DNA from: Deltaproteobacteria bacterium
GTDB lineage: Bacteria > Myxococcota_A > Polyangia > Haliangiales > Haliangiaceae
Reading direction: 5' to 3'
Length of the DNA: 51,373 bases
Assembly: GCA_013813765.1 (NCBI GenBank)
Contig: JACCRC010000404.1
Coordinates: 1-51,373 of the forward strand
Part shown: positions 1 through 51,373 of the stretch, in pieces
How the letters are laid out: every line of letters begins with the position of its first letter
Numbering within the stretch: position 1 is the first letter of the stretch
Translations under genes and position numbers: made by a program
Notes under the pieces: model-generated
What the model was told of the DNA's origin: nothing
The model's database searches: none
What the model saw: the letters and a program-made list of their open reading frames with translations, nothing else

Positions 1-182
1 ACATAACACCGATTCTGCGACGTGACCTGTATCTCCGGGCTGGCCATCGCGGACCATGATCCGGTACCACACCCGACCGACGACCATGTTCGACAACCAC
101 GGGCTACCGCTGCCCGCCGTGCTCGGCCCGCGCCGAGATCAGTGCCTCGCAAAGATGAACGCCGCGAAGTGACCCGGCTGGT
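1..182. other. Leading stretch without a supported gene
   Basis: No convincing coding region is visible before the first gene. A plus-strand frame that opens at an ATG at position 55 and ends at the TGA at 170-172 gives a 38-residue peptide rich in Arg and Pro, with no recognisable motif. The same frame is closed by a TGA at 23-25, so it is not the tail of a gene entering the window. No promoter or terminator could be identified. Confidence 0.4.
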
Positions 183-905
183 ATGAAGTTGCTGCGCGTC
201 CTGACCTACAACATCCAGTTCGGCCGCGGTATGGACCGCGTGATCGACCTCGACCGCATCGCCGCCGCGATCCGGCCGTTTGATCCGGATGCACTGGCAC
301 TTCAGGAAGTGGATATCCATCGCGCGCGCAGCGGCTTCTGCGACCAGGCCCAGTACCTCGCCGACAAGCTCGGCCTCGCGCTCGAGTTCAGTACCGCGAT
401 CGAGAACGGCACCGAGCGCTGTGGCAACGCCACGCTCACCAAGCTGCCGATCCTCGCGACGCGTCACGTGCGCCTGCCGCGCCGCACTCCGATCAGCGAG
501 CCCCGGACTGCGCTGCTGACACGGTTGGCCTGGGGCGACACCGAGCTCGACCTCATCAACACGCACCTCACCGATGCGCTCGGAATGGCGGAGCGCCAGA
601 GCCAGGTCGAGGAAGTGCTCGCCGCGGTCGGCGACCGCCGGACGATCGTGTGTGGCGACCTCAACTGCACGCCACTCTCGCGCCCGTTCCGCACCCTCGC
701 CCGCCAGCTCAGGCCGATCGCATCGCCGCGGTCGTGGCCATCGACGCTGCCGCTGATCCCGCTCGACCACATCCTGATCGCGGGCGATCTTCGGGTCGTG
801 CGTTCGGGTCTCTGGCGTGGACCCGGCGTACGTCGCGCGTCAGATCACGCGCCGGTGTTCGCCGAGCTGGAGCGCGGGACGGCGCCGGGCGCGGTCGCAG
901 CGTAG
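183..905 (+). CDS. Endonuclease/exonuclease/phosphatase (EEP) family hydrolase
   Basis: A 240-residue metal-dependent phosphodiesterase-fold protein. The EEP motifs appear in order: TYNIQFG near residue 9, LALQEVD with the metal-binding Glu near 42, NTHLTD near 125, VCGDLN near 158, LDHILI near 194 and SDHAPVFAEL near 220. The length fits the single-domain family, whose members act on DNA, phospholipids or phosphorylated sugars; the substrate cannot be read from sequence. No signal peptide is visible, so it is probably cytoplasmic. It starts at ATG 183 without a strong ribosome binding site, and its stop abuts the stop of the convergent lipoprotein gene with no gap. Confidence 0.85.
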   Translation: MKLLRVLTYNIQFGRGMDRVIDLDRIAAAIRPFDPDALALQEVDIHRARSGFCDQAQYLADKLGLALEFSTAIENGTERCGNATLTKLPILATRHVRLPRRTPISEPRTALLTRLAWGDTELDLINTHLTDALGMAERQSQVEEVLAAVGDRRTIVCGDLNCTPLSRPFRTLARQLRPIASPRSWPSTLPLIPLDHILIAGDLRVVRSGLWRGPGVRRASDHAPVFAELERGTAPGAVAA

Positions 906-1715
906 CTACGGGCGCATGCCGTAGCGCGCTGTCAGCTTCGCGACCTGGTTCTCCGTGGTCCCCGCCGCGTTGCAGTAGTTGCCGCCCATGGGAATCGGCG
1001 AGCTCGTCGTCAGCTGGCACGCCTGCGTGCTCGTGCAGAGGACCGGCTCGTCGTTACCCGTGTAGCACATGCAGTTGGCCGCACTCTTCGAGCTCGCGAG
1101 GCCGTCTCCGATGCCGATGCCTGCCGTCGCCGAGTTCGCACTCTCGATCGGCATCACCTCGAGCGTCGGCATGCTCGGTACGGGACGTTCGGCGACCCAC
1201 ACGACATCGCGCGGATTGTTGTTCGTGCAGTCGTTGACCGCGAGCATCGCGATGCCGGATGACGACGGAACGCTGAGGCCGAGGTCCCTTGGTCCCCCGC
1301 CGAACACGACCATCTCGTAGTTCCCGCTCGCTGGCCGAGCGGTCACGAGCTCGACGTCGTACGCCAGCAGCGACTCGCGCATCGCGCACACGAGGGCCTG
1401 GATCTGCACCGCGCGGTTGCCAGCAGCAGCCTTCCACGCAGGAATCGTGGCGGTCGTCGTGGACGAGTCGACCTGAGCCGCCAGGTTCTGGGTCGCATCC
1501 GACACCGCCGCTCGCGTCAGTGTCACGCCCTCGAACGCGAGGAAGATCTTGTGCGTGCCGCCGGTCGGCGCGGTCGCGCAGTTGAAGCTTGTCGGCCCGT
1601 CAGGCGCTGCGTCGGCGGCCGCTGCGTCGATCGCCTTCGGCGCGTCGATCATTGCACCGCCCCCATCATCGCCACAGCCAGCCAATAGGCTCAGAACCAT
1701 CCACCCCTGCTTCAT
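906..1715 (-). CDS. Secreted lipoprotein of unknown function
   Basis: 269 residues opening with a short hydrophobic signal and a lipobox (LLAGC, Cys at residue 14), then an Asp/Ala/Pro-rich linker typical of myxobacterial lipoproteins. The mature part contains several paired cysteines near the C-terminus (CMCY, CTSTQAC, and a later Cys), suggesting disulfide bonding outside the inner membrane. The overall layout, with a long mixed domain followed by VVWVAE and a Cys-rich tail, resembles myxobacterial lipoproteins that carry a zincin motif, but no HExxH is present where one would be expected. That comparison is from memory. It lies downstream of the dnaK-like gene on the same strand, 33 bases away, and may be cotranscribed with it. 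Confidence 0.65.
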   Translation of the reverse strand: MKQGWMVLSLLAGCGDDGGGAMIDAPKAIDAAAADAAPDGPTSFNCATAPTGGTHKIFLAFEGVTLTRAAVSDATQNLAAQVDSSTTTATIPAWKAAAGNRAVQIQALVCAMRESLLAYDVELVTARPASGNYEMVVFGGGPRDLGLSVPSSSGIAMLAVNDCTNNNPRDVVWVAERPVPSMPTLEVMPIESANSATAGIGIGDGLASSKSAANCMCYTGNDEPVLCTSTQACQLTTSSPIPMGGNYCNAAGTTENQVAKLTARYGMRP

Positions 1716-1748
1716 CCCTCGACCGTCGCACGGCGGGCGCAGCGCGCG

Positions 1749-3308
1749 CTAGCGATGATGCTGGCCGAGCCGATTACCGAGGCGCGCGATCTCGTCGGCG
1801 GTCAAACCACTCGCCGCCTCGATCTGCACGCTCGCCGCGCGACCGGTCCCGATCTCGGCAGCGGCGATCTCGAGAATGCCGTCGGCATCCATCGTGAAGC
1901 TCACCTCGACCTTGGTGTGCCCGCGTGGTGCGGCCTTCAGATCGCCCAGCACGAACCGACCGAGCCGCCGGTTGCGCGACGCGTGCTCGTGCTCGCCTTG
2001 ATAGACCTCGATCGCGACGAACGTCTGGTTGTCCTCGGTGGTCGCGAACACCTTCTTCGCGCGCGTCGGGATGCTGGTGTTTGCCGTGATCACGACGGAC
2101 ATCTTGTCGCCCGCGAGCCGGATCCCCATGTTGTGCGGCGTCACGTCGAGCAGCACGACCTCTTGCAGCTCGCCACCCATGATCCCGGAGTGCACCGCGG
2201 CGCCCATCGCCACGATCTCGTCGGGGTTCACGCCCTTGCTCGGAGGCTTGCCGAAGATCGCGACCGCCCGCTCCTGCACCGCCGGCATGCGGGTCATGCC
2301 CCCGACGAGCAGCACCTGATCGATATCCGCCGGCGTGCAGTGCGCGTCGGCGAGCGCCTTCTGGCACGGCGCCTCGAGCCGATCGAGCAGCGGCTTGCAC
2401 GCGCGCTCGAGCTGACCGCGATCGATCTCGCGCATCAGGTGGATCGGCCCCTGCGCGCCGGCCGCGATGAACGGAAGATTCACGTCGGTCGTCATCGCCG
2501 ACGAGAGCTCGATCTTCGCCCGCTCCGCCGCTTCCTTGAGGCGCTGCAGTGCGACCGAGTCGGTTCGGAGGTTCATCCCGTGCTCCGCCTGGAAGTCGTC
2601 GGCGAGCAGATCGATGATCACGCGATCGAAGTCGTCACCGCCGAGCGCGGTGTCGCCATACGTGGCGAGCACCTCGAACACGCCATTCTCGATCGCGAGG
2701 ATCGAAATATCGAACGTTCCGCCGCCGAGGTCGAACACCGCGAGCCGCTGGTTGTGCTGATGGTGCACGCCGTACGCGAGCGCGGCAGCCGTTGGCTCGT
2801 TGAGGATCGCACGCACCGTGAGTCCGGCGATCGCGCCGGCGTCCTTGGTCGCCTGGCGCTGCACGTCGTCGAAGTACGCCGGAACCGTGACCACCGCCTC
2901 GGTGACGGTATCGCCCATGTAGTCCTCGGCGACGCGCTTCATCTTCGCGAGCACGTGCGCCGAGATTTCCTGCGGGGACCGCAGCGTGCCGGCGATGTCG
3001 ACCCAGGCATCGCCGTTCTTCGATCCGACCACCGCGTACGGCAAGCGGCTCGCGATGTGCTGGATATCGCGCTCGCCGGCCTTGCGACCGATCAGACGCT
3101 TGGCACCGAACACCGTGCGCTGCGGGTTCGTGACCATCTGCCGCTTGCTCGCGGCGCCGACGACCACGTCACCATCCGCGTTCCACGACACCATCGACGG
3201 CGTGGTTCGGCCGCCTTCCTGGTTGTGGATGACCTGCGCCTCCCCGCCCTCGAGCACCGCTACGCACGAGTTCGTGGTGCCCAGATCGATACCGATGACG
3301 CGGCCCAT
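1749..3308 (-). CDS. Hsp70/DnaK-family chaperone lacking the C-terminal lid
   Basis: An ATP-dependent chaperone paralogue. The nucleotide-binding domain is complete: DLGTTNS at 8-14, DLGGGTFD at 193-200 and GGMTRMP at 336-342, with the conserved linker VVLLDVTP at 384-391. The beta-sandwich substrate-binding domain follows. The protein stops at residue 519, just after the conserved SGLTADEI segment, whereas housekeeping DnaK is about 635-640 residues; the alpha-helical lid and acidic tail are absent. Without the lid, substrate binding would be fast and weak or need a partner. It is the third gene of a minus-strand run after a Ser/Thr kinase and a degenerate J protein, 19 bases downstream of the latter, so it is probably a specialised chaperone and not the main DnaK. 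Confidence 0.9.
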   Translation of the reverse strand: MGRVIGIDLGTTNSCVAVLEGGEAQVIHNQEGGRTTPSMVSWNADGDVVVGAASKRQMVTNPQRTVFGAKRLIGRKAGERDIQHIASRLPYAVVGSKNGDAWVDIAGTLRSPQEISAHVLAKMKRVAEDYMGDTVTEAVVTVPAYFDDVQRQATKDAGAIAGLTVRAILNEPTAAALAYGVHHQHNQRLAVFDLGGGTFDISILAIENGVFEVLATYGDTALGGDDFDRVIIDLLADDFQAEHGMNLRTDSVALQRLKEAAERAKIELSSAMTTDVNLPFIAAGAQGPIHLMREIDRGQLERACKPLLDRLEAPCQKALADAHCTPADIDQVLLVGGMTRMPAVQERAVAIFGKPPSKGVNPDEIVAMGAAVHSGIMGGELQEVVLLDVTPHNMGIRLAGDKMSVVITANTSIPTRAKKVFATTEDNQTFVAIEVYQGEHEHASRNRRLGRFVLGDLKAAPRGHTKVEVSFTMDADGILEIAAAEIGTGRAASVQIEAASGLTADEIARLGNRLGQHHR

Positions 3309-3327
3309 CGCTCACCCGGCAGTATAC

Positions 3328-4326
3328 CTATCTTCGGCGACTGAACAGCTCGGCGAGCGCGGTCTTGGCAAGCTGAAGATCTGGATCGAGCTGCAGCGCA
3401 TCCTGCAGCTCGACGCGCGCCTCGTCGACACGCTTCTCGAGCTGCGCCTCGCGGCCCTTCGCGTAGGCAAGCAGTGCGCGGTACTTAGTCGACTGTGGTG
3501 TGCGCGCGACGAGCGTCTCGAGCGCGACCTTGGCGGCCGCGAGTTGCTGCTGCGCGATCAGATCGAGGATCGGCGCGAGCTCGCGCTCGACCGGCGGACC
3601 ACCGAGCCTGGCCCCCGGCGCCGGCGCTGCGGCGGGACGCGGGAGGATCGGCGTCTGTCCAGTCGCTGGTCGTCCCGGCACGCTGCCCGGCCGCGTGGGC
3701 AGGGTCGGTACGCGTGGATCGGTCCTGATCGGCTGCGTACCCTGCGAGGGAATGGGTGCGGGCTGCGCACTTGCTGTCGCGCCGGTCGGACGGTTGTTGA
3801 GAACGGGGTTCGATGCCGTGACGGGGCGGATCGGCTGCGTGCTGCCCGGCATCGGGCCCGGTCGCGTCGGTGTGCTGGTACGCGCCACCGCGGGACCGAC
3901 CGGCATCGCACCGGATTGCCGGTGCACCGGCGTCGGTCCACTGCCCGATGGCTTGAGCAAGGTTGGGCCGAGCGGGCGCAGTGCGGCGGGCTTGGGCACC
4001 GTCGACGGCCGCGCGATCGTGTCATGCGCGGCGCGAAGCGAGAGGAACACCTCGTTCGCGAGCTTCTGGATGTCGATCGCCATCCGACCGAAGCGCGCAG
4101 GGTGAAACTGCTTGGTCTTCGTCAGGAACGCATGGCGGATATCCGCCGCCGTCGCGCTGGGAATCAATCCCAGCGCCTCGTATGGATCTCGGCTCAGCAG
4201 ATCCATCATGTCGAGCAGCACCTGTCGTGCTGCTGCTTCGTCGGGCCCCACCTGCATTTGATCGTATCCAGTTCCGCGGGCGGACGCCATCCCACGATCG
4301 GCGTGGCTCCTGAGCGCCGCTGTCAC
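3328..4326 (-). CDS. Degenerate J-domain protein with TPR-like C-terminus
   Basis: 332 residues. Residues about 45-110 match a J domain (DPYEALGL, then a helix, then the loop), but the catalytic HPD tripeptide reads HPA in QFHPARFG. HPD is needed to stimulate Hsp70 ATPase, so this is probably a J-like adaptor and not an active co-chaperone. A Pro/Thr/Arg-rich linker of about 130 residues follows, then an Ala/Leu helical region (about 255-330) ending in a TPR-like repeat. It starts with GTG at 4326, which overlaps the TGA stop of the upstream kinase gene (GTGA), implying translational coupling. The next gene is a lidless Hsp70, so the two may work together. Confidence 0.75.
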   Translation of the reverse strand: MTAALRSHADRGMASARGTGYDQMQVGPDEAAARQVLLDMMDLLSRDPYEALGLIPSATAADIRHAFLTKTKQFHPARFGRMAIDIQKLANEVFLSLRAAHDTIARPSTVPKPAALRPLGPTLLKPSGSGPTPVHRQSGAMPVGPAVARTSTPTRPGPMPGSTQPIRPVTASNPVLNNRPTGATASAQPAPIPSQGTQPIRTDPRVPTLPTRPGSVPGRPATGQTPILPRPAAAPAPGARLGGPPVERELAPILDLIAQQQLAAAKVALETLVARTPQSTKYRALLAYAKGREAQLEKRVDEARVELQDALQLDPDLQLAKTALAELFSRRR

Positions 4327-6353
4327 TTCTTCTGTTGCGGCTCCGGGAACTGCGCCTGGGGCGCAACCTGAGAATCGCCTCGCGGTTTCGAGATGTTAGG
4401 CGGCGGATTCGCCTGCTGAGGCGCGGACTTCTGCGGCGCGTTGATCGAATTCCGATCAAGCGACCCCTTCTCGTTCTGCCCCAGCTGGGCCTTCGTCAGC
4501 TCCTGCTTGGGCGGTGCCTGCTTCACGGGAACCGGCTTCTTGGACTGCGGCACCGTTTTCGTCGCGCCCTTGTCGAGCTTCTCGTCGACGTTGTTGCTCG
4601 GTGCGGTCTTCTGGATGCCGGAGTCATTCTGGTTCTGGTCGGAGATGTCCTTGCCGAAGTCCGGGCGGCCGACCGGCGCCATCGACTCGCGCACGTCGGT
4701 CGCGCCGCGATCGACGCGCACGAGCGCCTTCGCGGAATCGAGAGCCGAGGACATGACCACGCAGTGGCCGTCTTTGAAGTCGACCACCACGCGCTCGCGC
4801 CGAACGACGAGCACATCCTCCTGCGGGTCGTACTGGTACTCGAGCTTGTGCGGGATGTGACACGTGGGGTCGCCGGGCGCGCGCTGATCGACGAGCTCCT
4901 CGGTCGTGCCGAACGAGACGCCACCATCACTCGGCAACAGATCGTAGTGCCGATAGAACTGCCGCGGTCCATCGACGGCCTCGAGCTTGGACACGGCGAT
5001 CTTCTCGCCGGCACGCTTGAACTCGCGCAGCTCCTTCGTCGGCAGCTGCCATACGCCCTGGAAGCCGTTGATCGGCGCGAGCTCGAACACCGGCAGCGTC
5101 GTGCCCTCGGGGGGAACCGTCAGCTTGTGCCGCGTGATCGCGTATCCCGGCTTGCGCAGCTCGAACGCGAGCTCGGTGCTCGGGTGCACGTCGAGCTGTG
5201 CCGGCGTCCGACGCACGAGGTTGCCGTCCTGATAGATCTCCGCGCCCGTTGGCTGCGAGGCGATCGAGACGCGCACCATGCCCGAGGTCGGCGGCTGGAT
5301 CGCGGGCTGGTCCGACGAGCGAGGCTTGTCCTTGTCGCGAACGAGGATGACCGCGGCGATCGACAGGCCGAGCACACCGGCACCGATCGCCGCCGGCACC
5401 ATCGGGAACTTCCCGGCGGGTTTCGCCGCGCGCTTGCTGCCCGAGACGTCGCGCAGCGCATCGACCATCTCGCGTGCCGTCGGGAACCGCGCGAGCGGAT
5501 CCTTTGCCATCGCCTTGCTGACGACCGGATCGAACGCGGTGGTCTTGATCTTCCCGCGCGCCGACATCGCCGGCACCTTCGCGCGGAAGTGCTGCTCCAT
5601 CATCTGCGGCAGCGTCGGTGCGGAGAACGGCAAGCTCCCGCTCAGCAGCTCGAACGCCATCACGCCGAGCGAGTAGCGATCGGACGCGGGTCCCGCGCCG
5701 TCGGCGCTCCATTGTTCAGGCGCCATGTAGCCGGGCGTGCCGAGCCAGGTGCCCTGCCCCGTGAGCATCGATGCGGCGGGCACGCTGTCGTCATCGGGCG
5801 AGAGCAGCTTCGCGAGGCCGAAGTCGAGCACGAAGACCTTGCCGCCGGTGCCGACCATCACGTTGTCGGGCTTGAGGTCGCGATGAATAACGCCGCGCGC
5901 GTGCGCTGCATCGAGTGCGCCCGCGATCTGCTCGAGATAGTCGAGCGCGGTGTCGACCTCGAGCGGTCCGTCGGCGAGTGCCTTGCGCAACGACTTGCCC
6001 TCGACGAGATCCATCACGAGGTACAGCCGGCCGTCGGTGAGGCGCCCGAGCGAGAAGATGTCGATCACGTTCGGGTGATCGATCTGGTTGACCGCGCGCG
6101 CCTCGCGCTTGAACCGCTCCGCGCCGTCCTTGGACGCCGCGACCTCGGGCTTCAATACCTTGATCGCGACCTTCTTGCCGATCACGGGCTGCTGGCCCGC
6201 GTAGACCTCACCCATCGCGCCGGCGCCGAGGAACCGGTCGACCAGGTACTCGCCCACGGCGGTGCCTGGCGCGAGTCGCTCCCCTACCGCTGTGTCCTGC
6301 TTCGGCGAGGACACCAGCGTGGGGCTATGCGCGAGCGGGCTGCTCTCCGCCAT
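4323..6353 (-). CDS. Ser/Thr protein kinase with TM segment and PEGA domain
   Basis: 676 residues. The N-terminal kinase domain (about 36-300) has a glycine loop at 42-49, VAIK with Lys65, HRDLKPDN at 157-164 and DFGLAK at 177-182, so it should be active. One hydrophobic segment near 315-337 predicts a single membrane crossing, followed by a PEGA domain (about 357-415), a beta-fold common in surface-layer proteins, and a further extracytoplasmic region. The last 110 residues are rich in Gln, Pro, Lys and Asn. This is a receptor-like kinase with an outside sensor. It leads the operon with the degenerate J protein (GTGA overlap) and the lidless Hsp70, suggesting that the kinase signals to, or phosphorylates, the chaperone pair. 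Confidence 0.92.
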   Translation of the reverse strand: MAESSPLAHSPTLVSSPKQDTAVGERLAPGTAVGEYLVDRFLGAGAMGEVYAGQQPVIGKKVAIKVLKPEVAASKDGAERFKREARAVNQIDHPNVIDIFSLGRLTDGRLYLVMDLVEGKSLRKALADGPLEVDTALDYLEQIAGALDAAHARGVIHRDLKPDNVMVGTGGKVFVLDFGLAKLLSPDDDSVPAASMLTGQGTWLGTPGYMAPEQWSADGAGPASDRYSLGVMAFELLSGSLPFSAPTLPQMMEQHFRAKVPAMSARGKIKTTAFDPVVSKAMAKDPLARFPTAREMVDALRDVSGSKRAAKPAGKFPMVPAAIGAGVLGLSIAAVILVRDKDKPRSSDQPAIQPPTSGMVRVSIASQPTGAEIYQDGNLVRRTPAQLDVHPSTELAFELRKPGYAITRHKLTVPPEGTTLPVFELAPINGFQGVWQLPTKELREFKRAGEKIAVSKLEAVDGPRQFYRHYDLLPSDGGVSFGTTEELVDQRAPGDPTCHIPHKLEYQYDPQEDVLVVRRERVVVDFKDGHCVVMSSALDSAKALVRVDRGATDVRESMAPVGRPDFGKDISDQNQNDSGIQKTAPSNNVDEKLDKGATKTVPQSKKPVPVKQAPPKQELTKAQLGQNEKGSLDRNSINAPQKSAPQQANPPPNISKPRGDSQVAPQAQFPEPQQKK

Positions 6354-6519
6354 GGACCCTCATCGTAGCAGCGGGACACGCCCTGATCCCGGCGGTTTCT
6401 CGCTGGTTGTGGCGGAACCGCACATGAGGGCTGTGGCACCCGCGCACGCCCCGATTTCACGCTCCCCTCCCCGTAACACCTCAGGTCGGCCCGGTTCCGG
6501 TCTGGTACGCACAAGGGCA

Positions 6520-7887
6520 ATGGCGACGACCACAAGCGGGCCGGAGGGGGACCGTCCGTCCCAGCTCGCCGAGGTCTCGCCGGAAAGGCTCGTGGAGCTG
6601 GAGCAGCGCGCGCGTGCGCTCGAGAGCGAGCTCGCGCGCCGACGGTCCGTCGAGGAACGTCTCTCGCAGTTGCTCGAGGTCACCGGCGACTTCGCGGCCG
6701 CGACCTCCCGCGAGGACCTGGCGCGCGTCGCGATCGAACGCGGAATCGCGGCGGTCGGAGCCACGTACGGCGGCATCTGGCTCCTGGACCCCAGCGGTAT
6801 GCACCTCGACATGCTCGCGATCTCGTCGCTGCCCGAGGGTGACGCAGCACGCTGGAGCCGAGTCGCGGCCACCACCGATGTTCCGATCGGTCTCGTCGCG
6901 AAGACCGGCGAGCCGTTGTTCATCGAGACGCTCGATGACTATCGCGCACAGTTCCCCGAGTCCTTCGAACGCATCCAGTCGACGATCTCCCGGCCGCAGC
7001 TCGCGTACGCCATGCTGCCGCTCGTCGGCAACGGCGCCGTGCTCGGCGTGATCAGCTTGACGTACGAAGACGCGCGCCGGATCGAGCCAGGCGACCGCAC
7101 GTTCCTGGCGATCCTCGCGCGGCAATGCGGGCTCGCGCTCGTACGGTTGCGGTTGCACGAGGTCGAGCGGGCTGCGCGTCACGAGGCCGAGGAGGCCACG
7201 CGCGCGCGCGAGGAGATCCTGAGCGTGGTCTCTCACGACCTCCGCAACCCACTCGGGACGATCATGATGGGAGCGAGCACGCTGCTGCAGGCGTTCGATG
7301 CGTCGGATCCGAAGCTCGGCCGCGTGCACACGGTCGCGCAGCGGATCCACCGGCAGTCCGAGCGCATGGCGCGATTGATCGAGGACCTCGTCGACTTCGC
7401 GGGGATCCAGAACGGGCAGCTCGCGATCGCGCGCACTCCGCACAAGCCCGCGGCGATCATCGCGCAGACCAACGAGCTGTTCGAGCCGCTCGCGAGCGAG
7501 CGCGGACTCGTGTTCCTGGCCGCGAGCGAGGGCGAGTTGCCATCGATCGAGTGCGACGCCGAGCGCGCGGTGCAGATCTTCGCCAGTCTGCTCACGAACG
7601 CGATCAAGGTGACGCCCCGCGGCGGTTCGATCTCGATCGGCGCGCAGCCGGTCGCGAACGACATCGTCTTTTACGTGCGCGACACCGGACCCGGCATCGC
7701 CGCCGACGAGCTACCGAGCCTGTTCGAGCGCTTCTGGCGCAGCAAGCACCCGCAGTACAAGGGCGCGGGTCTCGGGCTGTCGATCGCTCGCGGGCTCGTC
7801 GAGGCCCATGGGGGCCGGATCTGGGCCGAGAGCGAGCCCGGCGCCGGAAGCACGTTCTTCTTCTCCCTGACGCAGAACCAGAATTGA
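6520..7887 (+). CDS. GAF-domain sensor histidine kinase
   Basis: 455 residues from ATG 6520; upstream in-frame starts would add a Pro/Arg-rich stretch that overlaps the divergent kinase gene. A short coiled coil (about 20-60) leads to a GAF domain (about 62-215), a second helix, a HisKA domain with phospho-acceptor His239 in VVSHDLRNPLG, and an HATPase_c domain with N box (TNAIKV), DTGPGIA and GAGLGLSIARG. No membrane segment is visible, so it should be a soluble sensor binding a small ligand through GAF. No response regulator gene is adjacent, so it is an orphan kinase. The methionine gene starts 17 bases downstream. Confidence 0.92.
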   Translation: MATTTSGPEGDRPSQLAEVSPERLVELEQRARALESELARRRSVEERLSQLLEVTGDFAAATSREDLARVAIERGIAAVGATYGGIWLLDPSGMHLDMLAISSLPEGDAARWSRVAATTDVPIGLVAKTGEPLFIETLDDYRAQFPESFERIQSTISRPQLAYAMLPLVGNGAVLGVISLTYEDARRIEPGDRTFLAILARQCGLALVRLRLHEVERAARHEAEEATRAREEILSVVSHDLRNPLGTIMMGASTLLQAFDASDPKLGRVHTVAQRIHRQSERMARLIEDLVDFAGIQNGQLAIARTPHKPAAIIAQTNELFEPLASERGLVFLAASEGELPSIECDAERAVQIFASLLTNAIKVTPRGGSISIGAQPVANDIVFYVRDTGPGIAADELPSLFERFWRSKHPQYKGAGLGLSIARGLVEAHGGRIWAESEPGAGSTFFFSLTQNQN

Positions 7888-7904
7888 TCTAGCATCCCGG
7901 ACGC

Positions 7905-10232
7905 ATGTCCGCGATAGCAGCTCGACCCGGCCCTGGCTCGACCTATACCCCGCGCCGCGAAGAGGTTCGGCGCGACGCGATGGTTGTCGAAGGCCATGCG
8001 CTGTCGGCGGTCGTGCTCGGCGGCTACGTGCTCGGACCCGCGATCGGAACTGCGCCGGTCGTGATCATCGTCGGCGGCATCACCGCCTCGCCATTTCCCT
8101 TCGGCGACTCGGCGAGCGGCGCCGAGCCGTGGTGGCCCGCGCTGAACGCGCCCGACCTGATCGATCCGGCGACCACGACGATCCTCTGCCCGTGCTGGCC
8201 CGGCAACGGCTCGACGTGGCAGGGCTTCGATGAGGGTCCGATCCCGCAGCTCTCCGCGCTCGGCCTCGCCGATCTGATCGCCGCGTGGCTCGACGGCATC
8301 GGTTGCACGACGCCCGCCACGTACCTCGGCGCCAGCCTCGGCGGGCTCGTCGGGATCGCGTTCGCCGCGCGTCACCCCGCGCGCTGCTCGCGGCTGGTCA
8401 CGATCAGCGCCGGCCTGCGCCCCGATGGCTGGGGCACCGCGACGCGCCACCTGCAGCGCGAGCTCGTTCGCGATGGCCTGCGTACCGGTGACGTCGCGAC
8501 CGGCATGGCGCGCGCGCGGCAGCTCGGCATGTTGACGTACCGCGGGCGCGACGAGCTCGACACGCGGTTCGGCACACTCGGGCCCGAGCTCGCGCAGCCG
8601 CCGGTCGCCGCGTATCTCGATCACCACGGGGCGCGGTTCGCGGCGAAGTTCCCGGTGCGCACGTTCCTCTTGCTGAGCGAGGCGATCGATCGCGCGCGGT
8701 TCGGCGCGGATCAGGCCGCGGTGCGCGCAGAGCTCGATCGCGTGATCGCGGAGGTGATCGTCGTCGGTGTGCCGGGAGATCTGCTGTTCCCGTTCCACCT
8801 GCAGAACGAGCTGTATCGCGAGCTGCAGGCGGTGGGCGCGTCGTGCTCGCTCTGGAAGCTCGACTCCGAGTTCGGTCACGACGCGTTCCTCGCCGATCAG
8901 GATCGGCTCGCGCTGCTCCTGCGTGATGCGGGCGTGTTCGCGCGTGCGGAGCCCAAGGGCCGGTTCGAGGGCATCGGAGCGAAGCCGATCCGCGAGATCC
9001 GGATCGGCATGATCGGCTGCGGTGTCGTCGGCGGCGGCGTGCTCGAGCTGCTCGCTCGCCAGGCGAGTGCGTGCGCCGAACGCTACGGCGTGCGGTTCCG
9101 CGTGACCCGGATCGCGGTCCGCGATGCGGCGAAGCCCCGCGGTCCGCTCGCTGCAGGAATTCCGATCACGACGCGCGCGATCGAGCTCGTCGCGGATCCC
9201 GAGGTCGACGTGATCGTCGAGGTGGCGGGCGGCCACGAGGTCGAAGGTGCGGTCACCGCCGCACTCGCCGCCGGAAAGCCGGTGGTCACCGCGAACAAGG
9301 CGCTGCTGGCGAAGAAGCTCGCCGAGCTCGGCGTGCTCGCGCAACGCACGCAGACTCCCCTCCTGTGCGAGGCGGCGGCTGCCGCGGCGATTCCGATCAT
9401 CCGGCACCTCTCGCACCGCGCTGACGAGATCGACAGCCTGATGGCGATCGTCAACGGTACTTGTAATTACATCATCACGCGCATGGAACAGGACGAGCTG
9501 CCGCTCGATCGCGCGATCATCGAGGCGCAGGCGAAGGGCTTTGCCGAGGCGGATCCATCCGCGGACATCCTCGGCCTGGATGCCGCTGCGAAGCTCTCGA
9601 TCCTCGCGTACCGCGCGTTCGGTGCGTGGGTGCCGCCCGATGCGCTATCGGTGCGAGGCATCGGGGAGCTGTGGCCGGCCGACTGCGATCTCGCCGAGGC
9701 GATGGGCTTCCGCATCCGGCTGATCGCGCACGCGTCGCGCGTACCTGCCGGTCTCGTCGCGGCCGTCGAGCCGCTGCTGCTTCCCGACTGGCACCTGCTC
9801 GCGTCGATCGAGGAGGAATACAACGCGGTGTATCTGCGGTGCGCAGCGTCTGGCGATCTCTCGCTGTTCGGCAAGGGGGCCGGCGCGCTGCCCACCGCGA
9901 CGGCCGTGCTCGGCGATCTGATCGATCTCGCGCAGGATAACTCGGTGCAGTGGCCGGAGCCGCGCCGCGTCTCGCCCGTCGCCGCGCCACCGCGCCGTCA
10001 CTACGTTCGCGTCACTGCAGAGCCGCACCCCGGCCTGCAGCGCAAGATCGACAGCCTGCTGCGCCGCGGTGGCCTCAGCGTGCAGAACCACGCGGTGCGC
10101 GGCGAGCCGCTCGTCACGCACCACGGCTTCGTCGTGTCCGCGAGTGACGACGCGCAGATCATCAGCGTCATCGATCAGCTGCGCGAGCTCGGGCGCGTCG
10201 AGCAGACGCTGTGGCTCGGGATCGCGGAGTGA
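7905..10232 (+). CDS. Fused MetX-like homoserine acyltransferase and homoserine dehydrogenase
   Basis: 775 residues combining two consecutive enzymes. Residues about 25-350 are an alpha/beta hydrolase of the MetX type: nucleophile Ser144 in GASLGG, an Asp in the GVPGDLLFP segment and a His in FGHDAFL complete the triad. Residues about 364-690 are homoserine dehydrogenase: Rossmann loop IGCGVVGGGV, TANKALLAKK, and the catalytic-domain NGTCNYI motif. A C-terminal ACT-like region (about 698-775) may sense an amino-acid effector. The second half would make homoserine from aspartate semialdehyde; the first half would acylate it, committing it to methionine. The acyl donor, acetyl- or succinyl-CoA, cannot be decided here. 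The downstream PLP enzyme overlaps by four bases and supplies the next step. Confidence 0.88.
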   Translation: MSAIAARPGPGSTYTPRREEVRRDAMVVEGHALSAVVLGGYVLGPAIGTAPVVIIVGGITASPFPFGDSASGAEPWWPALNAPDLIDPATTTILCPCWPGNGSTWQGFDEGPIPQLSALGLADLIAAWLDGIGCTTPATYLGASLGGLVGIAFAARHPARCSRLVTISAGLRPDGWGTATRHLQRELVRDGLRTGDVATGMARARQLGMLTYRGRDELDTRFGTLGPELAQPPVAAYLDHHGARFAAKFPVRTFLLLSEAIDRARFGADQAAVRAELDRVIAEVIVVGVPGDLLFPFHLQNELYRELQAVGASCSLWKLDSEFGHDAFLADQDRLALLLRDAGVFARAEPKGRFEGIGAKPIREIRIGMIGCGVVGGGVLELLARQASACAERYGVRFRVTRIAVRDAAKPRGPLAAGIPITTRAIELVADPEVDVIVEVAGGHEVEGAVTAALAAGKPVVTANKALLAKKLAELGVLAQRTQTPLLCEAAAAAAIPIIRHLSHRADEIDSLMAIVNGTCNYIITRMEQDELPLDRAIIEAQAKGFAEADPSADILGLDAAAKLSILAYRAFGAWVPPDALSVRGIGELWPADCDLAEAMGFRIRLIAHASRVPAGLVAAVEPLLLPDWHLLASIEEEYNAVYLRCAASGDLSLFGKGAGALPTATAVLGDLIDLAQDNSVQWPEPRRVSPVAAPPRRHYVRVTAEPHPGLQRKIDSLLRRGGLSVQNHAVRGEPLVTHHGFVVSASDDAQIISVIDQLRELGRVEQTLWLGIAE

Positions 10233-11572
10233 CGTCGTACCTCGATCCCACCGGCTGCCCGGCGGAGCGCCCTCCCCTCGCGCAGATGGCGGCGCCCACG
10301 CGTGAGCTGCACGAGGCTCTCGATGCGCACGCGCGCGCCGGCGGCACCGCATGGCTCCACCCGACCGATCGAACGATCCAGCGCGATCTACTCGGCTCGC
10401 CGAACGTCGTGTCGTGGCAGGAAGCGAAGGCCGCATTCCTGATCGCCGGCGACGGTGCGTGGTCGGAGCTTCCGCACCTCTACGGACGCTACGGTACGCC
10501 CGGGAGCTCCGAGCTGATCGCCGCCCTTCGCACGCTCGAGAGCGCGCGCTGCGCGGTCGTCACCGATTGCGGGATGCAGGCGATCGCGCTCGTCGCCGAC
10601 GCGCTGATGATCCCGGGCAGCCACGCCGTCGTGATGCGGCAGATCTACAACAAGGCGAAGACCTACTTCGACTGGGTCGCGCGCCGGGTCGGCGGATCGA
10701 TCACGACCGTCGACGATGGTGATCCGGAGGCCGTCGCCGTCTCGATGCGCCCCAATACTCGCTTCGTGTTCGCCGAGACGTTCACGAATCCCTTGATGCG
10801 CGCGCAGGACATCCGCGCACTCCGCGCTGCCTGCGGCCGCGCTCACCTCGTGGTCGACACGACGATCGCGACGCCATGGGCGTTCTCGCCACCCGCGCTC
10901 GCGCAGGGCGCGACGATCGTGGTCGGGTCGCTGACCAAGGCGCTCGGCGGCCGAGACACCGCGCTCGGCGGCTACATCGCGACCGACGATGCCGAGCTCG
11001 GCAATCAGCTCATGGACCTGCTCGCGATGCGCGGCGGCATCCTCGACGACGCGCGCGCGCGCGCGATCGCGGCCCAGCTGCCCGCCGCCTCCGACGCCCA
11101 CGCCCGGCGATGCACCTCTGCGACGCGCATCGCAGCGTTCCTCGCGAAGCACCCACGTGTCGAGACCGTGTTCCACCCGTCCCTGCCCGACCATCCCGAC
11201 GCCGCCGTGATCGCCCGCGACTACCGGCGGCTCGGCTCGATCGTCTCGTTCCGCGCGTCCGGCCTCGACGAGCTCGGCCACCGCCACCTCGCCGACGTGC
11301 TCGTCTCGACGATCGTGCCGCGCTACGCGCTGTCCTTCGACGGGCTGCCGACGAAGGTGAACCACCACAAGACCGTCTCCGAGTACTTCACGCCCTCCGA
11401 TCAGGTGGCGCGCTCCGGCATCGATCGGCTGATCCGCCTCGGCGTCGGCATCGAGGACCCCGACGACGTCATCGCCTGCCTGAACTGGGCGCTCCACCAC
11501 GCCGCGAACGTGAGCACCGAGGATCTCGATCGCTGGCGTGAAGAACGAGCTCGCACGCTCGGCCTCGCGTAA
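10229..11572 (+). CDS. PLP-dependent cystathionine gamma-synthase/O-acylhomoserine sulfhydrylase family enzyme
   Basis: 447 residues. Fold-type I PLP enzyme of the Cys/Met metabolism family, with YGRYGTPGSSEL, the SGM-like CGMQAIAL and the Schiff-base Lys237 in SLTKALGG. It should replace the acyl group of O-acylhomoserine with cysteine or sulfide; which one is not decidable from sequence. The chosen start is GTG 10229, which forms a GTGA overlap with the stop of the fused MetX-homoserine dehydrogenase gene; an in-frame GTG at 10211 is possible. The overlap and pathway order make these two genes a compact methionine operon. The gene ends just before the tandem GGGGTCGGACCCC repeats. Confidence 0.88.
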   Translation: MTSYLDPTGCPAERPPLAQMAAPTRELHEALDAHARAGGTAWLHPTDRTIQRDLLGSPNVVSWQEAKAAFLIAGDGAWSELPHLYGRYGTPGSSELIAALRTLESARCAVVTDCGMQAIALVADALMIPGSHAVVMRQIYNKAKTYFDWVARRVGGSITTVDDGDPEAVAVSMRPNTRFVFAETFTNPLMRAQDIRALRAACGRAHLVVDTTIATPWAFSPPALAQGATIVVGSLTKALGGRDTALGGYIATDDAELGNQLMDLLAMRGGILDDARARAIAAQLPAASDAHARRCTSATRIAAFLAKHPRVETVFHPSLPDHPDAAVIARDYRRLGSIVSFRASGLDELGHRHLADVLVSTIVPRYALSFDGLPTKVNHHKTVSEYFTPSDQVARSGIDRLIRLGVGIEDPDDVIACLNWALHHAANVSTEDLDRWREERARTLGLA

Positions 11573-11640
11573 TTGGGGTCGGACCCCTTTTTTGCACTTC
11601 GTGCGCAACAATGGGGTCGGACCCCCTTTTTGCACAACGC
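11573..11640. repeat. Two tandem GGGGTCGGACCCC-T-tract repeats (REP-like, possible terminator)
   Basis: Two direct copies of a 22-23 bp unit at 11575-11597 and 11613-11635. Each is a near-palindrome GGGGTCGGACCCC followed by five or six T and GCAC. The segment between them contains GCACTTCGTGC, a further inverted repeat. They lie between convergent genes (PLP enzyme and FecR-like), where a GC hairpin followed by a T-run would terminate plus-strand transcription. Repeats of this GGGGTC(A/G)GACCCC type occur in other proteobacterial genomes and are probably REP-like elements; no transposase is near. Confidence 0.75.
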
Positions 11641-11663
11641 GTCCGGTGGTCGGACACGCGAAT

Positions 11664-12629
11664 TCAGGGCGACAGGCGCGCGATCGAGGACGTCGCGGAT
11701 TCGGCGCGCGGTGACTTCGGAAATCGGGTCACGAACGCGCGGAACCTGGAGAGCGCGTCCGCGTTGTTGCCCATGCGCTCGGCGGCGATCGCGGCCCAGT
11801 ACGCGGCGTCCTCGGCGATGACGTCGTCGGTCGCCTGATCGAACGCGCCGAGCGCGCCGGCATTGTCGCCAGAGCGCAGCAGCTCCCAGCCGGTGCGGAA
11901 CGCTGCGAGCGAGTCCTCGCGCGCACCGTTCCGATCCCAGATCGTGCCCTGCTCGACGGTCACCTTCTTGCCGCCCACCGTGACCTCGGCGGAACCGGCG
12001 AACACGTGGACCTGCGCGATCACGCCGCGCTTCGCGATCACCTTCACGCGCGCGCTGCGCACGCTCACGGCGGTGTCGCCATGCGTGACCGACGCGGCCT
12101 TCGTACCGACCGTGTCGACGGTGACCTCGCCCTGCGAGAGCTTCACGGTGTCGCCGACGCGCGCGAACGTGCCGGCACCGGCGACCTTTGCGGGCTTCGG
12201 GGCTTCGATGACCGCTGCGGGCGCGGGCTCTGGCGGCGCAGGAGGGTCTTCCACGACCGGTGGCGACAGTGGCGTCACCGTTGGGCGCGGGGGCGGCGCC
12301 GTCGGTACGGCGATCGGCGCGGGCTTCTCGGCCGAACCGCCCGGCAGGTACGCGATCGCAGCGATGACCGCGGCGATGGCCATCGCGCCCGCGAAGACCG
12401 GCAACAGGCGCGAACGCCGCTTCGAGGGAGCGGCATCCGCCTGCGCCATCACCTCGGCGGCGAGCGATTCGCGGTGCGCGCGGGATAGTGCGGGCGGCGG
12501 CAGCGCGCCGAGCATGGAGCGAGTCTCCTGCTGCGAAGCGAGCAGCGACGCGCACTCCGAGCATGTGGCGGCGTGCGCGATGACGTCGTCGGTTCCCTCG
12601 GCGATCAGCTCCGGCGCCGGGCACTTCAC
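11664..12629 (-). CDS. FecR-like anti-sigma factor with TPR tail
   Basis: 321 residues, probably controlling the ECF sigma factor encoded just upstream. The N-terminus carries the zinc-binding anti-sigma signature H-x3-C-x2-C (HAATCSEC, about residues 18-25). A single TM segment follows (about 80-97), then a Pro-rich periplasmic spacer, a FecR-like beta domain (about 150-235) and a C-terminal tandem-helix region resembling TPR repeats (about 245-315). The start chosen is GTG 12629, which overlaps the sigma-factor stop in a GTGA arrangement and places the zinc motif near the N-terminus. The FecR plus TPR combination suggests that an envelope protein-protein contact, not a simple ligand, releases the sigma factor. 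Confidence 0.85.
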   Translation of the reverse strand: MKCPAPELIAEGTDDVIAHAATCSECASLLASQQETRSMLGALPPPALSRAHRESLAAEVMAQADAAPSKRRSRLLPVFAGAMAIAAVIAAIAYLPGGSAEKPAPIAVPTAPPPRPTVTPLSPPVVEDPPAPPEPAPAAVIEAPKPAKVAGAGTFARVGDTVKLSQGEVTVDTVGTKAASVTHGDTAVSVRSARVKVIAKRGVIAQVHVFAGSAEVTVGGKKVTVEQGTIWDRNGAREDSLAAFRTGWELLRSGDNAGALGAFDQATDDVIAEDAAYWAAIAAERMGNNADALSRFRAFVTRFPKSPRAESATSSIARLSP

Positions 12630-13201
12630 GACGCACCTCCGATCACCGCGCGGAGCTTCTGCCGCGCCTCGAACACGCGACGCCACAGTGTGCCGGGCGG
12701 GATGCCGAGCGCGGCGGCGGCGTCGATGCCCTTCTCGCCTTCCAGATCGATCAGCACGAGCGCCGCGCGCAGATCGTGCGGCAACGCGGCGATCGCATCG
12801 GGCAGCTTCGCCGCGAGCATCGGGTCGGCAGTGCCGGTGACGGGCGGAAGCTGCGCGACGGCCTCGAGCGCGCGCTTGCGCCGGATCTCGGTGCGCGCGT
12901 AGAGCTTCACCTGATTGCTCGCGATGCCGTACAACCAGCCACGCACGTTGCCACCGCGGAACTGCTCGGCCGCGCGGTACGCGCCGAGGAACGTCAGCTG
13001 CACGAGATCATCGACGGAAGCCGGATCGCTTCCCCGCATCCGGCGCACGAACCGATACACGGCATCGACGTAGCGCTCGAACAGCAGCGAGCGCGCCGCG
13101 CGATCGCCGGTCGCGCAGGCCGCGACGAGGCCTTCGTCGGTGAGATCCTCGACGCGCGCCTCGGGATGGAGGCGGATCAGCTTTCCGCGTTCGGACTTCA
13201 C
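12626..13201 (-). CDS. ECF-family RNA polymerase sigma factor
   Basis: 191 residues. Region 2 (about 35-105) contains the characteristic DDLVQLTFLGAYR helix and the RGWLYGIASN segment; region 4 (about 130-185) has LPHDLRAALVLIDLEG and the recognition helix GIPPGTLWRRVFEARQKL. Regions 1 and 3 are absent, as is usual for the extracytoplasmic-function group. It begins with GTG 13201, which overlaps the stop of the upstream outer-membrane-type gene (GTGA), and ends overlapping the anti-sigma start. The three genes are therefore translationally coupled. Its regulon probably includes this operon. Confidence 0.92.
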   Translation of the reverse strand: MKSERGKLIRLHPEARVEDLTDEGLVAACATGDRAARSLLFERYVDAVYRFVRRMRGSDPASVDDLVQLTFLGAYRAAEQFRGGNVRGWLYGIASNQVKLYARTEIRRKRALEAVAQLPPVTGTADPMLAAKLPDAIAALPHDLRAALVLIDLEGEKGIDAAAALGIPPGTLWRRVFEARQKLRAVIGGAS

Positions 13202-14199
13202 AGCTCGTACCGCAGACCTCCGAAGAACATCAGCTGCGGCGTCTCGCGCGCGATCTTGGTGTCGGGGTTCGTAGTCGCGAACCTCGCCTGCGTGAACGTC
13301 ACGGCGGGGCCAACCGCAATTCCCCAGCTGCGGAACAGCCGGCGCGTCACGAGCGCCGAGAGCTCGGCGAACGGGATCATGCCCTCGATCTGATACTCCT
13401 CCCAGGCGCCCGACGCACTCGACGAGTACATCGTGCCGAACGCCTTGCCGTCGGTCCACGTCAGCCCGAGGGCGGCGGCACCGCGCAGCTCCCAGCGTCC
13501 ATAGCGCCACGTGCGCGAGAGCGTGCCGGCGAGCGTCATCTCGTCGAGCGCCACGCCGCCGTACTCCCACCCTGGGCCGGGCGTCTCGTCCGCGTGGTAC
13601 TCGCCGTAGTCGAAGAGCCCACCGATCTTGAAGCCACCGAGGGTGGTCAGCTCCATGTCGGCGCGAAACCCGCCGCTCTCGTTGTCGGCCGCGATCACCA
13701 CGCCGAGCGACATCCACTTGCCGGGCACGTGCGGCCTGCGCAGCACAGGTGCAGTCGCGAGGACGCCGGCCACGCCCGGCGCACCGACGCGCAGCGGATC
13801 GACGATCACGGTCAGCGGCGCACTCGGTGGCGGCAATGGCGCCAGTGCCGGGGGTGCCGCGGGCGCGCGCTGCGGAGCGCCGGTCCAGTCATCTGCGACC
13901 CAGCTCGCCACGAGCACACCAGCGCTCTGCGCGTCGGGCACGAGCCGCTCGTGGAGCCGCCCGTCGGGACGCTGCGCCATCAGGTAGTAGCCGCCTTCGG
14001 TGGGCACGACGCGCAGCTCGATCGCGCCCGAGCACCTCGGCTCCGCGCGCAGCCACTGCTCGATGACGTAGCGCACGTCATCCGGAGCGCGAACGAACGT
14101 CACGCTACACGGCTCCACGCGTGGAGGCTCGGGACGGATCACCGGCTGAGCGGCGACGGGGACAGCAGCGAGGACAGCGGTGACGGCGAGCAGGCGCAT
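13198..14199 (-). CDS. Exported outer-membrane-type protein in the sigma-factor operon
   Basis: 333 residues from ATG 14199, where a clean signal peptide begins (MRLLAVTAVLAAVPVAAQP). The N-terminal half (about 20-130) looks like a periplasmic domain with a Cys pair (residues near 28 and 55) and the segment GGYYLMAQRPDGR; a Pro/Ala-rich linker follows. The C-terminal half (about 165-333) is rich in alternating Gly/aromatic strands (WYGRWELRG-like, GIAVGPAVTFTQARF) and ends in GGLRYEL, as expected for a beta-barrel. Family not recognised. It is the first gene of the coupled operon with the ECF sigma factor and its anti-sigma factor, so it may report envelope state or be the main target of that sigma factor. 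Confidence 0.75.
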   Translation of the reverse strand: MRLLAVTAVLAAVPVAAQPVIRPEPPRVEPCSVTFVRAPDDVRYVIEQWLRAEPRCSGAIELRVVPTEGGYYLMAQRPDGRLHERLVPDAQSAGVLVASWVADDWTGAPQRAPAAPPALAPLPPPSAPLTVIVDPLRVGAPGVAGVLATAPVLRRPHVPGKWMSLGVVIAADNESGGFRADMELTTLGGFKIGGLFDYGEYHADETPGPGWEYGGVALDEMTLAGTLSRTWRYGRWELRGAAALGLTWTDGKAFGTMYSSSASGAWEEYQIEGMIPFAELSALVTRRLFRSWGIAVGPAVTFTQARFATTNPDTKIARETPQLMFFGGLRYEL

Positions 14200-14223
14200 G
14201 CGGCTCCTGACATAAGATTTGCC

Positions 14224-14275
14224 GACCGGCGGTGGCGTTGCGCACCGCAACGTTACCGCACCGCAACCGCCGGTC
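14224..14275. terminator. Long inverted repeat between two minus-strand genes
   Basis: A 52-base region with perfect 10-base outer arms (GACCGGCGGT at 14224-14233 and ACCGCCGGTC at 14266-14275). It also contains a perfect inner 7-base repeat (CGTTGCG and CGCAACG). It lies after the stop of the outer-membrane cluster (14314) and before the ATG at 14199 of the sigma operon, so it probably forms a hairpin ending or attenuating read-through. No T-run follows on the minus strand, so a Rho-independent role is uncertain; an operator is an alternative. Confidence 0.5.
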
Positions 14276-14313
14276 AGCGAGTGATTACTCCCTGGTTGCC
14301 GCAACGCGGGTTT

Positions 14314-15096
14314 TCATCGGTCCGCGATGCGGTTTTTCGGCGGATCGCGCCGGGGGTTCCAGACCCCGTTGACCCGCACGAGCACGGTGCTCTCCTGGAG
14401 CCCCTCGTCCTGGCGGTGCCGCACCGCGAGCTCGATCGATCCGTACTTCAGCGCCTGGTAGCGCACGCCCCAGCCGGCGACCCACTCGAGCTTGACGTGA
14501 TCGAGCTCGAGCTTCGGGATCCACATCACATCGCCGAGGACCGACGTCTTTGGATACGGCACCGGCGTCCACTCGAACCCGGCGAGCGGGCGCACCGTCG
14601 GCCCGAGGGAGACCTGCCGAAATCCACCGTCGGTGACGGACCCTCCGATGTGAAGTCTCACCGGCCCGAGGACCCGGCTGCCGACGAGGTACGCATCCGT
14701 GACGCGCGCCCCGCCGAACTTGTGACCTCGCGCTGCGAACGTGTTGCGAAGCCCGACCACCACCGCGGGCATCCCGGGGAACCAGGCATCCTGCCGCGCA
14801 CCGAGTCGGAAGGCAGCGCGGCCGAGCCACAGGGCATCGCCCTTGAGATCGCCGTCGCACGCCGTGCATCCACGCACGTCGGTGTCGGTGCCGAATTCGA
14901 TGCTCGCGAGCCCGAGGCCGTAGGCCAGCAGCACGCTGCCATCGCCGCGGCGATCGACGCCGGCCGTTCCGACCAACGTGCCCTGCTCCGGCAACCACGC
15001 GGTGGGCGCCGTGAGGACGCGCCCGATGACCGGGTCGGCCGTCGCGGCCCGGGCGGTGCCGAGTACGACGAGCAGGATGAGCGCGAGACGGTTCAT
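14314..15096 (-). CDS. Outer-membrane barrel-like protein, third of a tandem set
   Basis: 260 residues with a signal peptide (residues 1-20, ending ATADP). The mature protein has the strand pattern of an outer-membrane barrel: amphipathic segments with Gly/Tyr turns throughout. A short N-terminal signature (VLTAPTAWLPEQGTL, then a Gly-rich strand and ASIEFGTDTD) is shared in order and spacing with the two upstream genes, so the three look like old tandem duplicates. A CTAC motif near residue 77 is not shared. Its start codon lies 3 bases after the stop of the preceding gene, indicating one operon. Function unknown; no transport or enzyme motif seen. Confidence 0.7.
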   Translation of the reverse strand: MNRLALILLVVLGTARAATADPVIGRVLTAPTAWLPEQGTLVGTAGVDRRGDGSVLLAYGLGLASIEFGTDTDVRGCTACDGDLKGDALWLGRAAFRLGARQDAWFPGMPAVVVGLRNTFAARGHKFGGARVTDAYLVGSRVLGPVRLHIGGSVTDGGFRQVSLGPTVRPLAGFEWTPVPYPKTSVLGDVMWIPKLELDHVKLEWVAGWGVRYQALKYGSIELAVRHRQDEGLQESTVLVRVNGVWNPRRDPPKNRIADR

Positions 15097-15099
15097 CGA

Positions 15100-16146
15100 T
15101 TACTTCAGGCTATCGACCGCACGACGAAGAGCCCACGACGTGAACGTCACCTGTCCAAAGATCTGCGCGTCGAGCAGATTCGCCGACGCGATGTCGGGCA
15201 CTCGAACACCGGACTCGAGATTCATGAAGTCAGCGACCGCATACCGAACACCCCACGACAGCGTCGGGCGCAGCCGGATCTTGTCCTTGTCCTCGCTGCA
15301 GTAGTAACAGAACTCCGGCGACCACCCGAGATCGACGAGGATCTGCGAGCGCGGCAGCGGCCGCACCTCGATGCCGCCGAACACCTTGATCTGATCCTTG
15401 AAGTCGCCGTCGTGGAGCGTCATCTCGCGGCGACTCTCCGGATCACCGTCGATCGCGCCGGCGAGCGAGGCATCCCAGAACGCACCACCGAGGTGGATCG
15501 CGGTGTTCTTTCCGAGATGCTTGCTCGCGACGAGTGTGAGCTCGGCGATCCGCGTCCGGAAGTTGTCGTGGTTTCGCTCGAACGACTTGCGGAACCCGAG
15601 CGTGATGCCGGGCTGGTGCTCGAACAACCGGTCCTCCGACACACCGAGCCGGAACGACGCGGTGACGTACGGCTGGATCCGATCGACCTGCTTGTCCTGC
15701 AGCGTCATCTTCTCGCGGACCGCATCGGTCGTCGCCAGCCCGAACTCGGCGACGTCACCGAGGCCCACGCGCCAGTCGCTCGTCACACCACCGCCGGTGT
15801 CGATCGACGTGCGCGAGTAGATCACCGCCGCAGGCAGCAACCAGCCGGTCGGCGTGGTCAGCACCTCGGGCATGTTGATCGGCCCTCGCGGTGTGACGGA
15901 GTGCCTCGGCGTGTCGACCGCCGGTTGATTCGCATATGGATCCGCCGGCTGGTCGGGTCCGGTCGGCGGGTTGCCGGTGAGCGGTTGATCGCCGGTCGCC
16001 GCATCGCTGCCGATCTGCGCGCCGCTTCCGGTCGCAGAACCGCCGTCGCCCCCTCCACCGTCGCCGGGTAACGGCGGCGGCTGCGCGCGAGCAATGGCGG
16101 CGCTGATGAGCACCGTCGTGAGAACGAGACCACAGACTTTCTTCAT
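15100..16146 (-). CDS. Outer-membrane barrel-like protein, second of a tandem set
   Basis: 348 residues from ATG 16146, which opens a clear signal peptide (MKKVCGLVLTTVLISAAIARA). A 50-residue Gly/Asp/Pro-rich linker follows, then the shared signature (VLTTPTGWLLPAAVI, LGDVAEFGLATTD) and a barrel-like strand region (about 110-335). The C-terminus ends in an alternating hydrophobic strand (QIFGQVTFTSWAL). A longer reading frame upstream of 16146 is out of character (Arg/Cys-rich) and was not used. It sits between its two apparent paralogues, 26 bases after one and 3 before the other. Function unknown. Confidence 0.72.
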   Translation of the reverse strand: MKKVCGLVLTTVLISAAIARAQPPPLPGDGGGGDGGSATGSGAQIGSDAATGDQPLTGNPPTGPDQPADPYANQPAVDTPRHSVTPRGPINMPEVLTTPTGWLLPAAVIYSRTSIDTGGGVTSDWRVGLGDVAEFGLATTDAVREKMTLQDKQVDRIQPYVTASFRLGVSEDRLFEHQPGITLGFRKSFERNHDNFRTRIAELTLVASKHLGKNTAIHLGGAFWDASLAGAIDGDPESRREMTLHDGDFKDQIKVFGGIEVRPLPRSQILVDLGWSPEFCYYCSEDKDKIRLRPTLSWGVRYAVADFMNLESGVRVPDIASANLLDAQIFGQVTFTSWALRRAVDSLK

Positions 16147-16172
16147 GACAGGTCCTTCCGCGCGCCCGCGCG

Positions 16173-17102
16173 CTAATCGCAAAACACCCCGGTGGCGCGG
16201 CAGGCCAGCGCGCCCCAGGGCACGAACACCTCGGCACCTAGCCGGATGTCCCATTGCACGACCGCGTCCGGTCCACTGACCGGAGCAGCATTCGCAACTT
16301 CGAGCTGATACCCGATGCTGCCGTCGATGATGATCGACGGAATGATCGCCCACCGCATCCCGAGCCGACCGAGCAGGCCGTAGTCGATCGTCGGCTGCGT
16401 GTCGGTGCCCGGCATCCAGTTGAACTGCGGCGCGAGCGCGATCTCTCCGACGATGCGCGCCGTCTTGTTCATGCGGATGTCGTAGCCAGCGGTCGGCAGG
16501 TACAGCGTCTTCTTCACCGCCGGCACATCGCGATCACCGGTGAGCTCGATCTTCGCGCTCGAGATCCGCGTGCCGCCGTGCAGCGTCAGCCAGTCGAATG
16601 CGCTGAACCGCCAGCGGCCGACGATGTAGAGATCCGTGACCGTCTCGATCACGTCGGTCGGGCCGAACACTTCGGTGCGCGGCACGCCGAGCCGGAACGC
16701 GACACCGAACACCGGAACGTTCGGATACTCGGGGATCGGAATCTTCACCTGCACGCCGACGCCCGGCACCGGCGCGTTGACGCCACCGATGCTGATCGCC
16801 GCGCTGTGGCGGTACTCGAGCTGCGCGAGATCGCCGAAGCCGACGGCGAGCACACCGGCGGACGTGAGCAGTCCCGTCTGCTGGAGCAGACTCCCCTCTC
16901 CCGAGATGCTGAGCATGTATGCGCCGAGCACGTCGGCGGTCGGCATCGCGAACAGGCGCGAGGTCTGAAACGGACCGCGCATGATCTGCGTGACGGTGCT
17001 GTCCTTCTTGCGCGGTGGGCCCGCGGCGTCCTCGACGGGGTCCGCCACGGCGACGCGCGACAACGTCAGCGCCGAGAGCAGGATTGCCAGTGGTCGGACC
17101 AT
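16173..17102 (-). CDS. Outer-membrane barrel-like protein, first of a tandem set
   Basis: 309 residues from ATG 17102 (MVRPLAILLSALTLSRVAVA signal peptide). The mature part begins with a charged stretch, then the shared signature (LFAMPTADVLGAYMLSI, VGFGDLAQLEYRHS), followed by many amphipathic strands such as VPVFGVAFRLGVPR and DIRLGAEVFVPWG. A terminal Cys pair (ACRATGVFC) may form a disulfide. It heads the three-gene operon; the 174-base gap to the divergent kinase gene at 17277 should hold promoters for both. No catalytic or ligand motif is recognised. Confidence 0.72.
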   Translation of the reverse strand: MVRPLAILLSALTLSRVAVADPVEDAAGPPRKKDSTVTQIMRGPFQTSRLFAMPTADVLGAYMLSISGEGSLLQQTGLLTSAGVLAVGFGDLAQLEYRHSAAISIGGVNAPVPGVGVQVKIPIPEYPNVPVFGVAFRLGVPRTEVFGPTDVIETVTDLYIVGRWRFSAFDWLTLHGGTRISSAKIELTGDRDVPAVKKTLYLPTAGYDIRMNKTARIVGEIALAPQFNWMPGTDTQPTIDYGLLGRLGMRWAIIPSIIIDGSIGYQLEVANAAPVSGPDAVVQWDIRLGAEVFVPWGALACRATGVFCD

Positions 17103-17276
17103 TTGCTGCACTGGTTGTGGCCTCGAACCACGTGAAGTGGCCACGTGGGTGCCGTGAGATCCGCGTGATCGCCGAACGCTGCCGCACGCCGTCCGGCAAG
17201 ACCTGGCGCAGGCAGGCTAGACGCGAAGGAGTTAGATCGGCGTGAACAGGCACGCGACCTGGCAGATCCGGTTACC

Positions 17277-18953
17277 GTGGGCTTCGTGGCCGAGGCGGAA
17301 CGCAGTAGCAGACTCAAGGCGCTGACCAAGCAGCGCCTGTGGGGCACCGCGTCCACCGACGAGGAAGCGCGCGAGCAGCTGCAAAACAGGCTGAACGTCT
17401 ACTCGCGGATCATGTTCTGGGCGTTCGTCGCGCTGATCGTGTTCCTGACGCTGACGTACCGCTTCGTCCTCGACAAGACGCCCGCGCTCTGGACCTACGT
17501 GTTCGCCGGCTCGACGGTGCTGCTCGCGGTGATGGCGTTCATCTGGCGCGCGGTGCTCGTGCGCCGCAAGGTCACCGTCGAGGGACTGTTCGCGATCGAC
17601 CTGGCGTATGCGATCACGATCGGCCTCGCGTTCGGCGCAGCGGCGGCGGCGCAGTACGACTTCCCGCCGGCGTCGTACACGTCGCTGATCTTCGCGGGCC
17701 TGAATGTCTTCATGCGCGCGCTCGTCGTGCCGAGCAGCCCGCGGCGCACCGCGGTGATCTCGACGGTGACGTTCCTCCCCGTGGTCGGCGCGGGCCTGTT
17801 CCTCGGCCTCATCGGCCGCAACGATCCCCACTTACCGGCGGTAGCGGTCGTCGTCGGAGGAGCGCTGCTCGCCGCGATCTCGATCATCATCGCCTCGACG
17901 GGATCCGAGATCATCTACAGCCTGCGCCAGGAGGCGCACCATGCGATGCAGCTCGGCCAGTACACCACCGGCGAGCGCATCGGCTCCGGCGGGATGGGGC
18001 AGGTCTTCAAGGCGCAGCACCGCCTCCTGCGCCGGCCGTGCGCGGTGAAGCTGATCCGTCCCGACCTCGGCGCGGAGAACCTCGATCGCTTCGAGCGCGA
18101 GGTCCAGGAGATGAGCCAGCTCACGCACCCGAACACCGTCGCCGTCTACGACTACGGCCGTGGCTCGGGGGGCGTCTTCTACTACGCGATGGAGTACCTT
18201 GACGGTATCGACCTCGAGCAGCTCGTGAAGCGTCGCGGCAAGCTGCCCGCGGGCCGCGTGATCCCGATCCTGGTTCAAGTCTGCGGCGCGCTGCAGGAGG
18301 CGCACGATCGCAAGCTGATCCACCGCGACATCAAGCCGGCGAACATCATCCTCTGCGAACGCGGCGGCGTGCCCGACGTCGCGAAGGTCGTCGACTTCGG
18401 ACTGGTCAAAGACTTCACGCACACGACCGGACAATCGACCCAGGTCGTGCTCGGCACCGTCGGCTACATGGCACCGGAGCAGCTCACCGAGCCGGATCGC
18501 GTCGGTCCGCCGTCGGATATCTACGCGCTCGGCTGCGTCGGCTACTTCTTGCTCACCGGACGGAAGGTCTTCGAGGGCAAGACCGACGTCGACATCTGCA
18601 TGCAGCACATCACGAAGCCGCCCGATCGACCGAGCGAGAGCGGAACGGCCCACATCCCGAAGGCGCTCGAGGACGCGATCCTGCGCTGCCTCGAGAAGAC
18701 GCCCAGCGCGCGCTTCACATCGGCCAGCGACCTCGCCGAGGCGCTCGAGGCGATTCCGCGGGAGAGGGATTGGTCGCGCGCCGAGGCGACGCAGTGGTGG
18801 GCCGAGTTCAAGTCGCAGCCCAAAGATCAGGACATCACGGAGCAGAAGACGATGACCGTGCGCGTGGACCTCGACCGCCGATCTACCTCCGCACCGCTTC
18901 GCGGTGCTGCGCGGCCCGGCGAGCCGGGCCTTGCCGGCGTGAGGAAGACGTGA
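17277..18953 (+). CDS. Ser/Thr protein kinase with N-terminal six-TM domain
   Basis: 558 residues from GTG 17277. The first 215 residues hold about six hydrophobic helices with little extramembrane sequence, an uncommon location since most bacterial kinases of this type have one TM after the kinase domain. The kinase domain (about 222-490) has GSGGMGQVFKA, CAVKLI with the ATP-anchoring Lys, HRDIKPANI and DFGLVKD, so it should be active. The C-terminal 60 residues are charged and probably disordered. The membrane part could sense a lipid, an ion or membrane state. It is divergent from the outer-membrane cluster. A small membrane protein gene follows, and an FHA-domain regulator, a likely phosphothreonine reader, is encoded convergently. 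Confidence 0.9.
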   Translation: MGFVAEAERSSRLKALTKQRLWGTASTDEEAREQLQNRLNVYSRIMFWAFVALIVFLTLTYRFVLDKTPALWTYVFAGSTVLLAVMAFIWRAVLVRRKVTVEGLFAIDLAYAITIGLAFGAAAAAQYDFPPASYTSLIFAGLNVFMRALVVPSSPRRTAVISTVTFLPVVGAGLFLGLIGRNDPHLPAVAVVVGGALLAAISIIIASTGSEIIYSLRQEAHHAMQLGQYTTGERIGSGGMGQVFKAQHRLLRRPCAVKLIRPDLGAENLDRFEREVQEMSQLTHPNTVAVYDYGRGSGGVFYYAMEYLDGIDLEQLVKRRGKLPAGRVIPILVQVCGALQEAHDRKLIHRDIKPANIILCERGGVPDVAKVVDFGLVKDFTHTTGQSTQVVLGTVGYMAPEQLTEPDRVGPPSDIYALGCVGYFLLTGRKVFEGKTDVDICMQHITKPPDRPSESGTAHIPKALEDAILRCLEKTPSARFTSASDLAEALEAIPRERDWSRAEATQWWAEFKSQPKDQDITEQKTMTVRVDLDRRSTSAPLRGAARPGEPGLAGVRKT

Positions 18954-19002
18954 ACGCAGGTGCCAGGGAGCGGGTTCGGTCCTATCTCTTCCTCTAGAGC
19001 CC

Positions 19003-19254
19003 GTGACCGCCGAACCGATCAACAAGCTCTGGCTGGCCGCGCGGCTGCTCGCGCTCGTCGTAGTTGGCGCTGTCGCGATGCTGTTCTTCACGTCATGGAT
19101 CGTCGCCGTGATCGTCGGTGGCTTGACGATCGCTGCGGTCGCTGTCGATGCGTGGGTGCTATCCCGCGGCGAGGCCGAGCGCGTCGCGGTCGATCCGTCG
19201 AGCGACTCGGCGCCGTCGCGGCCGCTCCTGATCGACCTCAGCCGCCGGCGCTGA
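19003..19254 (+). CDS. Small two-TM membrane protein
   Basis: 83 residues from GTG 19003. Two hydrophobic segments (about 13-31 and 33-52) form a helical hairpin, followed by an acidic, Ser-rich soluble tail. No family is recognised. It follows the six-TM kinase gene by 49 bases on the same strand and may be its membrane partner. The 3' end overlaps the convergent FHA-regulator gene by 17 bases. Confidence 0.55.
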   Translation: MTAEPINKLWLAARLLALVVVGAVAMLFFTSWIVAVIVGGLTIAAVAVDAWVLSRGEAERVAVDPSSDSAPSRPLLIDLSRRR

Positions 19255-20089
19255 CCGACGACACCAGGTAGTAGCCGCGCCCCGGCGCGACCGCGAGCAG
19301 GCCGTCGACACCGATCTCGCCGAGCGCACCGCGAAGACGCCGCACCACCTGTCGCACGTTCTCCTCGTTCGCGTACTTCGACTGGAACGGGAGATCGCGC
19401 GCGAGCTGCTTCGTCGCCACGCAGCCGCGCACGGCGGAAGGCGAGCTCCCCTCCTCGACAGCCTTCGCACACAGCGCACGGAGCAACTGGAACTCGAGCA
19501 CCGGGAGACTCTTCTCCTTCCACGCTTCGGTGCCGGCGGCGCGACTGAGCAGCGAGCCGCCGGTCGTCTGATCGCTCGAGCCCACGAGGCACAGCTCGGT
19601 GGTGGCGTGCGCCGTGATGAAGCGGACCATGCCGCCGGCGATGCTGCCGGTGGCGAGCGATGGTGCCGTGATCGGTTCGTGCGCCACCTCGGAGAGGAAC
19701 CACAACGCGACATCGCCGACCTTGACGATCGCGCGCGGCGGCAGCGTGACGCGGCCCTGCACGCGGGTTCCGTCGACGAACGTCCCGTTGCGACTACCGA
19801 GGTCGCGGACGTTCCATCCTCCGTCGGTCTGCTCGATGCGCGCATGCTCGCGGGACACCGAGGCCGCGAGCACGACGAGCTGACCCTCGTGATTGCGACC
19901 GATCGTGGTCTTCGCGGCGATCGGGTGCGGCACGCCGAAGCCATCGACCATCCAGCCGTCGGCATCGGTGGGTTCGACCGTGGACCGCAGGTGGTCTGCG
20001 ATCAGACCGTCGCACGGACCCACGTCCTGCGCGCATGCCTTGCACAGCACGCCAATCTCCGTCCCCGCACCACAGCAGAGGCAACCCAT
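19238..20089 (-). CDS. Zinc-ribbon/FHA/winged-helix transcriptional regulator
   Basis: 283 residues from ATG 20089. A compact Cys cluster (CLCC at 3-6, CKAC at 16-19) suggests a zinc ribbon. An FHA domain follows (about 55-130): TIGRNHEG, SVSREHARIE and DLGSRNGTFVDG contain the Arg, Ser, His and Asn that bind phosphothreonine. The C-terminal domain (about 190-283) matches an OmpR-type winged helix (VRQVVRRLRGALG, then a beta hairpin with GRGYYLV). It should therefore bind DNA under control of a Ser/Thr kinase instead of a histidine kinase. The convergent six-TM kinase next to it is an obvious candidate partner. Confidence 0.82.
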   Translation of the reverse strand: MGCLCCGAGTEIGVLCKACAQDVGPCDGLIADHLRSTVEPTDADGWMVDGFGVPHPIAAKTTIGRNHEGQLVVLAASVSREHARIEQTDGGWNVRDLGSRNGTFVDGTRVQGRVTLPPRAIVKVGDVALWFLSEVAHEPITAPSLATGSIAGGMVRFITAHATTELCLVGSSDQTTGGSLLSRAAGTEAWKEKSLPVLEFQLLRALCAKAVEEGSSPSAVRGCVATKQLARDLPFQSKYANEENVRQVVRRLRGALGEIGVDGLLAVAPGRGYYLVSSVSAGG

Positions 20090-20161
20090 CCAGCCACCAT
20101 CGAACCACCTCGGGGGGCAGATGACAAGGCCCCACCTGGTCAGGCCCGGTGGATCGGCGAG

Positions 20162-20191
20162 TTGACAGGATCCGTCGCGACGACGTAGCCA
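20162..20191 (+). promoter_or_regulatory. Weak sigma-70-like promoter candidate
   Basis: A perfect TTGACA (20162-20167) lies 18 bases upstream of TAGCCA (20186-20191), a poor -10 match. The predicted transcript would begin near the ATG at 20197, so it would be leaderless or nearly so. Confidence 0.22.
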
Positions 20192-20196
20192 GGGAT

Positions 20197-20814
20197 ATGA
20201 GGCGGGTCTTGATCCTGTTCGCACACCCCGTGCTCGAGCGTTCGCGGGTGAACCGGCGACTCATGGAGGCGGTGAACGATCTGGATGGCGTGACCATCCA
20301 GGATCTCTACGAGGCATATCCCACGCTCTCGATCGACGTCGCGCGCGAGCAACAGCTCCTCGTGGAGCACGACGTGATCGTGTTCCAGCATCCGTTCTAC
20401 TGGTACTCGTGCCCCGCGATCCTGAAGGAGTGGCAGGACCTCGTGCTCGAGCACGGATGGGCATACGGCAAGGGCGGCACGCAGCTGCGCGGCAAGACCA
20501 CGCTGAACGCGGTGACGACCGGCGGTCCGGAGGTGGCGTACCAGAAGGGCGGCTACAACCGATTCACGGTGCGCGAGCTGCTCACGCCGTGGGACCAGAC
20601 CGCCCACCTGTGCGGCATGAAGTTCCTCGCTCCGTTCGCGGTGCACTCGGCTCTCAAGATCTCCAGCGACGCGGACATCGCCACCGCGCGGATTGCGTAC
20701 CGCACGCTGATCGAGGCGCTGCGCGACGACCGGATCGATCTAGATCGCGCGGCGGCGGCTGAGAACCTCGCTAGCGAGCTCGAGCACGTGCTCGGCCCCC
20801 GGGAGGTCGCATGA
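20197..20814 (+). CDS. KefF/KefG-like NAD(P)H oxidoreductase subunit
   Basis: 205 residues from ATG 20197. A flavodoxin-like quinone reductase fold: FAHPVLERSRVNRRL at the N-terminus (flavin phosphate loop), FQHPFYWYSCPAILKEW (about 68-84) and TTGGPEVAYQ (about 109) are the signatures of the Kef ancillary subunit family. In E. coli, KefF/KefG bind on the cytoplasmic side of KefC/KefB and are needed for full glutathione-gated K+ efflux. The next gene is a Kef-type antiporter overlapping by four bases (ATGA), so the two are translationally coupled and support each other's assignment. Confidence 0.88.
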   Translation: MRRVLILFAHPVLERSRVNRRLMEAVNDLDGVTIQDLYEAYPTLSIDVAREQQLLVEHDVIVFQHPFYWYSCPAILKEWQDLVLEHGWAYGKGGTQLRGKTTLNAVTTGGPEVAYQKGGYNRFTVRELLTPWDQTAHLCGMKFLAPFAVHSALKISSDADIATARIAYRTLIEALRDDRIDLDRAAAAENLASELEHVLGPREVA

Positions 20815-22718
20815 CCGATTCGGTCCTGTTCCAGGCGTTCGTCTACCTCGCAGCCGCCGTGATCTTCGTGCCGATCGCGAAGCGGCTCGGGCTCGGCGCG
20901 GTCCTCGGGTACCTGATCGCCGGTGTCATCGTCGGACCGTACGTCGCCGGCTTCGTCGGCACCGAAGGCCACCACGTCATGCACTTCGCCGAGTTCGGCG
21001 TCGTGATGATGCTGTTCATCGTCGGGCTCGAGCTCCGCCCTGCCCTCTTGTGGGAGCTGCGCAAGCCGATCCTCGGACTCGGTGGGATGCAGGTCGCGCT
21101 GACCGCCGTGCTGGTCGGCGGCGCCGCGATGGCGTTCGGCGTGGGATGGAAGCCGGCGCTTGCCGTGGGCCTCACCTTCGCATGCTCGTCGACGGCAATC
21201 GTGCTGTCGACGCTCGCGGAGCGCGGCCTGCTCAAGACCTCCGGCGGCCAGTCGGCGTTCAGCGTGCTGCTGATGCAGGACATTGCGGTGATCCCCACGC
21301 TCGCGCTGTTCCCGGTGCTCGGCATCGCCGCGGCGACGCAGATCACCGAGATTACCGATGTAACCTCCGAGGCCGGTCGGCCCGCGTGGCTCTCGGGACT
21401 GTTCGTGCTCGGCGCGGTCGTCGCGGTGATCGCGAGCGGCCGGCTCGTCGTGCGCCCCCTGTTCCGGTTCCTCGCCGGCGCGCGCCTGCGCGAGTCCTTC
21501 ACGGCGGCGGCGTTGATGATCGTGATCGGCATCGCACTGCTGATGCAATCCGTCGGTCTCTCACCTGCGCTCGGCACGTTCCTCGCGGGCGTCGCGCTCG
21601 CAGACAGCGAGTATCGCCACGAGCTCGAGACCGACATCGATCCATTCAAGGGTCTCTTGCTCGGCCTGTTCTTCATCTCGGTCGGTGCGCAGATCGACTT
21701 CGGCTTGATCGCGGGGGATCCGCTCGGCATCGCCGGGATCGTGCTCGGCACGATGACGCTCAAGCTGATCGCGCTGTACGTGCTCGGCCGCATCTTCAAG
21801 CTCGATCGCCCGTCGCGCTGGCTCCTCGCATTCTCGCTCGCGCAGATCGGCGAGTTCGCGTTCGTGCTGCTGTCGTTCGGCGTGCAGCAGCGCGTGTTCT
21901 CCGAGGCGTTCGCGAGCCCGCTCGTTGCGGCGGTCGCGATCTCGATGGTGCTGACGCCGCCGATGTTCATCATCCTCGAGCGCTACGTGCTGCCGCGCGT
22001 GACCGAAAAGGGCGAGCAGCGGCCACACGACAAGGTCCACGACGATCACGACGCACCGGTCGTGATCGCGGGCTACGGACGGTTCGGCCAGATGGTCGGC
22101 CGCATCCTGCGGGCGAACAAGATCCCGGTCACCATCCTCGACCTCGATCCGGAAATGGTCGACATCGTGACCCGCCTCGGCATCAAGGTTTACTACGGCG
22201 ACGCATCGCGCATGGATCTCCTCGAGGCCGCCGGCATGGGGCACGCGCGCTTGTTCGTGCTGGCCGTCGACGACAAGGAGCAAGCGACCGCGATCGCCGA
22301 GAACGTGCGCCACCACTTCCCGAAGGTGCCGATCATCGCGCGCGCCCGCGATCGCCAGCACTACTGGGATCTGCGACGCCTCGGGATCAAGAAGGTGTTC
22401 CGCGAGACGTTCTCGTCGGCGTACGAGAGCGCCATCGAGGCGCTGATCCAGCTCGGCTATCGCGCGAACACCGCGCACCGCCTGGCGCGAAGGTGGCGAG
22501 ACCACGAGGAGAAGGTCCTCGAGGAGCTCGGCGAGCTGTGGGGCAAGGATCGCGATGGCTACGTCAGCCGCGTCAAGGCAGGCTTCGACGAGGCCGAGCG
22601 CCTGATGCGCGACGAGGATCCGACGGTGTACGAGGATCGCGACGGCAGCTGGGACAACGAGTCGCTGCGCGCTGATCGCCAGGTCGATGCACAGAGCACC
22701 GAGACGACCACGTCCTAG
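20811..22718 (+). CDS. kefC: Kef-type K+/H+ antiporter (CPA2 family)
   Basis: 635 residues. The first 390 residues are a sodium/hydrogen-exchanger-like membrane domain of about 12-13 helices (LAGVALADSEYRHELE is the conserved CPA2 segment near 263-278). A TrkA-N regulatory domain follows (about 415-530, with VVIAGYGRFGQMVGR binding a nucleotide), then a charged C-terminal tail. It should export K+ in exchange for H+ upon electrophile stress, gated with the KefF/G-like partner encoded just upstream. Whether it is closer to KefB or KefC cannot be settled here. Its stop overlaps the convergent porin gene by four bases. Confidence 0.9.
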   Translation: MTDSVLFQAFVYLAAAVIFVPIAKRLGLGAVLGYLIAGVIVGPYVAGFVGTEGHHVMHFAEFGVVMMLFIVGLELRPALLWELRKPILGLGGMQVALTAVLVGGAAMAFGVGWKPALAVGLTFACSSTAIVLSTLAERGLLKTSGGQSAFSVLLMQDIAVIPTLALFPVLGIAAATQITEITDVTSEAGRPAWLSGLFVLGAVVAVIASGRLVVRPLFRFLAGARLRESFTAAALMIVIGIALLMQSVGLSPALGTFLAGVALADSEYRHELETDIDPFKGLLLGLFFISVGAQIDFGLIAGDPLGIAGIVLGTMTLKLIALYVLGRIFKLDRPSRWLLAFSLAQIGEFAFVLLSFGVQQRVFSEAFASPLVAAVAISMVLTPPMFIILERYVLPRVTEKGEQRPHDKVHDDHDAPVVIAGYGRFGQMVGRILRANKIPVTILDLDPEMVDIVTRLGIKVYYGDASRMDLLEAAGMGHARLFVLAVDDKEQATAIAENVRHHFPKVPIIARARDRQHYWDLRRLGIKKVFRETFSSAYESAIEALIQLGYRANTAHRLARRWRDHEEKVLEELGELWGKDRDGYVSRVKAGFDEAERLMRDEDPTVYEDRDGSWDNESLRADRQVDAQSTETTTS

Positions 22719-23842
22719 AACAGCACGCTGGCCATCAGGTTCACGCGGTTCGCGATGCCCGGCGACGTGCCGCGGTATAGCGTCTTCCAGTAGAGGTACT
22801 CGACGCCAACGAGCAGCGTCGACTTCGGCTTGTAGCGAAGCGCCGAGAACACGGTGCCGTTACCCGACCGCTCGCCGGGCATGATGTCGTCCTGCTGCGC
22901 AAAGTCTCCGGAGCCGCCGACCGCGAAGACGTGGCGCTTGGTCGGGGCGAACGCGAGCTCGAGCCAGCCGCCGACGGAGTGCACGCGGCGGCCGGTCATC
23001 GGGTTGATGCCCTGCCCCACGGCACCGCCGATGTCCGACGCGTTCGTGCCGCCGTAGAGCTCGGCGCTCCACATCACGAACGGAGCGGGCACCTGGAGGT
23101 GCACACCGATCGAGCGCGATGGATGGCGCGTGCCATCGGCGAGCTCCTCGCGCGCGACGTGCCCCCACAGACCGAGGAGGATCGGACGGCCCGATCGCGG
23201 CAGCGGCTGACGCAGCTCGATCATGCCCTGCAGCATCGGCGTGCCGGCGGCCATGCCGTCGACCTGGCCATCGCCGTCGAGGTCGCGCTGATCCAGCGTG
23301 CCGGTCGCAGCGGCCGCGACAGCGATGCGCACGTTGTCCATCGGCAGTGCGGAGAGCCGGACCTGCGGGCGCCGATCACCCGTGTTTCCGGCGAACAGGA
23401 GCTGGGTGTCGTTCTGGACGCTCGGGTGGAGCGGTGAGATCAGATCCCACGTCTGCCCGGCGAGGATCTCGAACTTCCGGCGCACGGTGACGGTCGCGTA
23501 CGCGTGGCGCAACCGGATCACGTTGGTACCGGCACCACCGGCGAAGTCGACCTCGAGCTTGCCCTCGCCCATGTAGCGGCCGCGCTCGTCGAGCTGCCAC
23601 TCGTCGATGCCGAGGCCGATCTGCGAGAGCCGCGGCGTCATCGTCAGCTCGCCATTCGTGCGCCCTCCGGAGGGCTCCTGCTCGACGAACAGCGGTGCGT
23701 GGATGTTCGACATTCGCGAGTCATCCGCGAGGATGTCGAGGCGAGCAGAGCCGTAGATCGAGAGCGGAGGCGCCTCGTCCTCGTCTGCGAATGCGGCGTG
23801 AGGGACCGAAACAGCGAGCACGGCAATCCAGGGCATCCGCAT
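22715..23842 (-). CDS. Outer-membrane porin, DcaP-like
   Basis: 375 residues from ATG 23842, with a signal peptide ending VPHAAFA. The mature protein begins with an acidic stretch, then SIYGSARLDI and a long series of amphipathic strands with aromatic girdle residues, ending in NLMASVLF with the terminal Phe typical of outer-membrane proteins. Strand and loop order (GQTWDLISP, GRPILLGLWGHVAREE, GGWLELAFAP) resembles DcaP-type trimeric porins. A small calcium-binding-like loop (DLDGDGQVDG) lies near residue 195. The substrate is unknown. An upstream reading frame would add a non-secretory Arg-rich leader and was rejected. No operon partner is apparent. Confidence 0.75.
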   Translation of the reverse strand: MRMPWIAVLAVSVPHAAFADEDEAPPLSIYGSARLDILADDSRMSNIHAPLFVEQEPSGGRTNGELTMTPRLSQIGLGIDEWQLDERGRYMGEGKLEVDFAGGAGTNVIRLRHAYATVTVRRKFEILAGQTWDLISPLHPSVQNDTQLLFAGNTGDRRPQVRLSALPMDNVRIAVAAAATGTLDQRDLDGDGQVDGMAAGTPMLQGMIELRQPLPRSGRPILLGLWGHVAREELADGTRHPSRSIGVHLQVPAPFVMWSAELYGGTNASDIGGAVGQGINPMTGRRVHSVGGWLELAFAPTKRHVFAVGGSGDFAQQDDIMPGERSGNGTVFSALRYKPKSTLLVGVEYLYWKTLYRGTSPGIANRVNLMASVLF

Positions 23843-24013
23843 GCATGGCCCAAACGCGCTGGGCTGCCATTCGATCCAAAGGAACCCGGAACGCGGGTGT
23901 CGCGGCGTGCGCTCCCGTTCCCCGTTAAATCCGGCCATCGTTCGGGATCCTTGAGCCGTTGCGGGCGGTTACCTGCTTGCGTCGAGGTGGATTCGGGGGG
24001 AGCCTGATCCAGC

Positions 24014-26257
24014 GTGGCGGTACTTGTTCGAGGCCAGGTCAAGGACCGGCCGTGGGGTCAGACCCTCGGCGCACTCGGCCTGCGCCAGCTGACCGGTCAG
24101 ATCACGCTCCACGCGGAGGACAAGGACTACGCGATCGCGTTCGACCTCGGCCGCGTGGTCGGAGGCTGGTCGCCGAACGCGCAGGACTCCGCGCCGCGCG
24201 TGGCGCTGACGAACCACCTGCTCGTGTCCTCACAGGTCGCCGCGATCGCGCGGCGGATCACGGCGCTCCCGGATCGCGACGAGGTGGATATCGTCGCCGA
24301 GATGGCACGCCTGTCGCCCGCGCAGGTCGAGCTGCTGCGCTCGAGGCTCGTCGCTCAGCGCGCGGCGCGCACGTTCTCCGTCGACGCGGCGGAGTTCATC
24401 GTCGACGACGAGATCACGATCCCGATCATTCCCGGTCCCGGCATCGACATCCGCTCGGTGGTGTACCTCGGTGCGCGCCTGAACCTCGCCGAGCAGCGGC
24501 TGGGCGGCGCACTGCGCGCGTTCGGCGCCTACTTCCAGCTCAAGCCCGAGGCCGCGGACACGCTCGATCGCTATGGGTTCGGTGACGCGGAGCGCACCGT
24601 GCTCGTCGAGCTCACCGCTGGCACCAGCCTCCACGAGCTCGAGGCCGCGCACCGCGAGCTCGATCCGCGCATGGTGCAGGCGATCGTCTACGCGCTGTTC
24701 TCGTGCGGGGCGTGCGAGATCAGCGACGCACCGGCGATGCCTCGCGCCGCCACGGTGCGGAAGGTCCAGACCGGCGCCGCCGCACCCGAGCCCGTCTCGT
24801 TCGGACCGTCGGTCGCGCGCACGGCGACGCAGGATCCGCAGCCCGCCGCCGATCCAGATACCTCGAGCCTCGAGCTCGGCGACAACCTCGGCGCTACCCC
24901 GTTCGCCGGGCTGCCGTCTGACATGGATCTTCCACCCGCGGTGGGGCGCGTACCGACGGAGAATCCATTTCCGATCCGCACGCCCACGCCGCCGGTCACG
25001 GGGCGCACGCCGGGTGGCGAGTTCCCGATGCGCACGCCGACGCCCGGCCGGGCCGGAAGCGAGTTCCCCATGCGCACGCCGACGCCGCCGATCAGCGGGC
25101 GCGCATCGACCGAAAATCCGTTCCCATTGAGATCGCCCACGCCGCCGATCAGCGGTCGCGCATCCACCGAGAATCCGTTCCCGTTGCGATCGCCCACGCC
25201 GCCGGTGGAGTCGCGCACCGCGAGCAGCAACGTTCGCGCGGTCAACGGTCCCGACGAGCAAGGCGTCCCGCGCAGTCGTTCCGGAACGGTGCCGCCCCGC
25301 ACGCAGGGCGTTCCGGATCCGAGCGATCCGCCGACCGTGCGCACGCCCGCACCGCGCCCGGGCGGAGCGCCCGCATCGCCGCGCGCCGGCACAGCGAATC
25401 CGGCACCGCGCGCACCCACGGCGAACCCGACGGTCGCACGCACGGCAACCGGCAATCCCGCGGTCGCGCGTACCGGGACCGGGCCCGCGATCGCGCGTAC
25501 CGGGACCGGGCCCGCGATCGCGCGGACCACGACGGCGCGCAAGACACAGGCGCTGATCGCGGCGCGCGCGATCCTGCTCGAGCAAGGCGCCGATCACTTC
25601 GGGCTGCTCGGTGTGACGTTCGATGCGCCGGTCGACACGGTGCGCACCGCGTACCTGAACCTCGTGAGGCAGCTGCATCCCGACAAGCTCGCGGAGCTCG
25701 CGATCGACGACTCGCAGGGAACCGCGCATCGCCTGTTCGCAGCGATGGGCAACGCGTTCGCGGTGCTCACCGATCCGGATCGGCGCGCCGCGTACATCGC
25801 ATCGCTCCAGAACGATGTACCGCAGCTGCCGCGCACGAAGACCAGCGACGAGGTCGCGACAACGCCCGCGCACGAGGCGTTCCGCCGTGGCGAGGCCGCG
25901 CTCCGCCGCGACGAGCCGCACGAGGCGATCGCTCACTTCCAGCGCGCGGTCGAGCTGACGCCCAACGATCTCGACTATCTCGCCATGCTGGGCTGGGCGC
26001 AGTTCTGCGCGTCTCGCGACAAGGAAAAGGCGGCGGTGGAGACGCGCAAGGCGCTCGATCGCGCCATCCAGCGCTCGCAGAAGCGGCACGTCGCACGGTT
26101 CCTCCTCGGCCGCGTCGAGCGCATGCTCGGTCGCGACAAGGAGGCACTGCGCCACTTCCAGATCGTGCTCGAGGATCAGCCATCGCACGCCGAGGCGCGC
26201 AGCGAGATCCGCGCGATCGAGGCGCGGCTCGCAAGCGGCGCGGGCAAGAAGCGATAG
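24014..26257 (+). CDS. PATAN (DUF4388)-J-domain-TPR scaffold protein
   Basis: 747 residues from GTG 24014, ten bases after a GGAG site. Residues about 1-115 match the PATAN/DUF4388 domain common in predatory and social deltaproteobacteria; a helical region runs to about 245. A Pro/Thr/Arg-rich disordered linker (about 290-510) has repeated RTPTPP and SGRASTENPFP units, with tandem repeats at the DNA level. A J domain follows (about 525-605) with an intact HPD (QLHPDKL), so unlike the earlier degenerate J protein it could stimulate an Hsp70. The C-terminus (about 620-740) is made of TPR repeats. It is probably a cytoplasmic adaptor linking a chaperone to signalling partners. No operon partner. 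Confidence 0.82.
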   Translation: MAVLVRGQVKDRPWGQTLGALGLRQLTGQITLHAEDKDYAIAFDLGRVVGGWSPNAQDSAPRVALTNHLLVSSQVAAIARRITALPDRDEVDIVAEMARLSPAQVELLRSRLVAQRAARTFSVDAAEFIVDDEITIPIIPGPGIDIRSVVYLGARLNLAEQRLGGALRAFGAYFQLKPEAADTLDRYGFGDAERTVLVELTAGTSLHELEAAHRELDPRMVQAIVYALFSCGACEISDAPAMPRAATVRKVQTGAAAPEPVSFGPSVARTATQDPQPAADPDTSSLELGDNLGATPFAGLPSDMDLPPAVGRVPTENPFPIRTPTPPVTGRTPGGEFPMRTPTPGRAGSEFPMRTPTPPISGRASTENPFPLRSPTPPISGRASTENPFPLRSPTPPVESRTASSNVRAVNGPDEQGVPRSRSGTVPPRTQGVPDPSDPPTVRTPAPRPGGAPASPRAGTANPAPRAPTANPTVARTATGNPAVARTGTGPAIARTGTGPAIARTTTARKTQALIAARAILLEQGADHFGLLGVTFDAPVDTVRTAYLNLVRQLHPDKLAELAIDDSQGTAHRLFAAMGNAFAVLTDPDRRAAYIASLQNDVPQLPRTKTSDEVATTPAHEAFRRGEAALRRDEPHEAIAHFQRAVELTPNDLDYLAMLGWAQFCASRDKEKAAVETRKALDRAIQRSQKRHVARFLLGRVERMLGRDKEALRHFQIVLEDQPSHAEARSEIRAIEARLASGAGKKR
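25082..25195 (+). repeat. Tandem 57-base coding repeat in the PATAN-J-TPR gene
   Basis: Two adjacent, nearly identical 57-base copies (25082-25138 and 25139-25195), each encoding 19 residues beginning TPPISGRASTENPFP. Differences are a few synonymous or conservative changes. The unit length keeps the frame. Partial, more degraded copies extend back to about 24950. Confidence 0.8.
25466..25519 (+). repeat. Perfect tandem 27-base repeat in the PATAN-J-TPR gene
   Basis: Two perfect 27-base copies (25466-25492 and 25493-25519) encoding ARTGTGPAI units just before the J domain; more diverged forms flank them. A perfect copy suggests recent slippage, and copy number may vary between strains. Confidence 0.8.
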
Positions 26258-26277
26258 TTCCCCGTCGGTGGTGATGA

Positions 26278-27108
26278 CTAGCGCTTGATCCGTGCCCACA
26301 GCAGCGCGCCTGCAAACGCCGCGCTGTGAATCAGGATGATCGTCGCCGCCGTCGGCGTCTTCAGGTGGAAGCTGGCGAACAGGCCGATCACCGAGCCGAG
26401 TGTGCCTATCACGAGCGCCAGCAAGGTCGCGCGCGGGAGCGTCGAGCCGAGGAGCCGCGCGGTCGCCGCTGGGATCACGACGAAGCTCGAGACCAGCACG
26501 ACCCCCACGGTCTTGACCGCGACGACCACGACCACCGCGGTCTCGACGAGCAGCACGTACTCGAGCACCGCCACCGGCACGCCGGAGATCGCGGCGAGCT
26601 CGGGATCGAAGATCGTGTAGGCGAGCCGCGACCACAGCAAGGCGGTTAGCACGAGCGTGACGATCGAGACGATCACGACGACCTTGAGCACCGACGGCGT
26701 CACGAACAACATGTTTCCGAACAGCAGGCTCTCGACGCCGACCTGACGGTCGCTCGCGGTGCGCAGCCCGAGGAACAGTACGCCGAGGGCGAAGGAGAAC
26801 GAGAAGAACACGCCGGTCGCGACATCGCCGCGCAGCTGCGTCCGTCGCAGCACGAAGCCGATGCCGAGCGCGATGCAGGCGGTGAACGGGATTGCGATCC
26901 ACACCGCGTTCTCGACCGAGGCGCCCATGAACAGCCCGATCGCGATGCCGCCGAACGCCGCGTGCGCGAGGCCATCACCGAGAAACGCGAGGCCGCGCTG
27001 CACGATGAACACGCCGATCACGGCGCAGACCGCCGAGACGGCGATGCCCGCGATCAGCGCGCGCTGCATGAACTCGTAGCCGATGGGATCGAAGAACCAG
27101 CTCATCAC
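26278..27108 (-). CDS. znuB: Zinc ABC transporter permease
   Basis: 276 residues, with about eight hydrophobic helices throughout and no soluble domain, matching the ABC-3 family of metal permeases (FLGDGLAHAAFGGIA near 45-59 is the conserved family segment). It forms the membrane channel of the import system with the ATPase and binding protein encoded upstream. It starts at ATG 27108, four bases into the end of the ATPase gene (ATGA), so translation is coupled. It ends 20 bases from the convergent PATAN gene. Confidence 0.9.
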   Translation of the reverse strand: MMSWFFDPIGYEFMQRALIAGIAVSAVCAVIGVFIVQRGLAFLGDGLAHAAFGGIAIGLFMGASVENAVWIAIPFTACIALGIGFVLRRTQLRGDVATGVFFSFSFALGVLFLGLRTASDRQVGVESLLFGNMLFVTPSVLKVVVIVSIVTLVLTALLWSRLAYTIFDPELAAISGVPVAVLEYVLLVETAVVVVVAVKTVGVVLVSSFVVIPAATARLLGSTLPRATLLALVIGTLGSVIGLFASFHLKTPTAATIILIHSAAFAGALLWARIKR

Positions 27109-27944
27109 TCGTCATCCGGTGCGTGCGCGTGGTGGTCGCGCGCCTGGAATGCGAGCGCGGTCAGCGACGACTGTCCGAGCAGCTCGTCGGGCAACCCCCA
27201 GCACAGCAGCTTGCCGGCCTCGATGTAGACGATGCGCTCGGCGGTCTGCGCGACCGCGGCGAGGTTGTGCGTCACGAGGATCGCGGCAAGCTCCTCGGAG
27301 CGCGAGATGCTGGTCATGAGCTCGAGCAGCTCGCCGCGGCCCTTCGCGTCGACGCCGGCGGTCGGTTCGTCGAGCACGATCAGCGACGGATCGTTGATCA
27401 GCGCACGCGCGAGGAACACGCGTTGTGTCTCGCCACCCGAGAGCCCGGCGAGCGGCTTGTCCAGCAAGCGCTCTCCGCCGATCCGCTTCAACGCCGCCCG
27501 CGCCCGCTCGCGCTCCGCCTCGCGGATCCGCACCGGCCACGTGCCGCGGAGGGCGGCCACGATCAGATCGACCGCACGCGCAGGGAAGTCGCGATCGAAT
27601 CCCTTGCGCTGCGGCACGTACCCGATCTTGTGGTCCCCCGCGATGACGGCCTCGCCGCCGATCGAGATCCTTCCGGCCGAGATCGGCAACAGACCCAGGA
27701 TCGCCTTCAGGAGGGTGCTCTTCCCTGCCCCGTTGGGCCCGCACAGGCAGACGAACTCGCCCTTCGGGATCCAGAAGCTGATGTCGCTGACGATCTTCTT
27801 GCCCTTGATCGTGACTGCCACCGACTCGACGTCGAGCACGTGGGGCAGGCTCGCATCGGGCCGCGTCTGACTGAGCGAGGTGGCACTCTGCCGGCGCTCC
27901 ACCGAGACCTGGCCCGGAGGCAGCGACGCGTGCGGGTCGCTCAC
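27105..27944 (-). CDS. znuC: Zinc ABC transporter ATP-binding protein
   Basis: 279 residues from GTG 27944, overlapping the stop of the binding-protein gene (GTGA). Walker A GPNGAGKST, Q-loop YVPQRKGFDRDFP, signature LSGGETQRV, Walker B LIVLDEPTAGVD and the H-loop VTHN are all present, so it is a complete ABC ATPase. It has a short Arg/Ser-rich N-terminal extension (about 30 residues) before the ATPase domain; that part is not typical and a later start cannot be excluded. It energises zinc import with the permease overlapping its 3' end. Confidence 0.9.
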   Translation of the reverse strand: MSDPHASLPPGQVSVERRQSATSLSQTRPDASLPHVLDVESVAVTIKGKKIVSDISFWIPKGEFVCLCGPNGAGKSTLLKAILGLLPISAGRISIGGEAVIAGDHKIGYVPQRKGFDRDFPARAVDLIVAALRGTWPVRIREAERERARAALKRIGGERLLDKPLAGLSGGETQRVFLARALINDPSLIVLDEPTAGVDAKGRGELLELMTSISRSEELAAILVTHNLAAVAQTAERIVYIEAGKLLCWGLPDELLGQSSLTALAFQARDHHAHAPDDE

Positions 27945-28921
27945 TTGAGGACGGCCTCCAGCTGGTCGGTGTTCCAGGTGAGCAGCGCCTCGTAGCTCTC
28001 GCGGCCCGTGACGCCGCCGATCGGATCGAGCTCGCCGAGTGGGATCTTCGCTTCTCTCGCGATCACCTCGCCGGGCGCCCTGTCGAGCTGCGGCTCGCTG
28101 AACAACGCGCTTGCCTTGTTCTTCTTGATCGCCTCGATCACCTCGGCGATGTACGCGGCCGTGGGCTCCTTGCCCGCGATCGGCTCGACTACCGCGCCGA
28201 TCCGGACGCCGTAGCGCCTCGCGTAGTACGCCAGCGCGCCGTGAAACGTGACGACCGTGTGCTTCGTCCACGCCTTGCTGCGCGTCATGATCTTCACGTC
28301 GAGGTCCTTCAGCGACGCGGTCAGCGTGGCGGCGTTCTTCGCGTAGATGTCCTTGCTCTCGGGATCCATCGCGGTGAGCTCTGCGGCGATCGCCTGCGTG
28401 ATCAGGATCATCCGGTCGGGATCGAGCCACACGTGCGGATCCGGCGCGCCGACCTCTCCTTCGTGCTCGTGTTCGTGCGCGTGGTCGTGCCCCTCGTGGT
28501 GCGCGCCCGACTCCTCCTGCTCGATCGGCTTCGTGTCGATCGGGACCGTCTTCACCTTCTCGCCGATCCGCAGCACCTTCGGATCTCCTGCGCTCTTCAT
28601 CACGTTCTCCGCCCAGCCGTCCATGTCGAGGCCCACGGCGACGCCGAGCTTCGCGCCGTCGAGCTTCGCGATCTCCTGCGGCGTCGGGTCATACCCGTGC
28701 TCCGACTTCCCCGGAGGGAGGATCAGATGGACTTCGGCGCGGTCGCCCGCGATCCGGCGAGTGACGTCGTAGAGCGGGAAGATCGACACCGCGACCTTGA
28801 GCTTCGCGGTGGTAGGCGTCGGACCGCCGCTGCCGCTGCCGGTCCCCGCTTCCTTCTTGCTGCCGCAACTCGCCACCAGGACGAGTCCCACGAGGACACC
28901 CAGGACCGCGGAACGGATCAT
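27941..28921 (-). CDS. znuA: Zinc-binding lipoprotein of an ABC importer
   Basis: 326 residues from ATG 28921, with a signal peptide and lipobox (LVASC, Cys19). It is a cluster A-I metal-binding protein: VAVSIFPLYDVTRRIAGD at the N-terminus, a conserved His in the GKSEHGYDPTP segment, FHGAL and SEPQLD. A His/Glu-rich loop (about 145-160, HHEGHDHAHEHEHE) strongly favours zinc over manganese. It captures Zn2+ in the periplasm for the znuC/znuB pair that follows in one operon. No clear Zur operator was found upstream. Confidence 0.92.
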   Translation of the reverse strand: MIRSAVLGVLVGLVLVASCGSKKEAGTGSGSGGPTPTTAKLKVAVSIFPLYDVTRRIAGDRAEVHLILPPGKSEHGYDPTPQEIAKLDGAKLGVAVGLDMDGWAENVMKSAGDPKVLRIGEKVKTVPIDTKPIEQEESGAHHEGHDHAHEHEHEGEVGAPDPHVWLDPDRMILITQAIAAELTAMDPESKDIYAKNAATLTASLKDLDVKIMTRSKAWTKHTVVTFHGALAYYARRYGVRIGAVVEPIAGKEPTAAYIAEVIEAIKKNKASALFSEPQLDRAPGEVIAREAKIPLGELDPIGGVTGRESYEALLTWNTDQLEAVLK

Positions 28922-29020
28922 CGCGAGGACATTATCATCGCGGCAGAGATCACAGGGTCCGCGGGTTTGCGCTTTACCTCCGAGCGACCTCGTGTAGGTT
29001 CGCCCGAGTTCACGCCCGCA

Positions 29021-29623
29021 ATGTTCCCGGCGCTCGTGCGGTTCCAGGCCTCGACCAGCGGTGACGGCGCCCCGCGCATCGCGGTGCTCGGTCCCACCGG
29101 CAAGTTCTCCGAGCTGCTCGGCGCGTCGGCCGGTCAGCGCCAGGTCGCGAAGACCTCCGGCAAGTTCTACGCGGTGCTGTTCGACCTCAGCGGCGAGGCC
29201 GGCACGCACACGATCCGCCTCGGCAGCAACCCGCTCACAGTCGCGACCGACACCGAGCCCGGCAACAACACCTCCAACGGCGCGATCGCGTGTGCACTGC
29301 CCTGCTTCGTCGAGCTCGCGCAGCTCACCACGGAGACCGACGTCGACTGGCTGAAGTTTACGACGGGCGCGATGGACAACGGCAAGAAGGTCCGCGTGCG
29401 GACGCTGCCCGGCGATGACCAGACGGACACGATCGTGGAGGCCTTTGGCGCGAACGGCACCACCTCGCTCGCCGGCCCGAGCTCCGACGGCGGCTACCAC
29501 GAGAACTTCCTGTTCCCGACGGCGGTGTCGGCGAGCACGCCGTACACGGTGAAGATCGCCGCCTCGCCCGAGTGGTCCGACGATACGCAGACCCGCTACG
29601 ACGCGCTGATCTACCTGGAGTAA
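29021..29623 (+). CDS. Beta-sandwich protein resembling pre-peptidase C-terminal domains
   Basis: 200 residues from ATG 29021. It looks like two successive beta-rich domains: about 1-65 (FPALVRFQAST, YAVLFDLSG, THTIRLGSN) and about 95-200 (VDWLKFTTG, VRVRTLPGDDQTDTIVEAFG, YTVKIAASPE), the second resembling pre-peptidase C-terminal (PPC) domains. Two Cys residues (ACALPCF) lie between them. There is no signal peptide, which is odd for such domains. The frame stays open upstream, so a longer protein starting at TTG 28967 is possible, though no secretion signal lies there either. It may be a truncated piece of a secreted protein. The KAP-like ATPase follows after ten bases. Confidence 0.55.
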   Translation: MFPALVRFQASTSGDGAPRIAVLGPTGKFSELLGASAGQRQVAKTSGKFYAVLFDLSGEAGTHTIRLGSNPLTVATDTEPGNNTSNGAIACALPCFVELAQLTTETDVDWLKFTTGAMDNGKKVRVRTLPGDDQTDTIVEAFGANGTTSLAGPSSDGGYHENFLFPTAVSASTPYTVKIAASPEWSDDTQTRYDALIYLE

Positions 29624-29633
29624 GCTCGCGGCG

Positions 29634-30773
29634 ATGCGCGGCGCTATCGATCCGAACGTCGAGCTCTTGCCTGACGTTCCGATCTCGGGGCCCGAGGAGG
29701 ACCTCTTCGATCGCGTACCGGTTGCTCGCCGGGTCGGCGAGCTCGCGATCGCGGGCCCCGTCAGCGCGCCTCGCCTCGTCGCCCTCACCGGCGACGGTGG
29801 CGCGGGCAAGTCGTCGGTGCTGCGGATGGTCACCTCGCATCTGGGCTCTCAGGCCGGCCTCGCGCTCATCGCGTTCGATGCGAACAGCAGCCCGACCGCC
29901 GCGGCGGTGACGAGCACCCTGGCCGCAGAGCTCGGGCGGTTGTTCGAGGCGCTCGGCGTGGTGGAAGCCACCGACAAGGTGCGCAATACGCTGTCCAGCT
30001 ACGGCGGCATCGTGTCGAGCATTGCGAAGCTCGCGGGTGTGAGGGTCGACGTCGCCGGCGCCCTCGAGCGGTCGGCGGAGTCGCTGCGCCAGGAGATCGC
30101 GCAGAACCTGGAACAGATGGGCAAGCGGCTCGTGATCGTGATCGATCACCTCGATCGGCTGCCCGCAGCGGAGCTCGGCGGCGTTCTGACGGCGCTGAGG
30201 ATGTATGCCGCAATTCCGTACTCGTCGATCGTGATCGCGATCGATCGCCGGATGACCGCGATCCGCGACGCGAAGGCACCAGGCGCGGATCCGACCGCGT
30301 TCGAGCGACTCGTGCAGGTCGAGCTCGCGCTACCGGCGGCGGATCGCGTGCTACTCGCGCGGGTGATCGGCGGTGCCCTCTCGCGGATCGGCTCGCGTAC
30401 GGGTCAAGACCTCGACGTCGCGCTGCCGCTGTTCGATCCCGACGGTGGGCTCGGCCTCGCTCTGATCGAGACGCCGCGCGATGCGAAGCGCGCCGCGAAC
30501 GCGCTGTCGGCGGCAATGCCGCTCGCGAAGAGGACCGCGGACCTGCATGCGCTCGCGCTCGAGATCGTGCTGCGCACGCTGGTGCCCGAGATCGATGCGA
30601 GCCGGCTCGCCGCACGTGAGGTCATCACCGACAAGGAGGCACTGTTCGAGGAGCTCGCGGCGGGAATCACGGTGCAGCGTCGCGCGCACGCCGCACGTGC
30701 GGCGTTGCGTGCGCTGGTCCTCGATCCCTACCGCAGCGCTTCTTCCAGCTCGTCCATGGCGTCGCCGCAATAG
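29634..30773 (+). CDS. KAP-family-like P-loop NTPase
   Basis: 379 residues. Walker A GDGGAGKSS (about 53-61) and Walker B LVIVIDHLDR (about 166-175) sit in a domain that fits the KAP group of the STAND/AAA+ relatives: VPVARRVGELA before the P-loop, then an Arg-rich segment after VIAIDRR, and a C-terminal helical region with ETPRDAKRAANAL (KAP proteins share a PRxxKRxxN motif). KAP members usually carry two membrane helices inserted in the ATPase domain; none is visible here, so this is a soluble version. Some KAP ATPases act in phage defence, but no effector is adjacent, so that is only a possibility. The 3' end overlaps the convergent WS/DGAT gene by 46 bases; the Ser-rich tail lies in that overlap. 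Confidence 0.75.
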   Translation: MRGAIDPNVELLPDVPISGPEEDLFDRVPVARRVGELAIAGPVSAPRLVALTGDGGAGKSSVLRMVTSHLGSQAGLALIAFDANSSPTAAAVTSTLAAELGRLFEALGVVEATDKVRNTLSSYGGIVSSIAKLAGVRVDVAGALERSAESLRQEIAQNLEQMGKRLVIVIDHLDRLPAAELGGVLTALRMYAAIPYSSIVIAIDRRMTAIRDAKAPGADPTAFERLVQVELALPAADRVLLARVIGGALSRIGSRTGQDLDVALPLFDPDGGLGLALIETPRDAKRAANALSAAMPLAKRTADLHALALEIVLRTLVPEIDASRLAAREVITDKEALFEELAAGITVQRRAHAARAALRALVLDPYRSASSSSSMASPQ

Positions 30774-32140
30774 ACCGCCAGTCGCTGGAGGTGGGGGACG
30801 GTGTCGCGGCAGCCCGTGAAGCCGAAGCAAACACTCCCCGCGTAGCTGTTGCACGTGATGTTCAGCGCCTGCCCGTGGACCGGAATCGACATCGGGTACG
30901 CCGCTTCGAGCCGCGCACCTCGGAAGTACCGCGCCTCGTCCGGACCGGGAACATTCGAGATGACGACATTGAACGTGGGACGCACGTGACCCGCGGTCGA
31001 CGGGATCATCTGCACCATCGAGGGTGCGGTGAGCAGCGCGCTGTAGGAGAGGATCGCGGCCTTCGACATCCCCTGCAGCTGCTGCTTCGCGTGCGTCGTC
31101 GACGCGACGATCGTCTGGATCCGCTTCGCCGGATCCGCGACGTCGGTCGCGAGTGACGCGAGGATCGCTCCGACCGCATTGCCGCCGCCCTCGTCGTCCT
31201 TCGTGCGGACGGCAACGGGCAGCATCGCGACGAGCGGCGCCGACGGCAACGCATTCATCTCGATCAGATACTTCCGCAGGCTGCCCGCGGACAGCGCGAG
31301 GATCACGTCGTTGAGCGTGCCGCCGACGGTCTTCGCGACCGCCTTGAGCCGCGTCGTCGCGAGCTTCTGGGTCGCGAACCGCCGGCTCTTGCTGATCTTC
31401 GCGTTGAGGATGCAGCGCGGCGCCTCGAGCGGCGACACGAGCTCGTGATCGCCAGCGCGCTTCGAGCGCACCACGTTCATCAGCGCCTTCGCGACGCTCT
31501 TCGCACCGCCGTACTGCGCGCGCACCGCGGCGAGCAGCTCCGGAAACAGGACGCCCTCGGGCTCGCCCTTCTCGCGATCCTTCTCCTTCGGTTTCTCCTC
31601 GCGCGGCGGGCGCGCTCGCGGGGGCACCGAGAAGAACAGCGGGTGCGTCTTGTCGGCCGGATCCGACGACAGCGCGTTCGACAGGATGCGCATCGCGGAG
31701 AACCCGTCGACGAGCGCGTGGTGGACCTTCACGTACAGCGCGAACCGACCGCCCTCGAGACCCTCGATCAGGTGCGCCTCCCACGGTGGACGGTGAAAGT
31801 CGACCTGGTAGCCGTGCAGGCGCGACACCAGGATGCCGAGCTCGCGTTCGTCGCCGGGCCTCGGCAGCGCCGAGCGCCGCACGTGGTACTCGCGGTCGAT
31901 CTCGGGCTCTTCGACCCACGACTGCAGCGGGTTGCGGAGGAAGTCGGGTGACTTGAGCCGCAGGTTCCACGGCGAGTGCACCGCCGCCTCGCGGATCTCC
32001 TCCATGAGATCGCGCAGGTGATCGGGCGCGGTGCCCGGTGCCGGAGTGAACGGCAGCATCCCGGCGACGTGGAACATCGTCTCCCGCGATTCGCCGTAAA
32101 GGAACATCGCGTCGCTGGGCGACAGCCGCTTCCCGCTCAC
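30728..32140 (-). CDS. WS/DGAT-family acyltransferase
   Basis: 470 residues, matching the bifunctional wax-ester synthase/diacylglycerol acyltransferase family in length and layout. The catalytic HHxxxDG motif is HHALVDG at 140-146. Other family landmarks are the N-terminal LSPSDAMFLYGE, the NDVILALSAGSLR helix (about 280) and NVVISNVPGP (about 390). It would make storage wax esters or triacylglycerol at the membrane from acyl-CoA. It begins at ATG 32140, divergent to the YchJ-like gene with only 20 bases between the two start codons, so their promoters must overlap each other's 5' ends. Confidence 0.9.
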   Translation of the reverse strand: MSGKRLSPSDAMFLYGESRETMFHVAGMLPFTPAPGTAPDHLRDLMEEIREAAVHSPWNLRLKSPDFLRNPLQSWVEEPEIDREYHVRRSALPRPGDERELGILVSRLHGYQVDFHRPPWEAHLIEGLEGGRFALYVKVHHALVDGFSAMRILSNALSSDPADKTHPLFFSVPPRARPPREEKPKEKDREKGEPEGVLFPELLAAVRAQYGGAKSVAKALMNVVRSKRAGDHELVSPLEAPRCILNAKISKSRRFATQKLATTRLKAVAKTVGGTLNDVILALSAGSLRKYLIEMNALPSAPLVAMLPVAVRTKDDEGGGNAVGAILASLATDVADPAKRIQTIVASTTHAKQQLQGMSKAAILSYSALLTAPSMVQMIPSTAGHVRPTFNVVISNVPGPDEARYFRGARLEAAYPMSIPVHGQALNITCNSYAGSVCFGFTGCRDTVPHLQRLAVYCGDAMDELEEALR

Positions 32141-32160
32141 CGGCTGATCTTACCCCCAGG

Positions 32161-32589
32161 GTGATCGCGGGGTACAGTGATGCCTTGGCCGACAAGCTCT
32201 GCCCCTGCGGATCCGGGGAGCGCGACGCTTCCTGCTGTCGCGTGTTCCACGCGGGCGCGCCCGCGCCGACAGCTCTCGCGCTCATGCGATCCCGTTACAC
32301 CGCGTACGTGCGCGGCGAGCTCGAGTACCTGATCGCGACGCACGACGAATCGACCCGGCACACGGTGGACGTACGCGCGGTCTCCTACTGGGCGAAGCAG
32401 ACGCTGTGGCTCGGCCTCGAGATCGTATCGACGAAGGCGGGCACGGAGACGGATGACACCGGCATCGTCGAGTTCATCGCGCGCGGCACGAACGCGGGGC
32501 GGCCGTTCGCCCAGGCGGAGCGCTCGCGGTTCCGCAAGGTCGACGGCCGCTGGTACTACATCGACGGCGTCGTCGCGCGCGCAGGCTAG
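32161..32589 (+). CDS. YchJ-family (UPF0225) SEC-C motif protein
   Basis: 142 residues from GTG 32161. The N-terminus has the SEC-C metal-binding motif, CPCGSGERDASCC (about 14-26), followed by the YchJ central domain: MRSRYTAYVRGELEYL, YWAKQTLWLGLEI and FRKVDGRWYYIDG. SEC-C motifs bind zinc and mediate protein contacts, as in SecA; the cellular role of YchJ is not established. It lacks the second SEC-C motif sometimes found at the C-terminus. Its stop overlaps the convergent membrane-protein gene by four bases. Confidence 0.87.
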   Translation: MIAGYSDALADKLCPCGSGERDASCCRVFHAGAPAPTALALMRSRYTAYVRGELEYLIATHDESTRHTVDVRAVSYWAKQTLWLGLEIVSTKAGTETDDTGIVEFIARGTNAGRPFAQAERSRFRKVDGRWYYIDGVVARAG

Positions 32590-34226
32590 TCGTAGAGCCG
32601 GGTCAGCGGGCGCTCGAACAGCTCCGCCCACGCCGCGGCAGCTGCCGAGCGCAGCTCGACGGTCGTTCGCATCGTCATCGGTCCGAGCAGCGCCGCGAGC
32701 CGATCGCGATCGATCTCGCCGCCGTGCATGACAGGCCCAGCCGACGGGATGCCGAGCCTCGCCGCCATCGCTTCGACGACGACCACCGCGACGAGCTGCT
32801 CCTCGACGCGAGGACCACCGCGTCGGAACGCGTGGCGCGACAAGCTGAACAGCGTCAGCTGCGGGAGCCAGGTGTCACTGGCGATCTGGCTGAGGTACGC
32901 CGACAGCTCGTAGCGCGCGCGGATCGCGAACGGCTCGTTCTTGCGCTCCGGCAGCATGCGCGCGAGCGGCAGCGGGTACGCGAGCGTCTCGCCCTTGTCG
33001 AGCTTGTGCTGCGCCTCGTGGTGGCGAACCGAGCCGACGACGAGCTGCCTCGCCCGCGCGGTCGCGCGCTCGGGGGACTTCACATCCGTGTAGAGCGCCG
33101 CGAGCAGCTCGCGCCGGATCGCCGCACCCGCTGCCTGCGCGAGCGGCCTGCCCCGCCGCGCGGCCCACGCATCCTCGCCGATCGGAAACGGAGCACCGAC
33201 GAGGATCGGCAGCACCTGCGTCGCGATCTTGTGGTCGATCGCATCCAGGAGGACGACCGGATCCTCGATCTCCTCCGAGGTCAGGCCGAGCACGCCCGCA
33301 CCACCAGTCGTCGCATCGAGCCGCCGCAGCTCCAGCACGCGGACCTCCGCGTCGTTCGCGCGAACGAACGCGACGGTCTCGATCCGGTAGGTGAAGATGC
33401 CCTGCCGGCGGCGCGGATGATCGCCGAGGATCTCCGGGTCGAGGTAGTAGCCGAGCTCCGCCGCCGCGAGCTGATCCGAGACCACGTCGAGTCGCGCACG
33501 CAGATCCGCGGACGTCTCGCTCCAGTCGCGGTCCATCGGCTTCAGCACCAGCCACTCGCCGAGCGTATCGAGCATGTCGCGCCACGCACGGGACAGCTCC
33601 GCGCCGTGCGACTGCATCGCAGGATCGCCGCGCAGCGTGGCGAGCATTGCCGCGCGCTTGCCTTCGTCGACAGGTTCGCCGCGCATGATCACCGCGGCCG
33701 TCGTCACGACCGCCGGGAACCGCTGGCCGAGCACGGCCTCGATCGCCGGATCACGCTTGGGCGTTCCTCCATGCCGGAACACACCGACCGGCGGCGGAGG
33801 CGCCGGCCGCTCGTACGCGTTCGTGTTCTTCGGCCCCGTGACCACGTACGCGGTCGCGGCTGCCACGGTCGTCGCGGTCGCGAACGCCACGAGTCCAAAG
33901 ACGATCGTCGCGATCGGCCATGTCGCGGGCGGCCGCGGCTCGTGCGCCTCGTGCGCGGCGAGCACCGTCACGTCATCGGCCAGCTCCACGCCCTTCACGC
34001 CCCGGATGATCAGCGCGGCGGCGCGCAGCACGTGCCGCACGGCGGCGGGCTCCGTGTAGTCGGTCACCTTCGTCGCGAGCGCGGCCTCGAGCAGTGCTCG
34101 TTCGAGCAGGCGGCGCGCACGCCCGCGGAGGATCCAGTCGATCCGCGCGAGCGCGCTGCGAGCGACGTTGTCATCCGCGGCCTCGATCCCGGCGGCCAGG
34201 GCTGCGAGCACGTGACGTCGGACCAC
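32586..34226 (-). CDS. Membrane-anchored protein with a zincin-like HEAQH motif
   Basis: 546 residues from GTG 34226. Residues 1-100 are helical and probably cytoplasmic; one TM segment lies near 104-127 with a Pro-rich stretch after it, so the remaining 400 residues are probably periplasmic. HEAQH at 403-407 fits the zinc-binding HExxH motif, and Glu440, within YELSAYL, lies 33 residues after it, where a gluzincin-type third ligand could sit. The two helices, RHHEAQHKLDK and RYELSAYLSQI, are both amphipathic as required. No known family is recognised. The protein could therefore be an envelope metalloprotease of a new type, or the motif could be coincidental. Confidence 0.6.
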   Translation of the reverse strand: MVRRHVLAALAAGIEAADDNVARSALARIDWILRGRARRLLERALLEAALATKVTDYTEPAAVRHVLRAAALIIRGVKGVELADDVTVLAAHEAHEPRPPATWPIATIVFGLVAFATATTVAAATAYVVTGPKNTNAYERPAPPPPVGVFRHGGTPKRDPAIEAVLGQRFPAVVTTAAVIMRGEPVDEGKRAAMLATLRGDPAMQSHGAELSRAWRDMLDTLGEWLVLKPMDRDWSETSADLRARLDVVSDQLAAAELGYYLDPEILGDHPRRRQGIFTYRIETVAFVRANDAEVRVLELRRLDATTGGAGVLGLTSEEIEDPVVLLDAIDHKIATQVLPILVGAPFPIGEDAWAARRGRPLAQAAGAAIRRELLAALYTDVKSPERATARARQLVVGSVRHHEAQHKLDKGETLAYPLPLARMLPERKNEPFAIRARYELSAYLSQIASDTWLPQLTLFSLSRHAFRRGGPRVEEQLVAVVVVEAMAARLGIPSAGPVMHGGEIDRDRLAALLGPMTMRTTVELRSAAAAAWAELFERPLTRLYD

Positions 34227-34265
34227 GACGAACAGACACCCGCCCCTTCGTTCGGTTCCAACAAT

Positions 34266-35582
34266 TCACGGGTGGACGGTGTCGGCCTGGGCGGGGATCA
34301 CATTGCCCCCCATGTCGCGGCAGGGCACGGCGGCGAGGTTCTCGTCCTTGCAGGCCGTCGTGGGGCACGCGTACGCGGGCTGCACGGCCTTGGGACCGAT
34401 GAACATCGGGTTGACGCGCCAGGTGCCGCCCTCGTTGTCGTAGGCGTGGCACATCAGCTCGCTCTTGTTGCGGTTGATCACGAGCTTGTAGGTCGAGTCC
34501 TTCAGGAACTCGAGGTCGGTATCCGAGTCACCCGCGCCGAAGTACTGGCGCTGACCATCCGGACGGCGGCGCATCGCATTCGCGGTGGTGTCTCCGTAGA
34601 TGACCTTGTTGATCCAGCACCGCTTGCCCTGGATGTACGAGATCATCTGCTGCTGATCATCCGGCACGGTGCCGCAGCCTTCGAACTTGTACGTGAGCTT
34701 CCCGCTGGAGTCGGTCTTCGAGCGGATGCCGATCACGTGATCCGATGCGATGCCCGCCATCTGCGAGACGGCACCGATCGCGTCCTGCGGCGAGGCGGTG
34801 ATGACCCACACGTCGTAACCGCGGCTCTTCAGCGCGGTGATGAGATCCTTCGACTGCGGATAGATGCGCAGCCACGCATTGAGGCCGGTGGTGGTTCCGA
34901 TCGTCTGCGTCGTGCCTTCCGCGGCCGCGAGCTGCGGCGTCGCGGCCGCCATCATGTACGACTGGATCTCGGCGTGCGTGTTGCCCGCCATCAGCTGCGC
35001 CGTCCATGCGTACGACGGTTCGATCCAGCGCGCGTTGTGACCCGCGAACGCAACCGCACCCGCGCGCGTCTTGCTCGTGGTGTAGATCGCGAGCATCTCG
35101 TCCGTGCACGCCGTGTTCGTGGTCGGCAGCGGCTGGCCCGCAGGCACCGTTGTTCCGCACGCGGCGGTGAGCGCGAGCGCGGCCGCATCCGTGAGGTACG
35201 CGCTCGTCTGCTTCCAGTCCTGCGCGGGCGGCTGACGGACCTTGCCGTTCGCGATCAGGTAGAACGTGATCGCGTCGCCGAAGTCGTTCTTGCTGATCGT
35301 GTTGTCCCAGTCGAGCGTGACGATCGGCTTCTTCGCGGGGTCGTAGCCAGGCGACTTGCATCCCGCGGCATCGAGCCACGTCGTGAGGTCGGCGCGGTTC
35401 GAACCGAACCAGGGCAGCGCCGGATCGAGCGGCGTCGGCTGGGTGACGCACTTGTCGACCGGGGTGACCGGCGCGTCGGGCGTCGGCATCATCGGCGCGT
35501 CGGGTTGTAGGGTGGCCCCGTCATCGTCGCAGGCGGCGACGAGCAGGAGAGGTGCGAGCAGGAGCGTCTTGACGTTCGGCAT
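34266..35582 (-). CDS. HAD-superfamily phosphatase-like lipoprotein
   Basis: 438 residues from ATG 35582, with a lipobox (LLLVAAC, Cys18) and an Asp/Pro/Thr-rich linker. The HAD core is present: motif I TLDWDNT (Asp91 nucleophile, Asp93 acid), motif II VWVITASP (near 261), and motif IV GAGDSDTDLEFL (near 357). A large helical cap lies between motifs I and II. Five Cys after residue 380 probably form disulfides. It looks like a surface-exposed phosphohydrolase, relatives of which act on phosphocholine or small phosphate esters; the substrate is not determined. It follows the kinase-propeller gene on the same strand, after 61 bases. Confidence 0.78.
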   Translation of the reverse strand: MPNVKTLLLAPLLLVAACDDDGATLQPDAPMMPTPDAPVTPVDKCVTQPTPLDPALPWFGSNRADLTTWLDAAGCKSPGYDPAKKPIVTLDWDNTISKNDFGDAITFYLIANGKVRQPPAQDWKQTSAYLTDAAALALTAACGTTVPAGQPLPTTNTACTDEMLAIYTTSKTRAGAVAFAGHNARWIEPSYAWTAQLMAGNTHAEIQSYMMAAATPQLAAAEGTTQTIGTTTGLNAWLRIYPQSKDLITALKSRGYDVWVITASPQDAIGAVSQMAGIASDHVIGIRSKTDSSGKLTYKFEGCGTVPDDQQQMISYIQGKRCWINKVIYGDTTANAMRRRPDGQRQYFGAGDSDTDLEFLKDSTYKLVINRNKSELMCHAYDNEGGTWRVNPMFIGPKAVQPAYACPTTACKDENLAAVPCRDMGGNVIPAQADTVHP

Positions 35583-35643
35583 GGACCAGCAATGCGCTCG
35601 TCCAGCGTGAGTCGAACATGACCGACGCGTGAGCAACGCGTGA

Positions 35644-38274
35644 TCAGTGCGTCTCGCGAAGCTCGGCTTCCCAGATATCCCCGGCCGTCGTCCACCGCCC
35701 GACGAGGATGTCGTCGCCCGCGTAGGTCGCCCCGAGGAGCGTGTCCGAGCCCACGTCGAACGTGCGCAGGACCTTGCCCGTCGCCACGTCCAGCTCGCTG
35801 CCCATCCCGTCCCGGCGGAGTGCGAGCAAGCGCTTGCCGTCGGGAGACCACCGCAGATCGCGATACGGATAAGCAGCAAGCTCGGGCGCGAGGCGCCGGC
35901 TCTTGCCGGTCTTCTGATCGAGCACCATCACGTGTCGCTCGAGCGCCTTGCCGCCGGGCGCCTCGGCGAGATACGCGAGCAGGTCCTCCACCGGCGACTG
36001 TGCGGGGGCGAGGCTCGGCGCGGGCAGCGCCCAGGTCGCGGCGCCTCCGCCGACCGCGACCACGGCAACTCGATCCTTCTCGCCATCTCGCGACTCGAAG
36101 AACACGCGGTTGTTGTCGCGACTGAAGCTCGCGTTGTGCTCGGTCGTGTCACCGCCCGGGGCGAGCTTGATCGGGAGGGTCGATCCATCGATCGCTCCCG
36201 CGAACAGGCCGTCGTCATTCGCACCCGCGAGCAGCTTTCCGTCGTGCGAGACCGTGATCCGATCCAGCTCGATCTTGCCGAACGGGACGTGCCGCGGATT
36301 CTCCCCGCCCTTCCCCATCCGCCAGATCTCCTCGTTCGTGGTCCGATAGGTCACGAACAGCACCTCGTCGGTTCCCGGGATCGCCGCGGGCGAGAAGTCG
36401 ACCCACCTGTTGCGCGCGAGGTCGACGAACTTCGTCGCACCGGCGGGCGTCGTCTGGAGCGTCGCGATCGTGCCGTACTCGGCGCAGTCGGACCATACGA
36501 GCCGCTTGCCGTCGAGCGCGAGCCGCTTGCGCGCGTTGATCGCGGCACCGCTGACGTTCACGGCCTTGCCGCCGTCGAGCGGCACGCGCCAGATCTCGAT
36601 CGACGCCGTCAACGTGTAGCGCGCGACCAGCACGGCTCCGCCTCCCGGTGCGAGCGCCAGCACCTCGTCCATCGGGCGCTCGTCGCTCGGGGGGAGGAGC
36701 CACCGCGAGGTCGTGGCGCCGGCGTCGTACAGCGCGAGGCCGTCCGCGTTCGCCGTGCCGGTCTTCGTCAGCACGACGACACGCTGATCCGGAAGCTCGA
36801 TGGCGGCCATCGGGAACGCCCCCTTCGGCAGCTCGAGGGTGCGATTCGCGACGAGTGTCTTCGCGTCGTAGCGCGAGATGCCCTTGCGGGCCCCGGCCCA
36901 TACCGAGGTGCCGTCGGGCGACCATGCCGGACGGAAGCCTCCGGGAACGATCTTCTTCGCGGTTCCGAGATCTGCGAGGTCCGCGACGTGCGCCGCCATC
37001 GCCTCGTCGGTCTTCCTCAGAAATGCGATCCGCTTGCCATCGGGCGAGACCGCAGGCGCGAGGTCCCAGCCCTTCGTCGCGGTCAACTTGCGGCTCTGGC
37101 GAGAGACCGGATCGATCGCCATCAGGTGCTGGTCCGCGCCGAAGATCTGATCGTAGTAGATGGTGCCGTCGGGCCCGATGCTCGGGAACTCATCGCACGA
37201 GTCGGTGAGCGTCAGGCGCCGTGCGTCGGACAGCTCGAGCATCGGCACCGCCGCGACCGCCGGCGCACCGGCATCCGCCGGGGTGGTGCTGCCGCTCCCC
37301 GCCGCCAGCACGGCGATCGTGGTCGCGCCCGCGGCCAGCAGCACGCCGCCGCCGATCAGCAGCGGCGCCTTGGACCGCGGAGACAGCTCCGCGATCAGCG
37401 CGTTCATCGATGGAAAGCGCTCGCTCGGATTCGCGGAGAGCCCGCGCTGAAGCGCCTGCAGCTGGTGCTTCGAGAGCTTGTCGGTCTTCGCGTCCCTCGG
37501 CGCGTTGCCGCGGACACTGTTCTTGAGCTCCTCGTGGTTCGCTCCGCGAAACGGCCGCTCGCCGAAGATCGCCTCCCACAGCGCGATGCAGAAGCTGAAC
37601 TGATCCGCCGCGGGCGTGAGGTCCATGTGCTCGAACTGCTCCGGCGCCATGTAGGCCGGCGTCCCGGCGATCGCGGACTTCGTCCTGTCGAGCGCGCCCG
37701 GGCTCGGCGTCGCCGGGTTCGCGGCGAGCTCGCCGATCCGCGCAAGCCCGAGATCGGAGACGCGCACGACGCCCGCCCTGTCGACGAGCGCGTTGCTCGG
37801 CTTGAAGTCGCGGTGGATGAGTCCCGCGGCGTGGATCGCCGCGAGCCCGTGAGCGGCCTGCAGGAACAGTGCGATCACGTCACGCGGCGGCGGCTTCGTG
37901 CGCTCGAGGTACGCGCCGAGGGTCTCGCCCTCGATCAGCTGCATCACCAGGTACGGCGTGCCGTCGACCCCGGCGTCGAAGACCGAGAGGACGTTCGGGT
38001 GCGTGACACGCGCGAGCGCTTGCGCCTCGCGGCGAAGCGCAGCGCCGAGCGCCTCCGGTGTGCGAGCGTCGCCGACGAGGATCTTGACCGCCACACGGCG
38101 ATCGAGCTCCGGATCGCGCGCCGCCACCACGACGCCCATACCGCCGCGCCCGAGCACGTGCTCGATCTGATAGCGGCCGATCGTCGCCTTGCCGGTCGCG
38201 AGCTCCGCGTCCGACAGCGGCTTGGTGGGCGTCGCGTCGGCCGGCGTATCTCGGGGAGTGGGACCTTCGCTCAC
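35644..38274 (-). CDS. Ser/Thr protein kinase with TolB/WD40-like beta-propeller
   Basis: 876 residues. The kinase domain (about 34-290) has LGRGGMGVVVAARD, VAVKIL and HRDFKPSNALVD; the usual DFG is DLG (DLGLARIG), a change found in other active bacterial kinases of this group. One TM segment (about 307-330) leads to an extracytoplasmic domain of about 540 residues made of repeated beta blades with SPDG-type turns (ISPDGKRIAFLRK, WSPDGTSVW, FSRDNNRVFF, WSPDGKRLLALRR), as in TolB-like propellers. This is a receptor kinase that binds a ligand or envelope protein outside. Its start overlaps the stop of the FHA sigma-54 activator gene (ATGA), suggesting that the kinase modifies that activator. 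Confidence 0.92.
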   Translation of the reverse strand: MSEGPTPRDTPADATPTKPLSDAELATGKATIGRYQIEHVLGRGGMGVVVAARDPELDRRVAVKILVGDARTPEALGAALRREAQALARVTHPNVLSVFDAGVDGTPYLVMQLIEGETLGAYLERTKPPPRDVIALFLQAAHGLAAIHAAGLIHRDFKPSNALVDRAGVVRVSDLGLARIGELAANPATPSPGALDRTKSAIAGTPAYMAPEQFEHMDLTPAADQFSFCIALWEAIFGERPFRGANHEELKNSVRGNAPRDAKTDKLSKHQLQALQRGLSANPSERFPSMNALIAELSPRSKAPLLIGGGVLLAAGATTIAVLAAGSGSTTPADAGAPAVAAVPMLELSDARRLTLTDSCDEFPSIGPDGTIYYDQIFGADQHLMAIDPVSRQSRKLTATKGWDLAPAVSPDGKRIAFLRKTDEAMAAHVADLADLGTAKKIVPGGFRPAWSPDGTSVWAGARKGISRYDAKTLVANRTLELPKGAFPMAAIELPDQRVVVLTKTGTANADGLALYDAGATTSRWLLPPSDERPMDEVLALAPGGGAVLVARYTLTASIEIWRVPLDGGKAVNVSGAAINARKRLALDGKRLVWSDCAEYGTIATLQTTPAGATKFVDLARNRWVDFSPAAIPGTDEVLFVTYRTTNEEIWRMGKGGENPRHVPFGKIELDRITVSHDGKLLAGANDDGLFAGAIDGSTLPIKLAPGGDTTEHNASFSRDNNRVFFESRDGEKDRVAVVAVGGGAATWALPAPSLAPAQSPVEDLLAYLAEAPGGKALERHVMVLDQKTGKSRRLAPELAAYPYRDLRWSPDGKRLLALRRDGMGSELDVATGKVLRTFDVGSDTLLGATYAGDDILVGRWTTAGDIWEAELRETH

Positions 38275-39602
38275 GAGCGTGGCCGCACGATCCGGTACAG
38301 CCGGAGCCGGTTGATCATCGTGCTGCGCGAGATGCCGAGGATCTTCGCCGCTCGCGTCTGGTTACCGACCGCCTTCTCGAGCGCGGCGATGTACTCCGCG
38401 CGCTCCGCGAGCTGCGACGGCGACAGCGTGGCGAGGAACGGGTCATCCGCCTCGGGCTCCGCGGTCTCCGCTGGCGTGGCCCGCGGCGAGAACGCGAGGT
38501 GGCGCGCGCCGATCGGTCCACCGCGCGCGAGCAGCAGCGCGCGCTCCATCACGGCCTTGAGCTCGCGCACGTTGCCGGGCCAGTCGTGGGCTTCGAGCGC
38601 CTGCACTGCCTCCAGCGCCAGGGGGCGCGTCGGTTTACTCGCCTGCGCGCATGCTCGTTCGAGGAACCGGGCCGCGAGGCCCGCGATGCGATGCCGGCGC
38701 TCGCGCAGCGGCGGGATCGTCAGCGTGATGCCGTCGAGGCGGAAGTACAGGTCGTGGCGGAACCGCTTCGCGGCGACCTCGGCCGGCAGGTCGCGGTTCG
38801 TCGCCGCGATGAATCGAACGTCGATCTTGATCGGTCGGATCGATCCGATGCGCAGGACCTCGCGTGACTCGATCGCCCGCAGCAGCTTCGCCTGCGTCGA
38901 CAGTGGCAGCTCGCCGATCTCGTCGAGGAACACGGTGCCGCCCTGTGCCGACTCCAGAAGGCCCACCTTCGTGCCTGCCGCGCCGGTGAACGCACCCTTC
39001 TCGTGACCGAACAGCTCGCTCTCGATCAGCGGCTCCGCGAGCGCCGCGCAGTTGACTCGCGCGAGCTCGCCTTGCCGTCCCGACAGCACGTGCAACGTCT
39101 CGGCGAGGACGTCCTTGCCCGCGCCCGTCTCGCCCAGCAGGAGCACGCTGGTCGGCGTACGCGCGACATCCTTGACGAAGCCCGGCACACCGTCGATCGT
39201 GGGGTCCTCGACGCGCAAGCGCTCGGTGCCGGAGCGGCGCGAGCTCGAGGCGCTGGTGCTATCGCCCGACGCGATCAGGAACGCGAACGGGCCGATGTGA
39301 AAGCCGTCGCCGATCGCGAGCTCGATCGGTGCACCGCCGCGCAAGACCTCGCGGCCGGTGATGCGGACTCCGTTCGTCGAGCCGAGGTCCTGGATCGTCA
39401 GCGGCGGTCCGACGCGCAGCACCGCGTGCTGGCGCGAGAGGATCGGATCGTCGATCACCACATCGCACGATCGATCGCGGCCGATCGTCACCTGCGCTTT
39501 CGCGAGCGCGTGCGTCGCGAAGTAACCCTTGCCTGCGACGAGCAAGAAGTCGCCGATGCTCGCTCGCTGTCGAGCATCGCGGTCAGGAGCGGTGTCACCC
39601 AC
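38271..39602 (-). CDS. FHA-domain sigma-54-dependent transcriptional activator
   Basis: 443 residues from GTG 39602. An FHA domain (about 25-105: VTIGRDRSCDVVI, LSRQHAVL, DLGSTNGVRI) takes the place of the usual receiver domain. The AAA+ domain (about 125-350) has GETGAGKD, the sigma-54-contacting GAFTGA, GTVFLDEIGEL and the Arg-rich finger region; the C-terminal Fis-type HTH is AAKILGISRSTMINRLRLYR. Threonine phosphorylation by a kinase should bring it into action through FHA. The overlapping downstream gene encodes such a kinase, whose propeller is outside the cell. A plausible sigma-54 promoter and a strong inverted repeat lie upstream. Confidence 0.93.
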   Translation of the reverse strand: MGDTAPDRDARQRASIGDFLLVAGKGYFATHALAKAQVTIGRDRSCDVVIDDPILSRQHAVLRVGPPLTIQDLGSTNGVRITGREVLRGGAPIELAIGDGFHIGPFAFLIASGDSTSASSSRRSGTERLRVEDPTIDGVPGFVKDVARTPTSVLLLGETGAGKDVLAETLHVLSGRQGELARVNCAALAEPLIESELFGHEKGAFTGAAGTKVGLLESAQGGTVFLDEIGELPLSTQAKLLRAIESREVLRIGSIRPIKIDVRFIAATNRDLPAEVAAKRFRHDLYFRLDGITLTIPPLRERRHRIAGLAARFLERACAQASKPTRPLALEAVQALEAHDWPGNVRELKAVMERALLLARGGPIGARHLAFSPRATPAETAEPEADDPFLATLSPSQLAERAEYIAALEKAVGNQTRAAKILGISRSTMINRLRLYRIVRPRS

Positions 39603-39655
39603 GCTCCCTCCAACGTATCAGGACCAGCGCCCGTTCTGCGAGTCGGCGGATCCTT

Positions 39656-39686
39656 CGACTGCGTACGCGAACTGTGTACGCAGTCG
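39656..39686. promoter_or_regulatory. 11-base perfect inverted repeat, operator candidate
   Basis: CGACTGCGTAC (39656-39666), a 9-base spacer, then GTACGCAGTCG (39676-39686). It lies in the 158-base gap between the divergent FHA-activator and secreted-protein genes, 54 bases from the activator start. Spacing suits a dimeric regulator such as a Fis-type HTH protein; a hairpin is the alternative. Confidence 0.55.
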
Positions 39687-39729
39687 GGTGCGGTCGCCGC
39701 TAACCGCGCGAAACGCGCCAAGCGCTCCA

Positions 39730-39745
39730 CGGTACGGCGCTTGCC
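39730..39745 (+). promoter_or_regulatory. Sigma-54 promoter-like sequence
   Basis: CGGTACGGCGCTTGCC reads well against the TGGCACG-N4-TTGCW consensus: the GG and GC doublets have the correct spacing and the TTGC core is intact. It lies 44-70 bases beyond the inverted repeat, which could bind the divergent sigma-54 activator. The initiation point would be only about five bases before ATG 39761, so any transcript would be nearly leaderless, which weakens the case. Confidence 0.4.
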
Positions 39746-39760
39746 AGCACATCGGGTCAC

Positions 39761-41305
39761 ATGCGCAAAACGACGATCATCCTGACCACGCTGTGCGGGC
39801 TCGCGGCCCACATCAGCACCGCCGCTGCCGCACCCGCGTGGTGCAAGGGAGGCGACGAGAAGCCCAGCTACGACATGAAGTCGCTGTTCTCGGAGACCGA
39901 CGCCGATCGAGCGCTCATGCAGCTCGTCGCCGCGAGCTGCTATGGCGAGGCCGACGTCGCTCAGATGGGCAAGCAGGTCAACACCACGCGCGAGGCGTGG
40001 AACAAGAAGCTCGGGATGGTCGAGGCCGACTGGGCCGACGTGTCGGAGTGGGCCCACCTGCCCCGCCACCTGCGTGGCGATCCGAAGATCGAGGTCAAGG
40101 ATCGCCAGGCCGCGTGGTCGGCGTACTCGCCGCTGGATCAGTACGGCGCGCTGATCTCCGACATCGGCAACGCCGACAACGCGTACATCGCCGACGCGTT
40201 CGGGACGAGGCTCACCCAGCTCGGTCGCCTTGGCTACGTCGCGTACTGTGTCGGCTCTCACCCGATCGATCCTTCGGTGACCTGGGCGATGTGCGCGACC
40301 GACGCTGCCGCACTCGATCTCGCGAAGATCAGCGCCGAGATCCGCGCCGATACCACGCACGGCGCCGGCGACCGGATGGCCGCGCGGATCACCGCGTACG
40401 AGACGCTCGCGAAGCTCCCGAAGCTCCAGACCGACATCAAGGCGCTGAAGGCGAAGGACCCCGCGTTCGCGACGATGTTCGCACTTGGAGAGACCGCGCA
40501 CGCGCAGTGGGGCAAGACCAACGCGGCCGCGATCGCGCTTGCCGATGCGCTCGACGACGCGCGGTCGAGCGGCTCGCGCAGCGCGAGCGCGAACTGCACG
40601 GCGAAGGCGTGGGAGGGCTGGAAGTCCGCGGTCTCGAGCCTCGGGGCCAAGCGTCTCGGGACGATCCAGCAGACGCAAGACAGGCCCTACGTGCCGCAGC
40701 TGGTCGCGATGCTCACCGCCGAACCGAACGGCTACCTCGCCGCGCTGAACCTGAACGTCTGCGCGAAGCTCGAGGACAAGGAGGACATGCTGTCGAACGT
40801 GATCGGCGACGCGATCGGACGGTGGCCAGGGTTTCGCGGGCCGCGTACCGGCACCCAGACGGCGATCCTCACCGCTGGGTTCAAGCTCGACAACCGAAAT
40901 GCCTCGATCGAGTTCCCGGAGGTGAAGCGCGACTGGATCTCCGGATCGGGCAGTGTCGACCAGTTCGGATTCGGCGTGATCGACTCCATCAAGGCCGACG
41001 GAGAGCGCGTGACGATCACGTTCAAGAAGGAGAAGATCACGCAGACTCGCTGCGTGAAGGGTCACTACACGAACCGGATCAGCCAGATCATGTCGAACGG
41101 AACGGTCGTCTACTACTACGTCTGCGACCAGGAGATCACCGAGACGATCCAGGTGGCGCCGTGGACGCCGATCAAGGTCGCGGCCCGGTATGCAGTTGGC
41201 TTCAAGCCAGGGATGAGCGTGACGATCAGCGAGGAAGTGCCGGCTGTCGCGTACCTCAAGGGCAAGACCATCCCGGCGGTCGTCGTCGGGGTCGAGGTGA
41301 AGTGA
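39761..41305 (+). CDS. Secreted protein of unknown function
   Basis: 514 residues with a good signal peptide (residues 1-23, ending ISTAAAA). The mature part is mainly helical to about residue 350, with spaced cysteines (WCKG, ASCYG, AYCVG, WAMCA, NCTAK, NVCAK) that may pair as disulfides. A beta-rich C-terminal domain follows (about 365-514) with two more Cys (TRCVK, YVCDQ). No family or catalytic motif is recognised. It is divergent from the FHA sigma-54 activator, with a putative operator and sigma-54 promoter in front of it, and the following gene starts on its last stop base. These suggest that it is a target of the kinase/activator pair. Confidence 0.72.
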   Translation: MRKTTIILTTLCGLAAHISTAAAAPAWCKGGDEKPSYDMKSLFSETDADRALMQLVAASCYGEADVAQMGKQVNTTREAWNKKLGMVEADWADVSEWAHLPRHLRGDPKIEVKDRQAAWSAYSPLDQYGALISDIGNADNAYIADAFGTRLTQLGRLGYVAYCVGSHPIDPSVTWAMCATDAAALDLAKISAEIRADTTHGAGDRMAARITAYETLAKLPKLQTDIKALKAKDPAFATMFALGETAHAQWGKTNAAAIALADALDDARSSGSRSASANCTAKAWEGWKSAVSSLGAKRLGTIQQTQDRPYVPQLVAMLTAEPNGYLAALNLNVCAKLEDKEDMLSNVIGDAIGRWPGFRGPRTGTQTAILTAGFKLDNRNASIEFPEVKRDWISGSGSVDQFGFGVIDSIKADGERVTITFKKEKITQTRCVKGHYTNRISQIMSNGTVVYYYVCDQEITETIQVAPWTPIKVAARYAVGFKPGMSVTISEEVPAVAYLKGKTIPAVVVGVEVK

Positions 41306-42036
41306 TGTGGCGGATCGGCATCGTCGCGCTCGGTGGCTGCACCGCGCTGATCAAGTCGCCCGGCCAGGCCACCTCGGCACCCGTCACGTCATCTTCGAGT
41401 GACCAGCACATCGTCGAGGCGGGGCCGCGGATCATCAAGCACGTGTCCCTGCCCGTCCCCGACCGCCCCACGGATCCGTGGTCCAGCGTTCGCGGCGACC
41501 AGCCGATCCTGTTCGATGACGCGCTTGGCACCACGACCGACTTCGACATCAGCGACCAGCCCGTCGAGTGCACGGCCGCGCGCGATCACTGCCTGCCGGC
41601 GCTGTCGTGGATGTGGATCCACGAGGGCGACAATCAGCGCGTGAAGGGTGCGCACGTCGTCGCGATCACGTCCGACGGCGTACGCCAACCCATCGGCGCG
41701 AAGGGGACGACGACTCCCGATCGATACACCGCGTACCGCACGGTTCCCGCGACGAGGCAGACCCTCGTCGAGGGCACGCTCGCGCTCGCGCACCCCAAAG
41801 CTGTGCCCGCGAGCCCCGAAGATGCCTGGGCCGTGTGGGCCCTGGGTCCGGTCGAGCGTGTCGACTGGGATCTCGGCTTCTTCTGGTTCGCCGGCGACAA
41901 GGAGCCGCGGTTCGTGACGAGCGCGCGCGTCGCCGTGCTGAGCTGGACGCCGGGTGCCAAGGTGACGATCGTCGGCACGAAGCAGCGCAACGAGCTCGCC
42001 GTGAAGGTCGCGGACGTCATCGTCCCCGAGCCGTAG
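41305..42036 (+). CDS. Putative lipoprotein co-encoded with the secreted protein
   Basis: 243 residues from ATG 41305, which shares its A with the TGA of the preceding gene (TGATG); GTG 41302 is an alternative. The N-terminus (MWRIGIVALGGCTAL) resembles a very short lipoprotein signal, with Cys12 in an LGGC lipobox. The mature part is beta-rich with a Cys pair (residues near 91 and 97) and ends VKVADVIVPEP. Family not recognised. The coupling implies one complex or one process with the preceding secreted protein. Confidence 0.65.
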   Translation: MWRIGIVALGGCTALIKSPGQATSAPVTSSSSDQHIVEAGPRIIKHVSLPVPDRPTDPWSSVRGDQPILFDDALGTTTDFDISDQPVECTAARDHCLPALSWMWIHEGDNQRVKGAHVVAITSDGVRQPIGAKGTTTPDRYTAYRTVPATRQTLVEGTLALAHPKAVPASPEDAWAVWALGPVERVDWDLGFFWFAGDKEPRFVTSARVAVLSWTPGAKVTIVGTKQRNELAVKVADVIVPEP

Positions 42037-42213
42037 CTACTGCGCGCGCGACACCTGCACGCGCAGCCGGTTCCCTTCGCGCTCCACCATCACCGTCCAC
42101 GGACGGCAGCACACCGCGCAGTCCTCGACGAGGGTGCCGCGCGTATCCGGGTCGACATAGAGCTCGACCCACTCGCGGCAGTAGGGGCAGCGAACCCGGA
42201 CCGTGTCTTCCAC
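42037..42213 (-). CDS. CPXCG-family cysteine-rich zinc-ribbon protein
   Basis: 58 residues from GTG 42213 to TAG 42037-42039. VRVRCPYCREWVELYVDP carries the first CxxC; ECDCAVCCRPW-like EDCAVCCRPWTV carries the second, and the length and order fit the CPXCG family of single zinc-ribbon proteins (Pfam CPXCG). The role of this family is not known. Its stop abuts the stop of the convergent lipoprotein gene with no gap. It is shorter than the usual 60-residue cut-off and easily missed. Confidence 0.8.
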   Translation of the reverse strand: MEDTVRVRCPYCREWVELYVDPDTRGTLVEDCAVCCRPWTVMVEREGNRLRVQVSRAQ

Positions 42214-42228
42214 GTCCGAGCAGTATAG

Positions 42229-42823
42229 CTACTCGAACGTGATCGTCTCGTGGCTCGGCGTCTCGGCCGGCACGATCACGAAGTACGTCGTCGCGAGCGC
42301 TCGGATCACGACGCGAGGCACGGGATACGGCGTTCCACTGACCGTGCCGAGGAGATTCGCGTGCTGGTCGCGCACCTCGTGGATCGGTGTGTGCATCGCC
42401 GTGCCGACGATCTCCGCCTGGTAGTACGCGTCGCGCGGATAGTGCTGCGTCGTCGTGCTTCCCGAGCCGCTGCGCCCGCAGGTGCGCCGCATACGGCGAC
42501 AGCAACGGCAGACACGCGCGCAGCCGGGGTACTCGACCAGGCGCGCGGCCGACTTCATCGCGAGGCCGCGCTCCACCTGTTCGACCAACGGCTCGATCAC
42601 TCGCTCCAGCAGCTCGAGCTCGTGCAACACGATGCCGTCGCCCAGCTCCCGCTCCGAGCGTGCGCTCGGACGCCGCGCTCTCACGCACCTCGTTGACCTC
42701 GAGCAGGTCGACGCCGTCGGGCAGCTCGCTCAGCGCCTCCCACAGCTCCGCGCGACGCTGCAGCACCAGCTCCTGGTCCACCCGATCGATCGCGTAGACG
42801 AGCGTGTCGACCACCTCGCGCAC
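42229..42823 (-). pseudogene. Apparently frameshifted helical protein gene
   Basis: Two minus-strand frames join to make one plausible protein. The first begins at GTG 42823 (VREVVDTLVYAIDRVDQELV) and is helical and coding-like to about 42670 (DLLEVNEV), after which it becomes Arg/Gly-rich nonsense. The second frame takes over at about 42650 (ERELGDGIVLHELELLERVIEPLVEQVERG), continuing the helix, then a Cys/Arg cluster (CRCCRRMRRTC) and a beta-like tail ending SHETITFE at 42229. The join lies in a repetitive stretch rich in GAGCG/CTCGG. This may be a one-base indel in the genome, an assembly error, or two overlapping genes, the second starting at GTG 42684. Function not recognised. Confidence 0.5.
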
Positions 42824-42977
42824 CCTCTCGACCGCCGGCCGTGCACGCGCCGAGGCTAGCCGCCGCGCGACCCGTAACTCCGCGAGTGGCCTGCTCCCCC
42901 CGCCCCCGCGTCACGCGATCTGCGTACACGGCGTACGCGGCTTTGAACCCGCGCCCGCGGAGCGCTACCACTGGGGG

Positions 42978-43286
42978 ATGCCCTCCGAGCTCCAACAGGG
43001 TCTCACCGAGACCGAAGACCTGATCGACGAGCTCGTCACGTTCGCCGACACCGTCACCGGTAGTCTCGACGAGCTGGTCGAGACGCTGACCACGATCCCG
43101 GCGGACCTCGGCCCGGCGATCGAGACCGCCGCTCAGCTCCCGGGCGCGCGTCAGCGAATGGTCATCGCCGTCGAGTCGATGTGCGCCGCGCTCGATCGTC
43201 AGCTCGCGGCCTTCGATCGCCACCGCGCCGCGATGGCGCATGTCACCGAGTCCCTCCGCGAGAAGCTTCGCGAGGGCACGAGCTGA
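42978..43286 (+). CDS. Small helical protein of unknown function
   Basis: 102 residues from ATG 42978, preceded by GGGGG. Almost wholly helical, with heptad-like hydrophobic spacing (LTETEDLIDELVTFADTV, LDELVETLTTI) and a charged C-terminus, suggesting a coiled coil or four-helix bundle. No signal peptide, TM segment or known motif. It is the last gene before the tRNA-derived fragment at 43352 and so appears to be the final chromosomal gene before the island. Confidence 0.6.
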   Translation: MPSELQQGLTETEDLIDELVTFADTVTGSLDELVETLTTIPADLGPAIETAAQLPGARQRMVIAVESMCAALDRQLAAFDRHRAAMAHVTESLREKLREGTS

Positions 43287-43350
43287 TCGTCAGGGCCTCG
43301 CGCTCGCCCACCGATCGACCGACGAGCACGAGCACGAGTAACCGGTTCAC

Positions 43351-43647
43351 GTGATCCCTGCAGGTCTCGAACCTGCGGCCTGCGCTTTAGGAACGCCCTC
43401 CGAGGAGGATCCTGACGCATCGGCTCGTGAAGTTTCGCGCAATTCGGAGGCGCCGGTCGAGGCCGAAGACGGCCCCGAGCTACGTTCTGCTACATCTCGG
43501 AGTAGCACTGTAGCAGCGGCCGAAACTGACCCTCTTGACAACATTGCGATCGCACTTCTTCGCGCGCAGGCGATGTGGCTTCGAGGCGGCGACAAGCGAG
43601 CGCTGCGGCGATCGTTGATCGAGCTACTCGCCGCTCTGGAGGCCTAG
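43351..43647 (+). CDS. Doubtful small ORF spanning the island junction
   Basis: 98 codons from a GTG at 43351. The first 14 codons read antisense through the tRNA fragment (IPAGLEPAACAL), a known source of false gene starts. The last 40 codons (LDNIAIALLRAQAMWLRGGDKRALRRSLIELL) look like a real amphipathic helix. If there is a gene, its start must be further in, but the only in-frame ATG gives just 24 residues. Confidence 0.25.
   Translation: MIPAGLEPAACALGTPSEEDPDASAREVSRNSEAPVEAEDGPELRSATSRSSTVAAAETDPLDNIAIALLRAQAMWLRGGDKRALRRSLIELLAALEA
43352..43393 (-). mobile_element. 3' half of a tRNA-Arg(CCT) gene: attachment-site remnant
   Basis: Read on the minus strand, 43393-43387 is a 7-base anticodon loop TTCCTAA with anticodon CCT. 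It is followed by the 3' anticodon strand AGCGC, a 5-base variable loop AGGCC, a perfect T arm (GCAGG, loop TTCGAGA, CCTGC), the 7-base 3' acceptor strand and discriminator A at 43352. The matching 5' half is missing: the five bases before the loop (GGGCG) cannot pair with AGCGC, and no D arm or 5' acceptor strand is present. The break at the anticodon loop is where tyrosine recombinases commonly cross over in tRNA genes. This is therefore probably the att remnant at one end of an island lying to the right. No integrase or intact copy is in the window. Confidence 0.75.
43479..43516. repeat. Nested inverted GCTAC/GTAGC repeats
   Basis: Two direct GCTAC (43479-43483, 43489-43493) face two GTAGC (43502-43506, 43510-43514). 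The longest perfect pair is CTGCTACA (43487-43494) with TGTAGCAG (43509-43516). It lies about 90 bases inside the tRNA-fragment junction, so it may be a binding site for a recombinase or excisionase, or a hairpin. Confidence 0.55.
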
Positions 43648-43700
43648 GCCGATGTTCACTTGCCCCTTCGCCGTCGCCCGATCGGCGCTACGATGGAGTC

Positions 43701-43961
43701 ATGGCGAAGCCGGCGACCCGCGACGAGATTCTCGATCAGATCCGCACGATGCCGACCGAGGATCGCGAATACATCGAAGCCGAGCTGATGCGTGAGGCCT
43801 ACGAAGCCGGTCGCATGACCGAGGCCGGACCGCTCGTCGCGGAGCTCGTCCGCCGCGCTGAAGACGCGCTGGCGCACCCCGAACGTGGCGTCTCGCGCGA
43901 ACAAGCAGTCGCGAATGCGCGCGCTGCGGTCGATCGTGTCCGCGCACGAATCAAGCCGTGA
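43701..43961 (+). CDS. Antitoxin-like protein of an addiction module
   Basis: 86 residues from ATG 43701. A helical N-terminus (TRDEILDQIRTMPTEDREYIEAELMREAYEAGR) resembles the short addiction-module antidote families that precede RelE/ParE toxins; the charged C-terminal part would wrap the toxin. Its stop overlaps the start of the toxin gene (GTGA), the usual antitoxin-first order. The exact antitoxin family is uncertain, since no typical DNA-binding fold is clear. Confidence 0.72.
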   Translation: MAKPATRDEILDQIRTMPTEDREYIEAELMREAYEAGRMTEAGPLVAELVRRAEDALAHPERGVSREQAVANARAAVDRVRARIKP

Positions 43962-44266
43962 GGAGCTTCAAGGTCGACGACGTTGCCGCCGATGAATTCG
44001 AGGCAGCGGCGGCGTGGTACGAGGGCGAGCGTCCCGGCCTGGGTCTTGAGTTCATCGCCGAAGTGAACCGCACGCTCGACCGAATCGAACATCACGAAAC
44101 CTTCGTAACAGCGCCAGTAACCGCAATCCGTGGCGGCGTTGTCCGTCGTGAGTTCGTTCGCCGGTTCCCGTATGTCGTCATGTTCGTCGAGACGGACGAC
44201 ATTCGCCGCGTGATCATGATCCGCCGAGGTACTTCAGACCCGGATCTCTGGCAGTCGCGCATCTGA
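43958..44266 (+). CDS. RelE/ParE-family toxin
   Basis: 102 residues from GTG 43958. The sequence follows the RelE/ParE pattern: an N-terminal VDDVAADEFEAAAAWYEGERPGLG helix pair, FIAEVNRTLDRIEHH, and the beta-sheet core RREFVRRFPYVVMFV and IRRVIMIRRG, ending DPDLW. The family inhibits gyrase (ParE) or cleaves ribosome-bound mRNA (RelE); which one cannot be told. It forms a coupled pair with the antitoxin gene upstream and lies about 560 bases from the tRNA-fragment junction, where such modules often stabilise islands. Confidence 0.85.
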   Translation: MRSFKVDDVAADEFEAAAAWYEGERPGLGLEFIAEVNRTLDRIEHHETFVTAPVTAIRGGVVRREFVRRFPYVVMFVETDDIRRVIMIRRGTSDPDLWQSRI

Positions 44267-44322
44267 TCATTCGCGTTGGGGTTGCGATACGTGAGGTGTT
44301 CCCGAGCAGAATCGATCACGTG

Positions 44323-44661
44323 CTATTCGAGCAGCTCGATCATCTCGAACTGGCCGAGTGCGACGTCGAGTCGCGGAAGAAGCTGCGTCGGCCACTGGCT
44401 CGCGTCGGCTATGAGCTCGTTCACGCGCTTCATCGCGCTGCGACTTGCAGTGGCCGTGGTCATGTAGAAGGAGATGCCGCTGTTCTCGTGGACGACGGCG
44501 GTGACGCCCTCGTCCGAGATGTGAACGAGTCCCATGGTGTCGCGTTCGATGCGCATGGTCAGTGGACCGGCCGGATCGCGTCGACGTGAACCGACGATGT
44601 TGGGGACTGCAAGGCGTCCGAGGAACTCGGGCACGCTCTCATCGAAACCGCCTGCGGCCAC
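44323..44661 (-). CDS. Hypothetical protein downstream of the hybrid kinase
   Basis: 112 residues from GTG 44661, which overlaps the last 23 bases of the hybrid kinase-EAL gene on the same strand. The middle part is beta-like (LTMRIERDTMGLVHISDEGVTAVV), and the C-terminus is helical (SAMKRVNELIADASQW). No motif or family is recognised. The overlap suggests coupled expression with the EAL protein. Confidence 0.5.
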   Translation of the reverse strand: MAAGGFDESVPEFLGRLAVPNIVGSRRRDPAGPLTMRIERDTMGLVHISDEGVTAVVHENSGISFYMTTATASRSAMKRVNELIADASQWPTQLLPRLDVALGQFEMIELLE

Positions 44662-47600
44662 TGAGCCCGACGGCGGCGAAACTATCGATCACGTTCTGCT
44701 TGGGGGGGAAGGTTCGTTCGGGTCGCCCCAACACGTAGCCCTGGAGCAGATCGCAACCGAGCGCAACCAGGCACTCGCGCTCGTCCAGTGTCTCGACGCC
44801 TTCTCCGACGACGAGGCATCCGACCTCCTTGCAAAGCCGGCACAGCGCCGCGACGGTTCGTTGCTTGAGCGCGCTCTTGTGAACATCACGAACCAGCGAC
44901 ATGTCGATCTTCACGACCTCCGGCACCAGCTCCGTGAAGCTCGTGAGGCCCGAATACCCGGCGCCAATGTCGTCCACGGCGAGCCGGAAACCGAGCTTTC
45001 TCAATCGAGCGAGACGCGCGGACAACTCTGGCGAGTTTACGAGCGAAGCGCGCTCTGTCACTTCGAGCACGACGCGCGACGCGATCCTCGTGAGCGGAGA
45101 GGATTCATCCAGCAGTTCGACATCCGAGAGGTCGTCGGGATGAAGATTCACGAACAGGACAAGATCACTTCGATCGGTCAATGCAGCCGCCGAAAGCGCG
45201 CGTACCTTGCGGCCGAGCTGGGGGAGTCGCGCCAGCTGAGTCGCAGCATCGAGCAGCTTGTTAGGGTTCGACATCGAGACCTCGCCCGAACGCACGAGCG
45301 CCTCGACGCCGTATAGCGCTCCGGTGTTGGAATCGAAGATCGGCTGAAAGGCCATCCAGAGCTGTTCGAGCGCCTGATCGAATTGGACTTCGAGGCCAAC
45401 ACGATCGGCGGCGCCGGTCTGTGCCCCACTGACTGCGAACGCCTCACGACGAATCCGCGCAAGCGCGTGCACACGTATCGCGTGATGGATCGTCTTGCCA
45501 AGCACGTCGGTATCGATGGGCTTGGTCAAGTAACGAAACGCTCCGTATTCGATCGCGGTCGCGGCCGACGTCACGTCCGGCGCTCCGCTCATCAAGATGA
45601 TCGGAACGTCAAGATCGACCCCACGAATCGCTCGCATCAGGTCGAGGCCGCCTCCGCCCGGCATCTGAACGTCGCTGAGGACGACGTCGAACGGCCTCGC
45701 CTCGAGTTCCTTGATCGCAGTGCGACCATTGTCGACTTCCACAACGTCAATCTCGAGCTTGCGGAGGATCCGGCCGATCACCTTGCGGAGGTGGTCATCG
45801 TCGTCGACGACCAACACCCGCGGGAGATCCTTGGCTTCTCGAACCAGCGGAAGTCGTCCGGTGATCGTGCGCGGAGGTTCGGCGCCGATCACGCGTGCCA
45901 CCGCAGCGCGAAGCAGCGACGGGCTGAACGGTTTCGCGAGAAGATTGTGTGGTGCTGCGCCGGTCGGACTGAGCGCTCCCGCTGGATATCCGGACATCAT
46001 CACGACCTTGATTAACGGTCTCAGCTCGCGAAGCTGATGCACGAACCGATCTCCGCGGCCATCGGCGAGCACGACATCCAGCACGACGACATCGATCGAG
46101 CCCTCGTACGTCACGCACATGCGACGCGCCTCTTCGGCGGTCGCCGCCTCGATCGTGTGGCAGCCGGCCTCTTGAAGCACACGAGCGGCGACTGTCCGCA
46201 CTTCGCGTTGATCGTCCACGACGAGCACGGTCATTGCCGGCAGCGTTCGGGGAGCCTCGACCGGCGAGCGTTCGGGATCCACGACGGTCTCGCTCGAGAC
46301 GGGGAGGTGTATGCGGAACGTCGTGCCATGTCCAAGCTCGCTGTACGCTGACACGCAGCCGCCCGCCTGCGAGACGATTCCATGGACGATGGACAAACCG
46401 AGGCCCGTGCCCTTGTCGGGTTCCTTGGTCGTGAAAAAGGGATCGAAGATCCGCGCCTGGGTCTGCGCATCCATGCCGGTGCCGGTATCGGTGACGGCGA
46501 GCACGACGTAATGGCCTGGCTTGACGCTCCGCATCGCAGCCTGATCCTCGTCGAGCGTCTCCTCCATGGTCTCGATCGTCAGACGACCGCCGCTTGGCAT
46601 CGCATCTCGCGCGTTCACGGCGAGATTCATGATCACCTGTTCCATCTGCCCCGGATCGGCAACTACCGGCGGCGTCTCGGTCTGGTGAGTCACGACCGTT
46701 ACCTGTTCGCCGACTAGGCGGCGCAACATCGGGATGAACTTGGCCACCAGGTCGTCGAGATTCATCGAGCGTGGCTCGACGATGCTGTGCCGGCTCAACG
46801 TGAGGAGCTGGCGGGTGATCCCGGTCGCGCGTTCAGAAGCTCTCCGGATCTCACAAACGTCGTCACGGCGCCTGTCGTTCGGATCGAACGACTCTTCCAG
46901 CATCCAGGCGTAGCTCTCAATCACGGTGAGCAGGTTGTTGAAGTCATGCGCGACTCCGCCCGCAAGCCGTCCGATCGCGTCCATTTTTTGGGCTTGCCGC
47001 AATTGCCCCTCTGTCTTACGTAGCTTGTTCTCGGCAAGCTCACGCGCGGTCACGTCGCTGACGACGACCAGGCGAACGGGTTTGCCAGCCTCCACGAAGT
47101 CGTTTGCAGCGATCTGGACACTGATGATCGAACCGTCCTTCTTTTGGTGGCGCCACAGGGCCGGCGCGAGGAGGCCCGTGGCCTCGCCGATGTTGGCCCT
47201 CAGGGCAGCGACGTCCTCGGGCGGACGGATGTCGGCGAGCGTCATCGCAGCGAACTCGTCGCGGGAGTAGCCGTAGTGGCGAATGGCCGCCTCGTTGACG
47301 GCGATGAAGCGCAGCGTTTCTCGATCAAACAGCCACATCGGCACAGGGACGTGCTCGAACATGGCGCGATAGCGCTCCTCCGCTCGGGCGACAAGTTGCT
47401 GCTTCGTCGCGAGGTAGGCTTCTCCGATACTCTGGACGGCGATGTCGAGCATCCTATACATGCCGTGTTCCGCGGTCGTCGCTTTCGGCAGGTGCCGCTC
47501 CGTGGCCATCAATTGCCGAGTCGAATCGCGAAAAAGCCTGATCAGATCAAACCACCCGGAGTAGCTCACGCCGGCCTCTGCGTACTGGATGCCCTGAGCG

Positions 47601-47860
47601 CGCAGATCTTCGAGATACGGATCCCAGCGGTCCTCGACGATCGCGTTCCGTTGCAGCTGCTGGCTTCGGCGCTCTCGCTCATCGATCTGATCGGACGAGA
47701 GCGTTTCCAGGATCGGCTTCCACTCGGGGAGATCAGCGGCACGACGCCGCACGTCCTTCGAGATCACTGCGCTACGCGGCTCGTAGAACCGCCAATACTC
47801 TTGAAGTGCTTCCCGGTCCTCGGGGTTCAGCTTGAAGAACAAAGGAGAGTCGGTGGGCAT
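44639..47860 (-). CDS. Globin-like/PAS/histidine kinase/REC/REC/EAL hybrid protein
   Basis: 1073 residues from ATG 47860 (AAAGG five bases before; GTG 47866 is the alternative). Domains in order: a helical sensor resembling globin-coupled domains (about 10-165), though the proximal-His position reads as QGIQYAEAG; PAS (about 165-285); HisKA with GGVAHDFNNLL and HATPase_c with GTGMDAQ and GTGLGLSIVHG (about 300-525); two receiver domains, each with its phospho-Asp (VLDVVLAD; LSDVQMPG); and an EAL domain (about 825-1060) with EALVR, NLHPDD, EVTER, VDDIGAGYSG, KID and EGVET. The EAL residues suggest a working cyclic-di-GMP phosphodiesterase. Phosphate could therefore flow from kinase to receivers within one protein and set EAL activity. 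Confidence 0.9.
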   Translation of the reverse strand: MPTDSPLFFKLNPEDREALQEYWRFYEPRSAVISKDVRRRAADLPEWKPILETLSSDQIDERERRSQQLQRNAIVEDRWDPYLEDLRAQGIQYAEAGVSYSGWFDLIRLFRDSTRQLMATERHLPKATTAEHGMYRMLDIAVQSIGEAYLATKQQLVARAEERYRAMFEHVPVPMWLFDRETLRFIAVNEAAIRHYGYSRDEFAAMTLADIRPPEDVAALRANIGEATGLLAPALWRHQKKDGSIISVQIAANDFVEAGKPVRLVVVSDVTARELAENKLRKTEGQLRQAQKMDAIGRLAGGVAHDFNNLLTVIESYAWMLEESFDPNDRRRDDVCEIRRASERATGITRQLLTLSRHSIVEPRSMNLDDLVAKFIPMLRRLVGEQVTVVTHQTETPPVVADPGQMEQVIMNLAVNARDAMPSGGRLTIETMEETLDEDQAAMRSVKPGHYVVLAVTDTGTGMDAQTQARIFDPFFTTKEPDKGTGLGLSIVHGIVSQAGGCVSAYSELGHGTTFRIHLPVSSETVVDPERSPVEAPRTLPAMTVLVVDDQREVRTVAARVLQEAGCHTIEAATAEEARRMCVTYEGSIDVVVLDVVLADGRGDRFVHQLRELRPLIKVVMMSGYPAGALSPTGAAPHNLLAKPFSPSLLRAAVARVIGAEPPRTITGRLPLVREAKDLPRVLVVDDDDHLRKVIGRILRKLEIDVVEVDNGRTAIKELEARPFDVVLSDVQMPGGGGLDLMRAIRGVDLDVPIILMSGAPDVTSAATAIEYGAFRYLTKPIDTDVLGKTIHHAIRVHALARIRREAFAVSGAQTGAADRVGLEVQFDQALEQLWMAFQPIFDSNTGALYGVEALVRSGEVSMSNPNKLLDAATQLARLPQLGRKVRALSAAALTDRSDLVLFVNLHPDDLSDVELLDESSPLTRIASRVVLEVTERASLVNSPELSARLARLRKLGFRLAVDDIGAGYSGLTSFTELVPEVVKIDMSLVRDVHKSALKQRTVAALCRLCKEVGCLVVGEGVETLDERECLVALGCDLLQGYVLGRPERTFPPKQNVIDSFAAVGLSGRRRFR

Positions 47861-47989
47861 ATACACCTTTTGAATGAGGTGCCACCGTCTGAAGAGCTAC
47901 GCCAACGCCTCAGCCAGCAGAGTAGCTCGACGGATCCTTGATGGACAGCTGTCGCAACCTCACGTTGATTCTCCTGCTGTGTGCCAGAG

Positions 47990-49372
47990 CTACTTGAAGC
48001 TTCCCGGATCGATGCCGTTGCGTTGAAGCAACCTGCGAAAGTTCGTCCGGTCGAGTCCTGCGAGCCGAGCTGCTTCCGACACGGAGCCCTTGGCCTTTTC
48101 CATGACGTGCATGAGATAGCGGCGCTCCAGGGCTACGGTAGAGCGCCGTTTGGCCTCGGTCAGCGATAGCTGCTCGATGTCGAGATCGAGCATGGAGATC
48201 GTTCGTCGCTGGCGCGCGCCCACGTGCAGCGGGAGTGACTCGATGCCGATGACGTCACCGTGATGCAGCGCGATGGCGTGGAGGATCGCGTTCTCTAGCT
48301 CGCGGACATTGCCGGGCCACGGGTGATCCGCCATCAGCTCCAGTGCTTCAGGCGCCAACGACGGCGCGCCAGCCCCGGCGTGCTTCTTCAGAAGATGAGC
48401 GACGAGCAAGGGCAGGTCGTCGAGTCGTTCCCGCAGCGCAGGCACCTCGATCTTGACGACGTTGAGCCGGTAGTAGAGATCTTCACGGAACCGGTGCTGC
48501 GCGACCGCGGTGGCCAGATCGACGTGGGTCGCGGCGATCACGCGGACGTCGACCTTGTGCGTGGTGCTCGCTCCAACCGGACGGACCTCGCCTTCTTGCA
48601 GAACACGAAGCAGGCGCGTTTGCACGTGCATCGGCATGTCGCCGATCTCGTCGAGCAGGAGAGTCCCGCGATCCGCATCGACGAAGACGCCCGTTCGATC
48701 GGTGGTTGCGCCGGTAAACGCACCGCGTTTGTGGCCGAAGAGCTCGCTGTCGATGAGCGACTCCGGGATCGCGCCGCAGTTGAGCGCGATGAAACGCCGA
48801 CCGCGGCGGGTTCCACGTTCATGAAGCGCGCGAGCAACGAGCTCCTTGCCCGTGCCGCTCTCCCCTTGGATCAGGATCGAGACGTCGCGATCGGCGAGTT
48901 GGGTGATGGAAGCCCTCAAGCGCCGCATCGCGGCCGAGGCACCGACGAGCGTCGAGTCCTTCGCGTCGCCGAGAATCTGGCGGGCCGTCGCCAGCTCTCG
49001 GCGGAGGATCGCAAAGCGCGCCGCGGATTCCACCATCGACTTCAGCTCGAACGGCTTGAACGGTTTGGTCAGGTAGTAGAACGCACCTGCACGCATGCAC
49101 GTGGTTGCGGTCGCCGCCGTGTTGTCGCCGGTCAACATGACGACAGACGCGAGTGATCCGGCGTCGCGCAACCTGAGCAACACGTCGATGCCGCTCATCC
49201 CGGGGAGGCCGACGTCGAGGATCACGACGTCCCAGTCCGCGGTGCCATCTTCGACTCGGGCGAGCACGACTGCCGGATCCTCGACCGCTTCGACGGCGAC
49301 GCGCTCCGCGGTGAGCGTCTGCACGATCGCGCGAGTGACCGCGGGATCGTCTTCCACCACCATCACCTTCAC
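47990..49372 (-). CDS. NtrC-type sigma-54-dependent response regulator
   Basis: 460 residues from GTG 49372, just before VKVMVVEDD; the open frame continues to 49462 but adds a basic tail unusual for this family. Receiver domain about 1-118 with Asp in VILDVGLPG; AAA+ domain about 135-365 with GESGTGKE, the sigma-54 contact GAFTGA and GTLLLDEIGDMP; Fis-type HTH about 420-460 (SVSEAARLAGLDRTNFRRLLQR). It activates sigma-54 promoters when phosphorylated. It lies 129 bases upstream of the hybrid kinase-EAL gene on the same strand and is probably its partner. No sigma-54 promoter was found in front of that gene. Confidence 0.92.
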   Translation of the reverse strand: MKVMVVEDDPAVTRAIVQTLTAERVAVEAVEDPAVVLARVEDGTADWDVVILDVGLPGMSGIDVLLRLRDAGSLASVVMLTGDNTAATATTCMRAGAFYYLTKPFKPFELKSMVESAARFAILRRELATARQILGDAKDSTLVGASAAMRRLRASITQLADRDVSILIQGESGTGKELVARALHERGTRRGRRFIALNCGAIPESLIDSELFGHKRGAFTGATTDRTGVFVDADRGTLLLDEIGDMPMHVQTRLLRVLQEGEVRPVGASTTHKVDVRVIAATHVDLATAVAQHRFREDLYYRLNVVKIEVPALRERLDDLPLLVAHLLKKHAGAGAPSLAPEALELMADHPWPGNVRELENAILHAIALHHGDVIGIESLPLHVGARQRRTISMLDLDIEQLSLTEAKRRSTVALERRYLMHVMEKAKGSVSEAARLAGLDRTNFRRLLQRNGIDPGSFK

Positions 49373-49782
49373 TCGTTCGAGATCGTCCAAGGTACGACTC
49401 AGGCTCCGAACCCGCAGGCTCGCACGCGTATGTAGGGAAAGCCATCGGGCCACGGCAGCCATCCGGTGCCAGTGGCGAGCCAGCTCCTCGCCTCATACGA
49501 GGACTTCGTCGCCAGATCGATCGTCGCACGCGGCTCCGGGTGGGTAACGCCGACCCATCTTGGTGCTCGATCGCGAGCGGAATCTGCGGCAGGCCGACGA
49601 AGAACCGGGTGGGTAGTCTGCGAACCCAGGGCGCGCGTGCGGCTCACGGATCGAAGGCTTCGCGGCGCCGATCTCGTCGGCGAGCAGGCGGGCTCGTCGC
49701 GTGCCGAGGCGTTGACGGTTGGCGCGCCTCTCGCACTGAAGCGCGGCAAGACCAAGTCGTCAACCTTCACTTCGGAGTCACA
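49373..49782. other. Divergent intergenic region without a supported gene
   Basis: About 410 bases between the NtrC-type regulator and the first secreted-subunit gene. Overlapping frames on both strands exist but are Arg/Ser-rich or lack ribosome sites. A direct repeat CCGGGTGGGTA occurs at 49536-49546 and 49605-49615 and could be a regulator site. A GGAG ribosome site at 49773-49776 serves the downstream gene. No riboswitch could be identified. Confidence 0.4.
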
Positions 49783-50265
49783 GTGTCCAATTCTCGCGTC
49801 CTCAAAAGCATCCTCCTCGTTTCCCTCGCGCTGTCGTCCACGGCGATCGCCGCCACCACGGGCAGCGTCACCCTCGGTGGAAGCGTGTCGTCCACGCTAG
49901 CGATTACGTCGACCGCCACCGCGGCGGCGTCTACGCTCGATCTGTCGACCGGCCAGAAGATCGTCCAGGTCGCCGACCTCGCGATGATCACCAACAACGA
50001 TCAAGGTCTCACGCTGACCGCGACCTCCGGCAACCTGACGAAGACTGGTGGCGCCTCTATCGCGTTTCAGGTCAACGCCGTCGCGGACACCGCGGCCTGT
50101 GTCGAAGCAGATTTCTTGGTCGCCTCGGGTACCAACTATGTTGTGTCGCAGTCCTCGACAGGAGGTGCCATCGCCAAGGACCTCTACATCATGTACACGC
50201 CCGGCGCGACCCAGGACCCGGGCGACTACGCCGGCAGCATCAGCCTGACCGTCTCGGACAACTAG
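49783..50265 (+). CDS. Secreted structural subunit, pilin-like
   Basis: 160 residues from GTG 49783, with GGAG seven bases before it. A signal peptide (about 1-22, SILLVSLALSSTAIA) is followed by a Thr/Ser/Ala/Gly-rich beta domain with few charges (GSVTLGGSVSSTLAITS, LTLTATSGNLTKTGG) and the C-terminal strand PGDYAGSISLTVSDN, typical of fimbrial or surface-fibre subunits with a final donor/acceptor strand. One Cys (AACVEA) is present, so there is no internal disulfide. A similar subunit and a PapD-like chaperone follow, so these genes probably build one fibre or spore-coat-type layer. Confidence 0.75.
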   Translation: MSNSRVLKSILLVSLALSSTAIAATTGSVTLGGSVSSTLAITSTATAAASTLDLSTGQKIVQVADLAMITNNDQGLTLTATSGNLTKTGGASIAFQVNAVADTAACVEADFLVASGTNYVVSQSSTGGAIAKDLYIMYTPGATQDPGDYAGSISLTVSDN

Positions 50266-50281
50266 CTAGCTAGGTCACGTC

Positions 50282-50731
50282 ATGCGGACGGCCTTCGCTA
50301 TCGCGTTCGTGCTCGCGGCCACCACAGCAATGGCTTCCGCGACACCCGCACTCATCGCATCATCCACCGGCAATCCCGGCGCGCTGGTGATGGATGGCGA
50401 AGGCACTTCGTCCACGCGCATCGTCAAGATCGCAACGCTCACGCTCTCGACCGATGACGGCGACGGCCTGACCGTATCGATCACGTCGGGCTCGCTGACC
50501 AAGGCCGACGGCCGTACGCCTGTTCCATTCCAGGTCGTGCTCGTTGCGAGCGGTGCGTCGGCGCCGGTCTCTGGCGAATTCACAACACCCTCGCCGACCA
50601 CGTACACCTGGTCGAACGGCGGTACGGGCGAGGTCGAAATGGATCTCTACATCAAGTACACGTCTGCGTCCCTTCAGGATCCGGGCGCCTATTCGGCAAG
50701 CGTCGACCTTGTCGTCGTCGACAACCCGTAG
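50282..50731 (+). CDS. Second secreted structural subunit, pilin-like
   Basis: 149 residues from ATG 50282. Signal peptide about 1-21 (FVLAATTAMASA). The beta-rich mature region matches the first subunit in order: KIATLTLSTDDGDGLTVSITSGSLTKADG, then the final strand DPGAYSASVDLVVVDNP. The shared LTxxSGxLTK and DPGxY motifs indicate duplication. No Cys. It starts 16 bases after the first subunit ends, in the same operon. Confidence 0.72.
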   Translation: MRTAFAIAFVLAATTAMASATPALIASSTGNPGALVMDGEGTSSTRIVKIATLTLSTDDGDGLTVSITSGSLTKADGRTPVPFQVVLVASGASAPVSGEFTTPSPTTYTWSNGGTGEVEMDLYIKYTSASLQDPGAYSASVDLVVVDNP

Positions 50732-50738
50732 GAGCCCC

Positions 50739-51275
50739 ATGCTGATCATTCGTCTTCTCATCGCCGCCAGCTTGCTCGTTCAGCTCATCGGCGAGCGCAC
50801 GAGCGATGCGTATCGACTCGAGCCGATCTCGCGCGTGTTCGCTCCAACTGGCTCGAAGGCCACGCAGTCCTTCGAGATCAACAACGATGGCAACGAACGC
50901 ATCGCGCTCGTGGTCTCGGTGCAGACGCTGGAACGCGATGATTCGTACGTCGAGACCAATCGCGATGCCGAGGACGAGTTCCTCATCTATCCACCGCAGA
51001 TGGTGTTGTCGCCCGGCAAGCGCCAGACGCTGCGAGTGACCTGGCTCGGCGACACGAACCTGGCCCGCGAGAAGGCATATCGCATCGTCGTCCAGCAGGT
51101 GCCGATCGAACAGCTGGATCCCACAGCGAAGAACACGACGACGCCCGACGGTCGCGTGCGCGTGCTGCTCAATTATCGCGGCACGTTGTTCATCCGACCG
51201 CTGCGTGCAGCGCCAAAGATCTCGATCGAAGCTGCACCCGGGTCGCCTGTTAACGGCGGACGTTTCCCGTCGTGA
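50739..51275 (+). CDS. PapD-like periplasmic chaperone, short form
   Basis: 178 residues from ATG 50739, with GGAG just upstream. Signal region about 1-24. The mature part matches the N-terminal immunoglobulin domain of fimbrial chaperones: LEPISRVFAPTGSKATQSFEI, then FLIYPPQMVLSPGKRQTLRV (the conserved F1 strand and PPxxxLxPG motif). The protein breaks off after LLNYRGTLFIRP, just as the second domain should begin; typical chaperones are about 230-250 residues. A stop at 51273 is followed by a hairpin. Neither other frame continues a recognisable domain, so this is either a truncated gene or a frameshift. An usher gene is not visible. Confidence 0.72.
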   Translation: MLIIRLLIAASLLVQLIGERTSDAYRLEPISRVFAPTGSKATQSFEINNDGNERIALVVSVQTLERDDSYVETNRDAEDEFLIYPPQMVLSPGKRQTLRVTWLGDTNLAREKAYRIVVQQVPIEQLDPTAKNTTTPDGRVRVLLNYRGTLFIRPLRAAPKISIEAAPGSPVNGGRFPS

Positions 51276-51288
51276 TCTGACGGTCGAC

Positions 51289-51315
51289 CGATCACGCCCG
51301 CTGGCGGCGTGATCG
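51289..51315. terminator. Hairpin after the chaperone gene
   Basis: CGATCACGCC (51289-51298), loop of seven, GGCGTGATCG (51306-51315), a perfect 10-base stem starting 14 bases after the chaperone stop. No T-run follows directly; a TTTTTGTT appears about 37 bases on. It may end the fibre operon at this point. Confidence 0.5.
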
Positions 51316-51373
51316 ACTGGTCTTCGCCGGCGGGCGATCAGGATCGAGCTGGTTTTTGTTGCGCCAGGACTCG

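What the first reader, a model, noticed from the sequence alone, without database searches (positions are those of the whole stretch)
43352..43393. Exact 3' half of tRNA-Arg(CCT) marks an island junction
The minus-strand fragment has a complete anticodon loop, 3' anticodon strand, 5-base variable loop, perfect T arm, acceptor strand and discriminator, and ends exactly at the anticodon loop. The five bases on the other side cannot pair, so this is a half gene and not a decayed whole. The geometry implies that the element lies to the right (above 43,394) and that the intact tRNA is at its far end. No such boundary is visible from gene content alone.
Basis: partly seen in the sequence, partly recalled or inferred. 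Interest (0 to 1): 0.75.

Follow-up and report, generated by a model that had tools for sequence, protein, structure and literature searches.

The report
tRNA gene split by mobile element
The tRNA fragment is one of two halves of a single bacterial tRNA gene that a mobile DNA element cut exactly in the anticodon loop without repairing it, so this genome appears to have lost that tRNA, which is unusual because such elements normally leave the tRNA gene working.

Summary
The 42-nt fragment is real: it equals, base for base, T32-A73 of tRNA-Arg(CCT) in a same-genus relative. GC drops there, and integrase arm-type repeats lie within 130 bp.

The prediction of an intact tRNA at the far end fails. 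The assembly has no intact tRNA-Arg(CCT). The complementary 5' half sits on contig C34, linked to the ancestral tRNA-Pro(GGG)/tRNA-Arg(CCT) locus. The halves overlap by exactly seven bases, TTCCTAA, the whole anticodon loop. Rejoined, they give the relative's gene exactly.

Next to the 5' half is the C-terminal part of an integrase related to Myxococcus phage Mx8 Int. Its frame runs through the core into the window ORF at 43394-43647, so the two junctions are attL and attR of one element with a 7-bp core. Relatives carry integrases of this family beside intact tRNAs.

This is non-reconstructing integration, as in tRNA-dependent lysogeny, but no compensating tRNA was found; the element interior is unassembled. 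The integrase is itself cut by a recombinase-in-trio (RIT) element at its RHTF box; five of five close RIT copies examined insert at that box.

The parts
43352..43393 (-). 3' part (T32-A73) of tRNA-Arg(CCT); chromosomal remnant at attR
   Evidence: identical to the intact gene of same-genus G008; 5' half at G000:C34:6473-6512
43387..43393 (-). 7-bp core TTCCTAA (whole anticodon loop), the only tRNA sequence shared by attL and attR
   Evidence: C34 diverges from the intact gene at base 39, the window at base 31
43394..43647 (+). C-terminal coding segment of the Mx8-type integrase, cut off from the rest of the gene by integration
   Evidence: C34 integrase frame continues in frame through the core to the stop at 43647, 230 aa open
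43487..43516 (.). arm-type repeats CTGCTACA (43487-43494 +) and TGTAGCAG (43509-43516 -)
   Evidence: the only two copies in the 51-kb window; the three copies on C34 all lie within 260 bp of the 5' half
43394..51248 (.). right part of the integrated element: lower GC; two small ORFs 43698-44266; sensor kinase with EAL domain 44639-47866 (-); sigma-54 response regulator 47990-49462 (-); two small ORFs 49540-50731; PapD-like chaperone 50544-51275
   Evidence: composition and GC3 shift; Pfam; extent inferred from att geometry
51248..51373 (.). insertion-sequence-like end at the contig edge
   Evidence: 51248-51353 is 97% identical to a contig end of another species, G004:C200
42232..43351 (.). 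chromosomal side, downstream of the original tRNA gene
   Evidence: 35647-42621 is syntenic with same-genus G003:C644; the match ends about 0.7 kb before the fragment

Best explanation
The fragment is attR of an integrative element, probably a prophage or genomic island, that used an Mx8-family tyrosine integrase to insert into the anticodon loop of the only tRNA-Arg(CCT) gene. attP shared just the 7-bp crossover region TTCCTAA with attB, so the tRNA was cut into a 5' half (attL, contig C34) and a 3' half (attR, this window) and not rebuilt. The core lies inside the integrase reading frame, so integration also separated the last ~85 codons of int, which became window ORF 43394-43647. Excision would restore the tRNA gene exactly. 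Later a recombinase-in-trio element inserted into the catalytic RHTF box of that integrase, which should have locked the element in place. Shown by sequence: the halves, the core, the shared frame and repeats, the truncated integrase, the RIT. Inferred: one integration event, excision restoring the gene, the lock, and loss of CCU tRNA function, with AGG codons then read by tRNA-Arg(TCT) or by an element tRNA not assembled.
For: 3' half identical to the G008 gene. 5' half at C34:6473-6512, 100% identical; overlap exactly TTCCTAA. Joining the halves with one core gives the G008 gene over all 75 nt, and ARAGORN calls tRNA-Arg(CCT) only in the joined sequence. No intact tRNA-Arg(CCT) in the assembly, while Arg TCG, CCG, ACG, TCT are present. 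C34 belongs to the ancestral locus: its start and the start of C298 look like the two ends of an IS in one PAS kinase gene (2-bp repeat GC, in-frame rejoin), and C298 carries the tRNA-Pro(GGG) block found beside tRNA-Arg(CCT) in relatives. The integrase C-terminus beside the 5' half is 54% identical to Mx8 Int over 50 aa and hits only Mx8 among 50,697 phage records. Frame open across the joined attP. Shared CTGCTACA repeats. Composition boundary.
Against: C34 and C158 are not physically linked; both inner ends stop in repeats, so the element interior, its size and its gene content are unknown. The genome is a MAG, 88% complete and 3% contaminated, so an intact copy or an element-borne tRNA could be missing. 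The N-terminal part of this integrase was not found. The cargo seen on the window side does not look phage-like.
Confidence: 0.85

Rival explanations
1. Canonical island: the element carried a 3' half in attP, the tRNA was rebuilt at the far end, and the intact gene is missing only because the assembly is incomplete.
For: 88% completeness. Same-genus G015 shows intact tRNA plus an extra 3' half 1.5 kb away, and G005 has an intact gene on one contig and a 3' half beside an integrase on another. Relatives G024 and G026 have Mx8-type integrases reading antisense into intact tRNA-Arg(CCT).
Against: The 5' half is on C34, at the ancestral locus, and runs straight into integrase sequence instead of a 3' half. 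C34 and window share the integrase frame and the arm repeats.
Confidence: 0.06
2. Two events: a canonical island left the 3' half in the window, then a second, non-reconstructing element cut the rebuilt tRNA and produced the C34 junction.
For: Stacked insertion at this tRNA seems to occur in relatives (G015). The unassembled gap could hide a second 3' half.
Against: One attP explains both junctions: shared repeats and an open integrase frame from C34 into the window. No second 3' half in the assembly with up to 3 mismatches.
Confidence: 0.08
3. A functional split tRNA whose halves are transcribed apart and trans-spliced, as in some archaea.
For: Two exact halves on separate contigs.
Against: Seven bases are present in both halves; no complementary leader/trailer (duplex -19.0 kcal/mol against -20.0 +/- 3.9 for shuffles); an integrase is adjacent; no bacterial precedent known to me.
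Confidence: 0.01

Closest known systems
tRNA-dependent lysogeny (mycobacteriophages Fionnbharth, Gaia; PMC10865867)
   Same: Tyrosine integrase, attB in a host tRNA gene, short core (8-11 bp there, 7 bp here), tRNA not rebuilt at either junction.
   Different: [quoted passage not shown] none was found here, but the element interior is unassembled. Different integrase family and host phylum. Outside Actinobacteria that paper cites only prophage Lj965; PMC12429752 mentions Mesorhizobium-phage-like prophages.
Myxococcus phage Mx8 Int/attP
   Same: Homologous integrase; int reading frame spans the attachment core, so integration changes its C-terminus.
   Different: Target is tRNA-Arg(CCT); family members in relatives sit at intact tRNA-Asp or tRNA-Arg(CCT). 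Mx8 Int contains a tRNA-antisense-like GLEP segment, absent from the attP inferred here.
Canonical tDNA genomic islands (Islander, PMC4383910)
   Same: Anticodon-loop crossover, 3' tDNA fragment at the distal end, integrase beside the tRNA.
   Different: The tDNA is not regenerated.
Recombinase-in-trio (RIT) elements (PMC3414803, PMC2864759)
   Same: Three adjacent tyrosine recombinase genes, palindromic ends.
   Different: Insertions reported in those papers are in radC and transposase genes; here the close copies all hit the RHTF box of tyrosine recombinases.

Membership tests
Canonical tRNA-gene genomic island | tRNA gene fragment produced by site-specific integration | tested here: met
   exact 3' half with precise start at T32
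Canonical tRNA-gene genomic island | Regenerated intact tRNA gene at the other end | tested here: not met
   5' half on C34 followed by integrase sequence; no intact gene in assembly
Mx8-type integrase element | Integrase homologous to Mx8 Int | tested here: met
   54% over 50 aa at the C-terminus, only Mx8 records hit; a relative is 46% over 326 aa
Mx8-type integrase element | Attachment core inside the int reading frame | tested here: met
   frame open for 230 aa across the joined core
tRNA-dependent lysogeny | Short shared core, tRNA not rebuilt at attL or attR | tested here: met
   7-bp core; ARAGORN negative on attL and attR
[quoted passage not shown]
   none in the window, C34 or the rest of the assembly; element interior unassembled
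tRNA-dependent lysogeny | Element is a temperate phage | tested here: inconclusive
   Mx8-like integrase, but assembled cargo is regulators and a PapD-like chaperone
RIT element (on C34) | Three adjacent tyrosine recombinases | tested here: met
   RitC and RitB open and Pfam-supported, RitA cut by an IS-like repeat
Trans-spliced split tRNA | Complementary sequences flanking the halves | tested here: not met
   duplex energy equals shuffles

The most novel reading that the evidence does not exclude
A Myxococcota element that switches off a host tRNA by non-reconstructing integration and would switch it on again by excision, now locked by a RIT element specialised in inserting into the catalytic RHTF box of other mobile elements' tyrosine recombinases, so that one class of element immobilises another.
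Probability: 0.3. Interest if true: 0.75.

Novelty: new variant of a known kind. Interest (0 to 1): 0.5.

Why it matters
Island-finding tools assume that the target tRNA is rebuilt; this case breaks that rule, and a 3'-half/5'-half search would find others. It extends non-reconstructing tRNA integration to the Mx8 integrase family in Myxococcota, with reconstructing relatives at the same tRNA for comparison, so the switch from long to short cores can be studied. The RIT observation suggests that recombinase genes themselves are insertion targets.

Tried and rejected
Rfam on the region and the window: no tRNA or intron family, so no group I intron evidence. Trans-splicing: no complementary leader/trailer. 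Empty site in relatives: G003:C644 is syntenic on the left but its match ends about 0.7 kb before the fragment and it carries no tRNA there, so it is not a usable empty-site control. Right-flank relatives share only the sensor kinase. Integrase N-terminus elsewhere in the assembly: not found. Close relatives of the joined integrase tail in IMG/VR: none. A 5'-half pattern search of the family was too strict (it missed known intact genes), so it cannot say whether other genomes have split copies.

Full report
Observation. The minus strand of 43352-43393 reads TTCCTAA AGCGC AGGCC GCAGG TTCGAGA CCTGC AGGGATC A. It is unique in the 8.11-Mb, 562-contig assembly with up to 3 mismatches and identical to bases 32-73 of an intact tRNA-Arg(CCT) in a same-genus genome, G008:C176 = JALHPV010000176, a Kofleriaceae MAG. 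The identity begins exactly at T32. The half gene is real. The claim that the five upstream bases cannot pair is slightly overstated, since three could, but comparison shows they are not tRNA sequence.

No intact partner, but the other half. A whole-genome tRNA search, with ARAGORN on the tRNA loci, finds Arg anticodons TCG, CCG, ACG and TCT (and a GCG gene in a tRNA array), but no CCT. Searching the genome with the G008 tRNA contig found the 5' half at C34:6472-6512, 100% identical. C34 reads GATCCCTTAGCTCAGTTGGATCAGAGCGGCGCTTTCCTAA and then leaves the tRNA sequence at base 39; the window leaves it at base 31 going the other way. The shared part is exactly TTCCTAA, the seven-base anticodon loop. 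Joining the halves with one core gives the G008 gene over 75 nt, and ARAGORN finds tRNA-Arg(CCT) only in the joined sequence, not in attL or attR.

C34 is the ancestral locus. In relatives tRNA-Arg(CCT) usually lies a few kb downstream of tRNA-Pro(GGG) on the same strand. In G000 that block is on C298. The first bases of C34 and C298 look like the two ends of one insertion sequence, with ends TGTTA[C/G]GGAGC, inside a single PAS-kinase gene; leaving it out with a 2-bp GC duplication rejoins the frame as VRAVPVFAADDGAIREWAAIHSDITQRK. So the 5' half is most likely in its original place and orientation.

One element, two junctions. Right of the C34 junction, on the minus strand, is the C-terminal part of a tyrosine recombinase (HTFITLAQVDGARRDLLKVMTHG...GMYTSFPW). 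Among phage records it matches only Mx8 Int (54% over 50 aa). Its reading frame passes the core and, in the circular form, continues in frame into window ORF 43394-43647, giving 230 open residues. The 8-mer CTGCTACA occurs twice in the 51-kb window, both within 130 bp of the fragment, and three times on C34, all within 260 bp of the 5' half. This is what arm-type integrase sites on both sides of one attP would look like. GC falls from 0.66-0.71 to 0.61-0.66 at the fragment, and GC3 from 0.89 to 0.77.

Comparison within the family. Mx8-type integrases in relatives read antisense into intact tRNA-Asp (L160, L162, L168) or intact tRNA-Arg(CCT) (L164, L165). Other elements use the same tRNA-Arg(CCT) loop in a reconstructing way: G015 has an intact gene and an extra 3' half, and G005 has an intact gene on one contig and a 3' half beside a different integrase on another, with CTAGGACAC repeats at both. 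So this anticodon loop is a recurrent target, and G000 is the exception in not rebuilding the gene.

Known precedent. Islander states the rule that the island restores the tRNA gene (PMC4383910). Non-reconstructing integration is known as tRNA-dependent lysogeny, with short cores and a compensating phage tRNA (PMC10865867). Here the first feature is met and the second cannot be tested because the element interior is missing. AGG is used at about 4-6 per 1000 codons in the genes counted, and tRNA-Arg(TCT) could read it by wobble (own knowledge), so loss may be tolerable.

The lock. The integrase on C34 is cut just before its RHTF box by a RIT element: RitC 7060-8040, RitB 8046-8981, RitA truncated by a repeat shared with contig ends C533 and C538. 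The ends of five close RIT copies, in G000 and G006, are each followed by CGRCAYACSTTC-like sequence coding RHTF of a different tyrosine recombinase. Of three distant plasmid RITs read, two also abut such a box (LHDLRH and RHRF) and one lies beside an ArdC-like gene. Two more divergent Kofleriaceae copies (L148, L150) are in other sequence. Insertions reported in the papers I could read are in radC and transposase genes (PMC3414803, PMC2864759). I could not read the 2013 RIT review.

Limits. C34 and C158 end in repeats, so physical linkage, element size and cargo beyond 51 kb are unknown. The window side carries a sensor kinase with EAL domain, a sigma-54 regulator and a PapD-like chaperone; calling all of it element cargo rests on att geometry and composition. 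Loss of the tRNA is inferred from a MAG that is 88% complete.

Noticed in passing
G000:C34 6949-9255 (L120), G000:C294:4238 (L147), G006:C201 (L143), G006:C120 (L144), G006:C254 (L152): Five of five close RIT-type copies are inserted at the codons of the RHTF catalytic box of other tyrosine recombinase genes; distant plasmid RITs L178 and L179 also abut such a box, while L177 lies next to an ArdC-like gene.
   Followed up: partly
G000:C70 2507-8438 (L040): A 24-kb contig with an array of about 21 tRNA genes, including Arg(GCG) but no Arg(CCT); origin (phage or other) not determined.
   Followed up: partly
G015:C144 1999-3559 (L109) and G005:C1138 (L117): Extra exact 3' halves of tRNA-Arg(CCT) starting at the same T32; repeated CTAGGACAC or CTAGGATAC motifs flank them, showing recurrent integration at this loop by other elements.
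   Followed up: partly
window 42037-42213: Small CPxCG-type zinc-ribbon gene (minus strand) conserved at 79-85% DNA identity in many same-genus genomes, without the surrounding window genes.
   Followed up: no
window 42232-42823: Apparent remnant of a gene that is 707 aa in G003:C644, with about 1.3 kb missing internally, near the island boundary.
   Followed up: no
L053 3940-4014 (IMGVR_UViG_3300043642_000037): A 156-kb viral contig carries its own tRNA-Arg(CCT) with a very similar 3' half.
   Followed up: no
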